DNA from: Conchocele bisecta
Taxonomy: Eukaryota; Mollusca; Bivalvia; Lucinida; Thyasiridae
Assembly (NCBI GenBank): GCA_029237695.1
Contig: CM055278.1
Location: 72,283,188 to 72,347,187 of the forward strand
DNA: 64,000 nucleotides
Reading direction: 5' to 3'
Shown here: piece by piece, positions 1 to 64,000 of the stretch
Layout: every line of letters begins with the position of its first letter
How positions within the stretch are numbered: the first letter of the stretch is position 1
Notes under the pieces: model-generated
Seen by the model: only the letters and a program-made list of their open reading frames with translations
What the model was told of the DNA's origin: nothing
Databases searched by the model: none
Position numbers and translations under genes: made by a program

Positions 1-123
1 GATTGGTTGCACAATTAACATATCAAAATTCATTCCAGTTAATTTGAAATAGCACTCGTTGGAAAAGAGCACATACATTTGACGAATCCTGTCAGAAATG
101 GGCGTTGCTATACCTGTGTACAC

Positions 124-285
124 AACTGATTGCGTTAATCTTGCCAACATGGCATCGTTTCAGATGTTCCAACATCTATTGGCAATCTCAACTCGCAATC
201 AAGCGGCTTGATTGACTGTGCCTCAGTTGTATGACAGCTTAGGTTCAGCCAATCAAGCAGCTAAGAATTATGATTAGCGCAACCG
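124..285 (+). repeat. GCCTGCGTTAATC-family foldback MITE, copy 1
   Basis: The most abundant family here (~200 bp). It has ends like GCCTGCGTTAATCTTGCC, then ACGTTTCTGAACATCT, a central palindrome GAGCCTGAGCTGTGCTACAG / its complement, and a mirrored end. Other copies, some partial: 1540-1712, 2726-2950, 4895-5037, 5262-5540, 27735-27905, 30373-30585, 43490-43705, 43745-44095, 48125-48280, 52315-52535, 54900-55110, 57455-57650, 59425-59610 and 62340-62475. Confidence 0.8.
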
Positions 286-361
286 TGGTGTATCAGCACA
301 AAGGTAACACACGTGGCTTCTTAATATCAGATTGGTTTTGTTTTAAAACTAGTATATTTCC

Positions 362-667
362 ATCACAAAAATATTTACACAAAATTTATATCCCAGTAAA
401 CTCCCATGCCGAACTACTTTCCCTAACAGTTAAAATAATTCTTAAGAAAACGGAAAATAAACACATTTTCTTGATGAATTTATTTCAAATGCTGGAATTA
501 TAAGGAATGAATGGCCTTTTTGTGGAATTTATCGGGGTATAAACTTGGAAAAGTCGCGGGAATACTGGACGAAGGCCTTCCGGCCGGCCTTCGTCCAGTA
601 TTCCCGCGACTTTTCCAAGTTTATACCCCGATAAATTCCACAAAAAAGGCCATTCATTCCTATAATA
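362..667 (+). repeat. GGAATGAATGGCC hairpin element, copy 1
   Basis: A ~150-bp near-perfect palindrome (505-660, centre in GGCCTTCCGGCC region) at one end of a ~200-bp tail that carries TTCTTAAGAAAACGGAAAAT. Other copies: 3020-3395, 54100-54455 and 56601-56957. Confidence 0.8.
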
Positions 668-895
668 AAAAAATGAGAACGTGTTTTCATCATGGCCCTG
701 TGTAAAGTGGTTCAATTGAAGTTATACGGCGATACAAGGACCCCTGGGTTGTTTCTATTTTCTATATGTACATAAATATCGGATTTCCTATCTGGTGCGT
801 TCAATTGAAATAACCCAGCAGTCCAAGTATCGTCATTAGTATATCTTCAATTAAACCACTTTACACAGGGCCCTGATGAAAACACATTTTCATTT
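668..895 (+). repeat. Foldback element
   Basis: Arms near 672-720 and 841-890 are inverted copies (GGCCCTGTGTAAAGTGGTT / AACCACTTTACACAGGGCC). A partial third arm follows near 975-1020. Confidence 0.75.
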
Positions 896-1539
896 CTTAA
901 TTATTTGTTTCAAGACATCCTGAAAAAGAAAAAATCAGCGGTCCAAGTACATGTATCGTCATATATCTTCTATTAAACATTTTACACAGTGCCATGTAGA
1001 CAACACATTTTTATTTTTTATGTTTTTTTCCCAATATATCCTGATATGCCTCTTTAAGTACATGTAATCTGGAATCACGTACACAACGTTGCCAGCTGGC
1101 AGAAATCCCAGTAATCTTATATGACGCTCCAGGGCTCCAGATAAGGAATTTGTAATTGAGTATTGTCACTCCATCATTTCTGAAGCAATTGGGTATTTCA
1201 AAATTTGACGATACTTGGTAAAATAGAATCACACTACTGTTTACACATCAACAGACAGCCATTATTGAATAGTTTGCTTTGAAATTAAAACGTCTTGGCA
1301 TTTCCTTGGAGACAATTCTAATGAAATACCAAGATGTGTTTTCATGGAAAATAAGAAAAATATGCTACATTTGTGGTCTGTTTATTGTTTTCTGCAGCAT
1401 GATAAAGGTTCCAAAAATGTTTAATTGCGTTTTGATACTCGCTACTTCTGGTTTCAATTGGGTTTTTGGCAATTTTAATTGGGTATTTAAGCAAATACGC
1501 AGCTTATCTGGAGTTATGAATCTACACTGCCGACTATGC

Positions 1540-1712
1540 TATTCTTGCCCAGCTGATCAACGCTTCTGAACATGTCTTGTCAACTAGCAAACGAGCAATT
1601 TGATTGTCTGAGCTGTAGCACAGCTCAGGCTCAGACAATCAAGATGTTTGATGCCAAACGGAATATTCAATGATTTTGAAATCATCGACAAGATTAGTGC
1701 GACGGTCGTGTA
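1540..1712 (+). repeat. GCCTGCGTTAATC-family MITE, copy 2
   Basis: Diverged copy with the AGCTGTAGCACAGCT central palindrome. Confidence 0.65.
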
Positions 1713-1839
1713 TGCTTATAAGAAGGCAATGAGTTCATTTTGTTTGCCTGCCAAAGTCTAAATTGTTACATAAAACATTCAGTTTGTTTTTGCTTCCATT
1801 TTGAAGATATCTTCCAATGGGTGTTACATGTCGTGGGAG

Positions 1840-2540
1840 AGCCGGGAATGTGGCATTTGCAACCAGTCTAGACACAGATGAGCCTTCGCATCCACGCTGT
1901 CTAATCAAAATGTGCAGTGTTCGTCATTCAAGCAGTGAAGCTGGCACTTACATGTATGGTTTTTGCTACCAGTGTATATCCAGATCATCCGTTCAGTCTG
2001 ATCCGGGTCTACATTGTTCGTCATTCAGTTTGTGAAGCCGGGACTTATCGCTTTGGCGACCAGTGTAGCTCCAGATGCGCCTGCGCATCCGCGCTGTCCG
2101 ATCAGGGTCTACACTGTTCGTCATTCAATCCCTGAAGCAGGCACTTATCGCCTTTGCGACCAGGGTAGCTCCAGATCAGCCTGCTCATCCGTTCAGTATG
2201 ATCAGGGTCTACACCGTTCGTCATTCAGTTTATGAAGCTGGAACTTATCGCTTTTGCGACCAATGTACATATGTAGCTCCAGATCAGCCTGCGTATGAGC
2301 GAAGTCTGATCAGAGTCTGCACTGTTCGTCATTCAATCAGTGAAGCCGGGGCTTATCGTTTTGGCGACCAGTGTAGATGCAGATCACCACGCGCATCCGT
2401 GCAAACGATCAGGGTCTGCACTGTTCGTGATTCAATCAGTGATGCAGGCACTTATCGTCTTTGCGACCAGTGTAGATGCAGATCACCACGCGCATCCGTG
2501 CAAACGATCAGGATCTGCACTGTTCGTCACGACTGACTGC
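1840..2540 (+). repeat. ~100-bp satellite array, about 7 units
   Basis: Imperfect tandem units with GATCAGGGTCTGCACTGTTC, GTCATTCA and GCGACCAGTGTAG. The family recurs at 30790-31075 and, in another variant, at 50755-51500. Short apparent reading frames across it reflect the repeat. Confidence 0.85.
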
Positions 2541-2725
2541 TACAGAAAACACGCTAGGTCACCAGTACAGCTTCAGTGTATTATGTTGTGCTTATTCAAT
2601 AATAAAATAAAAGACAAGTAATCGCGAGGGACGGCTGCATGCCATTATCGCTTTTTGACTTTCGCGGGATATGTTGCTTTGTTTAAGGATGAATGTGATA
2701 AAAGTCACAATCCTGGTATTCGATG

Positions 2726-2950
2726 TGTACGCAACAGGCTGTGCTAATCTTGTCAAAATATGACAATCTCTTTACTTCAAAATACTCGAATATTGTGTTT
2801 GAAATCAAGCAACTTGATTGACTGAGCCTGGGCTGTGCTACATCTCAGGCTCAGTCAAGCAAGTTGCTTGATCGCGAGTTGGCATTGCCAGTGCATAATA
2901 GTATTAAAAAACGCTGATAAGCTTGTCCAGATTAACGCAACCGCTTGTGT
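2726..2950 (+). repeat. GCCTGCGTTAATC-family MITE, copy 3
   Basis: Central palindrome near 2830-2870 (GAGCCTGGGCTGTGCTAC). Confidence 0.7.
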
Positions 2951-3019
2951 CTAACGCCATTTTGTACATGTAATCAACACCAACACGAAAACAAAGCAGT
3001 TGCCCAGTTAGATGAAATA

Positions 3020-3395
3020 TGTCACCTCGGCATATTATAGGAATGAATGGCCTTTTTGTGGAATTTATTGGGGTATAAACTTGGAAAAGTCGCGGGAATA
3101 CTGGACGAAGGCCGGAAGGCCTCGTCCAGTATTCCCGCGACTTTTCCAAGTTTATATCCCGATAAATTCAACAAAAAGGCCATTCATTCCTTATCATTCC
3201 AGCATTTGAAATAAATTCATCAAGAAAATGTGTTTATTTTCTGTTTTCTTAAGAATTATTTTAACTGCGCCTCACGGTTACGGAAAGTAGTTCGGCGTGG
3301 GAGTTTACTGGGATAAACATTTTGGACAGAGACTTGCTACGGGCCAATCAAATGTTAGGGAATTGTGTAAATATTTTTGTGCTGGAATTATTAGC
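3020..3395 (-). repeat. GGAATGAATGGCC hairpin element, copy 2
   Basis: Hairpin at 3038-3193 followed by the tail in the opposite orientation to copy 1, ending near GCTGGAATTATTAGC. Confidence 0.8.
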
Positions 3396-4894
3396 ATGTA
3401 TCGAAATTCCCAGATGATATACATGTAAAGACGAGCCATGTGATTTTGTAGCTAAGAAGATGTTCGACATTTCCTGAATATGTTTACCAAATTTACGATA
3501 TTTTCCATAAATGACGTAGAAAGTTGGCGAATACAAATTCTGCATTTACTATGATAATTTTGCTAACAACTTCGACGTAATTTGCTGAAAATATCACAGT
3601 TTCTGTAAATAGTTTTCATGAAAATTCGCACATCTTCTTACATTAGGTACATAATCACGTGACTGGTCTAATCTCGCCGTTATATGATCAATAACATCAT
3701 GAAAACAGTCGAGCTAGATGATATATGACACCTCCGTATATTAGTATGTATTGAAATTCCCAGATGACAGAATATTATAGAGTTATTAGACATACAATGA
3801 AAAAATGGAGTCAACTTCATTCTTGTCCAGCGTAACTCGTACAGTTGAGGATCCGTGGGGCCCCCGATCATCTAATGGCTCATGCATAATTGCTTCGTAA
3901 TTGTGATGGAATATATAGAGGATATTCCATAGTACATTTTGAATAGCGGGAAATGTTTGGAATGTGTTCAATCACATTAACATTCTAGATTAGTCGAGAC
4001 CCTTTCCAAATTTTCCAATCACTTTATTTTGACTTTAATAAAAATTATACATTTTGCATGGTAGCTCGTGGTTTCCAAGAAAACAGGCGCGCAATAAGGG
4101 TGTTCTCTTCACGGTGTATTATTTGTAAGGAGTTGATTACGGGTTTTCTCTCACAGCGAAACCCGTGCAAATAATTTGCAAGAGTGTAATAAATGCATAA
4201 CATACATATGAACTGTCTCGTCTTACTATTTCCTAGAGAGTGCATGGAGTTGCCATGTCGGCCATCATGAATACAAGTTGGTGCAACATGATGGGGAGAC
4301 ATCTGACTACAGCAACCTATGCCTTGTTTTCATCAAATGTATATACAAAGATATGTGAAGGGTTTGTTGACCCTTTGCTAAAATGTTTGAGAATTCAGTA
4401 AAGTCTGTGTAACAGTAAGAACAATACACGGTGCTGTATATGTATCTGTATTACCACAAATACTGTATCGAATGTACTGTCTACTTGCCTGATATTCGAG
4501 TAAATACGTTCTTATATGTAGCAATTGCACTTCTAATAATAGACAGTGCATCAGATTGACATTCACACATTGAAAACGTGTCAATTGTATATGTTGTGAG
4601 TGATGGTAGAAATGCTGTTGAAATAATATTTATAGGACACTGTCGTCCTATATATGTGTCAAGTTTTATTAGATTTGCTGCCATACTATTTGATGTAGGT
4701 GACAAACCCTCCAAGTGGTGAAACTGTCCGATAACATGTACAACCTAAAATTGCGGAGATGGCAACTGAATGCTCGATATAATATGCTCTAAGAAGAACA
4801 GGGTCAGATATACTTTATATAGACATTCAGTCATATGTATGATTCCACTACATTTGAAACAAAAGATCATATTCTATAAATTAAGTATTTAATG
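3396..4894. other. No recognised feature
   Basis: AT-rich sequence without a supported gene. Short repeated phrases (CGAAATTCCCAGATGA near 3400 and GAAATTCCCAGATGACAG near 3750) hint at degraded repeats. Confidence 0.6.
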
Positions 4895-5037
4895 TACACC
4901 ACCGCCTGCACTAATCTTGTCAATATTTGTAAATGTCTTTATTACATATACATGTAAGTAGCTTGATTGCAAGATGAGATTGCCAAAATATGTTCAGAAA
5001 CGTTGACATCTTGGCAAGATTAACGCCGGCTACAGCT

Positions 5038-5262
5038 CTGGGGGCCGTTTCACTAAACTTCGTACGACTAAAATGTTCGTAAGTGTAAAATTATGATAGT
5101 CTGTAAATTGCACATCAACACTGTTTTCTTGTAAACAATTATTGGATTTACATTTATTGAGCATAGGCTGCATATGCAGCCTATGCTCAATAAATTTAAA
5201 TCCATCAATTGAAATATTTCTAGACATTTTAGTCGTAAGAAGTTTAGTGAAACGGGCCCCAG
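5038..5262 (+). repeat. CGTACGACTAAAATG-family palindromic MITE, copy 1
   Basis: ~225 bp whose two halves are inverted copies: GCCGTTTCACTAAACTTCGT at the ends and GCATAGGCTGCATATGCAGC at the centre. It sits inside a GCCTGCGTTAATC-family copy. Other copies: 28211-28462, 28779-29000, 31109-31352, 42588-43314 (interrupted), 55782-56026, 56393-56990 (interrupted), 57686-57870, 58166-58406, 61525-61637 (half) and 63546-63789. Confidence 0.85.
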
Positions 5263-5559
5263 GCACGGCCAATCAAACTGCTTAATTGCGAGATGATGTT
5301 GCCAATAGATGTTCAGAAACGTTGACATCTTGGCAAGATTAACGCAGGCTACAGCTCAGGCACGGCCAATCAACTGCTTATTTGCGAGATGATATTGCCA
5401 ATATATGTTCAGAAACGTTGACATCTGGGAAAGATTATCGCAGGCGGAGGTGTACACGTCAATGCTACATCTCAGTCACGGCCAATCAAACTGTTTGATT
5501 GCGAGTTGCCAATAGATGTTCAGACGTGTATTGCCAGACCACGATTTGATTGCACGATC

Positions 5560-5917
5560 GTGTATTTCATCAGGCAACTAGCTTTGAAATGAATTGGCCC
5601 AATACGTATTGACTGATAACATAAAGTCGTACCATGCATTGACTTGATACGAATATCCGGGTTACAACAAATTGAAAACTGGTGTTTCATTGGTCGCACA
5701 GCGTCACATGACGTTACAGAATGACGTCAGTGTAACGCCGCATCGTATTTACGTATTTGATCACCGGCTAACATAAAACATTACAAGATAAATAGAATAG
5801 CAGCCTAGTGTATGTTGACATCAAGTTAACCAGACTCGGCTCGGAAACGATAGGAATTCCTCGGCGAGCCTCGGAATTCCTACGCGTTATGCAATATGCA
5901 ATATCACGTATTATATA
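5560..5917. repeat. Diverged repeat shared with 55.2-55.4 kb
   Basis: Contains GTCACATGACGTTACAG and GGAATTCCTCGGCGAGCC. An inverted relative with TAGGAATTCCGAGTCTCGCC and GTCATGTGACGCC lies near 55150-55400, and related stretches occur near 41800, 43400 and 62850. No gene is seen. Confidence 0.5.
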
Positions 5918-5966
5918 TGTAGCTATTTCACCAACATTCCAAAGTATACTTATCTAGCAAAGAATA
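5918..5966 (+). repeat. Left remnant of the MITE that received the Polinton
   Basis: GTAGCTATTTCACCAACATT and on matches the start of the intact copies at 59728 and 62476. Confidence 0.85.
5961..5966. repeat. Left target-site duplication of the Polinton
   Basis: AGAATA directly precedes the left terminus; AGTATA follows the right terminus. Uninterrupted relatives of the host MITE read AGTATA or close to it at this point, so the left copy has probably taken one substitution since insertion. Confidence 0.85.
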
Positions 5967-5983
5967 AGTAGTAATGGGTGCCT

Positions 5984-6087
5984 CTATGGTACGGTTTTTT
6001 AACATGTGTATTTTCCATAGACAATTTTACCCTTGCACCGGTAAAATTGTCTATGTAAAATACACATGTTAAAAAACCGTACCATAG
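5984..6087. repeat. Terminal hairpin, left end
   Basis: Two 48-nt arms (5984-6031 and 6040-6087) with one mismatch and an 8-nt loop, 17 bp from the element terminus. The identically placed mirror copy is 27065-27168. It may mark the replication or integration end, but no function is shown by sequence alone. Confidence 0.9.
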
Positions 6088-6116
6088 GTGGCACCCCTTA
6101 TTACTCCCATTATCAG

Positions 6117-6343
6117 GGGTGGAAACTTCTTGTATTACGCTATAGTGGTTAAAAACCGTACCATAGTGGCACCCCTGAACCATTTTGTTGATTCGTGAAT
6201 TTTATCCGGGGGTGGAAACTTCTTGTATTACTCTATAGTGGTTAAAAACCGTACCATAGTGGCACCCTTGAACCATTTTGTTGATTCATGAATTTTATCC
6301 GGGGTGGAAACTTCTTGTATCACGCTATAGTAACACCCTGAAC
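6117..6343 (+). repeat. 92-bp direct repeats within the left TIR
   Basis: Units start at 6117, 6209 and 6301 (last one partial), each beginning GGGGTGGAAACTTCTTGTAT and including the outer hairpin stem sequence ACCGTACCATAG. Mirror copies lie at about 26811-27050 in the right TIR. Confidence 0.85.
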
Positions 6344-6564
6344 ATTTAGGGATGTACTGTTTTCCTCCATATAATTTTCAAATATTTTTGACAACTCCAA
6401 TATTATCAAATACATATGAAAATGTCCTAGAAATAATTTTCATCCACTTCTGACAACTCTAATATTGACATAAGTTGATGAAAATAAATATTGATTGTAA
6501 ATCAATATATTGGTATTTTTCGATTTATCGGGGGAAAATTGAATACGAGATATGTAAAGTTTTA

Positions 6565-6602
6565 ATAATATTTTATTGAACAATAACATATTTACAACAT
6601 GG
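6565..6602 (-). terminator. Shared polyadenylation module (copy 1)
   Basis: On the minus strand the stretch reads TGTTATTGTTCAATAAAATA, with the AATAAA hexamer at 6577-6572. It follows the protease stop. Near-identical copies follow the 16.8-kb minus-strand gene (16715-16751) and the last plus-strand gene (26107-26142). Confidence 0.75.
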
Positions 6603-6657
6603 AATTATAGACCAGATATGATATTCATATTTGATCTTTACAAAAGTACATGCAATA

Positions 6658-7242
6658 TTATGTTAACATATTTGTGACATGAAGTAATTTTGGAAAATGC
6701 AAAGACATGGCATGATGATATTGTTGTGGTTTACAACATTGGCACCCGACAGATGTTGAACTTTGTTGAGGTCCTTCGTAGAGTGTTCCAAAGTGATGTT
6801 TGAACCAGATCGTTATAGTCCTATCATTCTTGAAGTAATCTGATGAACTGAATGTTTGTTGAATACAGAGACGCAGAGTATTTCCTCTTGCAATCTCAAC
6901 CAACACAAACACACAGTATTTTCCACATGTTGTACTGAATACACTTTGTAGTCTCTGTTTGTTAAATGTCCATTTCGTAGAATTGTTTGTCAAGAAAGAC
7001 AATATTTCTTCATGTAGTGGTGGTAACCCATAGGAGTCAAAGTAGGTTGCTTCATTCTTCTGATCAAATACAATGGCTATCCAATGTTTTCCAGGTTGAT
7101 CAGAATTATCAGTGTTGATTATGTACGCTTGGACGTCTAATGGTCTGTGATTTGGTAGCTTGTCTTTTGGGCATACTATTCCGTTTAATCTCTTCAGCCA
7201 TATTTCTTGATCCAGAATATACTGTAATTCGATGGTTTCCAT
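6658..7242 (-). CDS. Adenovirus-type cysteine protease (maturation protease)
   Basis: 194 codons. Matches the Polinton/adenain C5-like fold: His53 in GKHWIAIVF, Asp69 in TYFDSYG, Gln99 in LQSVFS and Cys106 in STTCGKYC, in the expected order and spacing for the His-Asp/Glu-Gln-Cys active site. The N-terminal METIELQYIL fits the family start. In viruses with this enzyme it trims capsid and core precursors during particle maturation; here that is inference from the family. It is the last gene of the minus-strand block, just after the capsid gene, and is followed by the AATAAA module in the TIR. The C-terminal part after residue ~150 is less conserved and ends in a Cys/His-containing tail. Confidence 0.9.
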   Translation of the reverse strand: METIELQYILDQEIWLKRLNGIVCPKDKLPNHRPLDVQAYIINTDNSDQPGKHWIAIVFDQKNEATYFDSYGLPPLHEEILSFLTNNSTKWTFNKQRLQSVFSTTCGKYCVFVLVEIARGNTLRLCIQQTFSSSDYFKNDRTITIWFKHHFGTLYEGPQQSSTSVGCQCCKPQQYHHAMSLHFPKLLHVTNMLT

Positions 7243-7306
7243 CTTTGGATGTTGATTTCACCAATACGTTACTTTTAGGATTTGTTTTGTTCATAATTGT
7301 CCAATA

Positions 7307-8613
7307 TTAATAGTCGGTGATCACTTCACGAAGACTATTTATTTCAATCTGGTTATCAAACTCTGAGAACACTATGACATTGAATGACTTTTTCAAGTGC
7401 TCTGGCAAACTGAAGCTCAAGGCGTAGATTTCCAGTTCTTATAGGGTGTAGGTGTCCCTCTTCACTGCCCTGGTCAGGTGTCAAGTCATATCCCCACAAA
7501 CAATATCCATTTACATATTCATCTCTAGTAATATCAAATGATTTGTTTTGACCTAGTGAAGACACAGCTTGATACAAAGACATGTATGATTTAAGATTTA
7601 TGTTCAAAATCCGGCTCAAATGGACGGTTGAAAATACCATGACCATTACAATTTACATCAATTTTTGATAGATTAAAATGATGAAAATTGAATGGATTTT
7701 TTGCGTATCCCCATTGAAACTAGCATTATCAACCATACCAATGAATATCCGTTTTGGTAATTGCCCCTGAAAAAGATGATCTTCTATTTTTGAGCGCATT
7801 CCAGTTGCAATTGTGAATGTTTTGACTTCTACTCTACGTATAGGAATTTTCATATTCTTTTGAGCTATGAGTCTGTTCATGTCATTGGACACAGCAGGTA
7901 ATAGCTCAACAGTTCTTACATTGAAAGAAACTAACATTTTCAAAATCTATTTTTGTCTCTGGTGCGCCAGTGCCGCCTATTAAACAAAACTTTGACGATG
8001 CTCTATTGAGTCTTATTCTAATTTCAATTCCATTGGGTAAATATTTTTCTTGTAAAAATAAATCCAAATGCAATCGTGCTTGAAGTTCGATTACTTTACT
8101 TCTCGAAATAAATGAATTCCTCTTATTAAGACCTGCATTTTCACCTGCAATGTCAACAATCTCATATTTACCGGCGATATCTTTCAACCACATTTCACTA
8201 GCCGCTAATTGTGTTGATTTACATTCAGCGTTATATGACAAAAGATTTTCTAAATATGCCCGAAAAGGATATGTATCAGAATTATTTGTTATCAGTTTAT
8301 TGTTTAGATATAAATCAATATTACTGAAGATACTATGAAAGAAATTGTTAACTGGAGCAATATTATCATCTGCGTCTAATGCAGTATTATCTATTTTTAA
8401 AAATTTCAATTTCAAATACATGTAAGATTGAGATAAATCTGTCCATTTATCTGTTTGTGGTGGAATTAAAAATTCTATTGGAGCATTATTGTTGAGAGAG
8501 GAAATCGGAAAATGTTCAATCCACTGACTTTCATGCATAGCAGTCATGGTTGGAGGTACTGATTGAACATCCAACTCAGTCTTACTACATTCACAAGAAC
8601 CGTTTTGCATCAT
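7307..8613 (-). pseudogene. Major capsid protein (double jelly roll), frameshifted
   Basis: The first open segment (8613 down to 7906, 235 codons) carries the N-terminal Polinton capsid signature, e.g. FFHSIFSNIDLYLNNKLI and FRAYLENLLSYN. The second segment (7943-7653) carries IPIRRVEVKTFTI and LPKRIFIGMVDN. The third (7646-7356) carries the C-terminal part with GNLRLELQFA. Coding similarity continues to a TAA at 7307-7309. The segments are colinear but in different frames: breaks near 7920, between 7685 and 7610, and near 7375. The family forms the hexon-like capsomers of the predicted virion. The breaks may be decay or assembly indels. Neighbours are the protease downstream and a basic core protein upstream. 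Confidence 0.9.
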
Positions 8614-8621
8614 ATTTTATT

Positions 8622-9023
8622 TTAGTCAAAAATATCTAAATTTCTGTTAGATATTTTTCTCCTTTTTATACCTTTTTGATTGTTACTTGATTTATGGACC
8701 TTAACTCTTCGATGTATTGAACGCGACTGATGTTTCCTTTTATTTTTCTTTGTTTTTATACCTAATTTCTTCAAAAATGATTTTCCTAGTGAATTCATTG
8801 TTTGTTTACCTCGTGAAATAATTACATCCTTTGGATTTTTGTGTTGAAGAAAAATATCTTGAGCTAAACCTATTCCTTGTTTCATTCATTCATTTTTAAA
8901 AGAATTTACTCCAGTTTTTATTATTGGTTTTATAATTGGAGAAACGGTTCTAATTGCAGATTTGAACAAGGATCCTAAACCTGCCCCATACTGACGTGTA
9001 ACTCCTCGATATACAGGATGCAT
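8622..9023 (-). CDS. Small basic core-like Polinton protein, interrupted by one TGA
   Basis: A 134-codon frame starting ATG at 9023 (MHPVYRGVTRQYGAGLG), with an in-frame TGA at 8888-8886. It resumes at once with ATG (MKQGIGLAQDIFLQHKNP). The sequence at the break is a 4-bp ATTC repeat (three copies), a likely slippage site. The N-terminal YRGV..Q.G.GLG pattern and the PKDVI.SRGK stretch recur in Polintons as a short protein next to the capsid gene. The C-terminal third is strongly basic (KTKKNKRKHQSR), which suggests nucleic-acid binding in the particle. It sits between capsid and penton genes. It could be two separately started proteins, but one broken gene is more likely. Confidence 0.65.
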
Positions 9024-9030
9024 TTTCAAT

Positions 9031-9884
9031 CTATTTTTCTTTTCCTAAAATGTAACTTCACCATAGACTTTCCAAGAACAAAATGAACAGGATTGCCAGA
9101 ATCTCCTCTTATATTTATATGAATTGTATCAAATTCAGATTTTTGATATAGGCATATAATGTAAGTTTAAAAATTCATGGTTAATATGTTGACTACCTAT
9201 ATCATTTTCAATTGAATTTGATGTTTTGAATGGTACAACTCTTAAAATCGGAGCTTGAATATGTCCTACAATCGAATATTCAACAATATCAGAGTAAATA
9301 AACAAATGATTAAACCCCTCATTTAAATTTGACAAATGTGGAAAAAAATCATTTGCATTACTGTTTGCAAAAAATATATCGTTTACTAACTTTGGATCTC
9401 CACCTAACTTTAAAAACAATGTAGGGTTAAATTTAATTCCTGTTTTATGAATTTTATGGAAACTAAATTTTGGACGTTTCATACCCGGAGAATATGAAAC
9501 GTTAATCGCTTGCTTGTTTTTTTTTAAAATATCGCCAAAAGAATCTTGAATGATATTATCAATTGTTTCCAATACATGAGCTATTGATGAATAGGATCCA
9601 GGTTGAAAATTAAAATTGATAATCCATTTAATAGGAGTACCAGCTTCATCAAAGCCTATCTCATTTATATCAATTTTTTTATTTTTTATTTCTGAAACAT
9701 CCGAGTAGAAAGATAAATATTTTGTTATAATATTAAATTCTGTTTCGTCTTTGGTGATATTTAAAAACTGTGAAGGAATAATTAATTCCGTTAATGCTAT
9801 TTCCCAGTTTTCTTTATCGATACGAACTGTTCGAGGTAATTTAACTTTGAAACAACATTGTATATTTGATGGATAAATATCCAT
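9031..9884 (-). CDS. Minor capsid protein (penton, single jelly roll), one frameshift
   Basis: 249 open codons from ATG at 9884. The N-terminal pattern VKLPRTVRIDKENWEIALTE and the later DIVEYSIVGHIQAPILRVVP are typical of the Polinton minor capsid/penton protein. The frame ends early at 9135, but clear C-terminal family sequence (RGDSGNPVHFVLGK) continues in another frame to a TAG at 9031-9033. The break is a run of A after the SK codons near 9145. The protein would cap the particle vertices. It lies in the capsid-core-penton block. Confidence 0.8.
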
Positions 9885-9918
9885 AGAACTATCACTCAGT
9901 AAGGTAACCTTACTGAAT

Positions 9919-10200
9919 TCATTTTTTACCGTCTGTAAAATCGAAGCCTATCTGTGGTTTTTTGCTAAATTTTAACCCGGGACTTGGTAAAATGTATCCA
10001 AGAGAACTACTTAAAAGAACGAGCCACAATTCACGATTAGGACTTTGGATACTTAAATGAATGATGGCTGTTGTAACAATTGCATATATTATAACTACTT
10101 GAGAAATATATTGAAATTGATTTTTTGGTATTCGTTTACCACAAAATGAAAACTCTTGTTTTTCTATTTTTTCGTTTTCAATTATATCTTGTTCATTCAT
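9919..10200 (-). CDS. Small two-helix membrane protein
   Basis: 93 codons with two hydrophobic segments, about residues 32-51 (ISQVVIIYAIVTTAIIHLSI) and 58-73 (LWLVLLSSSLGYIL), a charged N-terminus and a basic C-terminal tail. No enzymatic motif. Its ATG overlaps the integrase TGA as ATGA on the minus strand. It sits between integrase and penton genes. It might act in particle-membrane or egress functions, but that is only suggested by the membrane segments. Confidence 0.65.
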   Translation of the reverse strand: MNEQDIIENEKIEKQEFSFCGKRIPKNQFQYISQVVIIYAIVTTAIIHLSIQSPNRELWLVLLSSSLGYILPSPGLKFSKKPQIGFDFTDGKK

Positions 10201-11312
10201 ATTATGTTTGATGATGAAATCCAGCTATCAAACTTTGACGGATAACCCATCCAATGAACTTTAGTTTCCTTGATTGTTTTATTACCTACACGTCTTGTAC
10301 GTCGAGCAAGAACTGATTCAATTTCATATATTTCATCATCTTTTATACCTTGAATTTCCTTTCCGTAAAATGTACCCATTATTTTTTCACCATCAAGATC
10401 TTCAATTTTATAAGTTGGTGGTAAACTTTTATTAATATGAAATATTTTAAATAATTCTTTCGTCCAGTTTGGTAGATAACCCTTTTCAAATGTGCGTTTT
10501 GTTTTATTAATACGAACTAAATCACCGACATGTAATTTGTTTTTGGTTGGAATAGCTTGTTTCATTCCATACAATGCATGTGTAACCTCAATTTCATTTG
10601 AGGTATTGACAGAAATTGGGGCCCTCTTAATACTACGATGGTATGTTCGGTTGTATCCATCAACAATATTTTGTAAAATATCAATATATTTTCTAGTTTG
10701 GTGATATGTGAAATATTTCCACATACGTGTTTTTAAAGTTCTTTGAAATCGTTCAACTATACTTGCTTTAGTTTCAGGGTTTTCGGTTGTGAAAAAATGA
10801 ATGTGCTTAGATTTCAAGAAATGTTGAAATTCTTTATTTTTAAATTCCGTTCCTTTATCGCTTTGTAAAGACCTTGGCTTTCGTTTTGATGTTTTTAGTA
10901 TCAAATCAAACGCGTTAATCAATGTTTTCCCCGTTTTGTTAGCAAGGGGTATGACCCATGCATATTTTGAAAATACATCTATTACACACAATAGATATCT
11001 TTGATTCTCATTTTCACCTGAGAATTGTTGCATATCTGCCAAATCAGCCTGCCATTGTTGATCGATACCTCCTACTATTGTCTTACGACGTGTAAAACGT
11101 CTTTGAATTTGCTTATGAAGTGTATATGTTTTCTGTCTGCTCAACCATTCTTGTATATGTTTTAATCTAACATCTGAAAATGTGTTTATTCGTTTAATTG
11201 AATCATACAAGTGTTTTGCACTTGTGTAGGCAATTGAACTTTTTGGATCATAATATATTTTCTTTAGTAATGAATTAAGTTTCTTCTCTTTATGCTTTAA
11301 TAAGGCTCCCAT
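10197..11312 (-). CDS. Retroviral-type (DDE) integrase with C-terminal chromodomain
   Basis: 371 codons, intact. The rve core follows a basic N-terminal region. Catalytic acidic residues are Asp90 (WQADLADM), Asp152 (LQSDKGTEF) and Glu187 (KASIVERFQRTLK), with 34 residues between the last two, close to the D,D35E pattern. IDVFSKYAWV (111-120) is the usual core strand. The C-terminal ~45 residues (YEIESVLARR... VHWMGYPSKFDSWI) form a chromodomain, as in many Polinton and Ty3-like integrases, which may guide insertion to marked chromatin. It would insert the element and make the 6-bp target duplication seen here. The gene overlaps its upstream neighbour by 16 nt and its downstream neighbour by 4 nt. 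Confidence 0.95.
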   Translation of the reverse strand: MGALLKHKEKKLNSLLKKIYYDPKSSIAYTSAKHLYDSIKRINTFSDVRLKHIQEWLSRQKTYTLHKQIQRRFTRRKTIVGGIDQQWQADLADMQQFSGENENQRYLLCVIDVFSKYAWVIPLANKTGKTLINAFDLILKTSKRKPRSLQSDKGTEFKNKEFQHFLKSKHIHFFTTENPETKASIVERFQRTLKTRMWKYFTYHQTRKYIDILQNIVDGYNRTYHRSIKRAPISVNTSNEIEVTHALYGMKQAIPTKNKLHVGDLVRINKTKRTFEKGYLPNWTKELFKIFHINKSLPPTYKIEDLDGEKIMGTFYGKEIQGIKDDEIYEIESVLARRTRRVGNKTIKETKVHWMGYPSKFDSWISSSNII

Positions 11313-12028
11313 TTTTTAAGATATGTTGAATCAGACTTTCTCTTTATACCAGTTGGGGTGACTGAAATTTTTGATTTTGGTGTTTTACGATGTTTCATTA
11401 CTGTTTTAGGTGTACTAAATATTGAATCCGACTCAATGTCAGATGTATCAGTTTGATATTTATGCATCCAGTTCCATCGTTGTCTATTACCAACTACGTC
11501 TTGTGGTATATTGAGTTCCTGTAAAGCTGTACTGAATGTCTCCCAACCTCTGGGGTTAAATCCTTTTCTTTGACGTAAAGTGTCATTAACTAAATCAATA
11601 ATATTCGATCCCTTTATAAGTTTTCCTTTATATGTTACTAAACCATTTTCATCCCAACTGATTTTTGGATTATCTTTCAGCATGCTTAAAAGAAGTTCTG
11701 CCTTTCTTTGCATTGTTTTTGGTATACTTTGTAAAATCCTATCATTAAGTGGTCTTTTTGTACTTTCATTTACTGTAACATGTTGAGGTTCTAAAACATT
11801 TTTAAATGATTCCTGAAATTTATGTAATGTTTCTCCGTGCTGTCTTACCTTTTCACTTTCCGATAAATCTGTTCTTTCTAAAAGGTTAGATAATTTTTTC
11901 TGAAGTTTAGCTGTATTTGTAATTTGTGGATCCGGTGAAAGTTGATATTTTTGACTTTGTTCTATTTTCCATTTATTCATTTCTTCCAGTAAATGCAAAG
12001 GAACAAGTGCCATTTTCCGGACTGACAT
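11297..12028 (-). CDS. Conserved Polinton protein of unknown function
   Basis: 243 codons. The central block (KAELLLSMLKDNPKISWDEN, then GSNIIDLVNDTLR and RGWETF) is a pattern I recognise from proteins encoded next to integrase in invertebrate Polintons. No catalytic motif is visible. The N-terminal half is helical and charged. The C-terminus is basic with phosphorylatable Ser/Thr (MKHRKTPKSKISVTPTGIKR), which could be a nuclear or DNA-binding tail. Its ATG overlaps the stop of the previous gene as TAATG. It may be a structural or packaging component, but the role is not known to me. Confidence 0.7.
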   Translation of the reverse strand: MSVRKMALVPLHLLEEMNKWKIEQSQKYQLSPDPQITNTAKLQKKLSNLLERTDLSESEKVRQHGETLHKFQESFKNVLEPQHVTVNESTKRPLNDRILQSIPKTMQRKAELLLSMLKDNPKISWDENGLVTYKGKLIKGSNIIDLVNDTLRQRKGFNPRGWETFSTALQELNIPQDVVGNRQRWNWMHKYQTDTSDIESDSIFSTPKTVMKHRKTPKSKISVTPTGIKRKSDSTYLKKWEPY

Positions 12029-12428
12029 TATTTAACTAGAGCTCGAATACCTGCTCGCGCACCAACACCAAGTGCGCCACCTAGAACAGCTTTACCTATT
12101 AATGGTAATAATGGAATAAAAATGGTAAAATACCTCCTGTCTAATTTATAATATTTTTCTTTTTCTTAATTGAAATTGATTTTGATACAAGTTGTCTGAG
12201 ATGTTTACGCTTAGGATACAATTTATGTTTCTGATCAGATGTAAGTGTGACATTGCCTTTTAAGAGATTGTGACAACATTCGCAAATACACTTAATTATA
12301 TGATTTGGTGCATTTTTTATTAATTGTTCACGATATTTTTTAGGTTCATTAGCTATAGCCAAAAGCATAGCACCATGTTTTTTAATTAATGGTTTCTTTT
12401 TACTGGTTTTATTCTTGACCTTACCCAT
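12028..12428 (-). CDS. Small basic Polinton protein with Gly-rich hydrophobic tail, frameshifted
   Basis: Open for 95 codons from ATG at 12428, with ICECCHNLLKGNVTLT in the centre and Lys-rich ends. In another frame, coding-like sequence continues (GGILPFLFPLLPLIGKAVLG) to a TAA at 12030-12028. The pattern of a basic helical domain, a KKK linker and a GG plus hydrophobic tail is one I associate with Polinton core/membrane-active proteins. The break is near 12145-12160, in an A-rich stretch. It resembles the 13.2-kb gene in layout. Confidence 0.6.
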
Positions 12429-12484
12429 CTTTATACTAACAATACTTTATATTGAATGATTCAAAATTAATTAATAACTGTATT

Positions 12485-13127
12485 TTATACAGCTAAGTAG
12501 CTTTTAATTTTTGCTCTTAATTCTGGATTTTTAAACGCAAAATCTTTTAGATGTTTTATTTCCTTTTCTTTTTGAATAAGTTTGTTTCTGACAACTTCTT
12601 TGGTCTTAGGAGATCTCAAAGGTGTTTCTTAACGGTGAAAACCTAGCTATTGGATGTTCATCCAATGCATTATATTCCTGTAACAGTTTTTCATGTTCTT
12701 TTGTTGTTTTATTAACAAGTCTAAACCAATTTTTCAATTCAGGTTTATATTTATACTTCTTTTTTTTTGGAGGCTGTCTCTCAAATGAACCCGAATTACT
12801 GGGGAAAGATACATTGTATGATGATCCAGATTTGCTAGAAGTTGATGTAAATGGTAATTGTGGTGATCTAAAGGAAATAGGTGTCGATGTGAACTGAGGT
12901 TTCCCAGTCGATGAGGGTGTATGAAACGGTGATATAGATCTACATGAATTAACAGGACTAGGATTTGTAGACATACTAGACATTGAAGAAAATCTTAAAG
13001 ATTCATTTTGCTTTTTAGTTGTTTTCTTTTTAGTTGTTTTCTTTTGAGATTTTTTATTTCGAGTTTTCTTTTGTTTTTCAATTGTTTTCTTTTTAGTTTG
13101 TTTTTTGGTTAGTTTTCTATTTTTCAC
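12485..13127 (-). CDS. Lys-rich, Ser/Pro-rich protein, frameshifted near the C-terminus
   Basis: 173 open codons from ATG at 13127. The first ~40 residues are almost all K/T/Q/N (TKKKTTKKQ repeats), then a Ser/Thr/Pro-rich linker, then a basic PPKKKKYKYKPELKNWF segment and a helical end. In a shifted frame a further helical stretch (KLIQKEKEIKHLKDFAFKN) runs to a TAA at 12487-12485. The composition fits a DNA-condensing or nuclear structural protein. No family is recognised with certainty. It lies between ATPase/core genes and the small core-like gene. Confidence 0.5.
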
Positions 13128-13175
13128 GTTTTTTGTACCTGTCCAGCGAAGTAAACTTCTAATAATTACACCACC

Positions 13176-13464
13176 TTAAAATCCTCCACCACCAGGTTTT
13201 AATATCATTTTTTTCTTTGTATCATCATCAACTGTAGGATCCGCTAATTGTTTAACATCTTTTTTATTTTTTTCTATAAAACGCACTGTTTGTTTTGGTA
13301 ATTTTATTTTATTTTCAACTATATTTTGAGCAGCTACTGAAAACCATTTCAATATCTCTTTTAACCCAGATTTCAATATTATTCTTTCTTGTAAGTTTAT
13401 GTTGTTCATCACTCAAATTTCTTAAAGCATGAATAATATTTCCTGATGTGTATGAGAAAGCCAT
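13176..13464 (-). CDS. Small Polinton protein with GGGGF end, frameshifted at its start
   Basis: The likely start is ATG at 13464 (MAFSYTSGNIIHALRNLSDE). A shift near 13400 leads into the 78-codon frame containing LKEILKWFSVAAQNIVENKI and KKKMILKPGGGGF. The layout of hydrophobic helix, basic stretch and Gly-rich end parallels the 12.1-kb gene, so the two may be paralogues. In both cases hydrophobic sequence can be read beyond the Gly run. Function unknown. Confidence 0.45.
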
Positions 13465-13506
13465 GTTGGTACCTTGATAGAAAGTACAATACTGATATCT
13501 ATATTA

Positions 13507-14130
13507 CTATATTGGAGAATAAATAGTAGGTCCTCTAACATCCTTATCTGTAATCCAGCGATGAAAAATGTCACTTCTTAAACGAAATTGTTTTTTAATT
13601 CTTGATTGAAAATCAATTAACAAATAACCATGTTCCTGAGAAGTAGCATCATTGTAGGCTGAAATTAAGTGCGGACTTTGCATTTGACGTGATAATGTTT
13701 TAATTTGTAACCCATCACGTTCATTTCTAAATAAAATCATGTACATATTTTGTGTAATATATATTACACTTGAATTTCTATGATGACCTTTTCTTGTAAA
13801 CCACAATTTTATTTTTTCTTCATCTTTTTCTCCTAACATATCATCAAATACTACAAGATGTGGAATTGTTACATCGGATACAATTTCATTTTCATCATCT
13901 GGGATACCTTCAATAAATTTGAGGAAATTGAACTTTTCTTGCATAATAGTATAGATGTGTTGCCATTCTTTGTAACACCATATTACTTTTTCGGGTACAA
14001 TATTAAATAAATCTTTGCGATAATCAATAATCTTTTGTACAATTTCAATTTTTCCACATCCACTTGGACCTGCTATATAAATGTTACAGGGATGTTGAAA
14101 TAACAAAGACAATAGGTCTTCGTTCTCCAT
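13507..14130 (-). CDS. FtsK/HerA-like genome-packaging ATPase (A32-like)
   Basis: 207 codons from ATG at 14130. The Walker A region is IAGPSGCGKIEIV (residues 19-31): Lys27 is present, but the next residue, normally Ser/Thr, is Ile28. Walker B is LVVFDDML with Asp96/Asp97. SVIYITQNMY (121-130) is the sensor strand and RDGLQIKTLSRQM the arginine-containing element. The stretch after QNMY is shorter than I expect for the family and joins directly to MILFRNERDG, suggesting a short in-frame deletion. In related viruses this ATPase pumps the genome into the capsid. The Ile and the deletion suggest this copy is inactive. Confidence 0.88.
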   Translation of the reverse strand: MENEDLLSLLFQHPCNIYIAGPSGCGKIEIVQKIIDYRKDLFNIVPEKVIWCYKEWQHIYTIMQEKFNFLKFIEGIPDDENEIVSDVTIPHLVVFDDMLGEKDEEKIKLWFTRKGHHRNSSVIYITQNMYMILFRNERDGLQIKTLSRQMQSPHLISAYNDATSQEHGYLLIDFQSRIKKQFRLRSDIFHRWITDKDVRGPTIYSPI

Positions 14131-14225
14131 TGTTTACAGTACAAGGTCCAGATGTATAATGATATACTATCATGTGTATAGCAATGTTTTATTTGAAAAG
14201 GAATTCTGTTCGAATAGTTTGGGAT

Positions 14226-14241
14226 GGCCCTGAAAAGGGCC
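14226..14241 (-). terminator. Histone-type 3' stem-loop (a)
   Basis: On the minus strand: GGCCCT, loop TTTC, AGGGCC, preceded by CCAAAC and followed by ATCCCA. It lies 65 nt beyond the stop of the 14.3-kb gene. It matches the replication-dependent histone mRNA hairpin consensus (6-bp stem, 4-nt loop). Confidence 0.85.
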
Positions 14242-14306
14242 GTTTGGGTAAAGGTGCGAGTACTGTTATTCTTATTTTTAAAAAAGACACGAGTACTGGT
14301 ACAATT

Positions 14307-14340
14307 TTAAAAATAAAAAAGACACGAGTACTGGTACAAT

Positions 14341-14384
<44 letters not shown>

Positions 14385-14933
14385 AAAAGGCACGAGTACT
14401 GGTACTTTTTTTGTTTTCGTGGAATCAAATGATTTTCTTTTTTCTGGACGAATGTGTTTACGATGTGCACCAACCCCACTTTTATGTGAATGTATTTTTT
14501 CGTCAACTGTATCACACAGAGCCCTTTCTGCATGTTGACTGATCTGTGCCACTGTTTTCTTGTCCAATTCAAACTTGATAGGCACTTTCAATGGCTTTGT
14601 GTTAAATGTCAAGTCCCGATTTTCACACTGTTTCTCTAGTTTCTTTGATAATGTGTCTGTCATGCGGTCCAGTTGAACATTATGTCGTGATGCGATGTTC
14701 TCTAGTTTCTGTAATATTCTTTCTGTATTGTTGTTCAGTTTCTGTAGTTCTTTCAATATCATGGAATCTTCTTTCTTCTTCTCTATTGGAATGTATACAG
14801 GAACAGTTGGCTGCTGTTGTAGTTGTTGTTGTTGTTGTGGCGGCTGGAAGGTTGGTTGATATATTTCATTCATCGCCTCTGCTAATATATCAAAATCTTG
14901 AGCGGCAAAATCGTAACTTCTGTTGTCAGCCAT
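14307..14933 (-). CDS. Coiled-coil protein with poly-Gln stretch (histone-type mRNA 3' end)
   Basis: 208 codons from ATG at 14933. Order: acidic N-terminus, Gln-rich stretch (residues ~33-43), a coiled coil (~60-100, LKELQKLNNNTERILQKLEN), then a basic segment (HRKHIRPEKRK). The last ~30 residues come from a ~38-nt A run and 3-4 imperfect copies of a ~33-nt unit (GACACGAGTACTGG on the plus strand) that encodes VPVLV-like residues. The true C-terminus is therefore uncertain and probably length-variable. It is driven by promoter module A and ends in a histone-type hairpin. Function unknown. Confidence 0.6.
14342..14379. repeat. Homopolymer T run within a gene end
   Basis: About 38 T on the plus strand, flanked by ~33-bp repeats carrying CACGAGTACTGGTAC (near 14288, 14322 and 14391, with a weaker one near 14255). 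A likely slippage or assembly-error site. Confidence 0.9.
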
Positions 14934-14967
14934 AGTATCGAATGTAAATTAATGATTTTATGATCGT

Positions 14968-15060
14968 CTTTTATACCCATCAGAAGGATTGACCTACTTC
15001 TGGTAGTTTAGAAATTGATAAAAATCAAGTGACCAATCACAGTGTGTCTTACAAAACGAT
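14968..15060 (-). promoter_or_regulatory. Promoter module A, copy 1
   Basis: On the minus strand: inverted CCAAT (15037-15033), core AGAAGTAGGTCAATCC within 15011-14986, then TATAAAAG (14975-14968), ~35 nt before the ATG at 14933. Three further copies share order and spacing. Confidence 0.8.
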
Positions 15061-15065
15061 AGCTG

Positions 15066-15506
15066 CTAACCAATATTCCATTTACAGTACTCTTTTCTCA
15101 CATTTAATTGAGGGATACTGGGATAACTCTTAATAAGTTTAGTTTCTATGTTCAAATCCCTAGAAAAAGGAATTTTATGGCTGTATAGATGAAGCAAAGG
15201 TTTAAGATCCTTGTCAAAGTAAATCTGACTATCCTTCCCGTATGTTCTAGAACTTACTAACCTATAAATTTTATTTTTTTCTATCACAGTTAGCTTTGGA
15301 CAAATACCAAACGGTATAAATCTAGAATTGTTTGTTATGTACCCTATGAAAGGATAATATTGATATTTGGGTGATTTATAAATGTTTACATTATTAATAG
15401 TGTATTCTCCGTTTACTATGCCTATAGTACAATTTTTGAGAAAATCGAAACATTTACATTCTTCGACTTCCGGATGCTGATCACAATGTTTTATTAGTTG
15501 ATCCAT
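15066..15506 (-). CDS. Accessory Polinton protein, unknown
   Basis: I start this 146-codon gene at ATG 15506 (MDQLIKHCDQHPEVEECKCF) rather than at the upstream in-frame ATG at 15656. The intervening DNA is a copy of promoter module B, whose TATA box (15599-15592) would lie inside the longer reading. The protein has a Cys-containing N-terminus, many aromatic residues (YQYYPFIGYITNNSRFIPFG) and no motif I recognise. No histone-type hairpin or AATAAA lies in the short space before the next promoter, so its 3' end is unclear. Confidence 0.6.
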   Translation of the reverse strand: MDQLIKHCDQHPEVEECKCFDFLKNCTIGIVNGEYTINNVNIYKSPKYQYYPFIGYITNNSRFIPFGICPKLTVIEKNKIYRLVSSRTYGKDSQIYFDKDLKPLLHLYSHKIPFSRDLNIETKLIKSYPSIPQLNVRKEYCKWNIG

Positions 15507-15543
15507 TTTAGCAGGGTTGTACTCTGAACAATGTAATGCTTTC

Positions 15544-15638
15544 GCTTCAGAGTTCAGTAGACTAATGATGATCATATGGAATTTGCGGCTTCTTTTATAA
15601 ACGTCACGATGTAACGATAGTATAGAAGCTGTTGCAAA
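15544..15638 (-). promoter_or_regulatory. Promoter module B, copy 1
   Basis: A 95-bp stretch that differs from 17536-17630 at nine positions by eye. On the minus strand it has a CRE-like CGTGACGT, then TATAAAAG, then the leader CCGCAAATTCCATATGATC. It precedes the 15.1-kb gene. Confidence 0.8.
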
Positions 15639-15725
15639 ATGCTTAATGTTTAGCAACTAATGATACAATATACAAAGTTATTAGGATATAAATTGCAAAG
15701 TAATTTTTTCGTAATAATGTGTGGT

Positions 15726-15741
15726 GGCCCTGAAAAGGGCC
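15726..15741 (-). terminator. Histone-type 3' stem-loop (b)
   Basis: Minus strand: GCAAAAAC, then GGCCCTTTTCAGGGCC, then ACCACA. This is the closest flank match to histone genes (A-rich before, ACC(A)CA after). It starts 30 nt after the stop of the 15.8-kb gene. A purine-rich ACGAAAAAATTA follows about 14 nt later. Confidence 0.9.
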
Positions 15742-15771
15742 GTTTTTGCTTAGAGTGTACAACTGTACAAA

Positions 15772-16044
15772 CTAATATTCAATGGTAGTACGACGCCATT
15801 TGTTGTTTGATTCTCGAGTTTTAACTCTCAAAACGCCTATAGTGTCAGGTTTTGCTTCTGTCGTAAAACTCTTGCCGTCCTCCATTTCAAATTCTTTGTA
15901 AGCAGGTTTTGGCTTTTCCTTTATTTTCCTCAACAGGTCAGCCGTAACCATTTGCAACATTTCTATGTCTTTCTGCATCGACCCTACGACTTCAACCAAA
16001 TCTGCGATCCGCCTTCCCATCATATTGCTTCGCTCGGTATTCAT
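15772..16044 (-). CDS. Short coiled-coil accessory protein
   Basis: 90 codons from ATG at 16044. Residues ~10-43 (MGRRIADLVEVVGSMQKDIE and on) have heptad-like hydrophobic spacing. The C-terminus is mixed charge with KTRESNNKWRRTT. No family recognised. Driven by promoter module A and followed by a histone-type hairpin. Divergent from the 16.4-kb gene. Confidence 0.6.
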   Translation of the reverse strand: MNTERSNMMGRRIADLVEVVGSMQKDIEMLQMVTADLLRKIKEKPKPAYKEFEMEDGKSFTTEAKPDTIGVLRVKTRESNNKWRRTTIEY

Positions 16045-16093
16045 TTCTTTGAGTGTTCAATGAAACATGTGAAGTATGTGTTAAAAACACATG

Positions 16094-16187
16094 CTTTTAT
16101 ACCCACCCATCAAACGGATTGACCTACTTTTGGTAGTTTAGTCATTTTTCAGATTTTCGTCCAATCAGAAAGCGTGTTGTAAAACGC
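16094..16187 (-). promoter_or_regulatory. Promoter module A, copy 2
   Basis: Minus strand: CGCTTTCTGATTGG (inverted CCAAT, 16165-16161), core CAAAAGTAGGTCAATCC (within 16141-16116), TATAAAAG (16101-16094). Long match to copies 3 and 4, including the ACGAAAATCTGAAAAATGAC spacer. Confidence 0.85.
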
Positions 16188-16209
16188 GTTTTGTGAAAAA
16201 AGTTTGTTT

Positions 16210-16340
16210 ACACAAGCTTGGCTGTAAAAACGGATTGAAAATCATCCAATGAGAGGGGTAGAATCCTTAACCAATCAAATCCTCTAATTTTTAGCCAATG
16301 AAATCATAGCTGAAATCATTTCTGGATCTAAAACGTATAG
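16210..16340 (+). promoter_or_regulatory. Triple CCAAT-box upstream region
   Basis: Three plus-strand CCAAT boxes (ATCCAATGAG, ACCAATCAAA, GCCAATGAAA) at about 16238-16310, upstream of the 16.4-kb gene. CCAAT boxes are common in histone promoters, which fits the histone-type 3' end of this gene. No strong TATA box is visible. Confidence 0.55.
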
Positions 16341-16370
16341 TATTCATTCTATTCATTCTTACACACCAGA

Positions 16371-16571
16371 ATGCAGATCAAGAAATTCTTCCACCGTTTG
16401 AGAAACATTGTATTCTCCAGGAAAAATGATGTTAATGAAGAAAAAGAGAGAAATAAAGAATTATTACAACAATTCTTTGCAAGACGTGGTTATCATTGGC
16501 CTTCCAAACAAAAAATTGTTTGGAAAGTTACATTGAATAACTTATATCCTGATCTGTCTGAATTCTATTAG
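16371..16571 (+). CDS. Small basic accessory protein (66 aa)
   Basis: MQIKKFFHRLRNIVFSRKND opens a 66-codon frame with a basic amphipathic N-terminus, a charged helical middle (EEKERNKELLQQFFARRG) and an aromatic end. No motif known to me. It is short, but support comes from the CCAAT-rich upstream region and a histone-type hairpin starting 13 nt after the stop with a clear downstream element. Confidence 0.65.
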   Translation: MQIKKFFHRLRNIVFSRKNDVNEEKERNKELLQQFFARRGYHWPSKQKIVWKVTLNNLYPDLSEFY

Positions 16572-16584
16572 ACAGAGATCAAAC

Positions 16585-16600
16585 GGTCCTTTTCAGGACC
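16585..16600 (+). terminator. Histone-type 3' stem-loop (c) with downstream element
   Basis: CAAAC, then GGTCCTTTTCAGGACC, then ACAATA. The third stem pair is T-A instead of C-G, a compensated change. CCAGAAAGAAA at 16611-16621 closely resembles the histone downstream element (CAAGAAAGA) bound by U7 snRNA, 10-11 nt after the hairpin. Confidence 0.9.
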
Positions 16601-16714
16601 ACAATATTTTCCAGAAAGAAACACTTGCATTTTATAAATCATATGAGTTAACCATATAAATTATAAAAATGATAAATAACAAATCACGTTTTTAAAATTA
16701 AGCTTATTTATTTA

Positions 16715-16751
16715 ACAATATTTTATTGAACAACAATATATTTACAACATG
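16715..16751 (-). terminator. Shared polyadenylation module (copy 2)
   Basis: Minus strand AATAAA at 16727-16722 in a context nearly identical to the TIR modules. It follows the 16.8-kb gene. Confidence 0.75.
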
Positions 16752-16811
16752 TAATACATAGTGTCTATTCAAAATTGTATTAATTTAACAAGACAAATAA
16801 ATCAATCGAAT

Positions 16812-17532
16812 CTAAAAGTCAATTTTCATCTTCTTGACTGGAACCGCAATTTTCCTCTTCTTGATTTGAACACTCGGTTCATCTTGACGTTTACGTTTAC
16901 GATTGTTCACTGGTTTCTCTATGGGCTTAACATCCACTGTGTGAGGCTTGGGTTTCTGGTCACAATCACAAGCCCAAGTGATTTCGATTTACAGATGAAA
17001 CATCCATCATACATAACATTTCTTGGCAGCTTCATATGACTCTCTTCGTTGTAATAAGACATGAATTTTCCAACACACAGGTCTTGGGTAATACTAGGAG
17101 AATCCAAAAATTGAACTTCATGAGAATATGGATTCACAAACACATCCATGTACTTTCCTTGTAGCTTCTGGCTACATTTATTAGCCCAATGCTCCGTTGA
17201 TTGACAAATGTAACATCTGTTAGGTGATATTTCGCCCCCTCCATATTTCTCATCGATGCTGAATTTTGTAAACCTCTTTCCTGTAGAAAAATCAGGTACT
17301 CAGAGTCGCCCGAATAATTGTAAGATGTAAACGATCCAACAAAGTTCCCATTATGTTTTATAGAATAGGTTTTCGGTATGTTGCTGAATTCAACTTCATG
17401 AGTAAACGGATTTACATATAAATTCATTTCGCATCCTTTGTGCCAATATTTCATACTTTCGAAATAGTCAGCAAAATGTTCCTCGTGTTTTTGTAGTTGA
17501 ATGGAAGATCGATCTGTCGCTTGAGAGTCCAT
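16812..17532 (-). CDS. Two-repeat accessory protein with basic nuclear-localisation-like tail, frameshifted
   Basis: Starts ATG 17532. Two related segments follow each other: residues with YVNPFTHEVEFSN (first, frame 17532-17134) and FVNPYSHEVQFLD (second, frame 17149-16919). Each is followed by a GSFTSYN / GKFMSYYN motif and a later S-(I/L)-GL-(I/V) stretch, so the protein is an internal duplication of ~110 residues. Frames shift near 17140 and again near 16950. The last segment is basic (NRKRKRQDEPSVQIKKRK), suggesting nuclear import, and ends TAG at 16814-16812. Driven by promoter module B; ends with AATAAA. Family unknown. Confidence 0.6.
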
Positions 17533-17535
17533 GTC

Positions 17536-17630
17536 GCTTCAGAGTTTAGTAGACTAATGATGACCATATGGAATTTATGGCTTCTTTTATAGACGTCACG
17601 GTTTAACGATAGTATATAAGCTGTTGTAAA
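17536..17630. promoter_or_regulatory. Promoter module B, copy 2 (bidirectional)
   Basis: Near-duplicate of 15544-15638. Minus-strand TATAAAAG (17591-17584) serves the 16.8-kb gene. A plus-strand TATATAAG (within 17611-17620) faces the polymerase N-terminal frame at 17660. CGTGACGT lies between. Confidence 0.75.
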
Positions 17631-17659
17631 TTGATTAATACTTTATTATAAAATTCAAC

Positions 17660-18073
17660 ATGCCACTTGTACCATACTCGGACACCGAGAGTGAAACCGA
17701 AGAGTCACCAGATGTTAGAAGATTTTATGATCTTATACAAGAAAAAAGTCGAAGATCAAGAAAATTCAGAACTGAATCATCAGTTTTTAAAACAACATTC
17801 AAGAAATTTGATGTAGACGAACACCCTCAAAATTTCGTTGGGGTATTATTTGATGATATCGTTCATCAAATCATCGAACGAATTGATGGTGATCCACACG
17901 ACAAAATCAGGGTAACATTAAATCATCCTGCATTAAAGATGGGGATACCGATTCCATTCTTGAATGTTGAAGATTTGAATGGGAACATATTGTTACAAGA
18001 AATAGAAAAAGTTATACAATCGAATATGGATTTTAATTTGAACGATGGTGACATTACGCAAACATTGTATTAG
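17660..18073 (+). CDS. N-terminal part of the Polinton DNA polymerase B (cut off)
   Basis: 137 codons ending TAG. The segment DDIVHQIIERIDGDPHDKIR followed by LKMGIPIPFLN and LLQEIEKVIQSNMDFNLND matches the N-terminal domain that precedes the polymerase proper in many Polinton PolB proteins. The normal continuation is the block at 20641 onward (MPTGSGRKK... CLARAIVVGKCHAD). Here ~2.6 kb of non-coding DNA intervenes, entering at the perfect inverted repeat ATTACGCAAACA (18053-18064). The last ~7 codons and the stop are therefore probably insert sequence. The acidic Ser-rich start (DTESETEESPD) is Polinton-typical. An independent small gene cannot be excluded. Confidence 0.65.
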   Translation: MPLVPYSDTESETEESPDVRRFYDLIQEKSRRSRKFRTESSVFKTTFKKFDVDEHPQNFVGVLFDDIVHQIIERIDGDPHDKIRVTLNHPALKMGIPIPFLNVEDLNGNILLQEIEKVIQSNMDFNLNDGDITQTLY

Positions 18074-19499
18074 CGAGCCTACCTCACCAAACCCACGGTT
18101 ACCTATGTAAACAGCGGGTTTGGTGAGGTTGCCGCGCAATAGGTAATGCGGTCAAATAGGTCACGATGCAGTGACTATTTTCAATCAATAACTTATGTTG
18201 TAAGCGATTGTAATGTGTATTTTCAATATTTATATTATTAAAATGTATCATATCGGTACCCCTTTAAGTAATATTTGTATATTTTAAATGTAATGATTTT
18301 GTCATGAAGCGCATGAATATAAGTATTAATTAATCCAGTTTATATTGAGGCAAATCACACAGCCTAAAAACATAGTGCTGGAGTATACACCATAGTATCG
18401 TATATTATTCATAAGTATATCACTATTAAACATTAATTACAATATGTATGCATATTATTAAAACAGTAGATGCTACCGCTGTTTCGCTGTATGTGATATT
18501 TATAACAAAATATTTTTTTTATTCGTCCGCGTACGGATTTCTGTCACACAAAGCGCCATTTTCAGTTCATATTTTGACCTGTGCATATGAACCGGACTAA
18601 GTTTAAACAACGCTCGATTCCGTCCAATTCAGATTTCTCTGCAGAATGTTCAGACTAACTACATATTAAGTAATGTTGCTAAATAAGTGTTAACGGCTGG
18701 AACATGGTTATCACTAAAAGGAAGAAACCACAGTCGTATTATTGAAAAATAAGATTTACCTGAGACCTCATGGAGGCCGCCATTAATCCAGTGTAAACAA
18801 TAAACCTTGTGATCCCATTTCCTGAGTAGCCCCCGCTTAGTGAAACGATGTGCTAATCATGATATTATGTTCCCCAATAATTGGAAACGGTTTGAATTTC
18901 TCGGTAAAAACTACGAAAGTCATAACAAAATAACGATGTATATTTAACATTGGATACGCTTAAACGGTATTTACTCTCTCATCGGATCGTCAGTTGTCGT
19001 CGATAGCGATTTAACGTACTGATCTGGTCTTAATTTATTGTCAACTTTCAACGCCATTTACAGAATATATGGTTAATTTTGGAAATAAATAACGGCAAAT
19101 TACGATGACGTCTGCTCTGAAATATCTGTCAACATGCGGACGTAATTTAAGGAAATCGATTATATTTTAAGGCTACATCTGTGACTAATTACGAATTTAT
19201 GTATGGTCTTTGGCTACACCCGACACATTACACAGATCTAGTTGTAAATACACATCGCTTTGTGTGGGGAAAAAATCGATAATGCGTAGTTGTGTGTGAC
19301 GAGGTGTTGATCTGATGACACCACACAGCTGTGACCCTTAGGCAATGTTTTGAAATTGACGTGTCGTTTTGATGTGTGCCGCAACACCTCACTGTCGGAG
19401 ACAACATGACAATTAACGATATACCGGTACTCTCGATTATACACAGATCTATTAGACGGCTGGATTATTTAAAATAAAGAGTAGTTCAGTACACCTTCG

Positions 19500-19711
19500 C
19501 CGATATTGTTTTTAGAAAATCAGTAATATTTTCCGTAAATGGTGTTGAAAAGTTGACAAAAATTCTATCACCGTATTTAGTTGTGCCGATATTGTTTTAA
19601 AAAATCAGTAATTTTTTTCCGTAAATGGTGTTGAAAATTGACAAAATATATAGCCGCATTTCTCCGATATTCGTTTAGAAAATCACCAATATTTTCTGTA
19701 AATGGTGTTGA
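19500..19711 (+). repeat. ~80-bp tandem repeat, about 2.6 copies
   Basis: Units contain GATATTGTTTTTAGAAAATC and TCCGTAAATGGTGTTGA, starting near 19500, 19583 and 19661. Confidence 0.75.
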
Positions 19712-20225
19712 CACAAAATGCAGCGTTCACGCGGAATTCAAATAAAATACAAAATAATAATTTAATAAATAGCCGCCGATGGCTACTGTGTTTGCGGCCA
19801 GTGAATTCTGGTCGTGGTAGCCACAGGCGCAGTTCGAACAGTGTTGTGAGCAGATGGAGGACAATAATTATTTCAAATTCATAAAAAAATGTTTGCTGTC
19901 CGAAAATTAATTAATTGTGACAGCCAAAAAAAAAAGATTTTGGGACAGTAAAACATTATATGGTATAGACAGTATAGACAGTACCTCAAACTATAAAAAA
20001 ACAGTAACAACTGTCTGTGTATATACTTACTAAACTGTCTGTGTATATATTACTTAAACTTAAAACATCAGTAACAAACTGTCTGTGTATATATTAGTTA
20101 AGGACAGACACTTTAATTGTTGGTAAGTTTCTATCAATTTATAGGTATTTTTATTAAAATCATAAAATTGTGCAAATATTAAAAAATATTAAAATCACAA
20201 AAATAATATATATGGAGAATTTATT

Positions 20226-20330
20226 TTTATACCACGTCGAGGTTTGAACCCCCGAACCTTTCGGGAATCGGTAATTAAATCATTGAAGTCGGCGACCTTA
20301 ACCTCACGACTGTTGCGCCATTTATGACAA
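20226..20330 (-). other. tRNA-like or tRNA-derived SINE relic
   Basis: The minus strand has an A-box-like TGGCGCAACAGTCGTGAGGT and, ~60 nt later, a B-box-like GGGGTTCAAACCTCG. A possible variable-arm hairpin CCCGAAAGGTTCGGG lies between. This resembles a type II tRNA (Leu/Ser) body, but the acceptor stem is not convincing, so I call it a relic. Confidence 0.45.
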
Positions 20331-20640
20331 TCACAGTTATACAGAAGTGCTATCAGTATTACGCCACCATTTGAACGTAATAATTATTAAATTATTTGCA
20401 ACTCCATCTACAACAATACCGTTACAGAGATACGCTATTGAAACAACATGTATTAGTACCCATAACATAACAAAGTAATGTATCATTATATATCACAGGA
20501 GATAGCTTAAAACTATATATCCTAATTATAAACAGAACAATCCGCTTGGCTCGTATGAAAATAGTTCGCGTGATATTGATTATCTCCCTTGCCGAAAGTA
20601 GTTCAGTGATTTATTAATTCCAAATAAGACGTGTTTGCGT

Positions 20641-23600
20641 AATGAGATGACAATCGAAACAACGTTTACCAAAATGCCAACAGGTTCTGGAAGAAAGAAG
20701 ATGACCTCTGAAATTGATTCTCGAGTTTTCACGAAAAAAAAGAAAACTGTTGTGAAAATTGAAAATTCTAAAGACAATATGTGCTTAGCCAGGGCTATTG
20801 TTGTTGGAAAATGTCATGCTGATAGAGAAGTTTCTTCAACATGGAATATACGATGGAATGTAATTCGACAGAAGTTGGAATTTCACCACAAAAAGCTTGT
20901 GGAATTGAAGAATATAAGAAAATACAACAATATATGTATCCAGAATATGTGATCAAGATTCATCAACAACATGTGAAAACAGAATTGTTGTTTGAATATC
21001 CAGAAATTCAGTCATACAGCAAAGTGATACATGTATTCTATAATCAAGATCATTATGACTGTATTACAAATATTGTTGGATTTCTTGGCTGTCATTACTA
21101 TTGTGAGATGTGTAATGTTGGATACCAAAATCGTGAAACACATATATGCCCTTCTTCTTGTAAGGCATGTCGTTCCAAAACAAAATGTCATGCGGTAGAT
21201 TGTATCAAGTGTAAAGATTGCCTTAGGACATTTTATAGTGGAACGTGTTTTGCAAATCACAAACAAATTGAAGGACGACAAAAGAAATCAATTTGTCAAC
21301 TCATAAAATGTTGCGGTAAATGTGGAGGGCAGTTTGTCGATTCCAAGAAGAATCATACATGTAAAGGAAAGAAGAAATGTAAATTTTGTAAAAAGATTGT
21401 TAATTTTGACCATAAATGTCATATTCAGCAGTATAAAAGCAAAACTGAAGAAGATGATCAGGAACCGTTTTTCATATTTTATGATTTCGAATGTCAACAA
21501 GACACTGGTGTACACATTCCTAACTATTGTATTACACACAGAGCTTGTGATGAATGTATCAATGAATCATTAGAATTTAATTGTGAATGTTGTGGTCGGT
21601 TTCCTGAAGGACGAGAAGTAGTATTTGAAGGAAAAAATACTTTGACAGAATTTTGTAATTGGTTGTTTTCAAAACAACATAAAGGTGCTACAGCTATTGC
21701 CCATAATTTCAAAGCGTATGATGGTCAGTTCATACTTCATCATCTCATTGAAAGGGGGGTGTTACAACCGAAGGTAATAATGAACGGTAATAACATCATG
21801 GTTATGGAAGCTGGAGGTATACGATTGATTGATTCATATAATTTCATAAATTCAGGATTGGCAAAATTTCCAGAAACCTTTGAATTGAAAGAAATGGCTA
21901 AGGGATATTTTCCACATTGGGCAAATACTGATAAATTTGCCGCTTATGTTGGTCCATACGTTGGTGTCTCTTATTATAAACCAGATTCAATGGGGATAAC
22001 TGCTAGGGAAAAGTTTTTATCATGGTATAACGAACGTGTGAAAAACAACGATTGTTTCAATTTCAAACAAGAAATGGAAAAATATTGTCGATCGGATGTA
22101 GATATTTTGAGACGTGGTTGTGGAGAATTCAGGAAGGTATTCATGGAATATGGGGGGGGGGTATAGATCCGTTTCTAGAAGCCAGTACAATCGCTGACGC
22201 ATGTAACAAAGATTGGCGTAACAAATATATGCCAAGTAATCAGATCGGAATTATTTCAAGCAGAGATCCGATTAAACGCAAATTTTCAATGAAAGGTATT
22301 CGATGGATGCAAAGTATTGCACACGAAAACAATATTGTTATCCAACATGCAATAAATGGTGGTGAATACCAAATTGGTCCTTATACTGTAGATGGGTTTC
22401 ACAAAGAATCAAATACTATCTATGAGTTTCTCGGTGACCTGTGGCATGGTTGTCCTAAATGTTACCCAAATCGTAATCTAAAAAAACCCGGTAAATGGAG
22501 AATCAATGCAAAATTTATATTCTCAAACATTTGAAAGATTGGAATATTTCAATGTAAGTGGTTACAAAATTCACACTATATGGGAACATGAGTTTGATTT
22601 AAAAATGAAAACTGATAAAGAATACAAAAAGTTGATCGAACAATTATTTTCAAACTGTGATCCGATTGAACCTAGGGAAGGATTGTTTGGTGGACGTTGT
22701 AATGCTATAAAAATTAAATATGATATTGAAGAAAATTCAGATGATGAAATCAAATATATTGATATTTGTTCATTGTATCCATTTGTATGTAAACACAAAG
22801 AATATCCGATAGGACACCCCGATATTTTAACAAAAGAAAATATTGATATAGAAAACATCCGACAGTATGAGGGTTTGATAAAATGTAAAATTCTCCCTCC
22901 GGACAATCTATTTCATCCAGTGTTACCAACACATTGTAATAACAAACTCATGTTTCCATTATGTAGAACATGTGCAGAAGAAAGTTCTACAAAGTGTACA
23001 CATACAATTGAAGAAAGAGCTTTGGTTGGTACATGGGTGTCAATAGAATTGTTTAAAGCATTGGACTGTGGCTATACGTTGTTAGACGCATATGAAGTAT
23101 GGCATTTTTCGGAAAAAAAAATCTAATGATTTTTTCTCGGGGTATGTGGACAATTTTCTTAAAATCAAACAAGAAGCAAGTGGTTATCCAGGATGGTGTG
23201 TAACAGAAAAAGACAAAGAAAAATTTGTTAAGGACTATGAAGAAGCTGAAGGTATTTGTCTTGATCCATCAAACATACAAACAAATACGGGGCGTAGAGC
23301 ATTTGCCAAGATTATGTTAAATTGCTTATGGGGTAAATTGGCACAACGTGAAATCATGACACAAACGGAATACATCAATAATCCTTCAAAATATTTTGAT
23401 TTGATTTCAAATCCATGTAAAACACGTAGAAATATTTGATAATGAATGTCCATTCATATTGGTTAACTATGAAACTAGACTTGAACACATTGAATCCCAT
23501 GCAACATCAAACGTTATAGTGGGATCATATGTAACAGCATATGCAAGACTTGAACTATACAGTGTTTTGGAAAAGTTAAATGAGAGTGTCTTGTATTTCG

Positions 23601-24039
23601 ATACAGACAGTTTTATGTACATACACAAACATAATTCCTGGAACCCCCCCCCCCCCCATTATCAATAGCAGGCTTGGTAAATGGACTGATGAAGAACCCG
23701 GAAATAAAATAATAAGTTTTGGGGAGGGGAATAGGACCAAAGAGTTATGCATACAAGTTGCTAACAAAAGCTGGGGAAATAAAATCCAAATGCAAAGTTA
23801 AAGGACTGACACTCGATTACAACACAAGTCAAGTAGTTAACTTTGACACGTATGTTCAATGTGCAGAGGACCGAAGTACCGAAGTGAAAGTAGTATATGC
23901 ATGTAAAATCCGGAGACATGCAAACAGAACAGTAACGAGTGAATGTCAAAGCAAGACATTTAGGTCTGTGTACACAAAACGTGTCATTGTTGACAATTTC
24001 AATACTGTACCATACGGCTATAAAACATTGAGACTTTGA
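20641..24039 (+). pseudogene. Protein-primed DNA polymerase B (Polinton polB), multiply frameshifted
   Basis: All hallmark motifs are present in order but in different frames. There is the N-terminal NMCLARAIVVGKCHAD block, a Cys/His-rich region (CEMCNVGY...CPSSCKAC...CIKCKDC) and Exo I FFIFYDFECQ. Exo II is AHNFKAYDGQFIL and Exo III YCRSDVDIL. Pol A is DICSLYPFV, Pol B KIMLNCLWGK and Pol C YFDTDS. The gene continues to a TGA near 24039. Frame breaks occur near 20875, at the G9 run at ~22151, near 22525, at the A9 run at ~23115, near 23437, at the C15 run at ~23645 and near 23735. The family replicates the linear element from a protein primer at the TIR ends. The catalytic residues are intact, so the damage looks recent or is partly assembly error. 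Its N-terminal segment is displaced to 17660-18073. Confidence 0.92.
20981..21015 (+). repeat. 35-bp direct repeat, polymerase copy
   Basis: Identical to 24061-24095. Begins AGAATTGTTGTTTGAATATC. Here it encodes part of the polymerase N-terminal region. Confidence 0.9.
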
Positions 24040-24060
24040 TTGAATATACACGGTGTATTA

Positions 24061-24095
24061 AGAATTGTTGTTTGAATATCCAGAAATTCAGTCAT
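24061..24095 (+). repeat. 35-bp direct repeat, F-box gene copy
   Basis: Exact copy of 20981-21015, placed so that its last bases supply the A and T of the ATG (24094-24096) of the F-box-like gene. Confidence 0.9.
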
Positions 24096-24351
24096 GGACA
24101 CATTTAATAACTACAGTCGGTTAGCTGTGCTACCAGCGGAGTTACTGGTTATGTTAATAAAATTGTATCTGTCGGAGAGTAATGCCAAAAGTCTCGCACG
24201 CACTGACGAGCGTGCAAAACGCATCATTGAAGATGATGCGTTTTGGACTGTCATGCTAAGGAAAGACTTTAGGGATCACTCATTCACAGTTTACAACATG
24301 AGGCCATTTGGTGTATATAAATTTTCGCAAGATATAATACACAATTTTTAA
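24094..24351 (+). CDS. F-box-like protein (85 aa)
   Basis: Residues ~11-59 follow the F-box spacing: AVLPAELLVMLIKLYL, then AKSLARTDERAKRIIEDDAF and WTVMLRKDF, ending in the W..L...DF motif seen in many F-box proteins. No substrate-binding repeats follow; the C-terminus is a short aromatic tail. F-box proteins recruit targets to SCF ubiquitin ligases through Skp1. A virus-encoded one could redirect host protein turnover, which is inference. The start ATG lies at the end of a 35-bp duplicate of polymerase sequence. No hairpin or AATAAA follows before the next promoter. Confidence 0.6.
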   Translation: MDTFNNYSRLAVLPAELLVMLIKLYLSESNAKSLARTDERAKRIIEDDAFWTVMLRKDFRDHSFTVYNMRPFGVYKFSQDIIHNF

Positions 24352-24360
24352 CTGTAAAAA

Positions 24361-24442
24361 ACGTGTTTACAACACGCTTTCTGATTGGACGAACATCTGA
24401 AAAATGACTAAGCTATCAAAAGTAGGTCAATCCGTATAAAAG
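24361..24442 (+). promoter_or_regulatory. Promoter module A, copy 3
   Basis: ACACGCTTTCTGATTGG (ATTGG at 24384-24388), core CAAAAGTAGGTCAATCC (ends 24433), TATAAAAG (24435-24442). The following leader (24478-24506, AGCATTACATTGTTCAGAGT) matches the leader of the 15.1-kb module-B gene, so the two promoter classes have recombined. Confidence 0.85.
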
Positions 24443-24522
24443 ACGATCATAAAATCATTAATTTACATTCTATGAGAAGCATTACATTGTTCAGAGTATA
24501 ACCCTGACTCTACACATTTAGG

Positions 24523-24930
24523 ATGCTAACTTTAATATATTTATTTCATGAGTACGTGGTTAGGAATTTAATTCCCTACTATAATTTGAAATTTGAAGCA
24601 CGAGAATCCTCGAATAGCTTCGTATATAACTGGAACAAGTTCGATGATTTGATGAACCATATCAACAGGACACATGTTTCATCGAATACGATGTCGAAGC
24701 CTACAGAAAACTGGGATAATGATGAGAGAGCGAGTTTACAACCACAGCAAGAAGACTGGGATCAGGAGATCCGACGAGCTCCGACACCATCATTTGCGAT
24801 TCCTGGAAAACCCAGCAAAAGGTCTACACACAGATTTCTCTTAACATGTAGAAGCTGTGGATCCAGGGACTGTGGTGGTCATAAAAAATACATTGAAAGA
24901 GTGAACAAGTATGATAAACAGCAAACTTGA
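24523..24930 (+). CDS. Accessory protein with C-terminal zinc-binding motif
   Basis: 135 codons from ATG at 24523. A later ATG (residue 57, MSKPTENWDNDE) is an alternative start. Hydrophobic N-terminus, acidic/Gln-rich middle, then C109-x2-C112-x4-C117-x2-H120 (LTCRSCGSRDCGGHKK), a probable zinc site. Driven by promoter module A; a histone-type hairpin starts 20 nt after the stop. Function unknown. Confidence 0.6.
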   Translation: MLTLIYLFHEYVVRNLIPYYNLKFEARESSNSFVYNWNKFDDLMNHINRTHVSSNTMSKPTENWDNDERASLQPQQEDWDQEIRRAPTPSFAIPGKPSKRSTHRFLLTCRSCGSRDCGGHKKYIERVNKYDKQQT

Positions 24931-24950
24931 ATTAGACGATCAAGACAAAA

Positions 24951-24966
24951 GGCCCTTTTCAGGGCC
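24951..24966 (+). terminator. Histone-type 3' stem-loop (d)
   Basis: GACAAAA, then GGCCCTTTTCAGGGCC, then AATACA. The purine-rich GAATAGAAAAAA (24981-24992) begins 14 nt after the hairpin. No AATAAA nearby. Confidence 0.88.
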
Positions 24967-25114
24967 AATACAAATATTTAGAATAGAAAAAACTTATAAT
25001 CAGTTGTACCTATATAAACGTTTTACATTTTGTCATAAGCCATTATATTCAAGGTATTCGCTCTAGAAACAACAAATATTATACAGTACTTTTAGATAAT
25101 AAACAATAAAAATT

Positions 25115-25558
25115 ATGAGGCATAATTATGAGTTGTGGTTACAAAACGATGTTTGTCTGATAAAGAAATCCCGAGAAATACCTAGACAAAGAAAGACAAT
25201 ACATGACACATTCAATAAATGTATGGTTGAACAACTTCAATTATTAATTAAAAAAGAAGTAAATGACAATTGTTATGGATGTCAGGTTGAACATCCAAGT
25301 CAAGTACGACATCAACTGTGCTTATTCACAGATCAAGATGAACAAACAGATTTATTCATATTGCCAGCTCTACAGAAATTAGATCCCTATAAAATTATGG
25401 AAGAATGGTATCCAATTCTCAAAGATATGACATTGGACGATCAAGAGAAATTGGAAGCATACAGACTGTGGGTACAAATTAAAAACAAAATCAGTTTTAG
25501 ACCCAATGAATCGTGGTTGGAACAGTTGAAGAAACAAGTCAAACAATCCTGGAAATAG
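25115..25558 (+). CDS. Accessory protein with C-x2-C-x3-H-x5-H-x2-C motif
   Basis: 147 codons. The centre holds C53, C56, H60, H66 and C69 (CYGCQVEHPSQVRHQLC), a probable zinc site. I recall similar CxGCxxxHPSQ motifs in small proteins of invertebrate Polintons. The rest is helical and charged, with a Trp-rich C-terminal half. A TATA-like TATATAAACG lies ~100 nt upstream. No hairpin follows; TATAAAAG (near 25574) for the next gene begins soon after the stop. Confidence 0.65.
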   Translation: MRHNYELWLQNDVCLIKKSREIPRQRKTIHDTFNKCMVEQLQLLIKKEVNDNCYGCQVEHPSQVRHQLCLFTDQDEQTDLFILPALQKLDPYKIMEEWYPILKDMTLDDQEKLEAYRLWVQIKNKISFRPNESWLEQLKKQVKQSWK

Positions 25559-25634
25559 ATTGATATTAAAGACTATAAAAGTAGGAACGGATTATAACTG
25601 AATCATTCTAGGAATAGACACAGTTGAAGAAACA

Positions 25635-26099
25635 ATGAATCCTCTGACAGATCTATTAAATCATATGGCAATCAGGAAACCAGTAACAATGAATCCTCTG
25701 ACAGATCTATTAAATCACATAGCATACAGGAAAGCATTGATACTTGCTTTCAAACTAAAAGTATCAAATGAACAATATCTTACAACCAGGATCATCAAGG
25801 ATGAATTAGAGAAAATAGAGATGTTTGATGAGTTCAAGGAAGCCCTATTAGTAACAACGGGGTTCTTGAAAGATTCAAGGATTAAAGTAGAACAATTAAC
25901 ATTTGAACAATGGAGAAACGAAGTTGTTGAAAATGACAATATTGTGAATTTCTTATTTAGACGCTGTAAGAGAGAGATTGTACCAATGGAAATAGTACAG
26001 ATTAGTGAGACTGAATCAATGTGTGTGTGCTCCCATTGTTCACGCTTCATGGATAGTGATCACGATACATGGACAGAGATCATGCCTCTTGAATGTTAA
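25635..26099 (+). CDS. Accessory protein with duplicated N-terminus and Cys/His end
   Basis: 154 codons. The first 18 codons are a near-exact direct duplication (MNPLTDLLNH occurs at residues 1 and 19; period 54 nt), so the original start is probably the second ATG at 25689. The middle is helical. The end has CVCSHCSRFMDSDHD, a possible zinc site. A TATAAAAG box lies ~60 nt upstream. The shared AATAAA module (26130-26135) follows 31 nt after the stop. Function unknown. Confidence 0.65.
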   Translation: MNPLTDLLNHMAIRKPVTMNPLTDLLNHIAYRKALILAFKLKVSNEQYLTTRIIKDELEKIEMFDEFKEALLVTTGFLKDSRIKVEQLTFEQWRNEVVENDNIVNFLFRRCKREIVPMEIVQISETESMCVCSHCSRFMDSDHDTWTEIMPLEC

Positions 26100-26106
26100 A
26101 CATACA

Positions 26107-26142
26107 TGTTGTAAAATATGTTATTGTTCAATAAAATATTAT
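26107..26142 (+). terminator. Shared polyadenylation module (copy 3)
   Basis: TGTTATTGTTCAATAAAATA with AATAAA at 26130-26135, mirror image of the left TIR copy. Serves the 25.6-kb gene. Confidence 0.75.
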
Positions 26143-26369
26143 TAAAACTTTACATGTTTCGTATTCAATTTTACCCACCATAAATTGAAAATTACCAATA
26201 TATTGATTTACAATCAATATTTATTTTCATTAACTTTTGTCAATATTAGAGTTGTCAGAAGTGGATGAAAATTATTTCTAGGACATTTTCATATGTATTT
26301 GATAATATTGGAGTTGTCAAAAATATTTGAAAATTATATACAGGAACAGTACACCCCTAGGATATTACA

Positions 26370-26462
26370 AAACGCGTTTACAAGGCGCTTTCTGATTGGT
26401 CGAAAATCTGAAAAATTACTAAACTATCAAAAGTAGGTCAATCCTTCTGATGTGTATAAAAG
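26370..26462 (+). promoter_or_regulatory. Promoter module A, copy 4
   Basis: GCGCTTTCTGATTGG (ATTGG 26395-26399), core CAAAAGTAGGTCAATCC (ends 26444), TATAAAAG (26455-26462), then the ATG at 26521. Part of the cassette unique to the right TIR. Confidence 0.85.
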
Positions 26463-26520
26463 TAAAAAACATACAGCTATATTTCATTAGTCATTCAACT
26501 GTTCAACCAACTACATAAGA

Positions 26521-26733
26521 ATGCAGAAGAACGGTAAATGCTCTATGTGCAGAGAGTCCTGTTACATAGAGTGTAGAAAATGTTATGCCTTGTTGGACAC
26601 TCACGGGGAAGAACACAATTGTCCAGAGCTCGACGAAGGCTTTTTTGAAGAAGAGGACCTGAAAAACCTCGAAATTTGTGAGGCCTGCCAAATAGTCGTC
26701 GATTGTATGTGGAGTAACCTGAACACTACATAG
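26521..26733 (+). CDS. Small Cys-rich protein encoded inside the right TIR
   Basis: 70 codons with Cys at 7, 10, 14, 18, 21, 34, 53, 56 and 62 and His at 28 and 32. The arrangement CSMCRESCYIECRKC and ICEAC suggests two zinc-binding units separated by an acidic stretch (GFFEEEDLKN). Small DNA tumour viruses use acidic/CxxC proteins to act on the cell cycle. I see no exact LxCxE, so such a role is only a speculation. Promoter module A upstream, histone-type hairpin starting 17 nt after the stop. Confidence 0.65.
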   Translation: MQKNGKCSMCRESCYIECRKCYALLDTHGEEHNCPELDEGFFEEEDLKNLEICEACQIVVDCMWSNLNTT

Positions 26734-26749
26734 TTTACTAAAAGACAAC

Positions 26750-26765
26750 AGCCCTTTTCAGGGCT
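26750..26765 (+). terminator. Histone-type 3' stem-loop (e) with downstream element
   Basis: GACAAC, then AGCCCTTTTCAGGGCT, then ATACAC. The outer pair is A-T instead of G-C, a compensated change. CAAGAAATG at 26777-26785 resembles the histone downstream element, 11 nt after the hairpin. Confidence 0.85.
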
Positions 26766-27064
26766 ATACACTTTCTCAAGAAATGAATATTACATACTGC
26801 TCTTATTGGTTCAGGGTGACACTATAGCGTGATACAAGAAGTTTCCACCCCGGATAAAATTCACGAATCTCCATCAAAATGGTTCAGGGTACCACTATGG
26901 GGTACTTTTAACCACTATAGCGTAATACAAGAAGTTTACACCCCGGATAAAATTCACGAATCAACAAAATCGTTCAGGGGTGCCACTATGGTACGGTTTT
27001 TAACCACTATAGCGTAATACAAGAAGTTTCCACCCCTGATAATGGGAGTAATAAGGGGTGCCAC

Positions 27065-27168
27065 CTATGGTACGGTTTTTTAACATGTGTATTTTACATA
27101 GACAATTTTACCGGTGCAAGGGTAAAATTGTCTATGGAAAATACACATGTTAAAAAACCGTACCATAG
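27065..27168. repeat. Terminal hairpin, right end
   Basis: Same 104-bp foldback as at the left end, also 17 bp inside the terminus. Confidence 0.9.
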
Positions 27169-27185
27169 TGGCACCCATTACTACT

Positions 27186-27191
27186 AGTATA
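27186..27191. repeat. Right target-site duplication of the Polinton
   Basis: AGTATA follows the last element base. It continues directly into CTTTGAGGG, as in the uninterrupted MITE at 62476-62784. Confidence 0.85.
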
Positions 27192-27445
27192 CTTTGAGGG
27201 ACAAATCTTCAATTTAAGCATAAATTTATTTATTTGTATTATACTGAATTTATTACATTATCACAGCCAATTTGGCTGTGATAATGTAATAAATTCAGTA
27301 TAATAATTCTGCATACTTTCAATCATCAAATATATGCAGTCGTTAGTTCTATATGAAATAAAGCATTTCGGAAAAAATATACTTTGCTAGATAAGTATGC
27401 TTTGCAATGTTGATGAAATATACAGGTATAGGTACATAGCTACTC
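27186..27445 (+). repeat. Right remnant of the MITE that received the Polinton
   Basis: Continues the family from AGTATACTTTGAGGG through the central palindrome (CAGCCAATTTGGCTG, 27260s-27280s) to GCAATGTTGATGAAAT and a degraded terminus. Confidence 0.85.
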
Positions 27446-27734
27446 ATTGAAAAAAAGCATAGATTGACCCATAACAAAATAGTTTGTCAGACGTTGATGC
27501 TGTTATTCTGTTTCAGTGTCAATTAGTTTTCTAAAACCTACTTTCGCTGATACTGAAGTTCGTGATCAATCCATATTCAAAAACACTAATTAGGATGCCG
27601 GTTCATTGACAGTATACTGGTTGCATGGCAATAGGGTACGTTGGATTCTCTAATAAAGCGGAACTCGCGTTTTTGTGTGAATTACTCATATTACACGTGT
27701 TAACTATCAACAGTCGGCAACACTAGCTTATACA

Positions 27735-27905
27735 TAGCCGCCTGCGTTAATCGTGCCTAGATTATCAATGTTAACTCGCAATCAAGCAAACCGATTGTTT
27801 AGCCATTTCCAACTCGCATTCAACCAACTTAATTGTCTGAGCTATAGCACATCTCAGACTGAGCCAATCAATCTGCTTGACTTCAAACACACTATTCAAG
27901 TAGAA
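27735..27905 (+). repeat. GCCTGCGTTAATC-family MITE copy
   Basis: Begins CCGCCTGCGTTAATCGTGCC; central AGCTATAGCACATCTCAG. Confidence 0.7.
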
Positions 27906-28210
27906 CAATCTGAAAACCCTCTTTGTTTTGTTTGTTTGTTGCTGTTTAACGGCCTATCAACAGCTAATGTCATTTAAGGCCGGACGAACGGGTTCGATCC
28001 CATCTTCAACCTTTTGCATTGGGAGGAAAATTCAAACACCAGAACGGAATGTTTACATCGAAAATAAAATATATTCAGCCCTGAAAGTAGAACAACCAGA
28101 CCTGGTGCTATGTCTATAGCACACCAAACCCACTTGGCCCATTCTCCTAAAGGTAGGATTACGAATAATCGTAATATTCATACAAAAATGACAATGACGT
28201 ACCTGAGGCC

Positions 28211-28462
28211 AAACCTGTGGGCCGTTTCATTAAACTTCGTACGACTAAAATGTTCGTAAGTGCAGAATTATGATAGTCTGGAAATTCCACATTAACACAC
28301 TGTTTTCTTGTAAACAATTATTGGATTTACATTTATTTAGCATAGGCTGCATATGCAGCCTATGCTCAATAAATGTAAATTCATCAATTGAAATTTCCAG
28401 ACGATTCTAAATTTGCACTTACGAACATTTTAGTCGTACGAAGCTTAGTGAAACGGTCTCCG
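28211..28462 (+). repeat. CGTACGACTAAAATG-family MITE copy
   Basis: Full-length, with central GCATAGGCTGCATATGCAGC. Confidence 0.85.
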
Positions 28463-28778
28463 GTCGGGATGAACCCCGATTGTTTCCATCTGACACCCAA
28501 GCAGGTGGATAGAAACCCACGTGACCTATACTCGGTAATTATATTATATCTGGATCAACCGCAGTTTGCCAAAGTCAATAACCGGTTATCATATCTAAAC
28601 GGTTCAGTTATACAAAATACAATAATATTCAATTATCTAAAATGACTATCAATCATTAATTCCACTGGGAGGGAATATCTATTGTATCCATGGAAATCGT
28701 CTATACTAACACCATTGCAGATTACAATTAGATGCCTTATGGTTTTGCGGTGATTGTTATAACGATAGGAATTCAGAG

Positions 28779-29000
28779 GGCCGTTTCACTAACTTCGTAC
28801 GACTAAAATGTTGGTAAGTCCAAACTTATGATAGTCTGTAAATTGCATATTAAAACTGTTTTCTTGTAAACAATTATTGCATTTACATTTATGCAGCCTA
28901 TGCTCAATAAATGTAAATTCATCAATTGAAATTTCCAGACGATCCTCAATTTTAACTTACGAACAGTTTATTTTAGTCGTACAAAGTTTAGTGAAAAGGG
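28779..29000 (+). repeat. CGTACGACTAAAATG-family MITE copy
   Basis: One side of the central palindrome is deleted (ATTTATGCAGCCTATGCTC). Confidence 0.8.
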
Positions 29001-29167
29001 TCACAAGAGAAGAATTACCATAAGAGTAAAGTAGTAAGCATTACATATGCATGTATTGTTTTATATACATATAGTTTAGGTTCAGCCCATTCCTTTCGGA
29101 ATACACGTTTACGGGTATGAAATTTATTAAATATTTTATTTATACTTTTGTTATTTCTCAATAAAAG

Positions 29168-29240
29168 TATATGTTGTGACCACTCATTTGAACCGTCTCG
29201 GCGAGACGGTTCAAATGGTGGTCACGACATATACTTCTGA
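29168..29240. repeat. Palindrome (GTTGTGACCACTCATTTGAA family)
   Basis: ~70-bp foldback centred on CGTCTCGGCGAGACG. A second copy lies at 40879-40950. Confidence 0.8.
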
Positions 29241-30237
29241 GCGCATAGAAGGAAACTATTTAGGATTTTCCGCAAACATAATGGCGTATCCTTAGCATGC
29301 AAAGGATTAAACTAACGATGGGAATAGCTTCAATGTTGCGTATAAAATGATGAGATTGGGGTAGCAATTGAAGGCTCAGTGTAATAACGGGGCTAACTTC
29401 ATGAGGGAGTTAGCGCCCTTGTTCCACTAGCCATCTAAGTTTAATATAATCGTACTTATGACCTGTAACTATACACGTACTGGCACAGTTCGTGACACAA
29501 ATGAACAGGATCAACACCATTCGCCATTCCAGCAATGACACCCGTCTTTTGTATATCAAGCGTTATCAAGCTACATGTACATGTACATGCGTGTGTTATT
29601 TGATCTGGAGCTACACCGTTGACATATTCCATAAGCTCAATTGTACAGACACCCGGCTACAAATATACAGGTGTAAGTTTGAGTTAGGTTCTTGAATGTA
29701 TATACTCAGTTGTATGTTCGTTGATTGCAATCAAATTTGCATGAAAACGTGACACTTGCAAAATGTTTTCTGATCACCCCTTGCAGACTCGCCGTCCGCC
29801 GTAACCTGCATAAATAGCGGACCAATTTGATTAAAGGAATCAACATAAATGAATCCAGTGGACCAAGTGGCATGCAATATAGATACAAGAGACAGTCGGA
29901 TGATATTGTGGTGGTCGCCTCGGACGTTTGTTGTGTCTATGCGTATGTCATGGAAAATAGACACATCAAACTCGGAGGCGGCGACAACACAATGTTAACT
30001 TGTTCTGCTTCCACTAGTTACAGTGGTCTGCATCGATTCGTGGTTCATTTGCTCACTAACATTTCTCTCCATTTCCATTCAATCCATTTTTCTCTCTCAC
30101 CTCACTCTCCCTGAGCCCCGCTGCCTTTAACTACATGTATAGCACATTCACTTGGTAATTTTGCAAACAAAGACAAAATGGAAAGTTTCGTAGACACTCT
30201 ACTTATGTAGATTAGACCATCGAGGACATGAGATGGT
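29241..30237. other. No gene; short inverted repeats
   Basis: Partial foldback around 29900-29990 (GTGGTCGCCTCGGACG / TCGGAGGCGGCGACAAC). No supported coding region. Confidence 0.5.
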
Positions 30238-30257
30238 ATGGTGGTCGCCGGCTCGGA

Positions 30258-30340
30258 CATGTGTTTTATTCCAAATGCTCCGGCTGCCTCTCACCTTAAG
30301 GTGAGAGGCAGCCGGAGCATTTGGAATAAAACACATGTAA
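30258..30340. repeat. Near-perfect ~80-bp palindrome
   Basis: ACATGTGTTTTATTCCAAAT runs through CACCTTAAGGTG to its complement. Confidence 0.9.
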
Positions 30341-30372
30341 TAGTGATACTTAAGTACCACTATTACGCCTAT

Positions 30373-30585
30373 ATATATACATGTACACCACCGCCTGCGT
30401 TAATTTTGCCGATATTTGTAAACTCAATGTGTTATTACAAAATACTTGGGTACAGTGTTTCAAAGTAAGCAGTTTGATTGGCTGGGCCTCAGCTGTGCTA
30501 CAGCTCAGGCACAGCCAATCAAACTGAGTTAAATAATGCCAACATATGTTCAGAAACGTTGGAAAGATTAAAGCAGGCGATAGTG
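30373..30585 (+). repeat. GCCTGCGTTAATC-family MITE copy
   Basis: Central CTCAGCTGTGCTACAGCTCAG. Confidence 0.75.
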
Positions 30586-30789
30586 TACCAAACGTACGAA
30601 CTAAATATATAATCTCTCACCCTAGTCTGAAACCGTTGTAAACTAAATACAGTTTAAATTTAGAGAGTAAATCGTTAAATATCGTTAAATATCGTGTCTA
30701 CGCGCACGGTAAAATATTACCGTCAATTTCCTTATCTTGTATTAATCAATGGCCGAACATTGTCTGTATAATAAATATGTGGCCGTGGC

Positions 30790-31075
30790 TGGAGAATTGA
30801 GTCTTATCGGTTATGCGAACTGTGTAGATCCAGACCAGCATGTGCACCCGCACAGTCTGATCAGGATCTGCACTTTTCGTCAGTCCATCAATGAAACGCC
30901 TGGTATGCTTCTAAAAAGCATATATATAGTCATCAGGCTACTTGAGTGTGATATTTTATCAGGAACTACATCAGTGTTATGGGTTATGCGAACAGTGTAG
31001 ATCCAGACCAGCCTGTGCTTCCACACAGTCTGATTAGGATCTGCACTGTTCGACAGTCCATCAATGAAACGCCCG
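30790..31075 (+). repeat. Two ~180-bp units with satellite core
   Basis: Both contain GTGTAGATCCAGACCAGC, TCTGATTAGGATCTGCAC-like sequence and AAAGCATATATATAGTCATC. Confidence 0.8.
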
Positions 31076-31108
31076 GTATGCTTCTAAAAGCATATATATA
31101 GTCATCAG

Positions 31109-31352
31109 GGGGGCCGTATCAATAAACTTCGTACGACTAAATGTTCGTAAGTGCAAAATTATGAAAGTCTGTCAATTTCACATTATCAATGTTTTCTTGT
31201 AAACAATCGTTGGTTTTACATTTATTGAGCATAGGTTGCATATGCAACCTATGCTCAATAAATGTAAATCCATCAATTGCAATTTCCAGAAGATCCTAAA
31301 TTTGTACTTACGAACATTTCAGTCGTACGAAGTTTAGTGAAACGGCCCCCTG
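31109..31352 (+). repeat. CGTACGACTAAAATG-family MITE copy
   Basis: Full-length with compensated centre GCATAGGTTGCATATGCAAC. Confidence 0.85.
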
Positions 31353-32326
31353 GCTATTTGAGTCTTCTATTTGATGCGGCGCTATAGTGTACACTAATCA
31401 CAAATCACATAAACCCCCATTTCTCCGGTCACAGTCACATACGTATAGGCTGGTGGGTTCCACCAGGCCGGATCAATACCAAGCTCGGCTCTCCATGAAC
31501 CGTGCAGATTAATTGACTGAATATGATTTACAATTACTTCAACAATTCCCCGCCTCATGAATACGTCGCTCGCGGGAAATAAACCTACGGACGCCCATTA
31601 CGGTCCTAGTTTATTTTGTTATTTCAATTTGTTCAACGTAATACCATGATTTTGAAAGATATTATTTTGAATTTTATAGATGTTATCTTGAATTTTCAAA
31701 ATACAGCTGAATCTAATTATCTCGATATACTTGCTTATCTCGATATACGTCCCCGGTCCCGGCAGAATTCCCTATATATATCATACATTTTACTCCTGAT
31801 AACTCGATATCGGTTTAGTCGAAGTGGAAATCGAGTCCCGATAGTATGTTTCCTTCACATTTGTATTCTGATATGTCGATGCGAAAATTAAGCGCCCGGC
31901 GCCGCCAAGTCTGAATCAGCGCGATTATCTCAGGTAAGTTTTCACACGTCTATATAAAGACCGCTAAAATGCAAAAGCATTTAAACCATAATTAATCAAT
32001 TACACTTAATGTGATATCAAATCTCTTTTCACAGAAAAATGAATTAAGCGGTGTATCAATAAGTAAATCGTCTGTTAGTTACGAAAACAGCTTAGAACTA
32101 GAGCAGCTGAAGCTGCATCAACGGTTTGAGGCTTGATGTACTGACAAACGTACACTGGCAAAGTGATTAGAAGACATTGCCAATGACGAAAACATATGAA
32201 ACTCAAAAAAAATTGATGCAATTCCAATGAAATTGAAAAAATAAAGTTTTGTATTTTCAGAATCGCTTGACTATCCTAAGCATTTTTCATTATATAACGT
32301 TCTACGAAATGTGTACCGTTAACCCC

Positions 32327-32668
32327 CTAGTCTGACATTGAAGTTGAGACGATTCTAAAGCACTCACAGCATGTCAGTTCGTATATAAAATGAAAATTGT
32401 TTAAGTTCGAGTCCAAATCTAAATCTCCACGTAACTCGTTCCATTTGGTGATTTGGTCGCCAATATTAACCACTATATCTCTCTCTCTGTACTGCCTGTC
32501 CCTCAGACATTTCGCCTTTTTTTTGGCCGACGCCGTTTCATACAATTTCCGTCCTGGACGTTTCGACATGTTGATATTCTTGTTTACATATTGGGAAGCC
32601 GACTGGCGCGCGTAGTATACTGCGCATGCGCACCGCAAGCCGTGATGTGAAAGTCGTCGTCCACGCAC
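32327..32668 (-). CDS. Putative small basic protein or exon (duplicate 1)
   Basis: 113 codons, identical to 34727-35068. From the internal Met (MSKRPGRKLYETASAKKKAK) it is basic, followed by RERDIVVNIGDQITKWNELR. This resembles an N-terminal block seen in uncharacterised invertebrate proteins with K/R-rich starts followed by a 'NIG..F..W..L' motif. That suggests a first exon of a gene or transposon protein. No splice donor was assigned. It may be only a fragment carried by the duplication. Confidence 0.4.
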   Translation of the reverse strand: MRGRRLSHHGLRCACAVYYARQSASQYVNKNINMSKRPGRKLYETASAKKKAKCLRDRQYRERDIVVNIGDQITKWNELRGDLDLDSNLNNFHFIYELTCCECFRIVSTSMSD

Positions 32669-33028
32669 ATTATCAAAATAGACTGTTACCGCCGCGCGTC
32701 GCTAACAGTAAATTGATAATTAATAAATGATTATATTTGTATAGCGGGCACTCGTAATGTTTAGAACTGGTGGAATAGTGACATAATTATACACATTATT
32801 TAATTCCTATAAAGAACATTTTGTGCCTACTGCGTGGGCATGTACCTTTAACAAACGCTGGTCAGTGGTCGCATAGAGTTAACACGCGAAGTGTGCCATC
32901 CAACTCTAGACAGTGACCTCATGAACTTAACACGTTGCTAAGATCAAAGGATTTAGCCGCAGCCACAGGCATTCGGCCTGTTTCGGATTTCATCGGTATA
33001 ATTATCATGATTATGTTGAACAACAAAG

Positions 33029-36000
33029 AAAATAAAAAAATGAAAGAACCAAACTTCAAATGCCTACAACTCTCTCATTTGGGCAGATAGCCAAAAACTA
33101 CCAGCGAAGCGGAGATAGAGAATTTTGTTGGCTTTTTAATGGAAAAAAAATATTTGAAATCGGTTAGATAATAACAAAGTTATGAACATTTCAAATTTGA
33201 AAAATTGAAAAAAAAACGTCCAAGTTTGAAAGGCAATAGAATCGGAACTCTTCAAGCTATAGCTCTGAAAAGTATCATCTTTTGTGCGGATGAATGTCCC
33301 GCGTCACGCTGTCAAAAAATTATGTTGCTGAGATTACTGTACAAATTGGAAACTGTTTTCGAAGACCACCCGTTAAAATAAAAAAGAAAATCCGAAATTG
33401 TTGATTTTTTTCATTTTTCTCATCTTCACATGTCAATAGCTCTCTCATTTGAGCAGATAGCCAATAACGGCCAGGCAAACGAAGATAGAGATTTCTCGCA
33501 GCTTTCGAATACAAAAAGAATTTTTGAAATCGGTTGGAAAATAAGGAAGTTATAGGGAATTATATGATATATGACGTCACTTCCGGTTTCGTAAAAAGTG
33601 ACGTCATGAGAATTCTGAAAATTGAGTTATTCCCGTCTCACTGTTGATGCGAATCGGTATTCAAAATTTGAAGTCGATCCGACCAGCGGTTTGGTCTGTA
33701 GTCTCGACGGCTGAATAAAAAGAAAAAGAAAAAGAAAAAAAAAACCAACGAAAACAAAAGGTTTGAGGAATCAAATTCCTCAAACCTAATAAAAAAATGA
33801 AAGAACCAAACTTCAAATACCTACAACTCTCTCATTTGGGCAGATAGCCAAAAACTACCAGCGAAGCGGAGATAGAGAATTTTGTTGGCTTTTTAATGGA
33901 AAAAAAAATATTTGAAATCGGTTAGATAATAACAAAGTTATGAACATTTCAAATTTGAAAAATTGAAAAATAAACGTCCAAGTTTGAAAGGCAATAGAAT
34001 CGGAACTCTTCAAGCTATAGCTCTGAAAAGTATCATCTTTTGTGCGGATGAATGTCCCGCGTCACGCTGTCAAAAAATTATGTTGCTGAGATTACTGTAC
34101 AAATTGGAAACTGTTTTCGAAGACCACCCGTTAAAATAAAAAAGAAAATCCGAAATTGTTGATTTTTTTCATTTTTCTCATCTTCACATGTCAATAGCTC
34201 TCTCATTTGAGCAGATAGCCAATAACGGCCAGGCAAACGAAGATAGAGATTTCTCGCAGATTTCGAATACAAAAAGAATTTTTGAAATCGGTTGGAAAAT
34301 AAGGAAGTTATAGGGAATTATATGATATATGACGTCACTTCCGGTTTCGTAAAAAGTGACGTCATGAGAATTCTGAAAATTGAGTTATTCCCGTCTCACT
34401 GTTGATGCGAATCGGTATACAAAATTTGAAGTCGATCCGACCAGCGGTTTGGGCTGTAGTCTCGACGGCTGAATAAAAAGAAAAAGAAAAAGAAAAACTA
34501 GAGCAGCTGAAGCTGCATCAACGGTTTGAGGCTTGATGTACTGACAAACGTACACTGGCAAAGTGATTAGAAGACATTGCCAATGACTAAAACATATTAA
34601 ACTCAAAAAAAATTGATGCAATTCCAATGAAATTGAAAAAATAAAGTTTTGTATTTTCAGAATCGCTTGACTATCCTAAGCATTTTTCATTATATAACGT
34701 TCTACGAAATGTGTACCGTTAACCCCCTAGTCTGACATTGAAGTTGAGACGATTCTAAAGCACTCACAGCATGTCAGTTCGTATATAAAATGAAAATTGT
34801 TTAAGTTCGAGTCCAAATCTAAATCTCCACGTAACTCGTTCCATTTGGTGATTTGGTCGCCAATATTAACCACTATATCTCTCTCTCTGTACTGCCTGTC
34901 CCTCAGACATTTCGCCTTTTTTTTGGCCGACGCCGTTTCATACAATTTCCGTCCTGGACGTTTCGACATGTTGATATTCTTGTTTACATATTGGGAAGCC
35001 GACTGGCGCGCGTAGTATACTGCGCATGCGCACCGCAAGCCGTGATGTGAAAGTCGTCGTCCACGCACATTATCAAAATAGACTGTTACCGCCGCGCGTC
35101 GCTAACAGTAAATTGATAATTAATAAATGATTATATTTGTATAGCGGGCACTCGTAATGTTTAGAACTGGTGGAATAGTGACATAATTATACACTTATTT
35201 AATTCCTATAAAGAACATTTTGTGCCTACTGCGTGGGCATGTACAAACGCTGGTCAGTGGTCGCATAGAGTTAACACGCGAAGTGTGCCATCCAACTCTA
35301 GACAGTGACCTCATGAACTTAACACGTTGCTAAGATCAAAGGATTTAGCCGCAGCCACAGGCATTCGGCCTGTTTCGGCTTTCATCGGTATAATTATCAT
35401 GATCATGTTGAACAACAAAGAAAATAAAAAAATGAAAGAACCAAACTTCAAATGCCTACAACTCTCTCATTTGGGCAGATAGCCAAAAACTACCAGCGAA
35501 ACGGAGATAGAGAATTTTGTTGGCTTTTTAATGGAAAAAACATATTTGAAATCGGTTAGATAATAACAAAGTTATGAACATTTCAAATTTGAAAAATTTA
35601 AAAAAAAAACTTCAAATGCATGTAGCTCTCTCATTTGAGCAGATAGCTAAAAACTACCAGTGATGCGGAGATAGAGAATTTTATTGGCTTTTTAATGCAA
35701 AAAAAATATTTGAAATCGGTTGAATAATAAGGAAGTTATGACCATTTCAATTTTTTTTAAAAACTTCAAATGCCTACAACTCTCTCATTTGGGCAGATAG
35801 CCTAAAACTACCAGCAAAGCGGAGATAGAGAATTTTGTTGGCTTTTTAATGCAAAAACAATATTTGAAATCGGTTAGATAATAAAAAAGTTATGACCATT
35901 TCAAATTTGAAAAATTGAAAAACAAACGTCCAAGTTTGAAAGACAATAGAATCAGAACTATTCAAGCCATTGCTCTGAAAAATATCATCTTCTGTGCGGA

Positions 36001-36416
36001 TGAATGTCCCGCGTGACGCTGTCAAAAAATTATGTTGCTGAGATTAATGTACAAATTGGAAACTGTTTTCAAAGACCACCCGTTAAAATAAAATAAAAAT
36101 CTGAAATTGTTGATTTTTTTCATTTTTCTCAAATTCACATGTCTATAGCTCTCTCATTTGAGCCAAACATTGTCAACGAAGTGAAGGTAGAGAATTCTCG
36201 CAGCTTTACAATTCAAAAAGAATTTTTGAAATCGGTTGGAAAATAAGGAAGTTATAGGGAATTATATGATATATGACGTCACTTCCGGTTTCGTAAAAAG
36301 TGACGTCATGAGAATTCTGAAAATTGCGTTATTCTCGTCTCACTGTTGATGCGAATCGGTATACAAAATTTGAAGTCGATCCGACCAGCGGTTTGGGCTG
36401 TAGACTGAAGGGCTGA

Positions 36417-36453
<37 letters not shown>

Positions 36454-37527
36454 AACGAAAACAAAAGGTTTGAGGAATCAAATTCCTCAAACCTAACAAA
36501 AGGTTTGAGGAATCAAATTCCTCAAACCTAATACAAAAATGAAAGAATCAAACTTCAAATGCCTACAACTCTCTCATTTGGGCAGATAGCCAAAAACTAC
36601 CAGTGAAGCGGAGATAGAGAATTTTGTTGGCTTTTTAATGGAAAAAAAATATTTGAAATCGGTTAGATAATAACAAAGTTATGAACATTTAAAATTTGAA
36701 AAATTGAAAAAAAAACGTCCAAGTTTGAAAGGCAATAGAATCGGAACTCTTCAAGCTATAGCGGAGATAGAGAATTTTATTGGCTTTTTAATGCAAAAAA
36801 AATATTTGAAATCGGTTGAATAATAAGGAAGTTATGACCATTTCAATTTTTTTTAAAAACTTCAAATGCCTACAACTCTCTCATTTGGGCAGATAGCCAA
36901 AAACTACCAGGGAAATGGAGATAGAGAATTTTGTTGGCTTTTTAATGCAAAAAAAATATTTGAAATCGGTTAGAATAATAAAAAAGTTATGACCATTTCA
37001 AATTTGAAAAATTGAAAAATTGAAAAAAAACGTCCAAGTTTGAAAGACAATAGAATCAGAACTATTCAAGCCATTGCTCTGAAAAATATCATCTTCTGTG
37101 CGGATGAATGTCCCGCGTGACGCTGTCAAAAAATTATGTTGCTGAGATTACTGTACAAATTGGAAACTGTTTTCAAAGACCACCCGTTAAAATAAAATAA
37201 AAATCTGAAATTGTTGATTTTTTTCATTTTTCTCAATTTCACATGTCTATAGCTCTCTCATTTGAGCAGATAGCCAAACATTGTCAGCGAAGCGAAGATA
37301 GAAAATTCTCGCAGCTTTACAATTCAAAAAGAATTTTTGAAATCGGTTGGAAAATAAGGAAGTTATAGGAAATTATATGATATATGACGTCACTTCCGGT
37401 TTCGTAAAAAGTGACGTCATGAGAATTCTGAAAATTGCGTTATTCTCGTCTCACTGTTGATGCGAATCGGTATGCAAAATTTGAAGTCGATCCGACCAGC
37501 GGTTTGGGCTGTAGACTGAAGGGCTGA

Positions 37528-37562
<35 letters not shown>

Positions 37563-37680
37563 AACGAATACAATAGGTTTTCGGCGCAGCGGAAAGCCGC
37601 CTCAAACCTAAAAAGAAAAAGAAAAAAAAAAACAACGAAAACAAAAGGTTTGAGGAATCAAATTCCTCAAACCTAATAAA
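33029..37680 (+). repeat. Array of four A-tailed retroposon-like units
   Basis: Units start near 33029, 33787, 35428 and 36530 with ATGAAAGAACCAAACTTCAA or similar. They share TATATGACGTCACTTCCGGT near the 3' part and end in an A-rich tail: AAAAAG repeats at 33716 and 34474, poly-A at 36420 and 37530. Units 3 and 4 have extra internal copies of the CTCTCTCATTTGGGCAGATA module. A short palindrome TTTGAGGAATCAAATTCCTC separates several units. The poly-A tails suggest spread by reverse transcription, followed by local duplication. Confidence 0.75.
34727..35068 (-). CDS. Putative small basic protein or exon (duplicate 2)
   Basis: Same reading as 32327-32668. The preserved frame reflects recent duplication and not necessarily selection. 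Confidence 0.4.
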   Translation of the reverse strand: MRGRRLSHHGLRCACAVYYARQSASQYVNKNINMSKRPGRKLYETASAKKKAKCLRDRQYRERDIVVNIGDQITKWNELRGDLDLDSNLNNFHFIYELTCCECFRIVSTSMSD

Positions 37681-38021
37681 CTCAAGCCGCGATTTATGAA
37701 AACCCGGAATTAAAGTAAAGAGGCATTTCTGAAGAGATTTTGTTCATATTTTTGACGAGAAATTTGGCGAATTGTTATCTCGAAGTTCGGATATGTCGAT
37801 ATATTTTCATCAGTACATTCGACTTCGAGATAACGAGAATGACCTGTAGTATCTTCAATGTTCAACGTATTTTCCAGACATTTCATGTACAAGACAAGAT
37901 GATCACGAACATTCAATAAATCACCTTGCAAATTGAAGACAAAATCTTGAAAAATCATGAAAACTGATCCTAAATATTCAAGAAAATATTATATTAAATC
38001 CGATTTTGTTTCCAAGTTTAC

Positions 38022-38416
38022 GTGATACATGTACATGTAGATCTACTATATATTACATGTACATGTAGATCTACTATATATTACATGTACATGTAGATCT
38101 ACTATATATTACATGTACATGTAGATCTACTATATATTACATGTACATGTAGATCTACTATATTACATGTTACAGTAGATCTACTATATTACATGTATGT
38201 GATCTACTATATATTCAATGTACATGTAGATCTACTATATAATTACATGTAACATGTAGATTCTACTATATATTAACATGTAACATGTAAGATCTACAAT
38301 ATTATACATGTTACATGATATTCTACTATATATATGTACATTAGATCTACTAATATTACATGTACATGTAGATCTACTATATATTACATGTACATGTAGA
38401 TCTACTATATATTACA
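38022..38416 (+). repeat. 28-bp minisatellite, about 14 units
   Basis: Unit includes ACATGTACATGTAGATCTAC and TATATATT, with a degraded middle (38160-38340) between clean ends. Confidence 0.92.
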
Positions 38417-38736
38417 TGTTGCCCAGTGATTTAACGTGATTCTGGAGGGATTTAATTCCTTGAAGGAAATATTTCCTCCTAGACATTCGCTAGACGTAGT
38501 TGACGTCATGTGTTGACGTCATTTCCGGCGAAGAAACAATTCATACGATTTACGTCAAAATTGTCACTTTTGACAACGTTATAAGCTGGACTAAGAGCAA
38601 ATTTCCTATTTTTCGAAGAGCATGTAATATGCAATTTATATTTTATCCGATTTTTAGATGTCTCGAGAATAAATCCGGTATTTCAAAATGGTAGTTGAAA
38701 AAACTCTATATATTTATAAATAATAATGTTACCCTC

Positions 38737-39693
38737 TGTAGAACCCGCTTTTGTCCATCGACCACTTTTGTTCACGTGTACGATTAAGCCGGGGAAAATA
38801 ACTTAGTCGTTTTTTAATCAAATTAAACCTTATAGGGCGTCGTTGAATAACTTAGACAATTTTGAAGACGTTTTGATATCGGTGAACTTTAGTGGGCGAC
38901 AAAAGTGGTTGATGTTAGAACCCACTTTTGTTCATCGACCACTTTTGTTCACGTGTAAAATTAAGACAGGGAAAATAACAGTCGTTTTTTAATCAAATTA
39001 AACCTTACAGGGTTTCGTTTCCGTATTTCCGTGCTATTTATTACATGATAATATATTTAATGCAATTATGATCGGCTTTTAATAAGTGCATATCACTGTA
39101 AGATATACAAGACTATGCAAACGGTATTGTTTACATGTTTATGGGTTGTTTATTATGAATACTTATATAGATTGCTATGTAAAGTTTGTATTGTGTTTCA
39201 GGCAGTAATCTGACTTGGATCAATCGGCCATACTACTAAAAATACCATGCTGTGCTTGTGTGCAAATTTTCACAAATATACCTGGGTGTGCACGATTAGT
39301 GTGCTTATCTGCTTAGCTAATGGTACATGAACCAAAATCAAACTCATTGTATCGACAGCTGCCTAGTGAAGGCGATCGTTCCTTGACCGACGGACTTGTA
39401 AAAGTACTATCAAATTTGTCAGGTCTAATTGGATTAAAAAATGACCAATTATTTCCCCAGGCCTAATCTTGCACGTGAACAATAGTGGTTGATGAACGAT
39501 AGTCGGCTCTAACATCAACCACGTGTTTCGCCCACCAATGTTCACCGATATCAAAACGTCTTCAAAAGTGTCTAAGTTATTCAACGACGCCCTATAAGGT
39601 TTAATTTGATTAAAAAACGACTAAGTTATTTTCCCCGGCTTAATCTTACACGTGAACAATAGTGGTAGATGGACAAAAGCGAGTTCTACACCC
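38737..39693 (+). mobile_element. ~955-bp non-autonomous DNA transposon with ~185-bp TIRs
   Basis: Left arm starts GTAGAACCCGCTTTTGTCCA; right arm ends with the near-complement. An extra partial arm (38915-39010) follows the left one. No transposase frame inside. Confidence 0.75.
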
Positions 39694-39963
39694 TTCTGAA
39701 CGTTTTTTTTGTTATAAGAAATTCCGTCAAATATTGATTTATTTTTGCGGAAAACGATTTTCCTGTGTGAATTTAGCTTGGGCATAAATGGAGGAAAGAT
39801 TCACTACATTTATATGGACTACCAGGCGTGATTAAACTAAAAATTCACCCATAATTAACTAGAATGGAATTTGATATGTTAATTTTGCAACCAATCCAAT
39901 CGTCACGATATGGTTTTTTAGACTAGTCCATTTATGAAAAGGGGGTATGTTTTGTTCTCAAAA

Positions 39964-40040
39964 TTATGAAAATTACCTTCAAAAAGTGCAGATCCTGATG
40001 AGACGGCTCGTTACGAGCCGGCTCATCTGGATCTGCACTG
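39964..40040. repeat. Palindrome GCAGATCC...GGATCTGC
   Basis: ~50-bp foldback centred on CGGCTCGTTACGAGCCG. Confidence 0.75.
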
Positions 40041-40449
40041 ATTGCATAAACCGCTATAGCGGATTTTCGGTTTTAAAGGGTTAACTTCGAAACGTAGATA
40101 CGAGGTCTAAGGTTCTTAATTTCATCTATAAGCGAAGCAGAAACGAAATAGACGAAACAAAATGACACTAATAAGTCACCATGGAAAATTATATCGAAAA
40201 ATGAAGTTAAATTCATAAAATGCTTTATTAGTATTGAGGTGATTGAGCTATTTCTAGCATAATCGTGATTGTTTTATTGTTAAGAAATATACTACATTAT
40301 CTAATCCTATGAGACTTATAACGTAATAATTTACTCCCGTGTGATGTGTCTGCAAGCACGCCAACACCAAAGTAAGTATTATTTGATAGATTCCTTAATA
40401 TGCAACGGATTTTGATAAAATATCGCAGCAAACGCGTCTTTATGAACCG

Positions 40450-40605
40450 CAGTTTGGTGGTATCGAGACTTCGGCACATAATTATGTCGTTTTTACGAAG
40501 AATCGATTTCCGTGTCAGTATTTGTCAGTAAACACGGAAGTCGATTCTTCGCAAAAACGACAGACGTTTGGGCTGAAGTCTCGATACCACCAAAATGCAG
40601 CGTAA
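40450..40605. repeat. Foldback, arms ~70 bp
   Basis: TTTGGTGGTATCGAGACTTC near 40451 pairs with GAAGTCTCGATACCACCAAA near 40576, and GAAGAATCGATTTCCGTGT with ACACGGAAGTCGATTCTTC. Confidence 0.8.
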
Positions 40606-41035
40606 AAAGACTTTTTATCCCGTCAACACAGTGCGTATGTGCCGTGAAACACGGTGCCGTGAAACATTTTTGATATCCAGTCAATTTGTAGGTGTTGACG
40701 GGATAAATAGAATAGTATGTTAGTGCCGTGAATGGGAAAAAATATCTGGCGCGGCACGGAAACAGGATGTGCTCGGCAGAGCCTCGCCCACCCCGTTTCC
40801 TGAGCCTTGCCAGATATTTTTTCCCATTCACGGCACTAACCTACTATTCTCTATCTATTTTCCTTATTTCTGAACCAAAATATATGTTGTGACCACTCAT
40901 TTGAACCGTTTCGGCGAGACTGTTGAAATGAGTGGTCACAACATATACTTCTGATGAGAAATAAAGAAATTCTTGAGCCTTGCCGGATATTTTTTCCCAT
41001 TCACGGCACTAACCTACTATTCTCTATTGATGCGC
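40606..41035 (+). repeat. Repeat with CCCATTCACGGCACTAAC ends
   Basis: GTGCCGTGAATGGGAAAAAA and its complement flank a GC-rich centre. A second foldback (40879-40950) interrupts it, then TTTTTCCCATTCACGGCACT repeats at 40990. A fragment recurs at 61640-61870. Confidence 0.7.
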
Positions 41036-41319
41036 CATGTCATCAAAATCCGTTGCATAATAAGGACAATATAAAGGAATACGTATCCTGAATCGGAGGC
41101 GCTTCTGGAAGTTTCAGTAATTGTTGTTGTTGTTGTTGTTGTAACCACGTGAGCATGCACCTTGACTATTATAATGTTAAGCACACTCCACTCTAACGTA
41201 CATATAATAAGGGATCGTACTTAGTTATTTTCCTTCGCAAATATATCTATAGAAATCCGATCATATGGTTTATTTTATAATATAAAAAATAAGAATATGC
41301 CTTCTTTTTATTTTGTGAA

Positions 41320-41775
41320 ATTCGGTCAACTATTGATTACTACGAAAAGTGTGTTTTCTATGTGGTTTTAGCATTGGGAAAAAGAGCTGCATCAGCAGAA
41401 GGAGAAGTTGAAAATAGAAAACTTTTGGAAATTGATTCTGAAATCTGGCTAGATAGCTTGGAAACCTAAGAAAACAAATGTTAAATTTTGAAAAATGGTC
41501 CACTATTTCGAAATCAGAAACCAATTTCCCCATGTTAAATCCCCAGATACATATTAACTATGTATGTCTATGGGGATTTAACATGGAGAGCGAATTTGGT
41601 GGAAATTGTTGTGGTTTTGTTTGTAATACAATCAATATTGGACGAAAGTTAACAAAATAGAAAGAAGGCTCATTCTTCAATTTTGCTAAAATGTAATATT
41701 ATTAAAAAGCTATTGTTTATACATTGTGGAAATAGCCATACTATTTGGGCAAGTTTCGTGAAACAGACAGTAGGG
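41320..41775 (+). repeat. CCCCATGTTAAATCCCC foldback element, copy 1
   Basis: Centre CATGTTAAATCCCCAGATAC... to its complement. Outer sequences are related to the copies at 44572-45078 and 60365-60964. Confidence 0.65.
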
Positions 41776-42587
41776 TCGATCTGAATTCAAAATTACCAAT
41801 ATCTGACGTGTTTAGTTGAATGATCCAACAAAACGTTACATAATGACGTCGGTATAATAATGTGACAGGTCCGTGCTCTTTTCAACGAAAACATCATTAT
41901 GCATGTGCGACTTGAAATCGCCACTAGATGCTCAGAAACGTTGATAATATGGGCAAGATTAACGCAGGCTGTTGTGTAAAGCTTATGAAATCGGCTGACT
42001 TTACATTTAATGAGCATAGGCTGCATATGCAGCCTATGCTCAATAAATGTAAATCCATCAAATTACTTTAAAATGTAAAAATAAAATACCAGAAGGAATG
42101 CATGCAGTGCAGAGTGTCACAGCCACATACATTTGTAAACATGTTTGACGAGATGGACTATTTACATCTTTCCATATTTATACTTAGTACTATAATTATA
42201 TTATTGATATATTTAACCACACTCGTCATAACCCTTATGGTATACGTACTTTCGTTTACCATTGAAACACAATGGAACGTAAGACGTCAATATATTCCCA
42301 CATTGACGTCGCGTGAGTTCATATTGGTCAGTGTCCCAACTACGTTCCCCTCGTAAAATCGTTCCTTCTAAACCACCATTAATATCTGACGTATTTCACG
42401 TGGGACTGGACGTACGCATGGTGTGGAGGTGTGGGGGTAGTGGTGCGATGGATGCGTACGCCCTCCCCCATTAATCGGCCGAGGTCCGTCCGTTTTTAGC
42501 AACTGCAGCTCTTCGCGCCGTCAATACCGTACCCACCCCCACTATATAACTTCCTATGGGTCTGTGGAGCCAAGTACATCTGGGGGC

Positions 42588-43314
42588 TGTGTTTCACTAA
42601 ACTTCGTACGACTAAAATGTTCGTAAGTGCAAAATTATGATATTCTGTAAATTTCACATTAAAGGTACATACCCACTCAGTAGGCACAAACTGTTCTTTA
42701 TAGGAATTACACTATTCCACCAGTTCTAAAAATTACAAGTCCCCGCTATACAGATATAATCAGTTAGTAATATTTATTTTACTGATAGTGACTCGCGGTC
42801 GTATTAGGCTATTTAGGCTATTGCAAATGAGGCATGATATTTTTTAATTATTTATACCAATTAAATGCGTCACCTGAAAAAAATAATATTTTCGACAGAT
42901 TATAAAGTATGATCATTGCACATCTAATAAATAGTAATGTTCGTTAACATGTTAAGGAAACACTGTTATCGCCCCTGATATCAGTGTGACAATTTACGTC
43001 TGATATAAATAAAATGTATAATAATGTCAATCAATACGTGGGGCTGTGTGCGAGTTAAACTGGTAGCACTGGTGGAATAGTGACACAATTATACACTTAT
43101 GTAATTCCTATAAAGAACATGTTGTGCCTACTGAGTGGGCATGTACCTTTAACACTGTTGTCTTGTAAACAATTATTGGATTTACATTTATTGAGCATAG
43201 GCTACATATGCAGCCTATGCTCAATAAATGTAAATCCGTCAATTGAAATTTCCAGACTATCCTAAATTTGCACTTACGAACATTTTAGTCGTACGAAGTT
43301 TAGTGAAACAGGCC
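42588..43314 (+). repeat. CGTACGACTAAAATG MITE split by a TTAA element
   Basis: The host MITE reads ...TTTCACATTAA at 42664 and resumes with TTAACACTG near 43150, the uninterrupted sequence in other copies. Confidence 0.85.
42661..43155 (+). mobile_element. TTAA-targeting MITE (piggyBac-type signature)
   Basis: ~490 bp from TTAAAGGTACATACCCACTC to GCATGTACCTTTAA, TTAA at both ends. No transposase. Other copies: 58695-59196, 51735-52122 (one clear end), and 3'-end fragments at 32755-32852 and 35155-35245. Confidence 0.85.
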
Positions 43315-43489
43315 CCTGATACATAAGGATTGATAGTAACTTGTACTCTGCATTCACTAGATACATGTACACATGTCAGGGTACACCGGATTCAAAAGTA
43401 CGTTTTATTGATCAAACAACGTCAAATGACGTTATCGAATGACGTCGACGCAAAAAAATCCACAACATAGAACATTACCCGGCAAATAT

Positions 43490-44095
43490 TACACCACGGA
43501 GTGCGTTAAACGGTAAACTGCCCATGCAATCAACGTTTCTGAACATCTATTGACAACGTCCACTCCCAATCAAGCAGTTTGATTGGCTGAGCCTGAGCTA
43601 GCACATCTCAGGCTCAGTCACTCAAGCTGCTTGACTTCAAGCACAATGTTCAAGCACTTTGAAATAAAACAAATATATAATAAATATCGGCAAGATTAGC
43701 GCAGGTGGTATTGTACTGTCGTTCGATATCAAGTTTACCGCGCTAGTCTCGGAAATCTTGTCAATATTGCAAATGTGTTTTCATAAAATACTTGAATATT
43801 ATGTTTGAAAGTAAGCAGATTGATTGGCTGTGCCTGAGATGTGCTGCCAATCAATCTGCTTGATTGCGAATTGAGATCGCCAGTAGATGTTCAGAAACGT
43901 TGTCTTTGTAAGATTAACGCAGGCTACAGCTCAGGCACAGCCAATCAAACTACTTGTTTGCGAGTTGATATTGCCACAAGATGTTCGGAAACGTTGAATT
44001 CTTGGCAAGATTAACGCAGGCTACAGCTCAGGCACAGCCAATCAAACTGCTTGATTGCGAGTTGACATCTTGGCAAGATTAACACAGGTATATTG
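43490..44095 (+). repeat. Cluster of GCCTGCGTTAATC-family MITE copies
   Basis: One copy at 43490-43705, then a composite run with three GCAGGCTACAGCTCAGGCAC junctions (43745-44095). Confidence 0.75.
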
Positions 44096-44571
44096 GTAAT
44101 CTCAATTATCAGATTACACTGTTAAATATCTATAAATGCGTGGGGAAATCTTTGGTGGATTCGTTCCGATTTAATGACATTTACATGTAGGTAGCATTAA
44201 TGAACCACGTTGATGCGTGAAGTGAATTTATAGAAATCTTCGTAAGGACATTTTTTCTGTACGAAGTTTAGTGAAACGGTCCCCTGACTTCCTTGTTACG
44301 ACGTTATTCGTTTTCCGTTGCAGTGCTGACACAAGCTCAGCCAGTATTGTTTCAAACTGGTTGACATATAATAGATCGGCAACGAAATAGAGGAAATTTA
44401 ATCCGAAACCAAGACCTGCCACTAATCTGTTGAATATCGCATAATTATGCAAATGTTCGCATATTCTGCAGAATTAAGAGGCCTCAGAAATATTATATAT
44501 TTGCAAGAAGGGAGCGGCTGTTTAGTTGACTAGACCTGTCCACCGGTGTAGTTTCCGGTCTATGTGCATCA

Positions 44572-45078
44572 TGCAGACTACTGTCTGTTTCACGAAAGCT
44601 GCCCAAATTTTACGGCTATATAGATAATTCAAAAACAATATTTTTTTCGATAGTATTAAATTAAAGGAACATTTAAGAATGAGCCTTCTTTTTATTTCCT
44701 GAAATTTGGTCAAATATTGCGAAAACAAAATTTCCCCATGTTAAATCCCCATAGAAGATGTCTATGGGGATTTAACATGGGGACATTTTTTAGAATTCCA
44801 GAAATACTGGACCGATTTTTAAAATTTAACTTTTGTTTTCTTAGTTAGATCGTTTTTTGACTCCTCCCACACTGCCTTACCTCTTTTTCCCCCATGTTAA
44901 ATTCCCATAGACAAATCAATTTTTCGTAATAAAATCAATATTTGACCAAATTTCACGAAATAAAAAGAAGGCTCATTCTTAAATTTTCCTTTAATTTAAT
45001 ATTATCGAAAATAATATTGTTTTTGAATTGTCTATATAGCCGTAAAATTTGGGCAGCTTTCGTGAAACAGACTATAGT
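44572..45078 (+). repeat. CCCCATGTTAAATCCCC foldback element, copy 2
   Basis: Ends AGTCTGTTTCACGAAAGCTG and its complement; inner arms carry AAGAATGAGCCTTCTTTTTA; centre TCCCCATGTTAAATCCCCAT. Confidence 0.8.
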
Positions 45079-45079
45079 T

Positions 45080-45985
45080 TGTACCCAGAACTATTTAGTG
45101 GGCAGAGCTCTAGATAAGGTGCGTATTTGCGTATTTCCCGCACTTATTGCGCATAGATTATCGAAAGTGGGAGTACAAAATACTCACAGCAATGTGAAAA
45201 TACGCATTGAGTGGTGAAAATACTGTAATAAATTTGAAAATGTACTTAGTTGAGCTGCACGTGTTTTCTTTTCAGCTCAAATAAGTGATTTTTTACATTT
45301 GTTTTAGTTTTTATCATTTGTTCCCTGTTTGATAAGGAAGAACATCAAATTTAAATACGCATTGAATCTGAAATCTGGGGGTATAATACTTAGATTCTTT
45401 AACTTATCTGGAGCGCTGTAGTCGCTTTCTCAACCGGAAATACATACATGCGCGGTTGACGTAACTATGTATGTTATTTATGCATAGCGCGAAAAGGACT
45501 GACTTTTACATCAATATCACGAATCATCAGTCGAGAAATCTGCTTCATTGTGCTGAATGCCCATGTGGGTTTGTAGACGAAAACAAGTCAAGTATTCCTA
45601 TGAGCCAGAATCCCAGATGAAGCATAAAATGCAGGAGATATTCCGGCAATAAGCCGTGAACTGATATAATCTAGATGCCGCGCATGCATTATGCCGTTGA
45701 CCTTTCCTTGACCAGTACGTGGAAGCCAATTGAGGGATCGTACATGTAGCTAGCTATTTCATTCATTCATTTATTGTTACATGACTGCCGTTGTTTAACA
45801 CCGCTCACAGCCGTGTTCAAACGTAAAACGCGTGCTGTTTGACCATGGGGGGCTATAACCGTGTTTCCTATTTCCTATAACCTATTTATTCTCTGTATTT
45901 AGTTTTGATGTGCATTGATCATACTTTATAATCTGTTTAAAATATCATTGTTCAGTTAACTCATTTATTATAATTAGTATAATTA
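45080..45985. other. No recognised feature
   Basis: No supported gene. 45840-46000 resembles one end of the TTAA MITE family (TATAACCGTGTTTCCTAT, CATTGATCATACTTTATAAT). Confidence 0.5.
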
Positions 45986-46290
45986 CGGAAGCCCATTAGG
46001 GCACTTCACTTTTTTTTTTATCTTTTATTGAATTTTCGAGATCTCTTCTTGAATTTTCAAGATGTTTTTTTGAATTTTCAAGTTCTTTTCTTGAATTTTC
46101 AAGATCTTTTCTTGAAAATTCAAGAAAAGATCTTGAAAATTCAAGAAAATATCTTGAACTTTAAAAAACACATCTTGAAAATTCAAGAAAAGATCTTGAA
46201 AATTCAAGAAAAGAATTTGAAAATTCAAGAAAACATCTTGAATAAATGGAAATTAAAAAAAAATGAAATGACCCTAATGGGCTTCCGTAG
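45985..46290. repeat. Foldback built of TTCTTGAATTTTCAAGATC units
   Basis: Ends GGAAGCCCATTAGGG and complement. Each arm is 5-6 short units of the same self-complementary motif. Confidence 0.85.
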
Positions 46291-46364
46291 AAAGGAACGT
46301 AGTATTGTGTATATTTGAAATAAGACAGTAAACAGAGAGATAAACAAACGTGAGGGACAGACGG

Positions 46365-46366
<2 letters not shown>

Positions 46367-46411
<45 letters not shown>

Positions 46412-46460
46412 GAGACGACAAAGAGAGAGAGAAAGGAGAGAGAGAGAGAGAGCGAGAGAG
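46367..46460. repeat. (GA)n microsatellite
   Basis: AG dinucleotide runs with a few interruptions. Long Ser/Leu or Arg/Glu frames across it are artefacts. Confidence 0.95.
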
Positions 46461-46557
46461 TGGGGAGGGAGGGCTGAATGTGACAGACGGAGAGAGACAT
46501 TTTATCATTTGACACAGTTATTTTCCAGAATAGTACATCTATACTAAATATTCCTAC

Positions 46558-47152
46558 CTTTTTGTGTCGCTTTGATGCTCTGTAAAACTTCCTCCAGCTC
46601 ATCATCTGTCGCACCAGGCTTGGTGTAGACTATCTTGGTAAGGAAGTTATCCATGGAGAGTTTTATGAATACCACATTTCCCATATCCACCCAGTACTCG
46701 CTGAGCGTGGCTATAATTACGATCTCTTTCCAGCGAAAATGCTCCAGGACTTTAGACAAACCAGTAGCGGTTTGCTCAAATGCTGCTCCCATCGCCAGTA
46801 TCTTAGTATTGTCGTGATATGGTAATGGACTAAACGGCGATATGAACGGACGATTGAATAAGTCTGCGTATTTCAGTAGGCGTCGGTCAGTTGTATAATC
46901 AAGCGTGCCTATATACACGTCGATTGACGAGTTTCTGAACGCTGTCTCAATGTTGGATTGTCCAACGTCGCAGAATTTCAGAAGAGTGTATCTGGTGTCG
47001 GTCACCGGTTCAGCAGGAGTTATGTCTTGTGATATATTATCGCCGCAATCCTCGTAGAAGTATGCAATGGTAATGTGGTCGCTGGCACGTAAGCGTGATG
47101 GGTAGGAAAATGACAGGACTAAGTATAGTGCCAATTGTCCTACGCTACCCAT
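46558..47152 (-). CDS. First coding exon of an ANF-receptor-type (PBP1-like) ligand-binding protein
   Basis: 198 codons from ATG at 47152. A signal peptide (QLALYLVLSFSYPSRL) is followed by ITIAYFYEDC, DVYIGTLDYTTDRRLLKYAD, AMGAAFEQTATGLSKVLEHF and WKEIVIIATLSEYWVDMGN. The order of strands matches the N-terminal lobe of type I periplasmic-binding folds found in receptor guanylyl cyclases and related receptors. Possible N-glycosylation at NIS and NSS. The exon ends AAAAAG|GTAGG, a good 5' splice site at 46558/46557. Later exons (cyclase, kinase-like or channel domains) would lie further left on this strand and were not found. It may be a gene fragment. Confidence 0.65.
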
Positions 47153-47956
47153 TCTCCTATGGGAAAGAAGCGTAGCTGTAAATGTACACTTAAATAGTCA
47201 ATAGTTTTGCTGGACGAATTCGGCACAATTGTGGGATATTCTGATAGTTTTGCTTCCGTTTCTATAACCGCGTTGAGTGAACAATATGATAACGAGTAAC
47301 TTATGTCTGATTTTATCGACGATTCGTTTGGAGACGAAGATTCGCAGGCCAAGAACGCATCGTGTGATGACCTATTGCATGGAGTACAACAAATGGTTGA
47401 CTTCAGGTGTGCCTGTGTAGCGTTTGTGAGTACATGCAAGTTATTTGCAGAGGTAGATTCACAGGCGGTGTATTGTATTGCAGGATAACGGCACACGTGT
47501 AAGTCAGTTATAGACACTGCTGTATGCATTGTTTATATATCATTATAAGGTGGCATAGTCGTGTGACGGCTGGCATACCGAATCTATATAAATACGTCGT
47601 ATATAGTCAATTATATGTATAGGTAAGTAAATTAATGCTTCAGATATATCATAGCGTGCATTATTATTACCTCTACTGTTAAACTGGCTTCTGAGCAACC
47701 CATCATTTATACTATGCAACCGCTCTCCTTGTCTAGAATATCTCAACCATTTAAGTTCATGTGTGCATTCCATTCAGTAAGAAATCTTGCAATTGACATA
47801 CAGCACATACCTTGCCTATATGCGTCTCAGTGTATATTAGACTAATATAGAAAATGTGTTGGGCCTTTAATAGCCGATGGGTGTCATTAATTAGGAGACA
47901 TAGTTAGTTTTCGCATTCATATCGTGTGCTTATCCAATACTGCATAACTGACTAAC

Positions 47957-48061
47957 CGTTGGGGAAAAGGAAACTCTCCCATATTGCGGCACGACAAAAA
48001 CTGTATATGACATCTATCGGCGATGCGGATTGCCGCGCCTTCAGTAGTGTCGTTGTTCAGT
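47957..48061 (-). CDS. Possible internal exon (105 nt)
   Basis: Minus strand: acceptor TATATTTTCAG before ACTGAACAACGACACTAC, donor CAACG|GTTAGT. Encodes LNNDTTEGAAIRIADRCHIQ and on, in an open frame. A partly similar stretch with its own acceptor lies at 53450 (DTT....TDDVTHIQF). The gene is unknown to me. Confidence 0.3.
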
Positions 48062-48124
48062 CTGAAAATATAAAATACATTTATTTTAATGTGTGTCAAT
48101 TTTCTTATTTCAATATTATTAAAT

Positions 48125-48280
48125 AGCGTGGCTAAAATCAAGCAGCTTGATTGCTTGAGCCTGAGCTGTGCTACAGCTCAGGCTCAGGCAATCAAACTGC
48201 TTGATTGCGAGTTGGTATTGCCAATAGATGTTCAGAACCCGTGGTAATCTGGGAAAAATTGGCGCAGACGGTTGTGTACC
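48125..48280 (+). repeat. GCCTGCGTTAATC-family MITE copy
   Basis: Centre GAGCCTGAGCTGTGCTACAG plus complement. Confidence 0.75.
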
Positions 48281-48430
48281 GAGATAACGGGTGCTGATAT
48301 AAAGGCAAGGCTAGGAAACGCATATAGGAATTCCAAGGCTCGTCGAATATTGCGATTACCGCTATAGGTAGCCCATCACCATTGATTTATATAACCTCAC
48401 AATTAACCACAACTTTGGCTCTTCTCTATG

Positions 48431-48770
48431 GATCCCCACAGGGGACATGTATTTTTTTTTATTAATTCGTTCCCACGAAATAACAATTCGTTCCCTCACA
48501 TTTAACAATTTGTTCCCTCGAATTAACAATTCGTTCCCACGATATAACAATTCGTTCCCACGAATTAACAATTCGACGGAACGAATTGTTATTTCGTGGG
48601 AACGAATTGCTAAATTGAGGGAACGAATTTTTAATTCGTGGGGACGAATTGTTATGGGAAGGAATTGTTAAATTGAGGGAATGAATTGTTATTTCGTGGG
48701 AACGAATTGTTATTTCGTGTGAACGAATGAATAAAAAAGAATTATACGTCCCCTGCGGGACTCCGTACTT
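48431..48770. repeat. TTCGTTCCCACGAATTAAC foldback
   Basis: Ends in CCCCACAGGGGACAT / ACGTCCCCTGCGGGACTCCG. The arms are ~20-bp units with inverted orientation on each side of 48572. A second copy lies at 61130-61500. Confidence 0.85.
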
Positions 48771-48949
48771 CTCTGCTACTTTCCTTTTTACCAGAACATT
48801 CGCTCTGGTTATAGGACGATCTCCGTCGAAATCAAGACAAAACGACTTCACCAACACGGTTAAGCTCCCGGTTTTCGGAATATGGTTTATTCTTACACAT
48901 CCAAATTTTCCCAAAATCGGCACATTTTTGGCAAAACATAAGAATTGAA

Positions 48950-49640
48950 GCTGCTATGGTTACTATTCATCGTAAAAAATGAGTATTTAAATTTACTAAT
49001 TCGTGAATTAGTAATTAGAGGAATGAAAAACGTGTCAATTTCTGAAATTAGACAATGACAATTTAAGGATTATTTTCACCGGCCATGGATCTCCGGAACA
49101 ATTTGGTCTCAATTACATAAAAAGCTACGTCTCCCAACATGGTTGACTCCGATTGGTTGATGTCAGCAAGCTGTCCTGCTACTGGGTGTCAGTTGCAACA
49201 GTTTTGCAACGTGCTGCAGTCTAGCATTAGAACAAAATACAGTTACTGTAACATGCATTAGATCAAAATACTGAAAGTACTGAGACGAGGTTATCAATAT
49301 AGCTTTATTAATTTTTTGCCAAATAATAGTATTATAGTGGAAATTGTAGGTTACATGTATAGTATTATAGGTAATAATTTAACACACGAAATGGTTACAA
49401 TTGCTAAATCATTTAAGTAGAAAATGTATGTCAAGATCACATGCTATATGTCCTTTCATTATGTCAGGCTCTGGTTAGTATGAGCACTGTACGACCGCCA
49501 ATTATGTAATTAACTTACAATGCATCTCTGTCGACGTGACAATACGTGACAGTACTTTACGTGACCACGTCTGATATATAATGCCTTTACATACAGAATA
49601 CTAGCTACAATAATTCGCCTCCGATGTTATCTACGAGAGG
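48950..49640. other. No recognised feature
   Basis: AT-rich, with no supported gene or clear repeat. Confidence 0.5.
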
Positions 49641-49644
49641 TAAA

Positions 49645-50340
49645 AAACCCTTTACACAGAGGTGGCGACCGTTGAGAGACCGTTGAGCGATGAAAAAATG
49701 GCCAGTTCTCTCAACGATCTTTCAATGAGCGCCCAGCAATCGCCATGGTCTCTCAATGATCTCTCAATGATCTCAATGATATTCCAGTGATCTCCACGGT
49801 CGCCACGGTCTCCTCAACGTTTTGACTCGGTCCAAAACAATCTCTCAACGATCGCCGAGGGAAGCAATCTCTCAACGGTCTCTCAAGGAGCGCCCAAGGA
49901 GCGCTCAACGGTCTCACCGATCTCCCAATGATCTCTCAGGGATCTTTCAATGGACGCCATATTTTTCCACCCTGAAGGTAGAGATGTCTGAGAGATCAGT
50001 GAGGGATCGTTGAGCGTCCGATGAAAGACCAATGGAGTTAATTGAAAGACCTCGGTGGAGACCGCTGAGAGACCACAATTTCCACTTGAGAGATTGTTGA
50101 GCGTCCATTGAGAGATTCGGGAGAGATTTCCACGCCAAGGTCGCTCCAAGATCTCTATAGATCGCCATGACAGTTGGCCAATATTTGCATTTTGATCGCA
50201 CAACGAGCGCACAAGGATCTCCCAAGCATTTACACAGAAACGACTTTTTCGGGGCTTTGAGAGATCGTCGAGATATCGGGCCTATTTTGGATCGCTCAAT
50301 GGTCGCCCAACGATCTCCGTGTGTGTAAATGGGCCTTAAG
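49645..50340. repeat. Foldback of CTCTCAACGATCTCTC units
   Basis: Ends AACCCTTTACACAGAGGT and CTCCGTGTGTGTAAATGGGC. The interior has dozens of short TCTCAACG / CGTTGAGA motifs, so frames across it are repeat artefacts. Confidence 0.8.
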
Positions 50341-50754
50341 GAGCGGGATAGCAATTGTGTTTCGAACAGAATACATGACTACAGCATAGCATATTTGATA
50401 TCAAGTTTATCAGGCAATGCTAGGAAACCAGTAGGAATTCGTTGACTGATTATCAGTATACTTGTTTAATACCTACCATAATAAATCATCGTACATGTAA
50501 AATCCACTATTTTAACATGTTCGTGTTCTAATATGTTAGGCAGTAGTGTGTAGTGTATGTGTAGTTTAGTATATACGCGTTTCCAATAAATCTAAATACA
50601 TCACATATAACTGAAACACATACATCACTTATTACATATAGTCCCATGCACCGCGTTTACATCCTGCTTCAAAGGCTTTAATCCTGATGAATGTTCAACA
50701 GTACACGTATATCACTCTGACTTGCTACCTTATATAGTCGTCAGTCCGAGAAAA

Positions 50755-51500
50755 GGTAACTGACGACGCATACGACCAGCATAGCCCTGTGCATAAGCAG
50801 TATACGTACGTCACTTTTTTTTTTACTTTTTGTAATCATATATTTAAGGGTAGGAATTGGTTCGAGGACCTTCCAAAACCGGTCGTCGAGTTTGGAAGGT
50901 CCTCGAGCCAATTACTATGCGACCAGAATAGCCCCAGATCAGCCTGCGCATAAGCAGTATACGTATGCCACTCTGACATGCTGCCTTATATAGTCGTCAG
51001 TCCGAGAAAAGGTAACTGACGACGTATGCGACCAGCATAGCCCCAGATCAGCCTGCGCATAAGCAGTATACGTATGGCATTCAGACATGCTACCTTATAA
51101 AGTCGTCAGTCCGAGAAAATGTAACTGACGACGTATGCGACCAGCATAGCTCCAGATCAGCCTGCGCATAAGCAGTATACGTATGTCACTCTGACATGCT
51201 ACCTTAAAAAGTCGTCAGTCCGAGAAAAGGTAACTGATGACGTATGCGACCAGCATAGCCCCAGATCAGCCTGCGCATAAGCAGTATACGTATGGCACTC
51301 AGACATGCTACCTTATAAAGTCGTCAGTCCGATAAAAGGTAACTGACGACGTATGCGAACAGCATAGCTCCAGATCAGCCTGCGCATAAGCAGTATACGT
51401 ATGTCACTCTGACATGCTACCTTATAAAGTCGTCAGTCCGAGAAAAGCTAACTGACGACGTATGCGACAGCGCAGGCTGATCTGGGGCTATGCTGTTCGT
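50755..51500 (+). repeat. ~107-bp satellite array, about 6 units
   Basis: Units contain TATGCGACCAGCATAGCCCC, AGATCAGCCTGCGCATAAGC and AGTCGTCAGTCCGAGAAAAG. The last ends inverted (GCGCAGGCTGATCTGGGGCT). A palindrome (50868-50918, GGACCTTCCAAAACC / TTTGGAAGGTCC) separates the first unit. Confidence 0.9.
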
Positions 51501-51734
51501 CATCCAGTGATTCAGGCATGTTTAGTTTTCGCAGTAAACGGCTTGAATCAAATGAGTTATGGACATACTATGTGCGTAATTAACTTGATGAGCTCCAGAA
51601 CATAGAGTTACTAACAGTTGTCATAAGGCATAACAAAGAGAAAAAACACTAGGTATGGTGGGTAGGCTGACTCAGTAGATTATAATATAGGGAGATAGAT
51701 ACCCTATGTATACTTGATTGGTGTTATTATACAT

Positions 51735-52122
51735 TTTAATTCAGACGTAAATTCCCACACTGATATCAGGAGCGATAACCGTGTTTCCTTCAAATGTTAA
51801 CGGACATTAATATTTAGCACCTGTTTGTATTGTTTTGATGTGCAATAATCATACTTTTTAATCTGTTGAAAATAGATATTTTGTTCAGGTTACGCATTTA
51901 ATTAGTATAAATAATTAAAAGAGTTCATGCCTCATTTGCATATGAAAATAGCCTGATACCACCGCGAGTCACTATCATTAAAATAAATATTACTCAATGA
52001 TTATATTTGTATAGCGGCCACTCGTAAGTTTTAGAACTGGTGGAATAGTGACACAAGTATAAACTTATTTAAATCCTATAAAGAACAGTGTGTACCTACT
52101 GAGTGGGCATGTACCTTTAACA
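51735..52122 (+). repeat. TTAA-MITE family, truncated copy
   Basis: Right end GTGGGCATGTACCTTTAACA intact. The body has GCCTCATTTGCATATGAAAA, as at 59010. Confidence 0.75.
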
Positions 52123-52314
52123 GCTTGGCCAACATTAATGTACACACATGACGCCTGAAGCATACGAAGGATCGAAAATGAACATTTTTATTTTTAAATT
52201 GCCAAAACGTCTAGGGCCGGCGGCATATTCATGTGTATGGCCGTGCGGGTTGCTCGCATCACAAGACTGTTTAGGCCTAATAAGGAACAGTTCATCCACC
52301 GACACTCTTCATTT

Positions 52315-52535
52315 ACATGCACATCATCGCCGGCACTAATTTTGCCAATTGTTGTCAATGTATCTATTACACAATACTTGAATGTTGTGCTTAAATTCGA
52401 GTTGGCTGAGCCTGAGCTCTGCCACAGCTTAGGCACAGCCAATAAAACTGCATGGTTGCGAATTGAGATTGCGAATATGTTCAGAAACGTTGACATCTTG
52501 GCAATATTAACGCATGCGATGGTATACACATATGG
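52315..52535 (+). repeat. GCCTGCGTTAATC-family MITE copy
   Basis: Centre GAGCCTGAGCTCTGCCACAG. Confidence 0.7.
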
Positions 52536-53590
52536 GCCCTGGAGGAGAATTGTCTTGTTGAATGTGTGGCCAGTGTAGCCTCCGAGCCGCCAGCACGATA
52601 CAATGCACATACCATACTGCTTGTTAGAAGCACGTTACGGAATGGCGATCTTCATCTACATGTAATAGTTATTATTCATATATTGATTTTTGAATAAATT
52701 AATTTCGTAGCGAGCGTTAGCGAGCGAGAAATTAGTTTATTAAAAATGAAATATGTGAACTATAACTTACGTATTGTTTGTCACGCCCCATCGCGTGATC
52801 ATGTTACGTTTGAACGGAGCGCCGGCCCTTACACGCTTTCAAATCACAATGCTATATGTAGTACGTGATTGAGGTTTTTACACCGAATCTATAATGCACA
52901 CGCGATTACTTGGTTCGCATCACAGAAAATATCTGTTTATAAATATACATTCTTACGTATTGCAACATTTAATGATTAATTATTTCAATATATATTGGAA
53001 GAAGCTTCGCAATACGCATTAAATTGAGACGAAATGCTGCGCTTTCATTGGTCGATAAACTAGGACAAACAATAAGTACATGTATACCCGTCCGGTGGTT
53101 CATTCTGTAAGTTCTATTTTTAGTACCACAGCCAAACTTGTACATTTCCAAAACAAGACGACGTTATGCTTTGACTTGATATACGGGCTTATTGCATGTG
53201 CGACCAGTGTAGCCCCAGATAATCATGTCGGAGCATTTGCACAGTATAAGGAGAATGAGATATGTGTACACGTATATACATGTATTACTGAATGAAAAGA
53301 TAAAGTATAGTCCTTTCGTTTGGTATACACGCAAGAATGCATTGATCTAAAGCGCATCCGGTCCCATGTGCCGTAAAACCATCACACAAACTGTATATGG
53401 GTGACATCATCGGTCACGTGGTACTCACTGTGTGTGGTATCACGTACTACCTGGAAATAAAAAATGTATTAATATAATTATTTTTATAATTATTCTGCTG
53501 AAGTGTTTATTTAAGACTTAATTTGCCTATGTATACATGTATCTCTGTGTTGATCTCATAAATCCATCAAAGAACCATAAATCAATGGTG
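52536..53590. other. Mostly featureless; one small palindrome and a possible exon edge
   Basis: 52690-52735 folds (AATTTCGTAGCGAGCG / CGAGCGAGAAATT). A splice-acceptor-like TTATTTCCAG|GTAGTACGTG occurs on the minus strand at 53451. A lone satellite fragment occurs near 53190. Confidence 0.45.
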
Positions 53591-53609
53591 TACTTCCATT
53601 TAAGGAAGA

Positions 53610-53735
53610 AAATCATGGGCTGTTACGTTTACTGGGGTGTTGAATACATTTGGTCTGTTTAAAGTTCGCGGAGTCCGAAGGACTCGTCGCAAACGTTAAA
53701 CAGACCAAATGTATTGTACACCCCATTAAAAGCAA
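53610..53735. repeat. Foldback element
   Basis: GAATACATTTGGTCTGTTTA pairs with TAAACAGACCAAATGTATTG across a GGAGTCCGAAGGACTCGTCG centre; outer CTGTTACGTTTACTGGGGTG. Confidence 0.8.
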
Positions 53736-54099
53736 CAGACCACGGTTGTCTTACATGTATATATAATACTGGGAAGTGAATCCACATGGAACGTAAAATA
53801 CTATATGTAGGGACATTAAGACACACATTTTGCATTCTATTTTGGTAACATTTATTTTATAACTAATTTATAATTTATACACACAAATAGGTGAGACAGG
53901 TAAATATAATTACTCTCTGTTCCAAGTTTTGCTGCCGACGAATTTTTGGTTATTAAACGTATTAAATATGAACATATTTAAATGTAAATACTTTTTATCA
54001 ATAACACAGAAGTCACCCTCCACATTTTTTGTATTTGATGATATTCCATCAAATATTGATTTTATTGCGAACAAACGATTTTCCTATGGGAATTTAATA

Positions 54100-54455
54100 T
54101 AGGAATGAATGGCCTTTTTGTGGAATTTATCGGGGTATGAACTTGGAAAAGTCGCGGGAATACTGGACGAAGGCCGGAAGGCCTCGTCCAGTATTCCCGC
54201 GACTTTTCCAAGTTTATATCCCCGATAAATTCCACAAAAAGAACATTCATTCCTTATAATTCCAGCATTTGAAATTAATTCATCAAGAAAATGTGTTTAT
54301 TTTCCGTTTTCTTAAGAATTATTTTAACTGCGCCTCACGGTTAAGGAAAGTAGTTCGGCGTGGGAGTTTACTGGGATATACATTATGGACAGAGACTTGC
54401 TACGGGCAAATCAAATGTTAGGGAATTGTGTAAATATTTTTGTGCTGGAATTATC
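54100..54455 (+). repeat. GGAATGAATGGCC hairpin element, copy 3
   Basis: Hairpin 54102-54256, then the tail ending TGTGCTGGAATTAT. Confidence 0.8.
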
Positions 54456-54899
54456 ATGGGGCAAACACTTTAAGGTGGATGAAGGTGTCCAGGAGGGTCA
54501 ACAAACGAAAACATTTGGAAATGGATTCAGAAACCTATTTAGATAGCTTGGAAATGATGTAAATAAGAAAAGAAGTTATATTTTGAAAATCGGTCCACAA
54601 ATGAAAAAATATTAAACGAATCTATTTTTAGCCCCCATGGGAAAATCTTTTTTTTTCGCAATAAAATCAACATTTGCTGAATTGTATCAAATACACTTTT
54701 TTTCGGGAGGGTGACTTTTTTGTTATTGATACAAAAGTACTTAATATTAGTACATGCGTCATAATTATAGTGTTTTCCATATTCCATTTGCGATATGTTT
54801 GTGATATAAGCAGCAGCTAAAGAAGTAAAATATACAAGCATTGCTAAACTAGTACACTATTTCACTTTAGAAACACTAAAATCTATATATTACATAGTA

Positions 54900-55110
54900 C
54901 ATAAACGCCTGCGTTAATCTTGCCAAGACGATCAAAGTTTCTGAACGTCTACATCTATTTGCAATGCCAACGTGCAATCAAGCAGTTTGATTGTCTGAGC
55001 CTGAGCTGTGATACAGCTCAGGCTCATCCAATCTGCTTACTTTCAAATACAATATTCAAGTATTTTGAAATAAAGATCTTGACAATTATTAGCAAGATTA
55101 ACGCAGGCGG
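54900..55110 (+). repeat. GCCTGCGTTAATC-family MITE copy
   Basis: Both ends present (CGCCTGCGTTAATCTTGCC ... AAGATTAACGCAGGCGG). Confidence 0.8.
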
Positions 55111-55781
55111 TAATGTATGCCAATTTCAATGCCGTTACCTAACCAGGCAAGATTAGGAAACGTGTAGGAATTCCGAGTCTCGCCTAGGAATTTCCGAGCC
55201 AAGCCTGATAAACTTGATACCAAAATACACTAGCACGGTATTCTATCTATCAGGTAACGCTTTACCCTACAAAATTAGCAGTTTTCGTGGTTTTCGTTGA
55301 AAAGAACGCGGACTTGTTATGTTGACGTAATTCTGTAGCGTCATGTGACGCCGATCGACCGATGAAACGTCAGTTTTCAATTCGGTGTAACCCGGATATT
55401 TGTATCAGATCAATGCCTTATACGGCATTATGTTATAGTCAGTACGTATTCGGACAATACAAAGCTCGTTACCTGATAAATAGGAACACGAATGTAGAAA
55501 CGGATCTAAAACGTACATTCCCGGCCATATTTAACACTATTTCGAAATACACGTACTTATCAGCACGGAGATGACAAAGGAAGCCTACTTGAATTCACCC
55601 ATAAAACCTATTAAACGTTTACTTACCTATTATCAATATCCTATCATTACACAGGGATGAGTGAAGCATTGTTTTAAGAGCACGGCAATAAATTTCAACA
55701 AGTTCAGTAAGTTCAAGGAATGCAGCCTTCATGAGACGAAAGTTTCTTTTATGGCGTTTGTCGCCAGCGTAGCGCCAGATC

Positions 55782-56026
55782 TGGGGCCCGTTTCACTAAG
55801 CTTCGTACGACTAAAGTGTTCGTAACTTCAAATTTAAGATCGTCTGTAAATTTCAATTTATGCATTTACATTTATTGAGCATAGGCTGTATATGCAGCCT
55901 ATGCTCAATAAATGTAAATCCAATAATTATTTACAAGAAAACATTGTTAATGTGAAATTTACAGACTATCATAATTTTGCACTTACGAACATTTTAGTCG
56001 TACGAAGATTAGTGAAACGGCTCCCG
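55782..56026 (+). repeat. CGTACGACTAAAATG-family MITE copy
   Basis: Full-length. Confidence 0.85.
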
Positions 56027-56392
56027 GAGTACACAATTCCACTGCCGTATATTAATATTTTTAGCTGCTTTTTGGTTAGCGTCTGCGTATTTGTTCAGTG
56101 TTTATACGTAACGTTGTTTGTTTCATGCACGATTTTCTCACGTTTATTTCAGTGCGCATGCGCATGGTCGATAGCGGAAAGGTTTCGGAAAACGGAATTT
56201 TCATTGAATAAGAATACGGAAAACGGTTTCGATGTTAGCAAACAGTAAAAACTGGGATTGAATTGGCTAATATGAGTAAAGGACACGCGGTTTGACTACG
56301 ATTGACACATATTTGTAAAATGTTCATTTCTGGTTTCCACGAAGAACACAAACGCATACGCTACTGTATGTTGTACGTTGAAAGACCAGTGG

Positions 56393-56990
56393 GCTGTTTT
56401 ACTAAACTTCGTACGACTAAAATGTTCGTCAGCGCAAAATTCTGTAAATTTCGCATTAACAATGTTTTCTTGTAAACAATGATCGGATTTACATGTATTG
56501 AGCATATGCTGCACATGCAGCCTTTGCAGCCTATGCTCAATAAATGTAAATACATCAATTAAAATTGCTAGACGATCCTAAATTTGCACTTACGAACATA
56601 TAATTCCAGCACAAAAATATTTGCACAATTCCCTAACATTTGATTGGTCCGTAGCAAGTCTCTGTCCAAAATTTATATCCCAGTAAACTCCAATGCCGAA
56701 CTACTTTCCGTAACCTTGAGGCGCAGTTAAAATAATTCTTAAGAAAACGAAAAATAAATCCATTTTCTTGATGAATTTATTTCAAATGCTGGAATTATAA
56801 GGAATGAATGGCCTTTTTGTTGAATTTATCGGGGATATAAACTTGGAAAAGTCGCGGGAATACTGGACGAGGCCTTCCGGCCTTCGTCCAGTATTCCCGC
56901 GACTTTTCCAAGTTTATACCCCGATAAATTCCACAAAAAGGCCATTCATTCCTATATTAGTCGTACGAATTTTGGTGAAATGGCCACCAG
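56393..56990 (+). repeat. CGTACGACTAAAATG MITE split by a GGAATGAATGGCC element
   Basis: The MITE breaks off after CTTACGAACATA (56600) and resumes TTAGTCGTACGAA (56958). The 56601-56957 hairpin element (copy 4) fills the gap. Confidence 0.85.
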
Positions 56991-57454
56991 TATGTTACTG
57001 CCCTTACCCACAGGAATGTGCTATTTGACCAGGAGCCATACTGATCACAAGTACTATCTATCTATCGATACTGTACTCGCTCCGTTCGGAGCATTATGAC
57101 AGGTGAATGAATGGTGGCAAATTGCTTTGATCAAGTACAAATATAAAATAATTACAACAGATATATGATCCAAAGAAAAAGACCAAAGATAGACTTTGCC
57201 ACTTAAAACTATTTACAAGAAGTAGGTGTCTGCTAAATGAGCACAATTAGCAGACTGTGTTAATTTAAATGTTGGATTTAAACCCAGATACTGTTTCTGA
57301 TGAAACAGCATCGAGAGGTAGACAGTTCCAAAGTGGTATGATTCTCGGAAAAAAGGAGAATTTAAATGTATCCGAGTAAGTACATGTACCATAAGCCCTA
57401 TTTCGCCAGCCACAGGCACATGTTAGTCACCACTACCCGCCTGAATTCTGATAC

Positions 57455-57870
57455 GCCACCGCCTGTATTAATTCTGAACATTCATTGGCAATCTCAACTC
57501 CCGATCAAGCAGTCTGATTTGCTGAGCCCGAGCTGTAGCACAGCTCGGGCTCAGTAAATGAAGCTGCTTGCTTTCAAGCACGATATTCAAGTATTTTTAA
57601 ATAAAAATAAATTCAAATATTGGCAATATTAGCGCAGGCGGTCGTGTAAGTGCCTACAACGGTAGCCTCTATTCCGCAGCTGCTGCCAGTTTCACTAAAC
57701 TTCGTACGATAAAAATGTTTGTACGAATATTTCTCATAATTTACAATACACGCTCATAGAGATGACTGAGTCGACCGTAATATACAAACCTGTACAGTTC
57801 ATTCTATTTCTAATTTCATTTTTGCACTTGCGAATTTCTTAATCGTACGAAGTTTAGTGAAACTGGCCCC
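57455..57870 (+). repeat. GCCTGCGTTAATC copy followed by a diverged CGTACGACTAAAATG copy
   Basis: 57455-57650 has centre GAGCCCGAGCTGTAGCACAG. 57686-57870 keeps only the ends of the second family. Confidence 0.7.
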
Positions 57871-58165
57871 TGATGTACAGCGAATATTTTATGAAGGTTT
57901 GACAACGATATGCATAGAAACTATTATCCTTTGTTTTTCTCGTCGTAAAAATATCCGGCGTTCAACTACTTAAACGCCTGTCGTTTCTTTCAACGCATCG
58001 CTTTGACGTTAATTTCGTTGTTTTTAATTTATTACATGACGTTTTCGTTGGCTTACATCAACGATAACATCGTTTTATAATTATAAATGTAAACACGAAA
58101 ACGATACCAAAACAATACATGGAAACGATAGACAATTCTTCGTTTGTGGAACCAGGAAGAAATCT

Positions 58166-58406
58166 GGGGGCCGTTTCACTAAACATCATACGACTAAAAT
58201 GTTCGTAAGTGCAAAAGGGTTGTCTGATAATTTCAATTGATGGATTTACATTTATTGAGCATAGGCTGCATATATGCAGCCTGTGCTCAATAAATGTAAA
58301 TCCAATAAATGTTTACAAGAACACAGTGTTACTTTGCAATTTACAGACTATCATAATTGTTAACTTACGGACATTTTAGTCGTATGAAGTTTAGTGAATT
58401 GGGCCC
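58166..58406 (+). repeat. CGTACGACTAAAATG-family MITE copy
   Basis: Centre GCATAGGCTGCATATATGCAG; ends GGGGCCGTTTCACTAAAC / AGTGAATTGGGCCCC. Confidence 0.85.
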
Positions 58407-58694
58407 CGGACTGTAGCCGCGTTATTTGCGACAATCTTCCGTGCTATGATAACGTCGGTTTTTACATAGCCGGTTATTATGTAGTTAAGGAAGCCATATA
58501 ATGGACCGCGATAAAACGTCTAGAAGGTCATATAATTCGGATGGAATGTCAAGGACAACGGCATTCTGTACTTAAGGATTTATGACAGGCCGTGCTTGAA
58601 CCATGTTTAGTGTCCAAAAACTAATTCGTAAGAAAAATATACGGTATGTTATAATATAACGTATTACTGTATAAACTGGGAAACTGCAGTGTGT

Positions 58695-59196
58695 TAAAGG
58701 TGCATGCCCACTTAGTAGGCACAAAATGTTCTTTATATCAGAGACATCATCTGAGACATTTTCTGGCAAAATAAACATTAATTCACCATTTCCCACGTAT
58801 TGATTGACATCATTACACATTTTATATCAGACGTAAATTTCCACACTGATTTCAGGGGCGATAACCGTGTTTCCTTAAAATGTTAACGGGCATTACTATT
58901 TATTATCTGTATTAAATTTTTGATGTGCAATGATCATACTTTATATTCTGTGCGAAAATATTATTTGTTCAGGTGACGCATTTAATTAGTATAAATAATT
59001 AAAAAATATCATGCCTCATTTGCATATGAAAATAGTCTGATATCACCGCGAGTCACTATCAGTAAAATAAATATTACTAAATTATTATATCTGTATAGCG
59101 GGCACTTTTAGAACTAGTTGAATAGTGACACACTTATACACATATTTAATTCCTATAACAGTTTGTGACTACTGAGTGGGAATGTACCTTTAACGC
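58695..59196 (+). mobile_element. TTAA-targeting MITE copy
   Basis: From TTAAAGGTGCATGCCCACTT to GGAATGTACCTTTAA. Confidence 0.85.
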
Positions 59197-59727
59197 AGTG
59201 TATTACAATCATAATGCATGTACATGTACACTAGTGTAGTTAAAAATGCTAAGCAGACCATTGCAGAAAACCAGGTGACAAGTATAGCTTCAATTAATGC
59301 GTCTATGCTTATGCAAAAATGTATGTGACTGGCGTATTATTAGAAGAACCCGGCATAGTGCGTAGAGCGCGGTTGTCCGCATGTACGATCGATAGTCCAC
59401 TCGCTACTATACAGCTCGAGGATTATCCTGCGCTAATCTTGCCAATAATTGTGTTTGTCATCAAATCAAGCATCTTGATTGGCTGAGCCTGAGCTATGCT
59501 ACAGCTCAGGCTCAAACAATCAAATTGCGCTTTTGCGAATTGTCATTTCCAATACATGTTCAGAAGCGTTGATAATCTAGGTAAGAATAACGTAGGCGGT
59601 TGTGCACCTACGGTTTGGCCTAACAGGGAACGTAACACAGCGAATACTCCCCTATACATTGTAGTCCGTGCTACGAACGATAGGGGATTATTTTGTATAG
59701 TACACAACCGTCTGCGTTAGTCGTGCC

Positions 59728-60026
59728 CAGTAGCCTATTTCACCAACATTGCAAAGTATACTTTTCAAGCAAAGTATATTTTGAGGGAGAAATTTTCAAT
59801 TTTAGGATATTTTTATTATACTAAATTTATTACATTATCACAGCCAATTTGGCTGTGATAATTTAATATATTCAGTATAATAATTATGCATACTTTTATT
59901 CATCAAATATATGCAGTTGTTAGTTCTATATGAAATCATGTATTTCAGGAAAAATAAATTATTACTCCCTCAAATTATACTTTGCTAGAAATGTATACTT
60001 TGCAATGTTGGTGAAATAGGCTACTG
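59728..60026 (+). repeat. Intact copy of the Polinton-target MITE
   Basis: TIR CAGTAGCCTATTTCACCAAC at both ends and a central palindrome around CAGCCAATTTGGCTG. It is itself inserted in a copy of the GCCTGCGTTAATC family. Confidence 0.85.
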
Positions 60027-60364
60027 ATCTCAATGTTATCAACTCGTAATCAAGCAGTTTGATTGGCTGATCCTGAGCTGGAGAAGGAATTTACATATGT
60101 TGGCAAGATTAGCGTAGTGTGGTGTATATCAGCGTATAGTTATGTTATCGTTACAACATACATGTGTATTCCGAACACGTGTCTGCCGTATATCTGTGGG
60201 TCAGTGTAATCAAGGATACAATCTTTATTCTTATTTATGAAATTCCCCAGCGAAAGTCTGTGGTACATGTATATAGTGGATCTCAAACGAGTTACCATTT
60301 GCTATGGGATTTATGAAACGAGTCACGCACACGTTATGCACCGAGCCTCTGAGTAGCTGACTAT

Positions 60365-60964
60365 AGTCTGTTTCGCGAAAGCTGCCCGAATTTTGCGGCC
60401 ATATAAACAATTCAAAAACAATATTTTTTTCGATTTTTTTCGACAATTTAAGAATGAGCCTTCTTTTTATTTCGTGAAATTTTGTTAAATATTGATTTTA
60501 TTGCGAAAACACAATTTCCCCATGTTAGATCCCCATATACATCTTCACATAGTGAAGATGTCTATGGGGATTTAACATGGGGACATTTTTTAGAATTTCA
60601 GAAATACTGGACCTATTTTTAAAATTTAACTTTTGTTTTCTCTCAGAAATACTGGACCTATTTTTAAAATTTATCTTTTGTTTTCTTAGTTAGATTATTT
60701 CCAAGCTATCTAGCTAGGTTTCGGAGTCAATTTCCAAATTGTATCGTTTTTTGACTCCTCCACACAACTCCTCTACCTCTTTTTCAGCCCCCCATGTTAA
60801 ATTCCCATAGAAAAATATATTTTTATTATGATCAATTTTCAAGAAATAAAAAGAAGGCTCATTCTTAAATTTTCCTTTGATTTAATATTATCGAAAAAAA
60901 TATTGTTTTTGAATTGTTTATATGGCCGTAAAATTTGGGCAGCTTTCGTGAAACAGACTATAGT
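60365..60964 (+). repeat. CCCCATGTTAAATCCCC foldback element, copy 3
   Basis: Ends AGTCTGTTTCGCGAAAGCTG and complement. An internal ~50-bp tandem duplication (CAGAAATACTGGACCTATTT twice near 60600-60660). Confidence 0.8.
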
Positions 60965-61129
60965 TTCATAAAGCTCATATCAAATGGAAACTCGATTGTA
61001 AGTTTGTTCATCAAAAGACTTCATCCTCCAAAAAGCAGAACATTAGAAGTACGTGTATTCAATACGTTTCAGTGAGCCATTGACCATATTAGCATCTACA
61101 TGTACTTGAAAATTCCCACATAGGAAATA

Positions 61130-61500
61130 TACGGAGCCTCACAGGGGACATAAACAATTTTTTTTTAGTAAGTCATTCTCACGAAATAACAATTCGTTCC
61201 CTCAATTTAACACGAATAAATTTCCCTCAATTTAAGAACGAATTGTTAATTCGTGGGAACGAATTGTTATATCGTGGGAACGAATTGTTAATTCGAGGGA
61301 ACAAATTATTGGTATGAACATATTTATTTACTGCATTCACATACAAACATGTACATAAATTGTTAATTGAGGGAACGAATTCTCATTTCGTGGGAAAGAA
61401 TTGTTAATTCAAGAATACGATTGTTAAATTGAGGGAACGAATTGTTATTTCATGGGGACGAATTAATAAAAAAAATACATGTCCGCTGATGGGCTCCATA
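61130..61500. repeat. TTCGTTCCCACGAATTAAC foldback, copy 2
   Basis: Ends GAGCCTCACAGGGGACAT / ATGTCCGCTGATGGGCTCC. Short ~20-bp units inside. Confidence 0.8.
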
Positions 61501-62475
61501 GAGATCAGTGTGAATACTATTATAAAATATGCAGCCTATGCCCAATAAATGTAAATCCATCAATTGACATTTACAGACGATCTTAAATTTGAACTTACGA
61601 ACATTTTAGTCGTAAGAAGTTTAGTGAAACGGGCCCCAGGAAACGGGATTGGCGAGGCTCTGCGCGTCAGATATTTTTCCCATTCACGGCACTAACCTAC
61701 TATTCTATTTATCCCGTCAACAACTATAAATGCAAAAAAAGATAACAAGCCACCGCACGTATTCATACGCAGTGATTAGGTCGTATAGACAGGATATCAA
61801 ATATGTTTCACGGCACCGTGTTTCACGGCACATACGCACTGTGTTGACTGGATAATAAACTTTACTGAGTCGCTGAAGCGTCCAATGACGTTTAAAACAT
61901 GATGTCATCAACGTCAAATCATCATTGCTTTGTCGCGCCACAAAGAACGTCATTTGAAAGCGTCTCCATTTTATTCATTTGATATATCTTTGGAGTATTG
62001 TACGAATAAGTATGGATGATGCGGACAGGCAATCACATTATACGTTAGTGTGATTCTACAGTCAACATGGCGTCATATTGCCCGTCTGAATCATCTGAGT
62101 CGCAGAGGATGGGGAATATAGCTTCAGACGCGCAATATGACACACCATATTGACTTTGTAGAATCGCAATAACGTATTTTTTCATACCGCAGATTCGTTT
62201 TATGTCCCTAGAAGCTAGTTGTTGTATTGGTACATGTTTAATGTCTAATAAATATGGAGCCAAATGGCATGGAGCAATGACGTTAACAATATTAAATGAC
62301 GTCATCCCAACATAAACGAGTAGAAATTCGTTAATAACTTATTCCCCAATAGATGTTCAGGAACGGTGACATCTTGGCAGGATTAACGCAGGCGGTGGTG
62401 TACACGTCAATGCTACAGCTCAGGCACACCCAATCAAACTGATTGATTGCGAGTTGATGTTGCCAATAGATGTTC

Positions 62476-62784
62476 AGTAGCCGATTTCATCAACATTGCA
62501 AAGTATACTTTACTAGCAAAGTATACTTTGAGGGAGTAATCATTTATTTTTCCTGAAATGCATTATTTCATATAGAACTAACAAATGCATATATTTCATG
62601 ATTAAAAGTATGCAGGATTATTATACTGAATTTATTACATTATCACAGCCAAATTGGCTGTGATAATGTAATAAATTCAGTATAATAACAATTAATAAAT
62701 TTATCATCAAATTGAAAATTTCTCCGTCAAAGTATACTTTGCTACTAAAGTATACTTTGCAATGTTGATGAAATAGGCTACTGA
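62476..62784 (+). repeat. Second intact copy of the Polinton-target MITE
   Basis: Same ends and palindrome. Reads AGCAAAGTATACTTTGAGGG across the position where the Polinton sits in the 5.9-kb copy. Also nested in a GCCTGCGTTAATC-family copy. Confidence 0.85.
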
Positions 62785-63013
62785 AACATTGACATCTTGG
62801 CAATTTTAACGCAGGCGCTGCTGTATCATATTTATCAGGTGACATTTTGAGCCAGAGGACAAATATAACAGGGTTTTAACAAAAAAGGCGGACTTGTTTA
62901 TGTTACGTCATTTCAATGAAGTCTTTCGGTAATGTCAATCATGTGACGCCATTCGACCAATGAAAAATCGGAGTCAATGCATGATACAACACTTTGTTAT
63001 CAGTCAGTACGTA

Positions 63014-63228
63014 CAGTGAAGCCTCTCTAAACCGACACAAGGAAAATATATTTAATCTCATTTTTAGAGGTTTCTTGATAACGCATCTCAGAAATAATGC
63101 ATGCTCATGATTGCAAAAGACATAATATCCCAGAATGGTCATATGCCTGATTTACAGTCGAACATCTCTAAACTGGACACCCTGTGGACCTCTCATGGTG
63201 TCCGGCTTAGAGAGGTTTCACTGTATTA
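63014..63228. repeat. Short TIR element (CAGTGAAGCCTCTCTAAACC)
   Basis: Ends ACAGTGAAGCCTCTCTAAAC and its near-complement GGCTTAGAGAGGTTTCACTG; an internal repeat of the end occurs at 63160. Confidence 0.75.
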
Positions 63229-63545
63229 GGCCAATGCACCGCTCGTTACCTGATACATTGTATTATGAGGTGGTGTCACATACAGCGTGGACCCAGGTGT
63301 ATATACATCAAAATGTAATAAGTATATTAATTAGTATCGACTAATTGCTTCGGAGTGCTACCATCGTCAGCAAATTCACGCCGTAGTCGGGAAATATAAT
63401 TCGAGAACATGATAATAAAATTGTCACATAACACGCGATGTCATTTTGCAACATCTCTATCTAGGCCAGTGGAGCGGGAAGTCATACTGTCAACGGTAAT
63501 GCAATTTAACTACTCTATGCAACCCGTTAAAGGCACTGGGTCTCA

Positions 63546-63789
63546 GGGGCCCGTTTCACTAAACTTCTTACGACTAAAATGTTCGTAAGTGCAAAATTAT
63601 GATAGTCTGTAAATTTCACATTAACATTGCTTTCTTGTAAATAATTATTGGATTTACATTTATTGAGCATAGGCTGCATATGCAGCCTATGCTCAATAAA
63701 TGTAAATCCATAAATTGAAATTTATAGACGATCTTAAATTTGCACTTACGAACATTTTAGTCGTAAGAAGTTTAGTGAAACGGGCCCCA
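63546..63789 (+). repeat. CGTACGACTAAAATG-family MITE copy
   Basis: Best-preserved copy: GGGCCCGTTTCACTAAACTT ... AGTTTAGTGAAACGGGCCCC. Confidence 0.88.
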
Positions 63790-63895
63790 GATGAATGTAT
63801 TCAATAAGTTGTGTTTTTGAAAATGTGTCTTGTATTTATGAAGCATACAGAACAGATTGGGTTTGGTAAAGATGTTTATTGCATAGGCTTTCACA

Positions 63896-63985
63896 GTTTA
63901 GTTACACAGTGTATTAAAAATGCACACATATACATGTATTATATGTACATGTGTGCATTTTTAATCCACTGTGTAATAAATATGC
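63896..63985. repeat. Palindrome at the window end
   Basis: ACACAGTGTATTAAAAATGC pairs with GCATTTTTAATCCACTGTGT across a TACATGTA-rich centre. Confidence 0.8.
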
Positions 63986-64000
63986 AAATGAATCCGCTAC

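Follow-up and report, generated by a model that had tools for sequence, protein, structure and literature searches.

Candidate histone-gene-mimic cassettes in a Polinton of the bivalve Conchocele bisecta

The window analysed here, a 64,000-nucleotide stretch of the Conchocele bisecta genome (GCA_029237695.1, contig CM055278.1), contains a mobile element:

5967..27185, strand not assigned: Polinton (Maverick) element with terminal inverted repeats at its ends and Pfam matches inside

Repeat alignment located terminal inverted repeats at both ends, and a possible 6-bp target duplication (AGAATA/AGTATA, 5961-5966 and 27186-27191, five of six bases identical) was seen by eye. The element encodes a retrovirus-type integrase (Pfam rve, E 3.7e-13, plus Chromo, 10197-11312), an adenovirus-like protease (Peptidase_C5, E 1e-5, over the Pfam cut-off), a packaging ATPase (Pox_A32, E 9e-4, below the Pfam cut-off) and a piece of a family B DNA polymerase (DNA_pol_B_2, E 5e-20, 22506-23126) of the predicted protein-primed type. 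The ATPase has 138 homologues, and many among the 120 matches listed carry PF04665. The ORF beside the polymerase piece (20841-22166), taken as a further part of it, had no Pfam match. Among the candidate capsid proteins, ORF 7906-8613 had no Pfam match and ORF 9135-9884 had none above the cut-off. A protease, a retrovirus-type integrase with chromodomain, a packaging ATPase, PolB and long terminal inverted repeats are shared with Polinton/Maverick elements and adintoviruses. The 1.89-Gb host genome contains more than 100 Polinton copies, the window element among them, and all copies compared below come from this one genome. One locus considered as a distant Polinton family (L047) was rejected; its low protein identities are due to frame breaks.

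Beside these core genes lie five small genes, each followed by a hairpin of histone type:

14307..14933, minus: stem-loop gene 1, encoding 208 aa and entering a poly-A tract towards its end; Pfam gave no family above cut-off
14226..14241, minus: stem-loop GGCCCT-TTTC-AGGGCC, RF00032 33.8 bits, E 5.5e-6, 65 nt after gene 1
15772..16044, minus: stem-loop gene 2, 90 aa
15726..15741, minus: stem-loop GGCCCT-TTTC-AGGGCC, RF00032 39.9 bits, E 3e-8, 30 nt after gene 2
16371..16571, plus: stem-loop gene 3, 66 aa, C-terminal NLYPDLSEF motif
16585..16600, plus: stem-loop GGTCCT-TTTC-AGGACC, RF00032 36.3 bits, E 6.4e-7, 13 nt after gene 3
24523..24930, plus: stem-loop gene 4, 135 aa, zinc-knuckle-like Cys/His cluster (by eye)
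24951..24966, plus: stem-loop GGCCCT-TTTC-AGGGCC, RF00032 32.6 bits, E 1.5e-5, 20 nt after gene 4
26521..26733, plus: stem-loop gene 5, 70 aa, acidic, three CxxC
26750..26765, plus: stem-loop AGCCCT-TTTC-AGGGCT, RF00032 33.5 bits, E 7.5e-6, 16 nt after gene 5

None of the five ORFs matched a histone family in Pfam up to E 1, and PDB and PHROGs searches returned nothing of known function. The protein collection holds three homologues of gene 3, on other contigs, and none of gene 2. Many Polinton copies have broken genes. Among intact copies, median dN/dS is 0.36 for gene 2 and 0.26 for gene 3, indicating purifying selection on both.

A first-pass annotation of the DNA had reported five hairpins at these coordinates and strands, in the sense orientation behind small genes. 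All five matched the Rfam histone stem-loop model (E 3e-8 to 1.5e-5); two exceed its 34-bit cut-off and three lie within 1.4 bits below it. The window has no other match to RF00032 up to E 1. Perfect hairpins with the loop TTTC number five in the 21.2-kb element against 0.0005 expected from a first-order Markov model, a count whose word set was picked after the finding had been seen, while the Rfam model is independent of it. An A follows the stem directly in all five cases and the 5' flank is A-rich, as in histone genes. Weak Rfam microRNA matches, below their own cut-offs, also occur in the window.

Is this simply the kind of palindrome that ends transcripts in other large DNA elements? Mimivirus-like giant viruses have hairpins at their gene ends, varying in sequence and serving most genes. 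Palindromes close to where genes end in a large DNA element would suit such a generic role. Here, however, a single histone-type hairpin serves five genes, four of them with the histone-like promoters described below, and none of 13 further ORFs in the window, core genes included, has such a hairpin within 260 nt; we regard the generic explanation as barely credible. With ORFs of at least 60 aa, all five hairpins fall within 70 nt after a stop codon (gaps of 13, 16, 20, 30 and 65 nt), a zone covering 6.4% of the element-strand (binomial P 1e-6). The count drops to three of five with ORFs of at least 80 aa (P 0.001) and two of five with at least 100 aa (P 0.011), because two of the genes encode 66 and 70 aa.

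A single recent duplication as the source of all five hairpins was dropped, as most flanks are near random identity, though not all. The downstream flanks of the 14226, 15726 and 24951 hairpins share identities of 0.47-0.62, where the random 95th percentile is 0.40; the downstream flanks of 16585 and 26750 (0.42) and two upstream pairs (0.47 and 0.45) also exceed it. Some hairpin ends therefore share ancestry.

Across ten distinct hairpin types, pairing holds in 96.7% of cells, a value reached by 2 of 500 shuffles; slid controls stay at or below 70%. Three of the six stem pairs vary on both sides, a number that 37 of 500 shuffles also reached, and the number of pair types was reached by 207 of 500; in all these counts, hairpins had been collected with a pattern biased towards pairing bases, and those that break it were left out. 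All ten types have G-C at stem position 2, whose G (G7) SLBP recognises specifically (PMC12775136). In a sample of 20 Polinton copies anchored on the ATPase and picked without regard to hairpins, a sense hairpin was present in every copy and perfect in 16; before the ATPase, 4 of the 20 have lost or changed it. Behind gene 3 the hairpin is found in 25 of 31 distinct copies and lost or changed in six. Within the gene 3 alignment the hairpin is the most conserved stretch, with a mean pairwise distance of 0.029; the coding sequence just before it has 0.081 and the region beyond +55 has 0.245. Behind gene 2 it is lost or changed in 5 of 43 copies, and four of these five belong to one type of partial duplicate. 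The mean distance in the gene 2 hairpin is 0.103 overall, raised by the copies without it, and 0.003 among the 38 copies that have it, a figure partly due to ascertainment because most such loci were found by the hairpin.

Two of the hairpins are followed by a clear counterpart of the histone downstream element, read directly in the sequence:

16612..16621, plus: histone-downstream-element-like CAGAAAGAAA, 12 nt after the gene 3 stem
26777..26785, plus: histone-downstream-element-like CAAGAAATG, 12 nt after the gene 5 stem

The annotation had noted such an element about 11 nt on for at least two hairpins; these two are clear, each starting 12 nt after the stem. The element is weaker in the other three genes. 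The purine fraction 10-24 nt after the stem averages 0.67 versus 0.50 (P 0.006; this span was one of three looked at). In a host H4 gene, CAAGAAAGAAAC lies at about the same distance from the stem as CAGAAAGAAA does in gene 3. A search for the host U7 snRNA gave no match anywhere; its controls were equally blank, and the search is therefore uninformative.

Could the hairpins be relics of a past capture, with messages now polyadenylated mainly downstream, or processed both ways, so that the hairpins matter little? The annotation had stated that none has a nearby AATAAA, and this is wrong for the 14226 hairpin, which has one 32 nt on (14188-14193, minus), visible within the printed stretch in 16 of the 20 sampled copies. 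Some gene 1 messages may therefore be polyadenylated. Two other hairpins have AATAAA 131 and 195 nt downstream. However, in two of the five genes neither AATAAA nor ATTAAA occurs up to 260 nt from the stop, and in the host an H4 gene also has an AATAAA, 47 nt beyond its stem-loop. The compensating pairs between hairpins, the low divergence of the gene 3 hairpin and the purifying selection on genes 2 and 3 also argue against a relic, which we consider unlikely.

The likeness to histone genes extends to the opposite end of the cassettes:

14968..15009, minus: gene 1 promoter block, weak host H2A promoter match, 82% over 44 bp, E 3.8e-5
16094..16202, minus: gene 2 promoter, host H2A promoter homology, 84.4% over 109 bp, E 8e-29 for the best pair
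16184..16370, plus: divergent region upstream of gene 3, three sense CCAAT boxes
24358..24435, plus: gene 4 promoter, H2A-like, 83% over 78 bp, E 1e-18
26367..26444, plus: gene 5 promoter, H2A-like, 87% over 78 bp, E 5e-23

The gene 2 promoter contains a CCAAT box, AAGTAGGTCAATCC and a TATA box, and homology across this CCAAT-AAGTAGGTCAATCC-TATA array is strong for three genes and weak for gene 1. The region upstream of gene 3 (16184-16370) has no sense H2A promoter match. Compared with the window at E<=1e-3, a host H2A promoter (L082) matches the promoters of four stem-loop genes (E 2e-28, 5e-23, 1e-18 and 4e-5) and nothing else. Upstream regions score 107, 83, 67 and 34 for genes 2, 5, 4 and 1, and 14-31 for nine other genes. 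The gene 1 score is close to the best control (31, upstream of 17660, slightly above its own shuffles), and a match at E<=1e-3 was obtained with 2 of 100 shuffled queries (lowest E 1.3e-4), marking the gene 1 match as weak. In 46 Polinton stretches, four pairs of which overlap, all 44 H2A-promoter matches had a sense stem-loop in the 1.5 kb behind them, compared with 41% of random places. On the host side, promoters were read for 6 of the 48 H2A matches, and two of these six (L078 and L079) lack a promoter of this type. Since homology alone has no direction, the host H2A array might have acquired its promoter from a Polinton. Host H2B promoters, however, share the AAGTAGGTCAATCC core, GATTGG and TATA amid otherwise different sequence, which fits an old host histone element and makes this reverse flow quite improbable.

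Alignment of the two terminal repeats identified a cassette that differs between them:

26360..26808, plus: insert of about 450 bp in the right terminal repeat, missing from the left

This insert is one unit of promoter, gene 5, stem-loop and downstream element. Cassette positions vary between Polinton copies, and strong sharing among cassettes is limited to the promoter and stem-loop blocks around unrelated ORFs. This arrangement, with one cassette inside a single terminal repeat, would also be expected if the two blocks were DNA sequences serving cassette recombination or movement, devoid of any role in RNA processing. Such a role leaves aside that all five hairpins lie in sense after a gene, that they fit the histone model including its flanks, and that the blocks match the host histone promoter and, in part, its tail with their order kept; we think it highly improbable.

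Taken together, the five stem-loops and four H2A-like promoters lead us to predict, with considerable confidence, that these accessory genes are expressed through the host histone-gene system, in S phase and without poly(A). The Rfam model, orientation, position, compensating changes, recurrence, partial likeness to the host tail and a host SLBP gene (SLBP-domain exons occur at three places) all point to putative histone-type 3' ends. The annotation had proposed that the element uses histone mRNA processing; the sequence tests favour this, most strongly through the H2A-like promoters that it had not noticed, its claim about AATAAA is wrong for one hairpin, and S-phase expression, U7 cleavage and absence of poly(A) are predictions from the DNA. 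How might a cassette work? Host histone transcription factors would act on the H2A-like promoter. SLBP would bind the hairpin, the U7 snRNP would pair with the purine-rich element that starts some 12 nt further on, and CPSF73 would cut between the two, yielding a message stable only during DNA replication. The cassettes may have arisen when the two ends of a host histone gene were captured around foreign ORFs, and the unit of promoter, ORF and stem-loop would then move within and between elements. We think it probable that these are movable histone-gene mimics, each an H2A-type promoter, a foreign ORF and a stem-loop with U7 element, that would deliver accessory proteins in S phase, in step with histones, bypass polyadenylation and share the decay of histone messages; this would be the first known genetic parasite to exploit the replication-dependent histone system at the two ends of its genes.

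Like the cassettes, metazoan replication-dependent histone genes (RF00032; SLBP/U7) have a stem of six pairs with a loop of four bases, an A-rich 5' flank, an A right behind the stem, a purine-rich element some 12 nt further on, a promoter with CCAAT and TATA boxes, and a short distance from TATA to start codon. In contrast, the cassette ORFs are non-histone and part of a Polinton, and their loop is TTTC whereas most host histone stem-loops seen have TTTT (the H2A at L079 has TTTC). According to PMC2781718, only histone mRNAs have the histone stem-loop. Adomaviruses carry virus-encoded histone-like "Histoid" genes, and a Tegillarca clam sequence combines RepE1 and Histoid with adintovirus-like virion proteins (PMC11071296). 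Both systems involve clam-associated adintovirus relatives with histone-derived material; there a histone-like protein is carried, whereas here the control ends would be carried without one. Polintons and adintoviruses differ from the present element in that searches of the open-access literature showed no earlier report of histone-type promoters or 3' ends for them.

If correct, this proposal would extend the histone stem-loop pathway to mobile elements and parasites. It would provide parasites with a ready means of timing their genes to DNA replication and account for such genes being overlooked in poly(A)-selected RNA data. SLBP and U7 would have natural non-histone substrates in the cassettes, and both the host cell-cycle timing of Polinton activity and the role of the unnamed accessory proteins would become testable. 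No confirmed relative emerged from searches with the integrase in IMG/VR, or with ATPase and gene 3 alignments against contigs of IMG/VR and GTDB. Exact hairpin patterns hit three IMG/VR contigs, none with a convincing Polinton protein (two matches, E 0.14 and 0.52), and a second exact variant hit none. LxCxE is absent from the stem-loop gene proteins and present in ORF 15066-15575.

A Polinton lies between inverted repeats that bound it from 5967 to 27185. The repeats, together with a Peptidase_C5 protease, an integrase with a chromodomain, a packaging ATPase and a piece of PolB between them, identify the element as such. The PolB region is spread over several ORFs, and region 7356-8885 is a series of short minus-strand ORFs. 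The first-pass annotation had described five histone-type hairpins in sense after small genes, and on re-reading of the sequence all their coordinates and orientations proved correct. A Pfam search placed none of the five genes in a family above cut-off.

14307-14933, minus strand: gene 1, hairpin gene (hairpin at 14226)
15772-16044, minus strand: gene 2, hairpin gene (hairpin at 15726)
16371-16571, plus strand: gene 3, hairpin gene (hairpin at 16585)
24523-24930, plus strand: gene 4, hairpin gene (hairpin at 24951)
26521-26733, plus strand: gene 5, hairpin gene (hairpin at 26750)

RF00032, the Rfam model of the histone 3' stem-loop, was picked independently of the annotation's own hairpin pattern. 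It matched all five hairpins in the 64 kb and nothing else up to E 1; two of them, at 39.9 and 36.3 bits, pass the 34-bit threshold set by its curators and three are slightly under it (33.8, 33.5 and 32.6 bits). A first-order Markov model predicts 0.0005 perfect hairpins with loop TTTC in the element, against five observed. With ORFs of at least 60 aa, 5/5 lie in sense within 70 nt 3' of a stop, a condition satisfied by 6.4% of the element's strands (P 1e-6); stricter limits of 80 and 100 aa retain 3/5 (P 0.001) and 2/5 (P 0.011). The statement that no AATAAA is nearby was wrong for one hairpin, that at 14226, which has one 32 nt 3' of it. This AATAAA (14188-14193) is present in 16 of 20 sampled copies and is possibly a back-up polyadenylation site.

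Four of the five genes, one of them weakly, also resemble host H2A genes at their 5' ends. The window has four copies of GTAGGTCAA, each lying 5' of a stem-loop gene and in sense; in the host, H2B promoters carry AAGTAGGTCAATCC plus GATTGG and TATA, and those of H2A carry AAGTAGGTCAATCC or GTAGGTCACACC. Aligned one to one, the H2A promoter of locus L082 (histone contig C809) matches the promoters of gene 2 (84.4% over 109 bp, E 8e-29), gene 5 (87% over 78 bp) and gene 4 (83% over 78 bp). Searched against the entire window at E<=1e-3, it gave exactly four matches: these three promoters and, weakly, that of gene 1. Two of 100 shuffled L082 queries got to 1e-3, the best to 1.3e-4, which leaves the E of 4e-5 for gene 1 weak when taken by itself. 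Against the H2A promoter of another histone locus, L004, genes 2, 5, 4 and 1 score 107, 83, 67 and 34 and gene 3 scores 20 in sense, with the upstream regions of nine other Polinton genes at 14-31 in either sense. The host has 48 H2A matches, many broken; the L082-type promoter is present at 4/6 loci read and missing from L078 and L079. The L082 promoter was also compared with 46 Polinton stretches: 35 of them contain matches, 44 in all, and a sense hairpin follows within 1.5 kb downstream in 44/44 (41% for random places). The H2A-like promoter of the cassettes is a new result. Polinton proteins were looked for in the histone loci and none was found. The promoter probably passed from host to Polinton.

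Mutual alignment of the five units shows two strongly shared blocks, one 5' of the ORF (~45-100 bp, in 4/5 units) and the other formed by the hairpin and its near flank; elsewhere the units match one another only briefly or weakly, and the encoded proteins are unrelated. The gene-5 unit is a ~450-bp insert (26360-26808) in the right terminal repeat, starting just before the promoter block and ending just after the downstream element, and the left repeat lacks it. In L007 and L014/L033 (one place), the stretch separating genes 2 and 1 contains a gene-5-like unit whose hairpin is GGCTCT/AGAGCC; in L019/L025 (one place), L024, L029, L030 and L031 that stretch contains a gene-4-like unit. Unit positions thus differ among the Polinton copies of this genome. 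Apart from the cassette, the terminal repeats are ~95-99% alike. The left repeat contains a near-perfect hairpin of ~104 nt (5984-6087), which weakly matches microRNA model MIR8643, far under cut-off.

The genome (1.89 Gb, 1196 contigs) encodes histones with best identities to typed queries of 100% for H4, 95% for H2A, 91-100% for H2B and 78% for a partial H3. RF00032 found at least 75 matches in it, 68 over cut-off; 75 of 257,327 first-look candidates were scored and all 75 matched, and one of 14 control genomes gave a match, below cut-off. Among the 54 of these 75 hairpins read as sequence, 48 are in stretches encoding Polinton proteins (the window's own included), five in histone loci (L004, L008-L011) and one (L012) beside a gene-2-type flank only. 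Fetched loci overlap in the pairs L006/L015, L013/L022, L014/L033 and L019/L025. Scoring 150 of 967 candidates gave at least 239 pieces matching the Polinton ATPase; in some cases two pieces come from a single gene, and the total indicates more than a hundred Polinton copies. One ATPase relative (P0057, 54% identical) is filed under a MAG of Candidatus Thiodiazotropha taylori, a clam symbiont, and is probably host DNA within a symbiont assembly; this makes a bivalve the likely host of the element.

Does the hairpin recur in other Polintons, a check the annotation had proposed? Within this one genome it does. Twenty ATPase genes, taken blind to the hairpin from the match list and 74-97% identical to the window's, have a sense hairpin 90 to 177 nt 5' of the ATPase start in 20/20 copies (16 perfect, three with one base changed, one with two). 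From the same genome, it follows gene 3 in 25/31 distinct copies and gene 2 in 38/43. The six gene-3 exceptions comprise one changed base (two), a deletion (two), a lost loop base and an internal duplication; of the five gene-2 copies lacking it, four belong to a single type of partial duplicate. Such a duplicate without a stem-loop sits beside a copy having one in L034, L039, L049 and L050, pointing to a sub-lineage. In the 31-copy gene-3 alignment, copies differ least in the hairpin (mean pairwise distance 0.029) and more in the 120 coding bases before it (0.081), from +25 to +54 (0.130) and beyond (0.245). Among intact, ungapped copies, median dN/dS is 0.36 for gene 2 (130 pairs, 18 distinct copies) and 0.26 for gene 3 (54 pairs, 12 distinct copies).

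Compensating stem changes, also claimed earlier, were counted on ten distinct hairpin types. These types, taken from a pattern search that gave 142 instances with overlapping stretches counted in, are paired in 96.7% of cells, a level reached by 2/500 shuffles, with slid controls at <=70%; pairing is favoured in this count because the collecting pattern sets purine or pyrimidine at every stem place, and the set omits altered hairpins outside the pattern, several of them from the ATPase-anchored, gene-2 and gene-3 samples. Three of six pairs are altered on both sides (37/500 shuffles as high), G-C to A-U once and C-G to U-A twice. The count of pair types is ordinary, reached by 207/500 shuffles. 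The second stem pair is G-C in all ten types; passages of PMC12775136 describe specific recognition of its G by SLBP, and contact with the A-rich 5' flank.

Over the 60 nt 3' of the hairpin, stem excluded, two tails resemble host ones: the tail after 16585 scores 41 with a host H4 tail, above its shuffle maximum of 34, and that after 15726 scores 39 with an H2A tail (shuffle maximum 30). The gene-4 tail scores 34 against a shuffle maximum of 33, and the gene-1 and gene-5 tails exceed the shuffle maxima with none of the host tails tried. Most host stem-loops read have loop TTTT, one host H2A having TTTC, whereas Polinton hairpins have TTTC with one exception. The Polinton hairpins therefore do not derive from a recent copying of the main histone array.

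How might such genes be expressed? In metazoan histone pre-mRNA, SLBP binds the stem-loop, U7 snRNA pairs with the downstream element and cleavage follows the stem-loop; SLBP rises before S phase and promotes histone mRNA export, translation and stability (both from passages of PMC7614891). A passage of PMC1794435 attributes to the stem-loop mechanism 70% of the increase in core histones during S phase. The host genome has SLBP-domain exons in three places. The cassettes would join this pathway at the promoter end and at the 3' end, and the output would be a set of small Polinton proteins made in S phase from messages without poly(A). From gene 1 a polyadenylated form may arise too, its AATAAA being comparable to the cryptic sites from which, according to PMC2781718, Drosophila histone genes are polyadenylated without SLBP. 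The annotation knew of no such report for Polintons, and searches of an open-access library, which covers few subscription journals, showed none of a transposon or virus whose genes have a histone-type promoter or 3' end.

A second promoter type, CGTGACGTYTATAAAAGAAGCC, at 15576-15640 and 17533-17719, precedes ORFs 15066-15575 and 17134-17532, both on the minus strand and both lacking a stem-loop within 260 nt, which suggests that the genes of the element fall into two classes. ORF 15066-15575 contains LHCSE, an instance of LxCxE, the motif of retinoblastoma-binding viral proteins, and part of its start region was seen again, by eye, in the gene-4 leader. In the gene-3 family (P0121-P0123), every protein ends in NLYPDLSEF plus one residue, which looks like a short binding motif, and P0121 has a second, similar copy.
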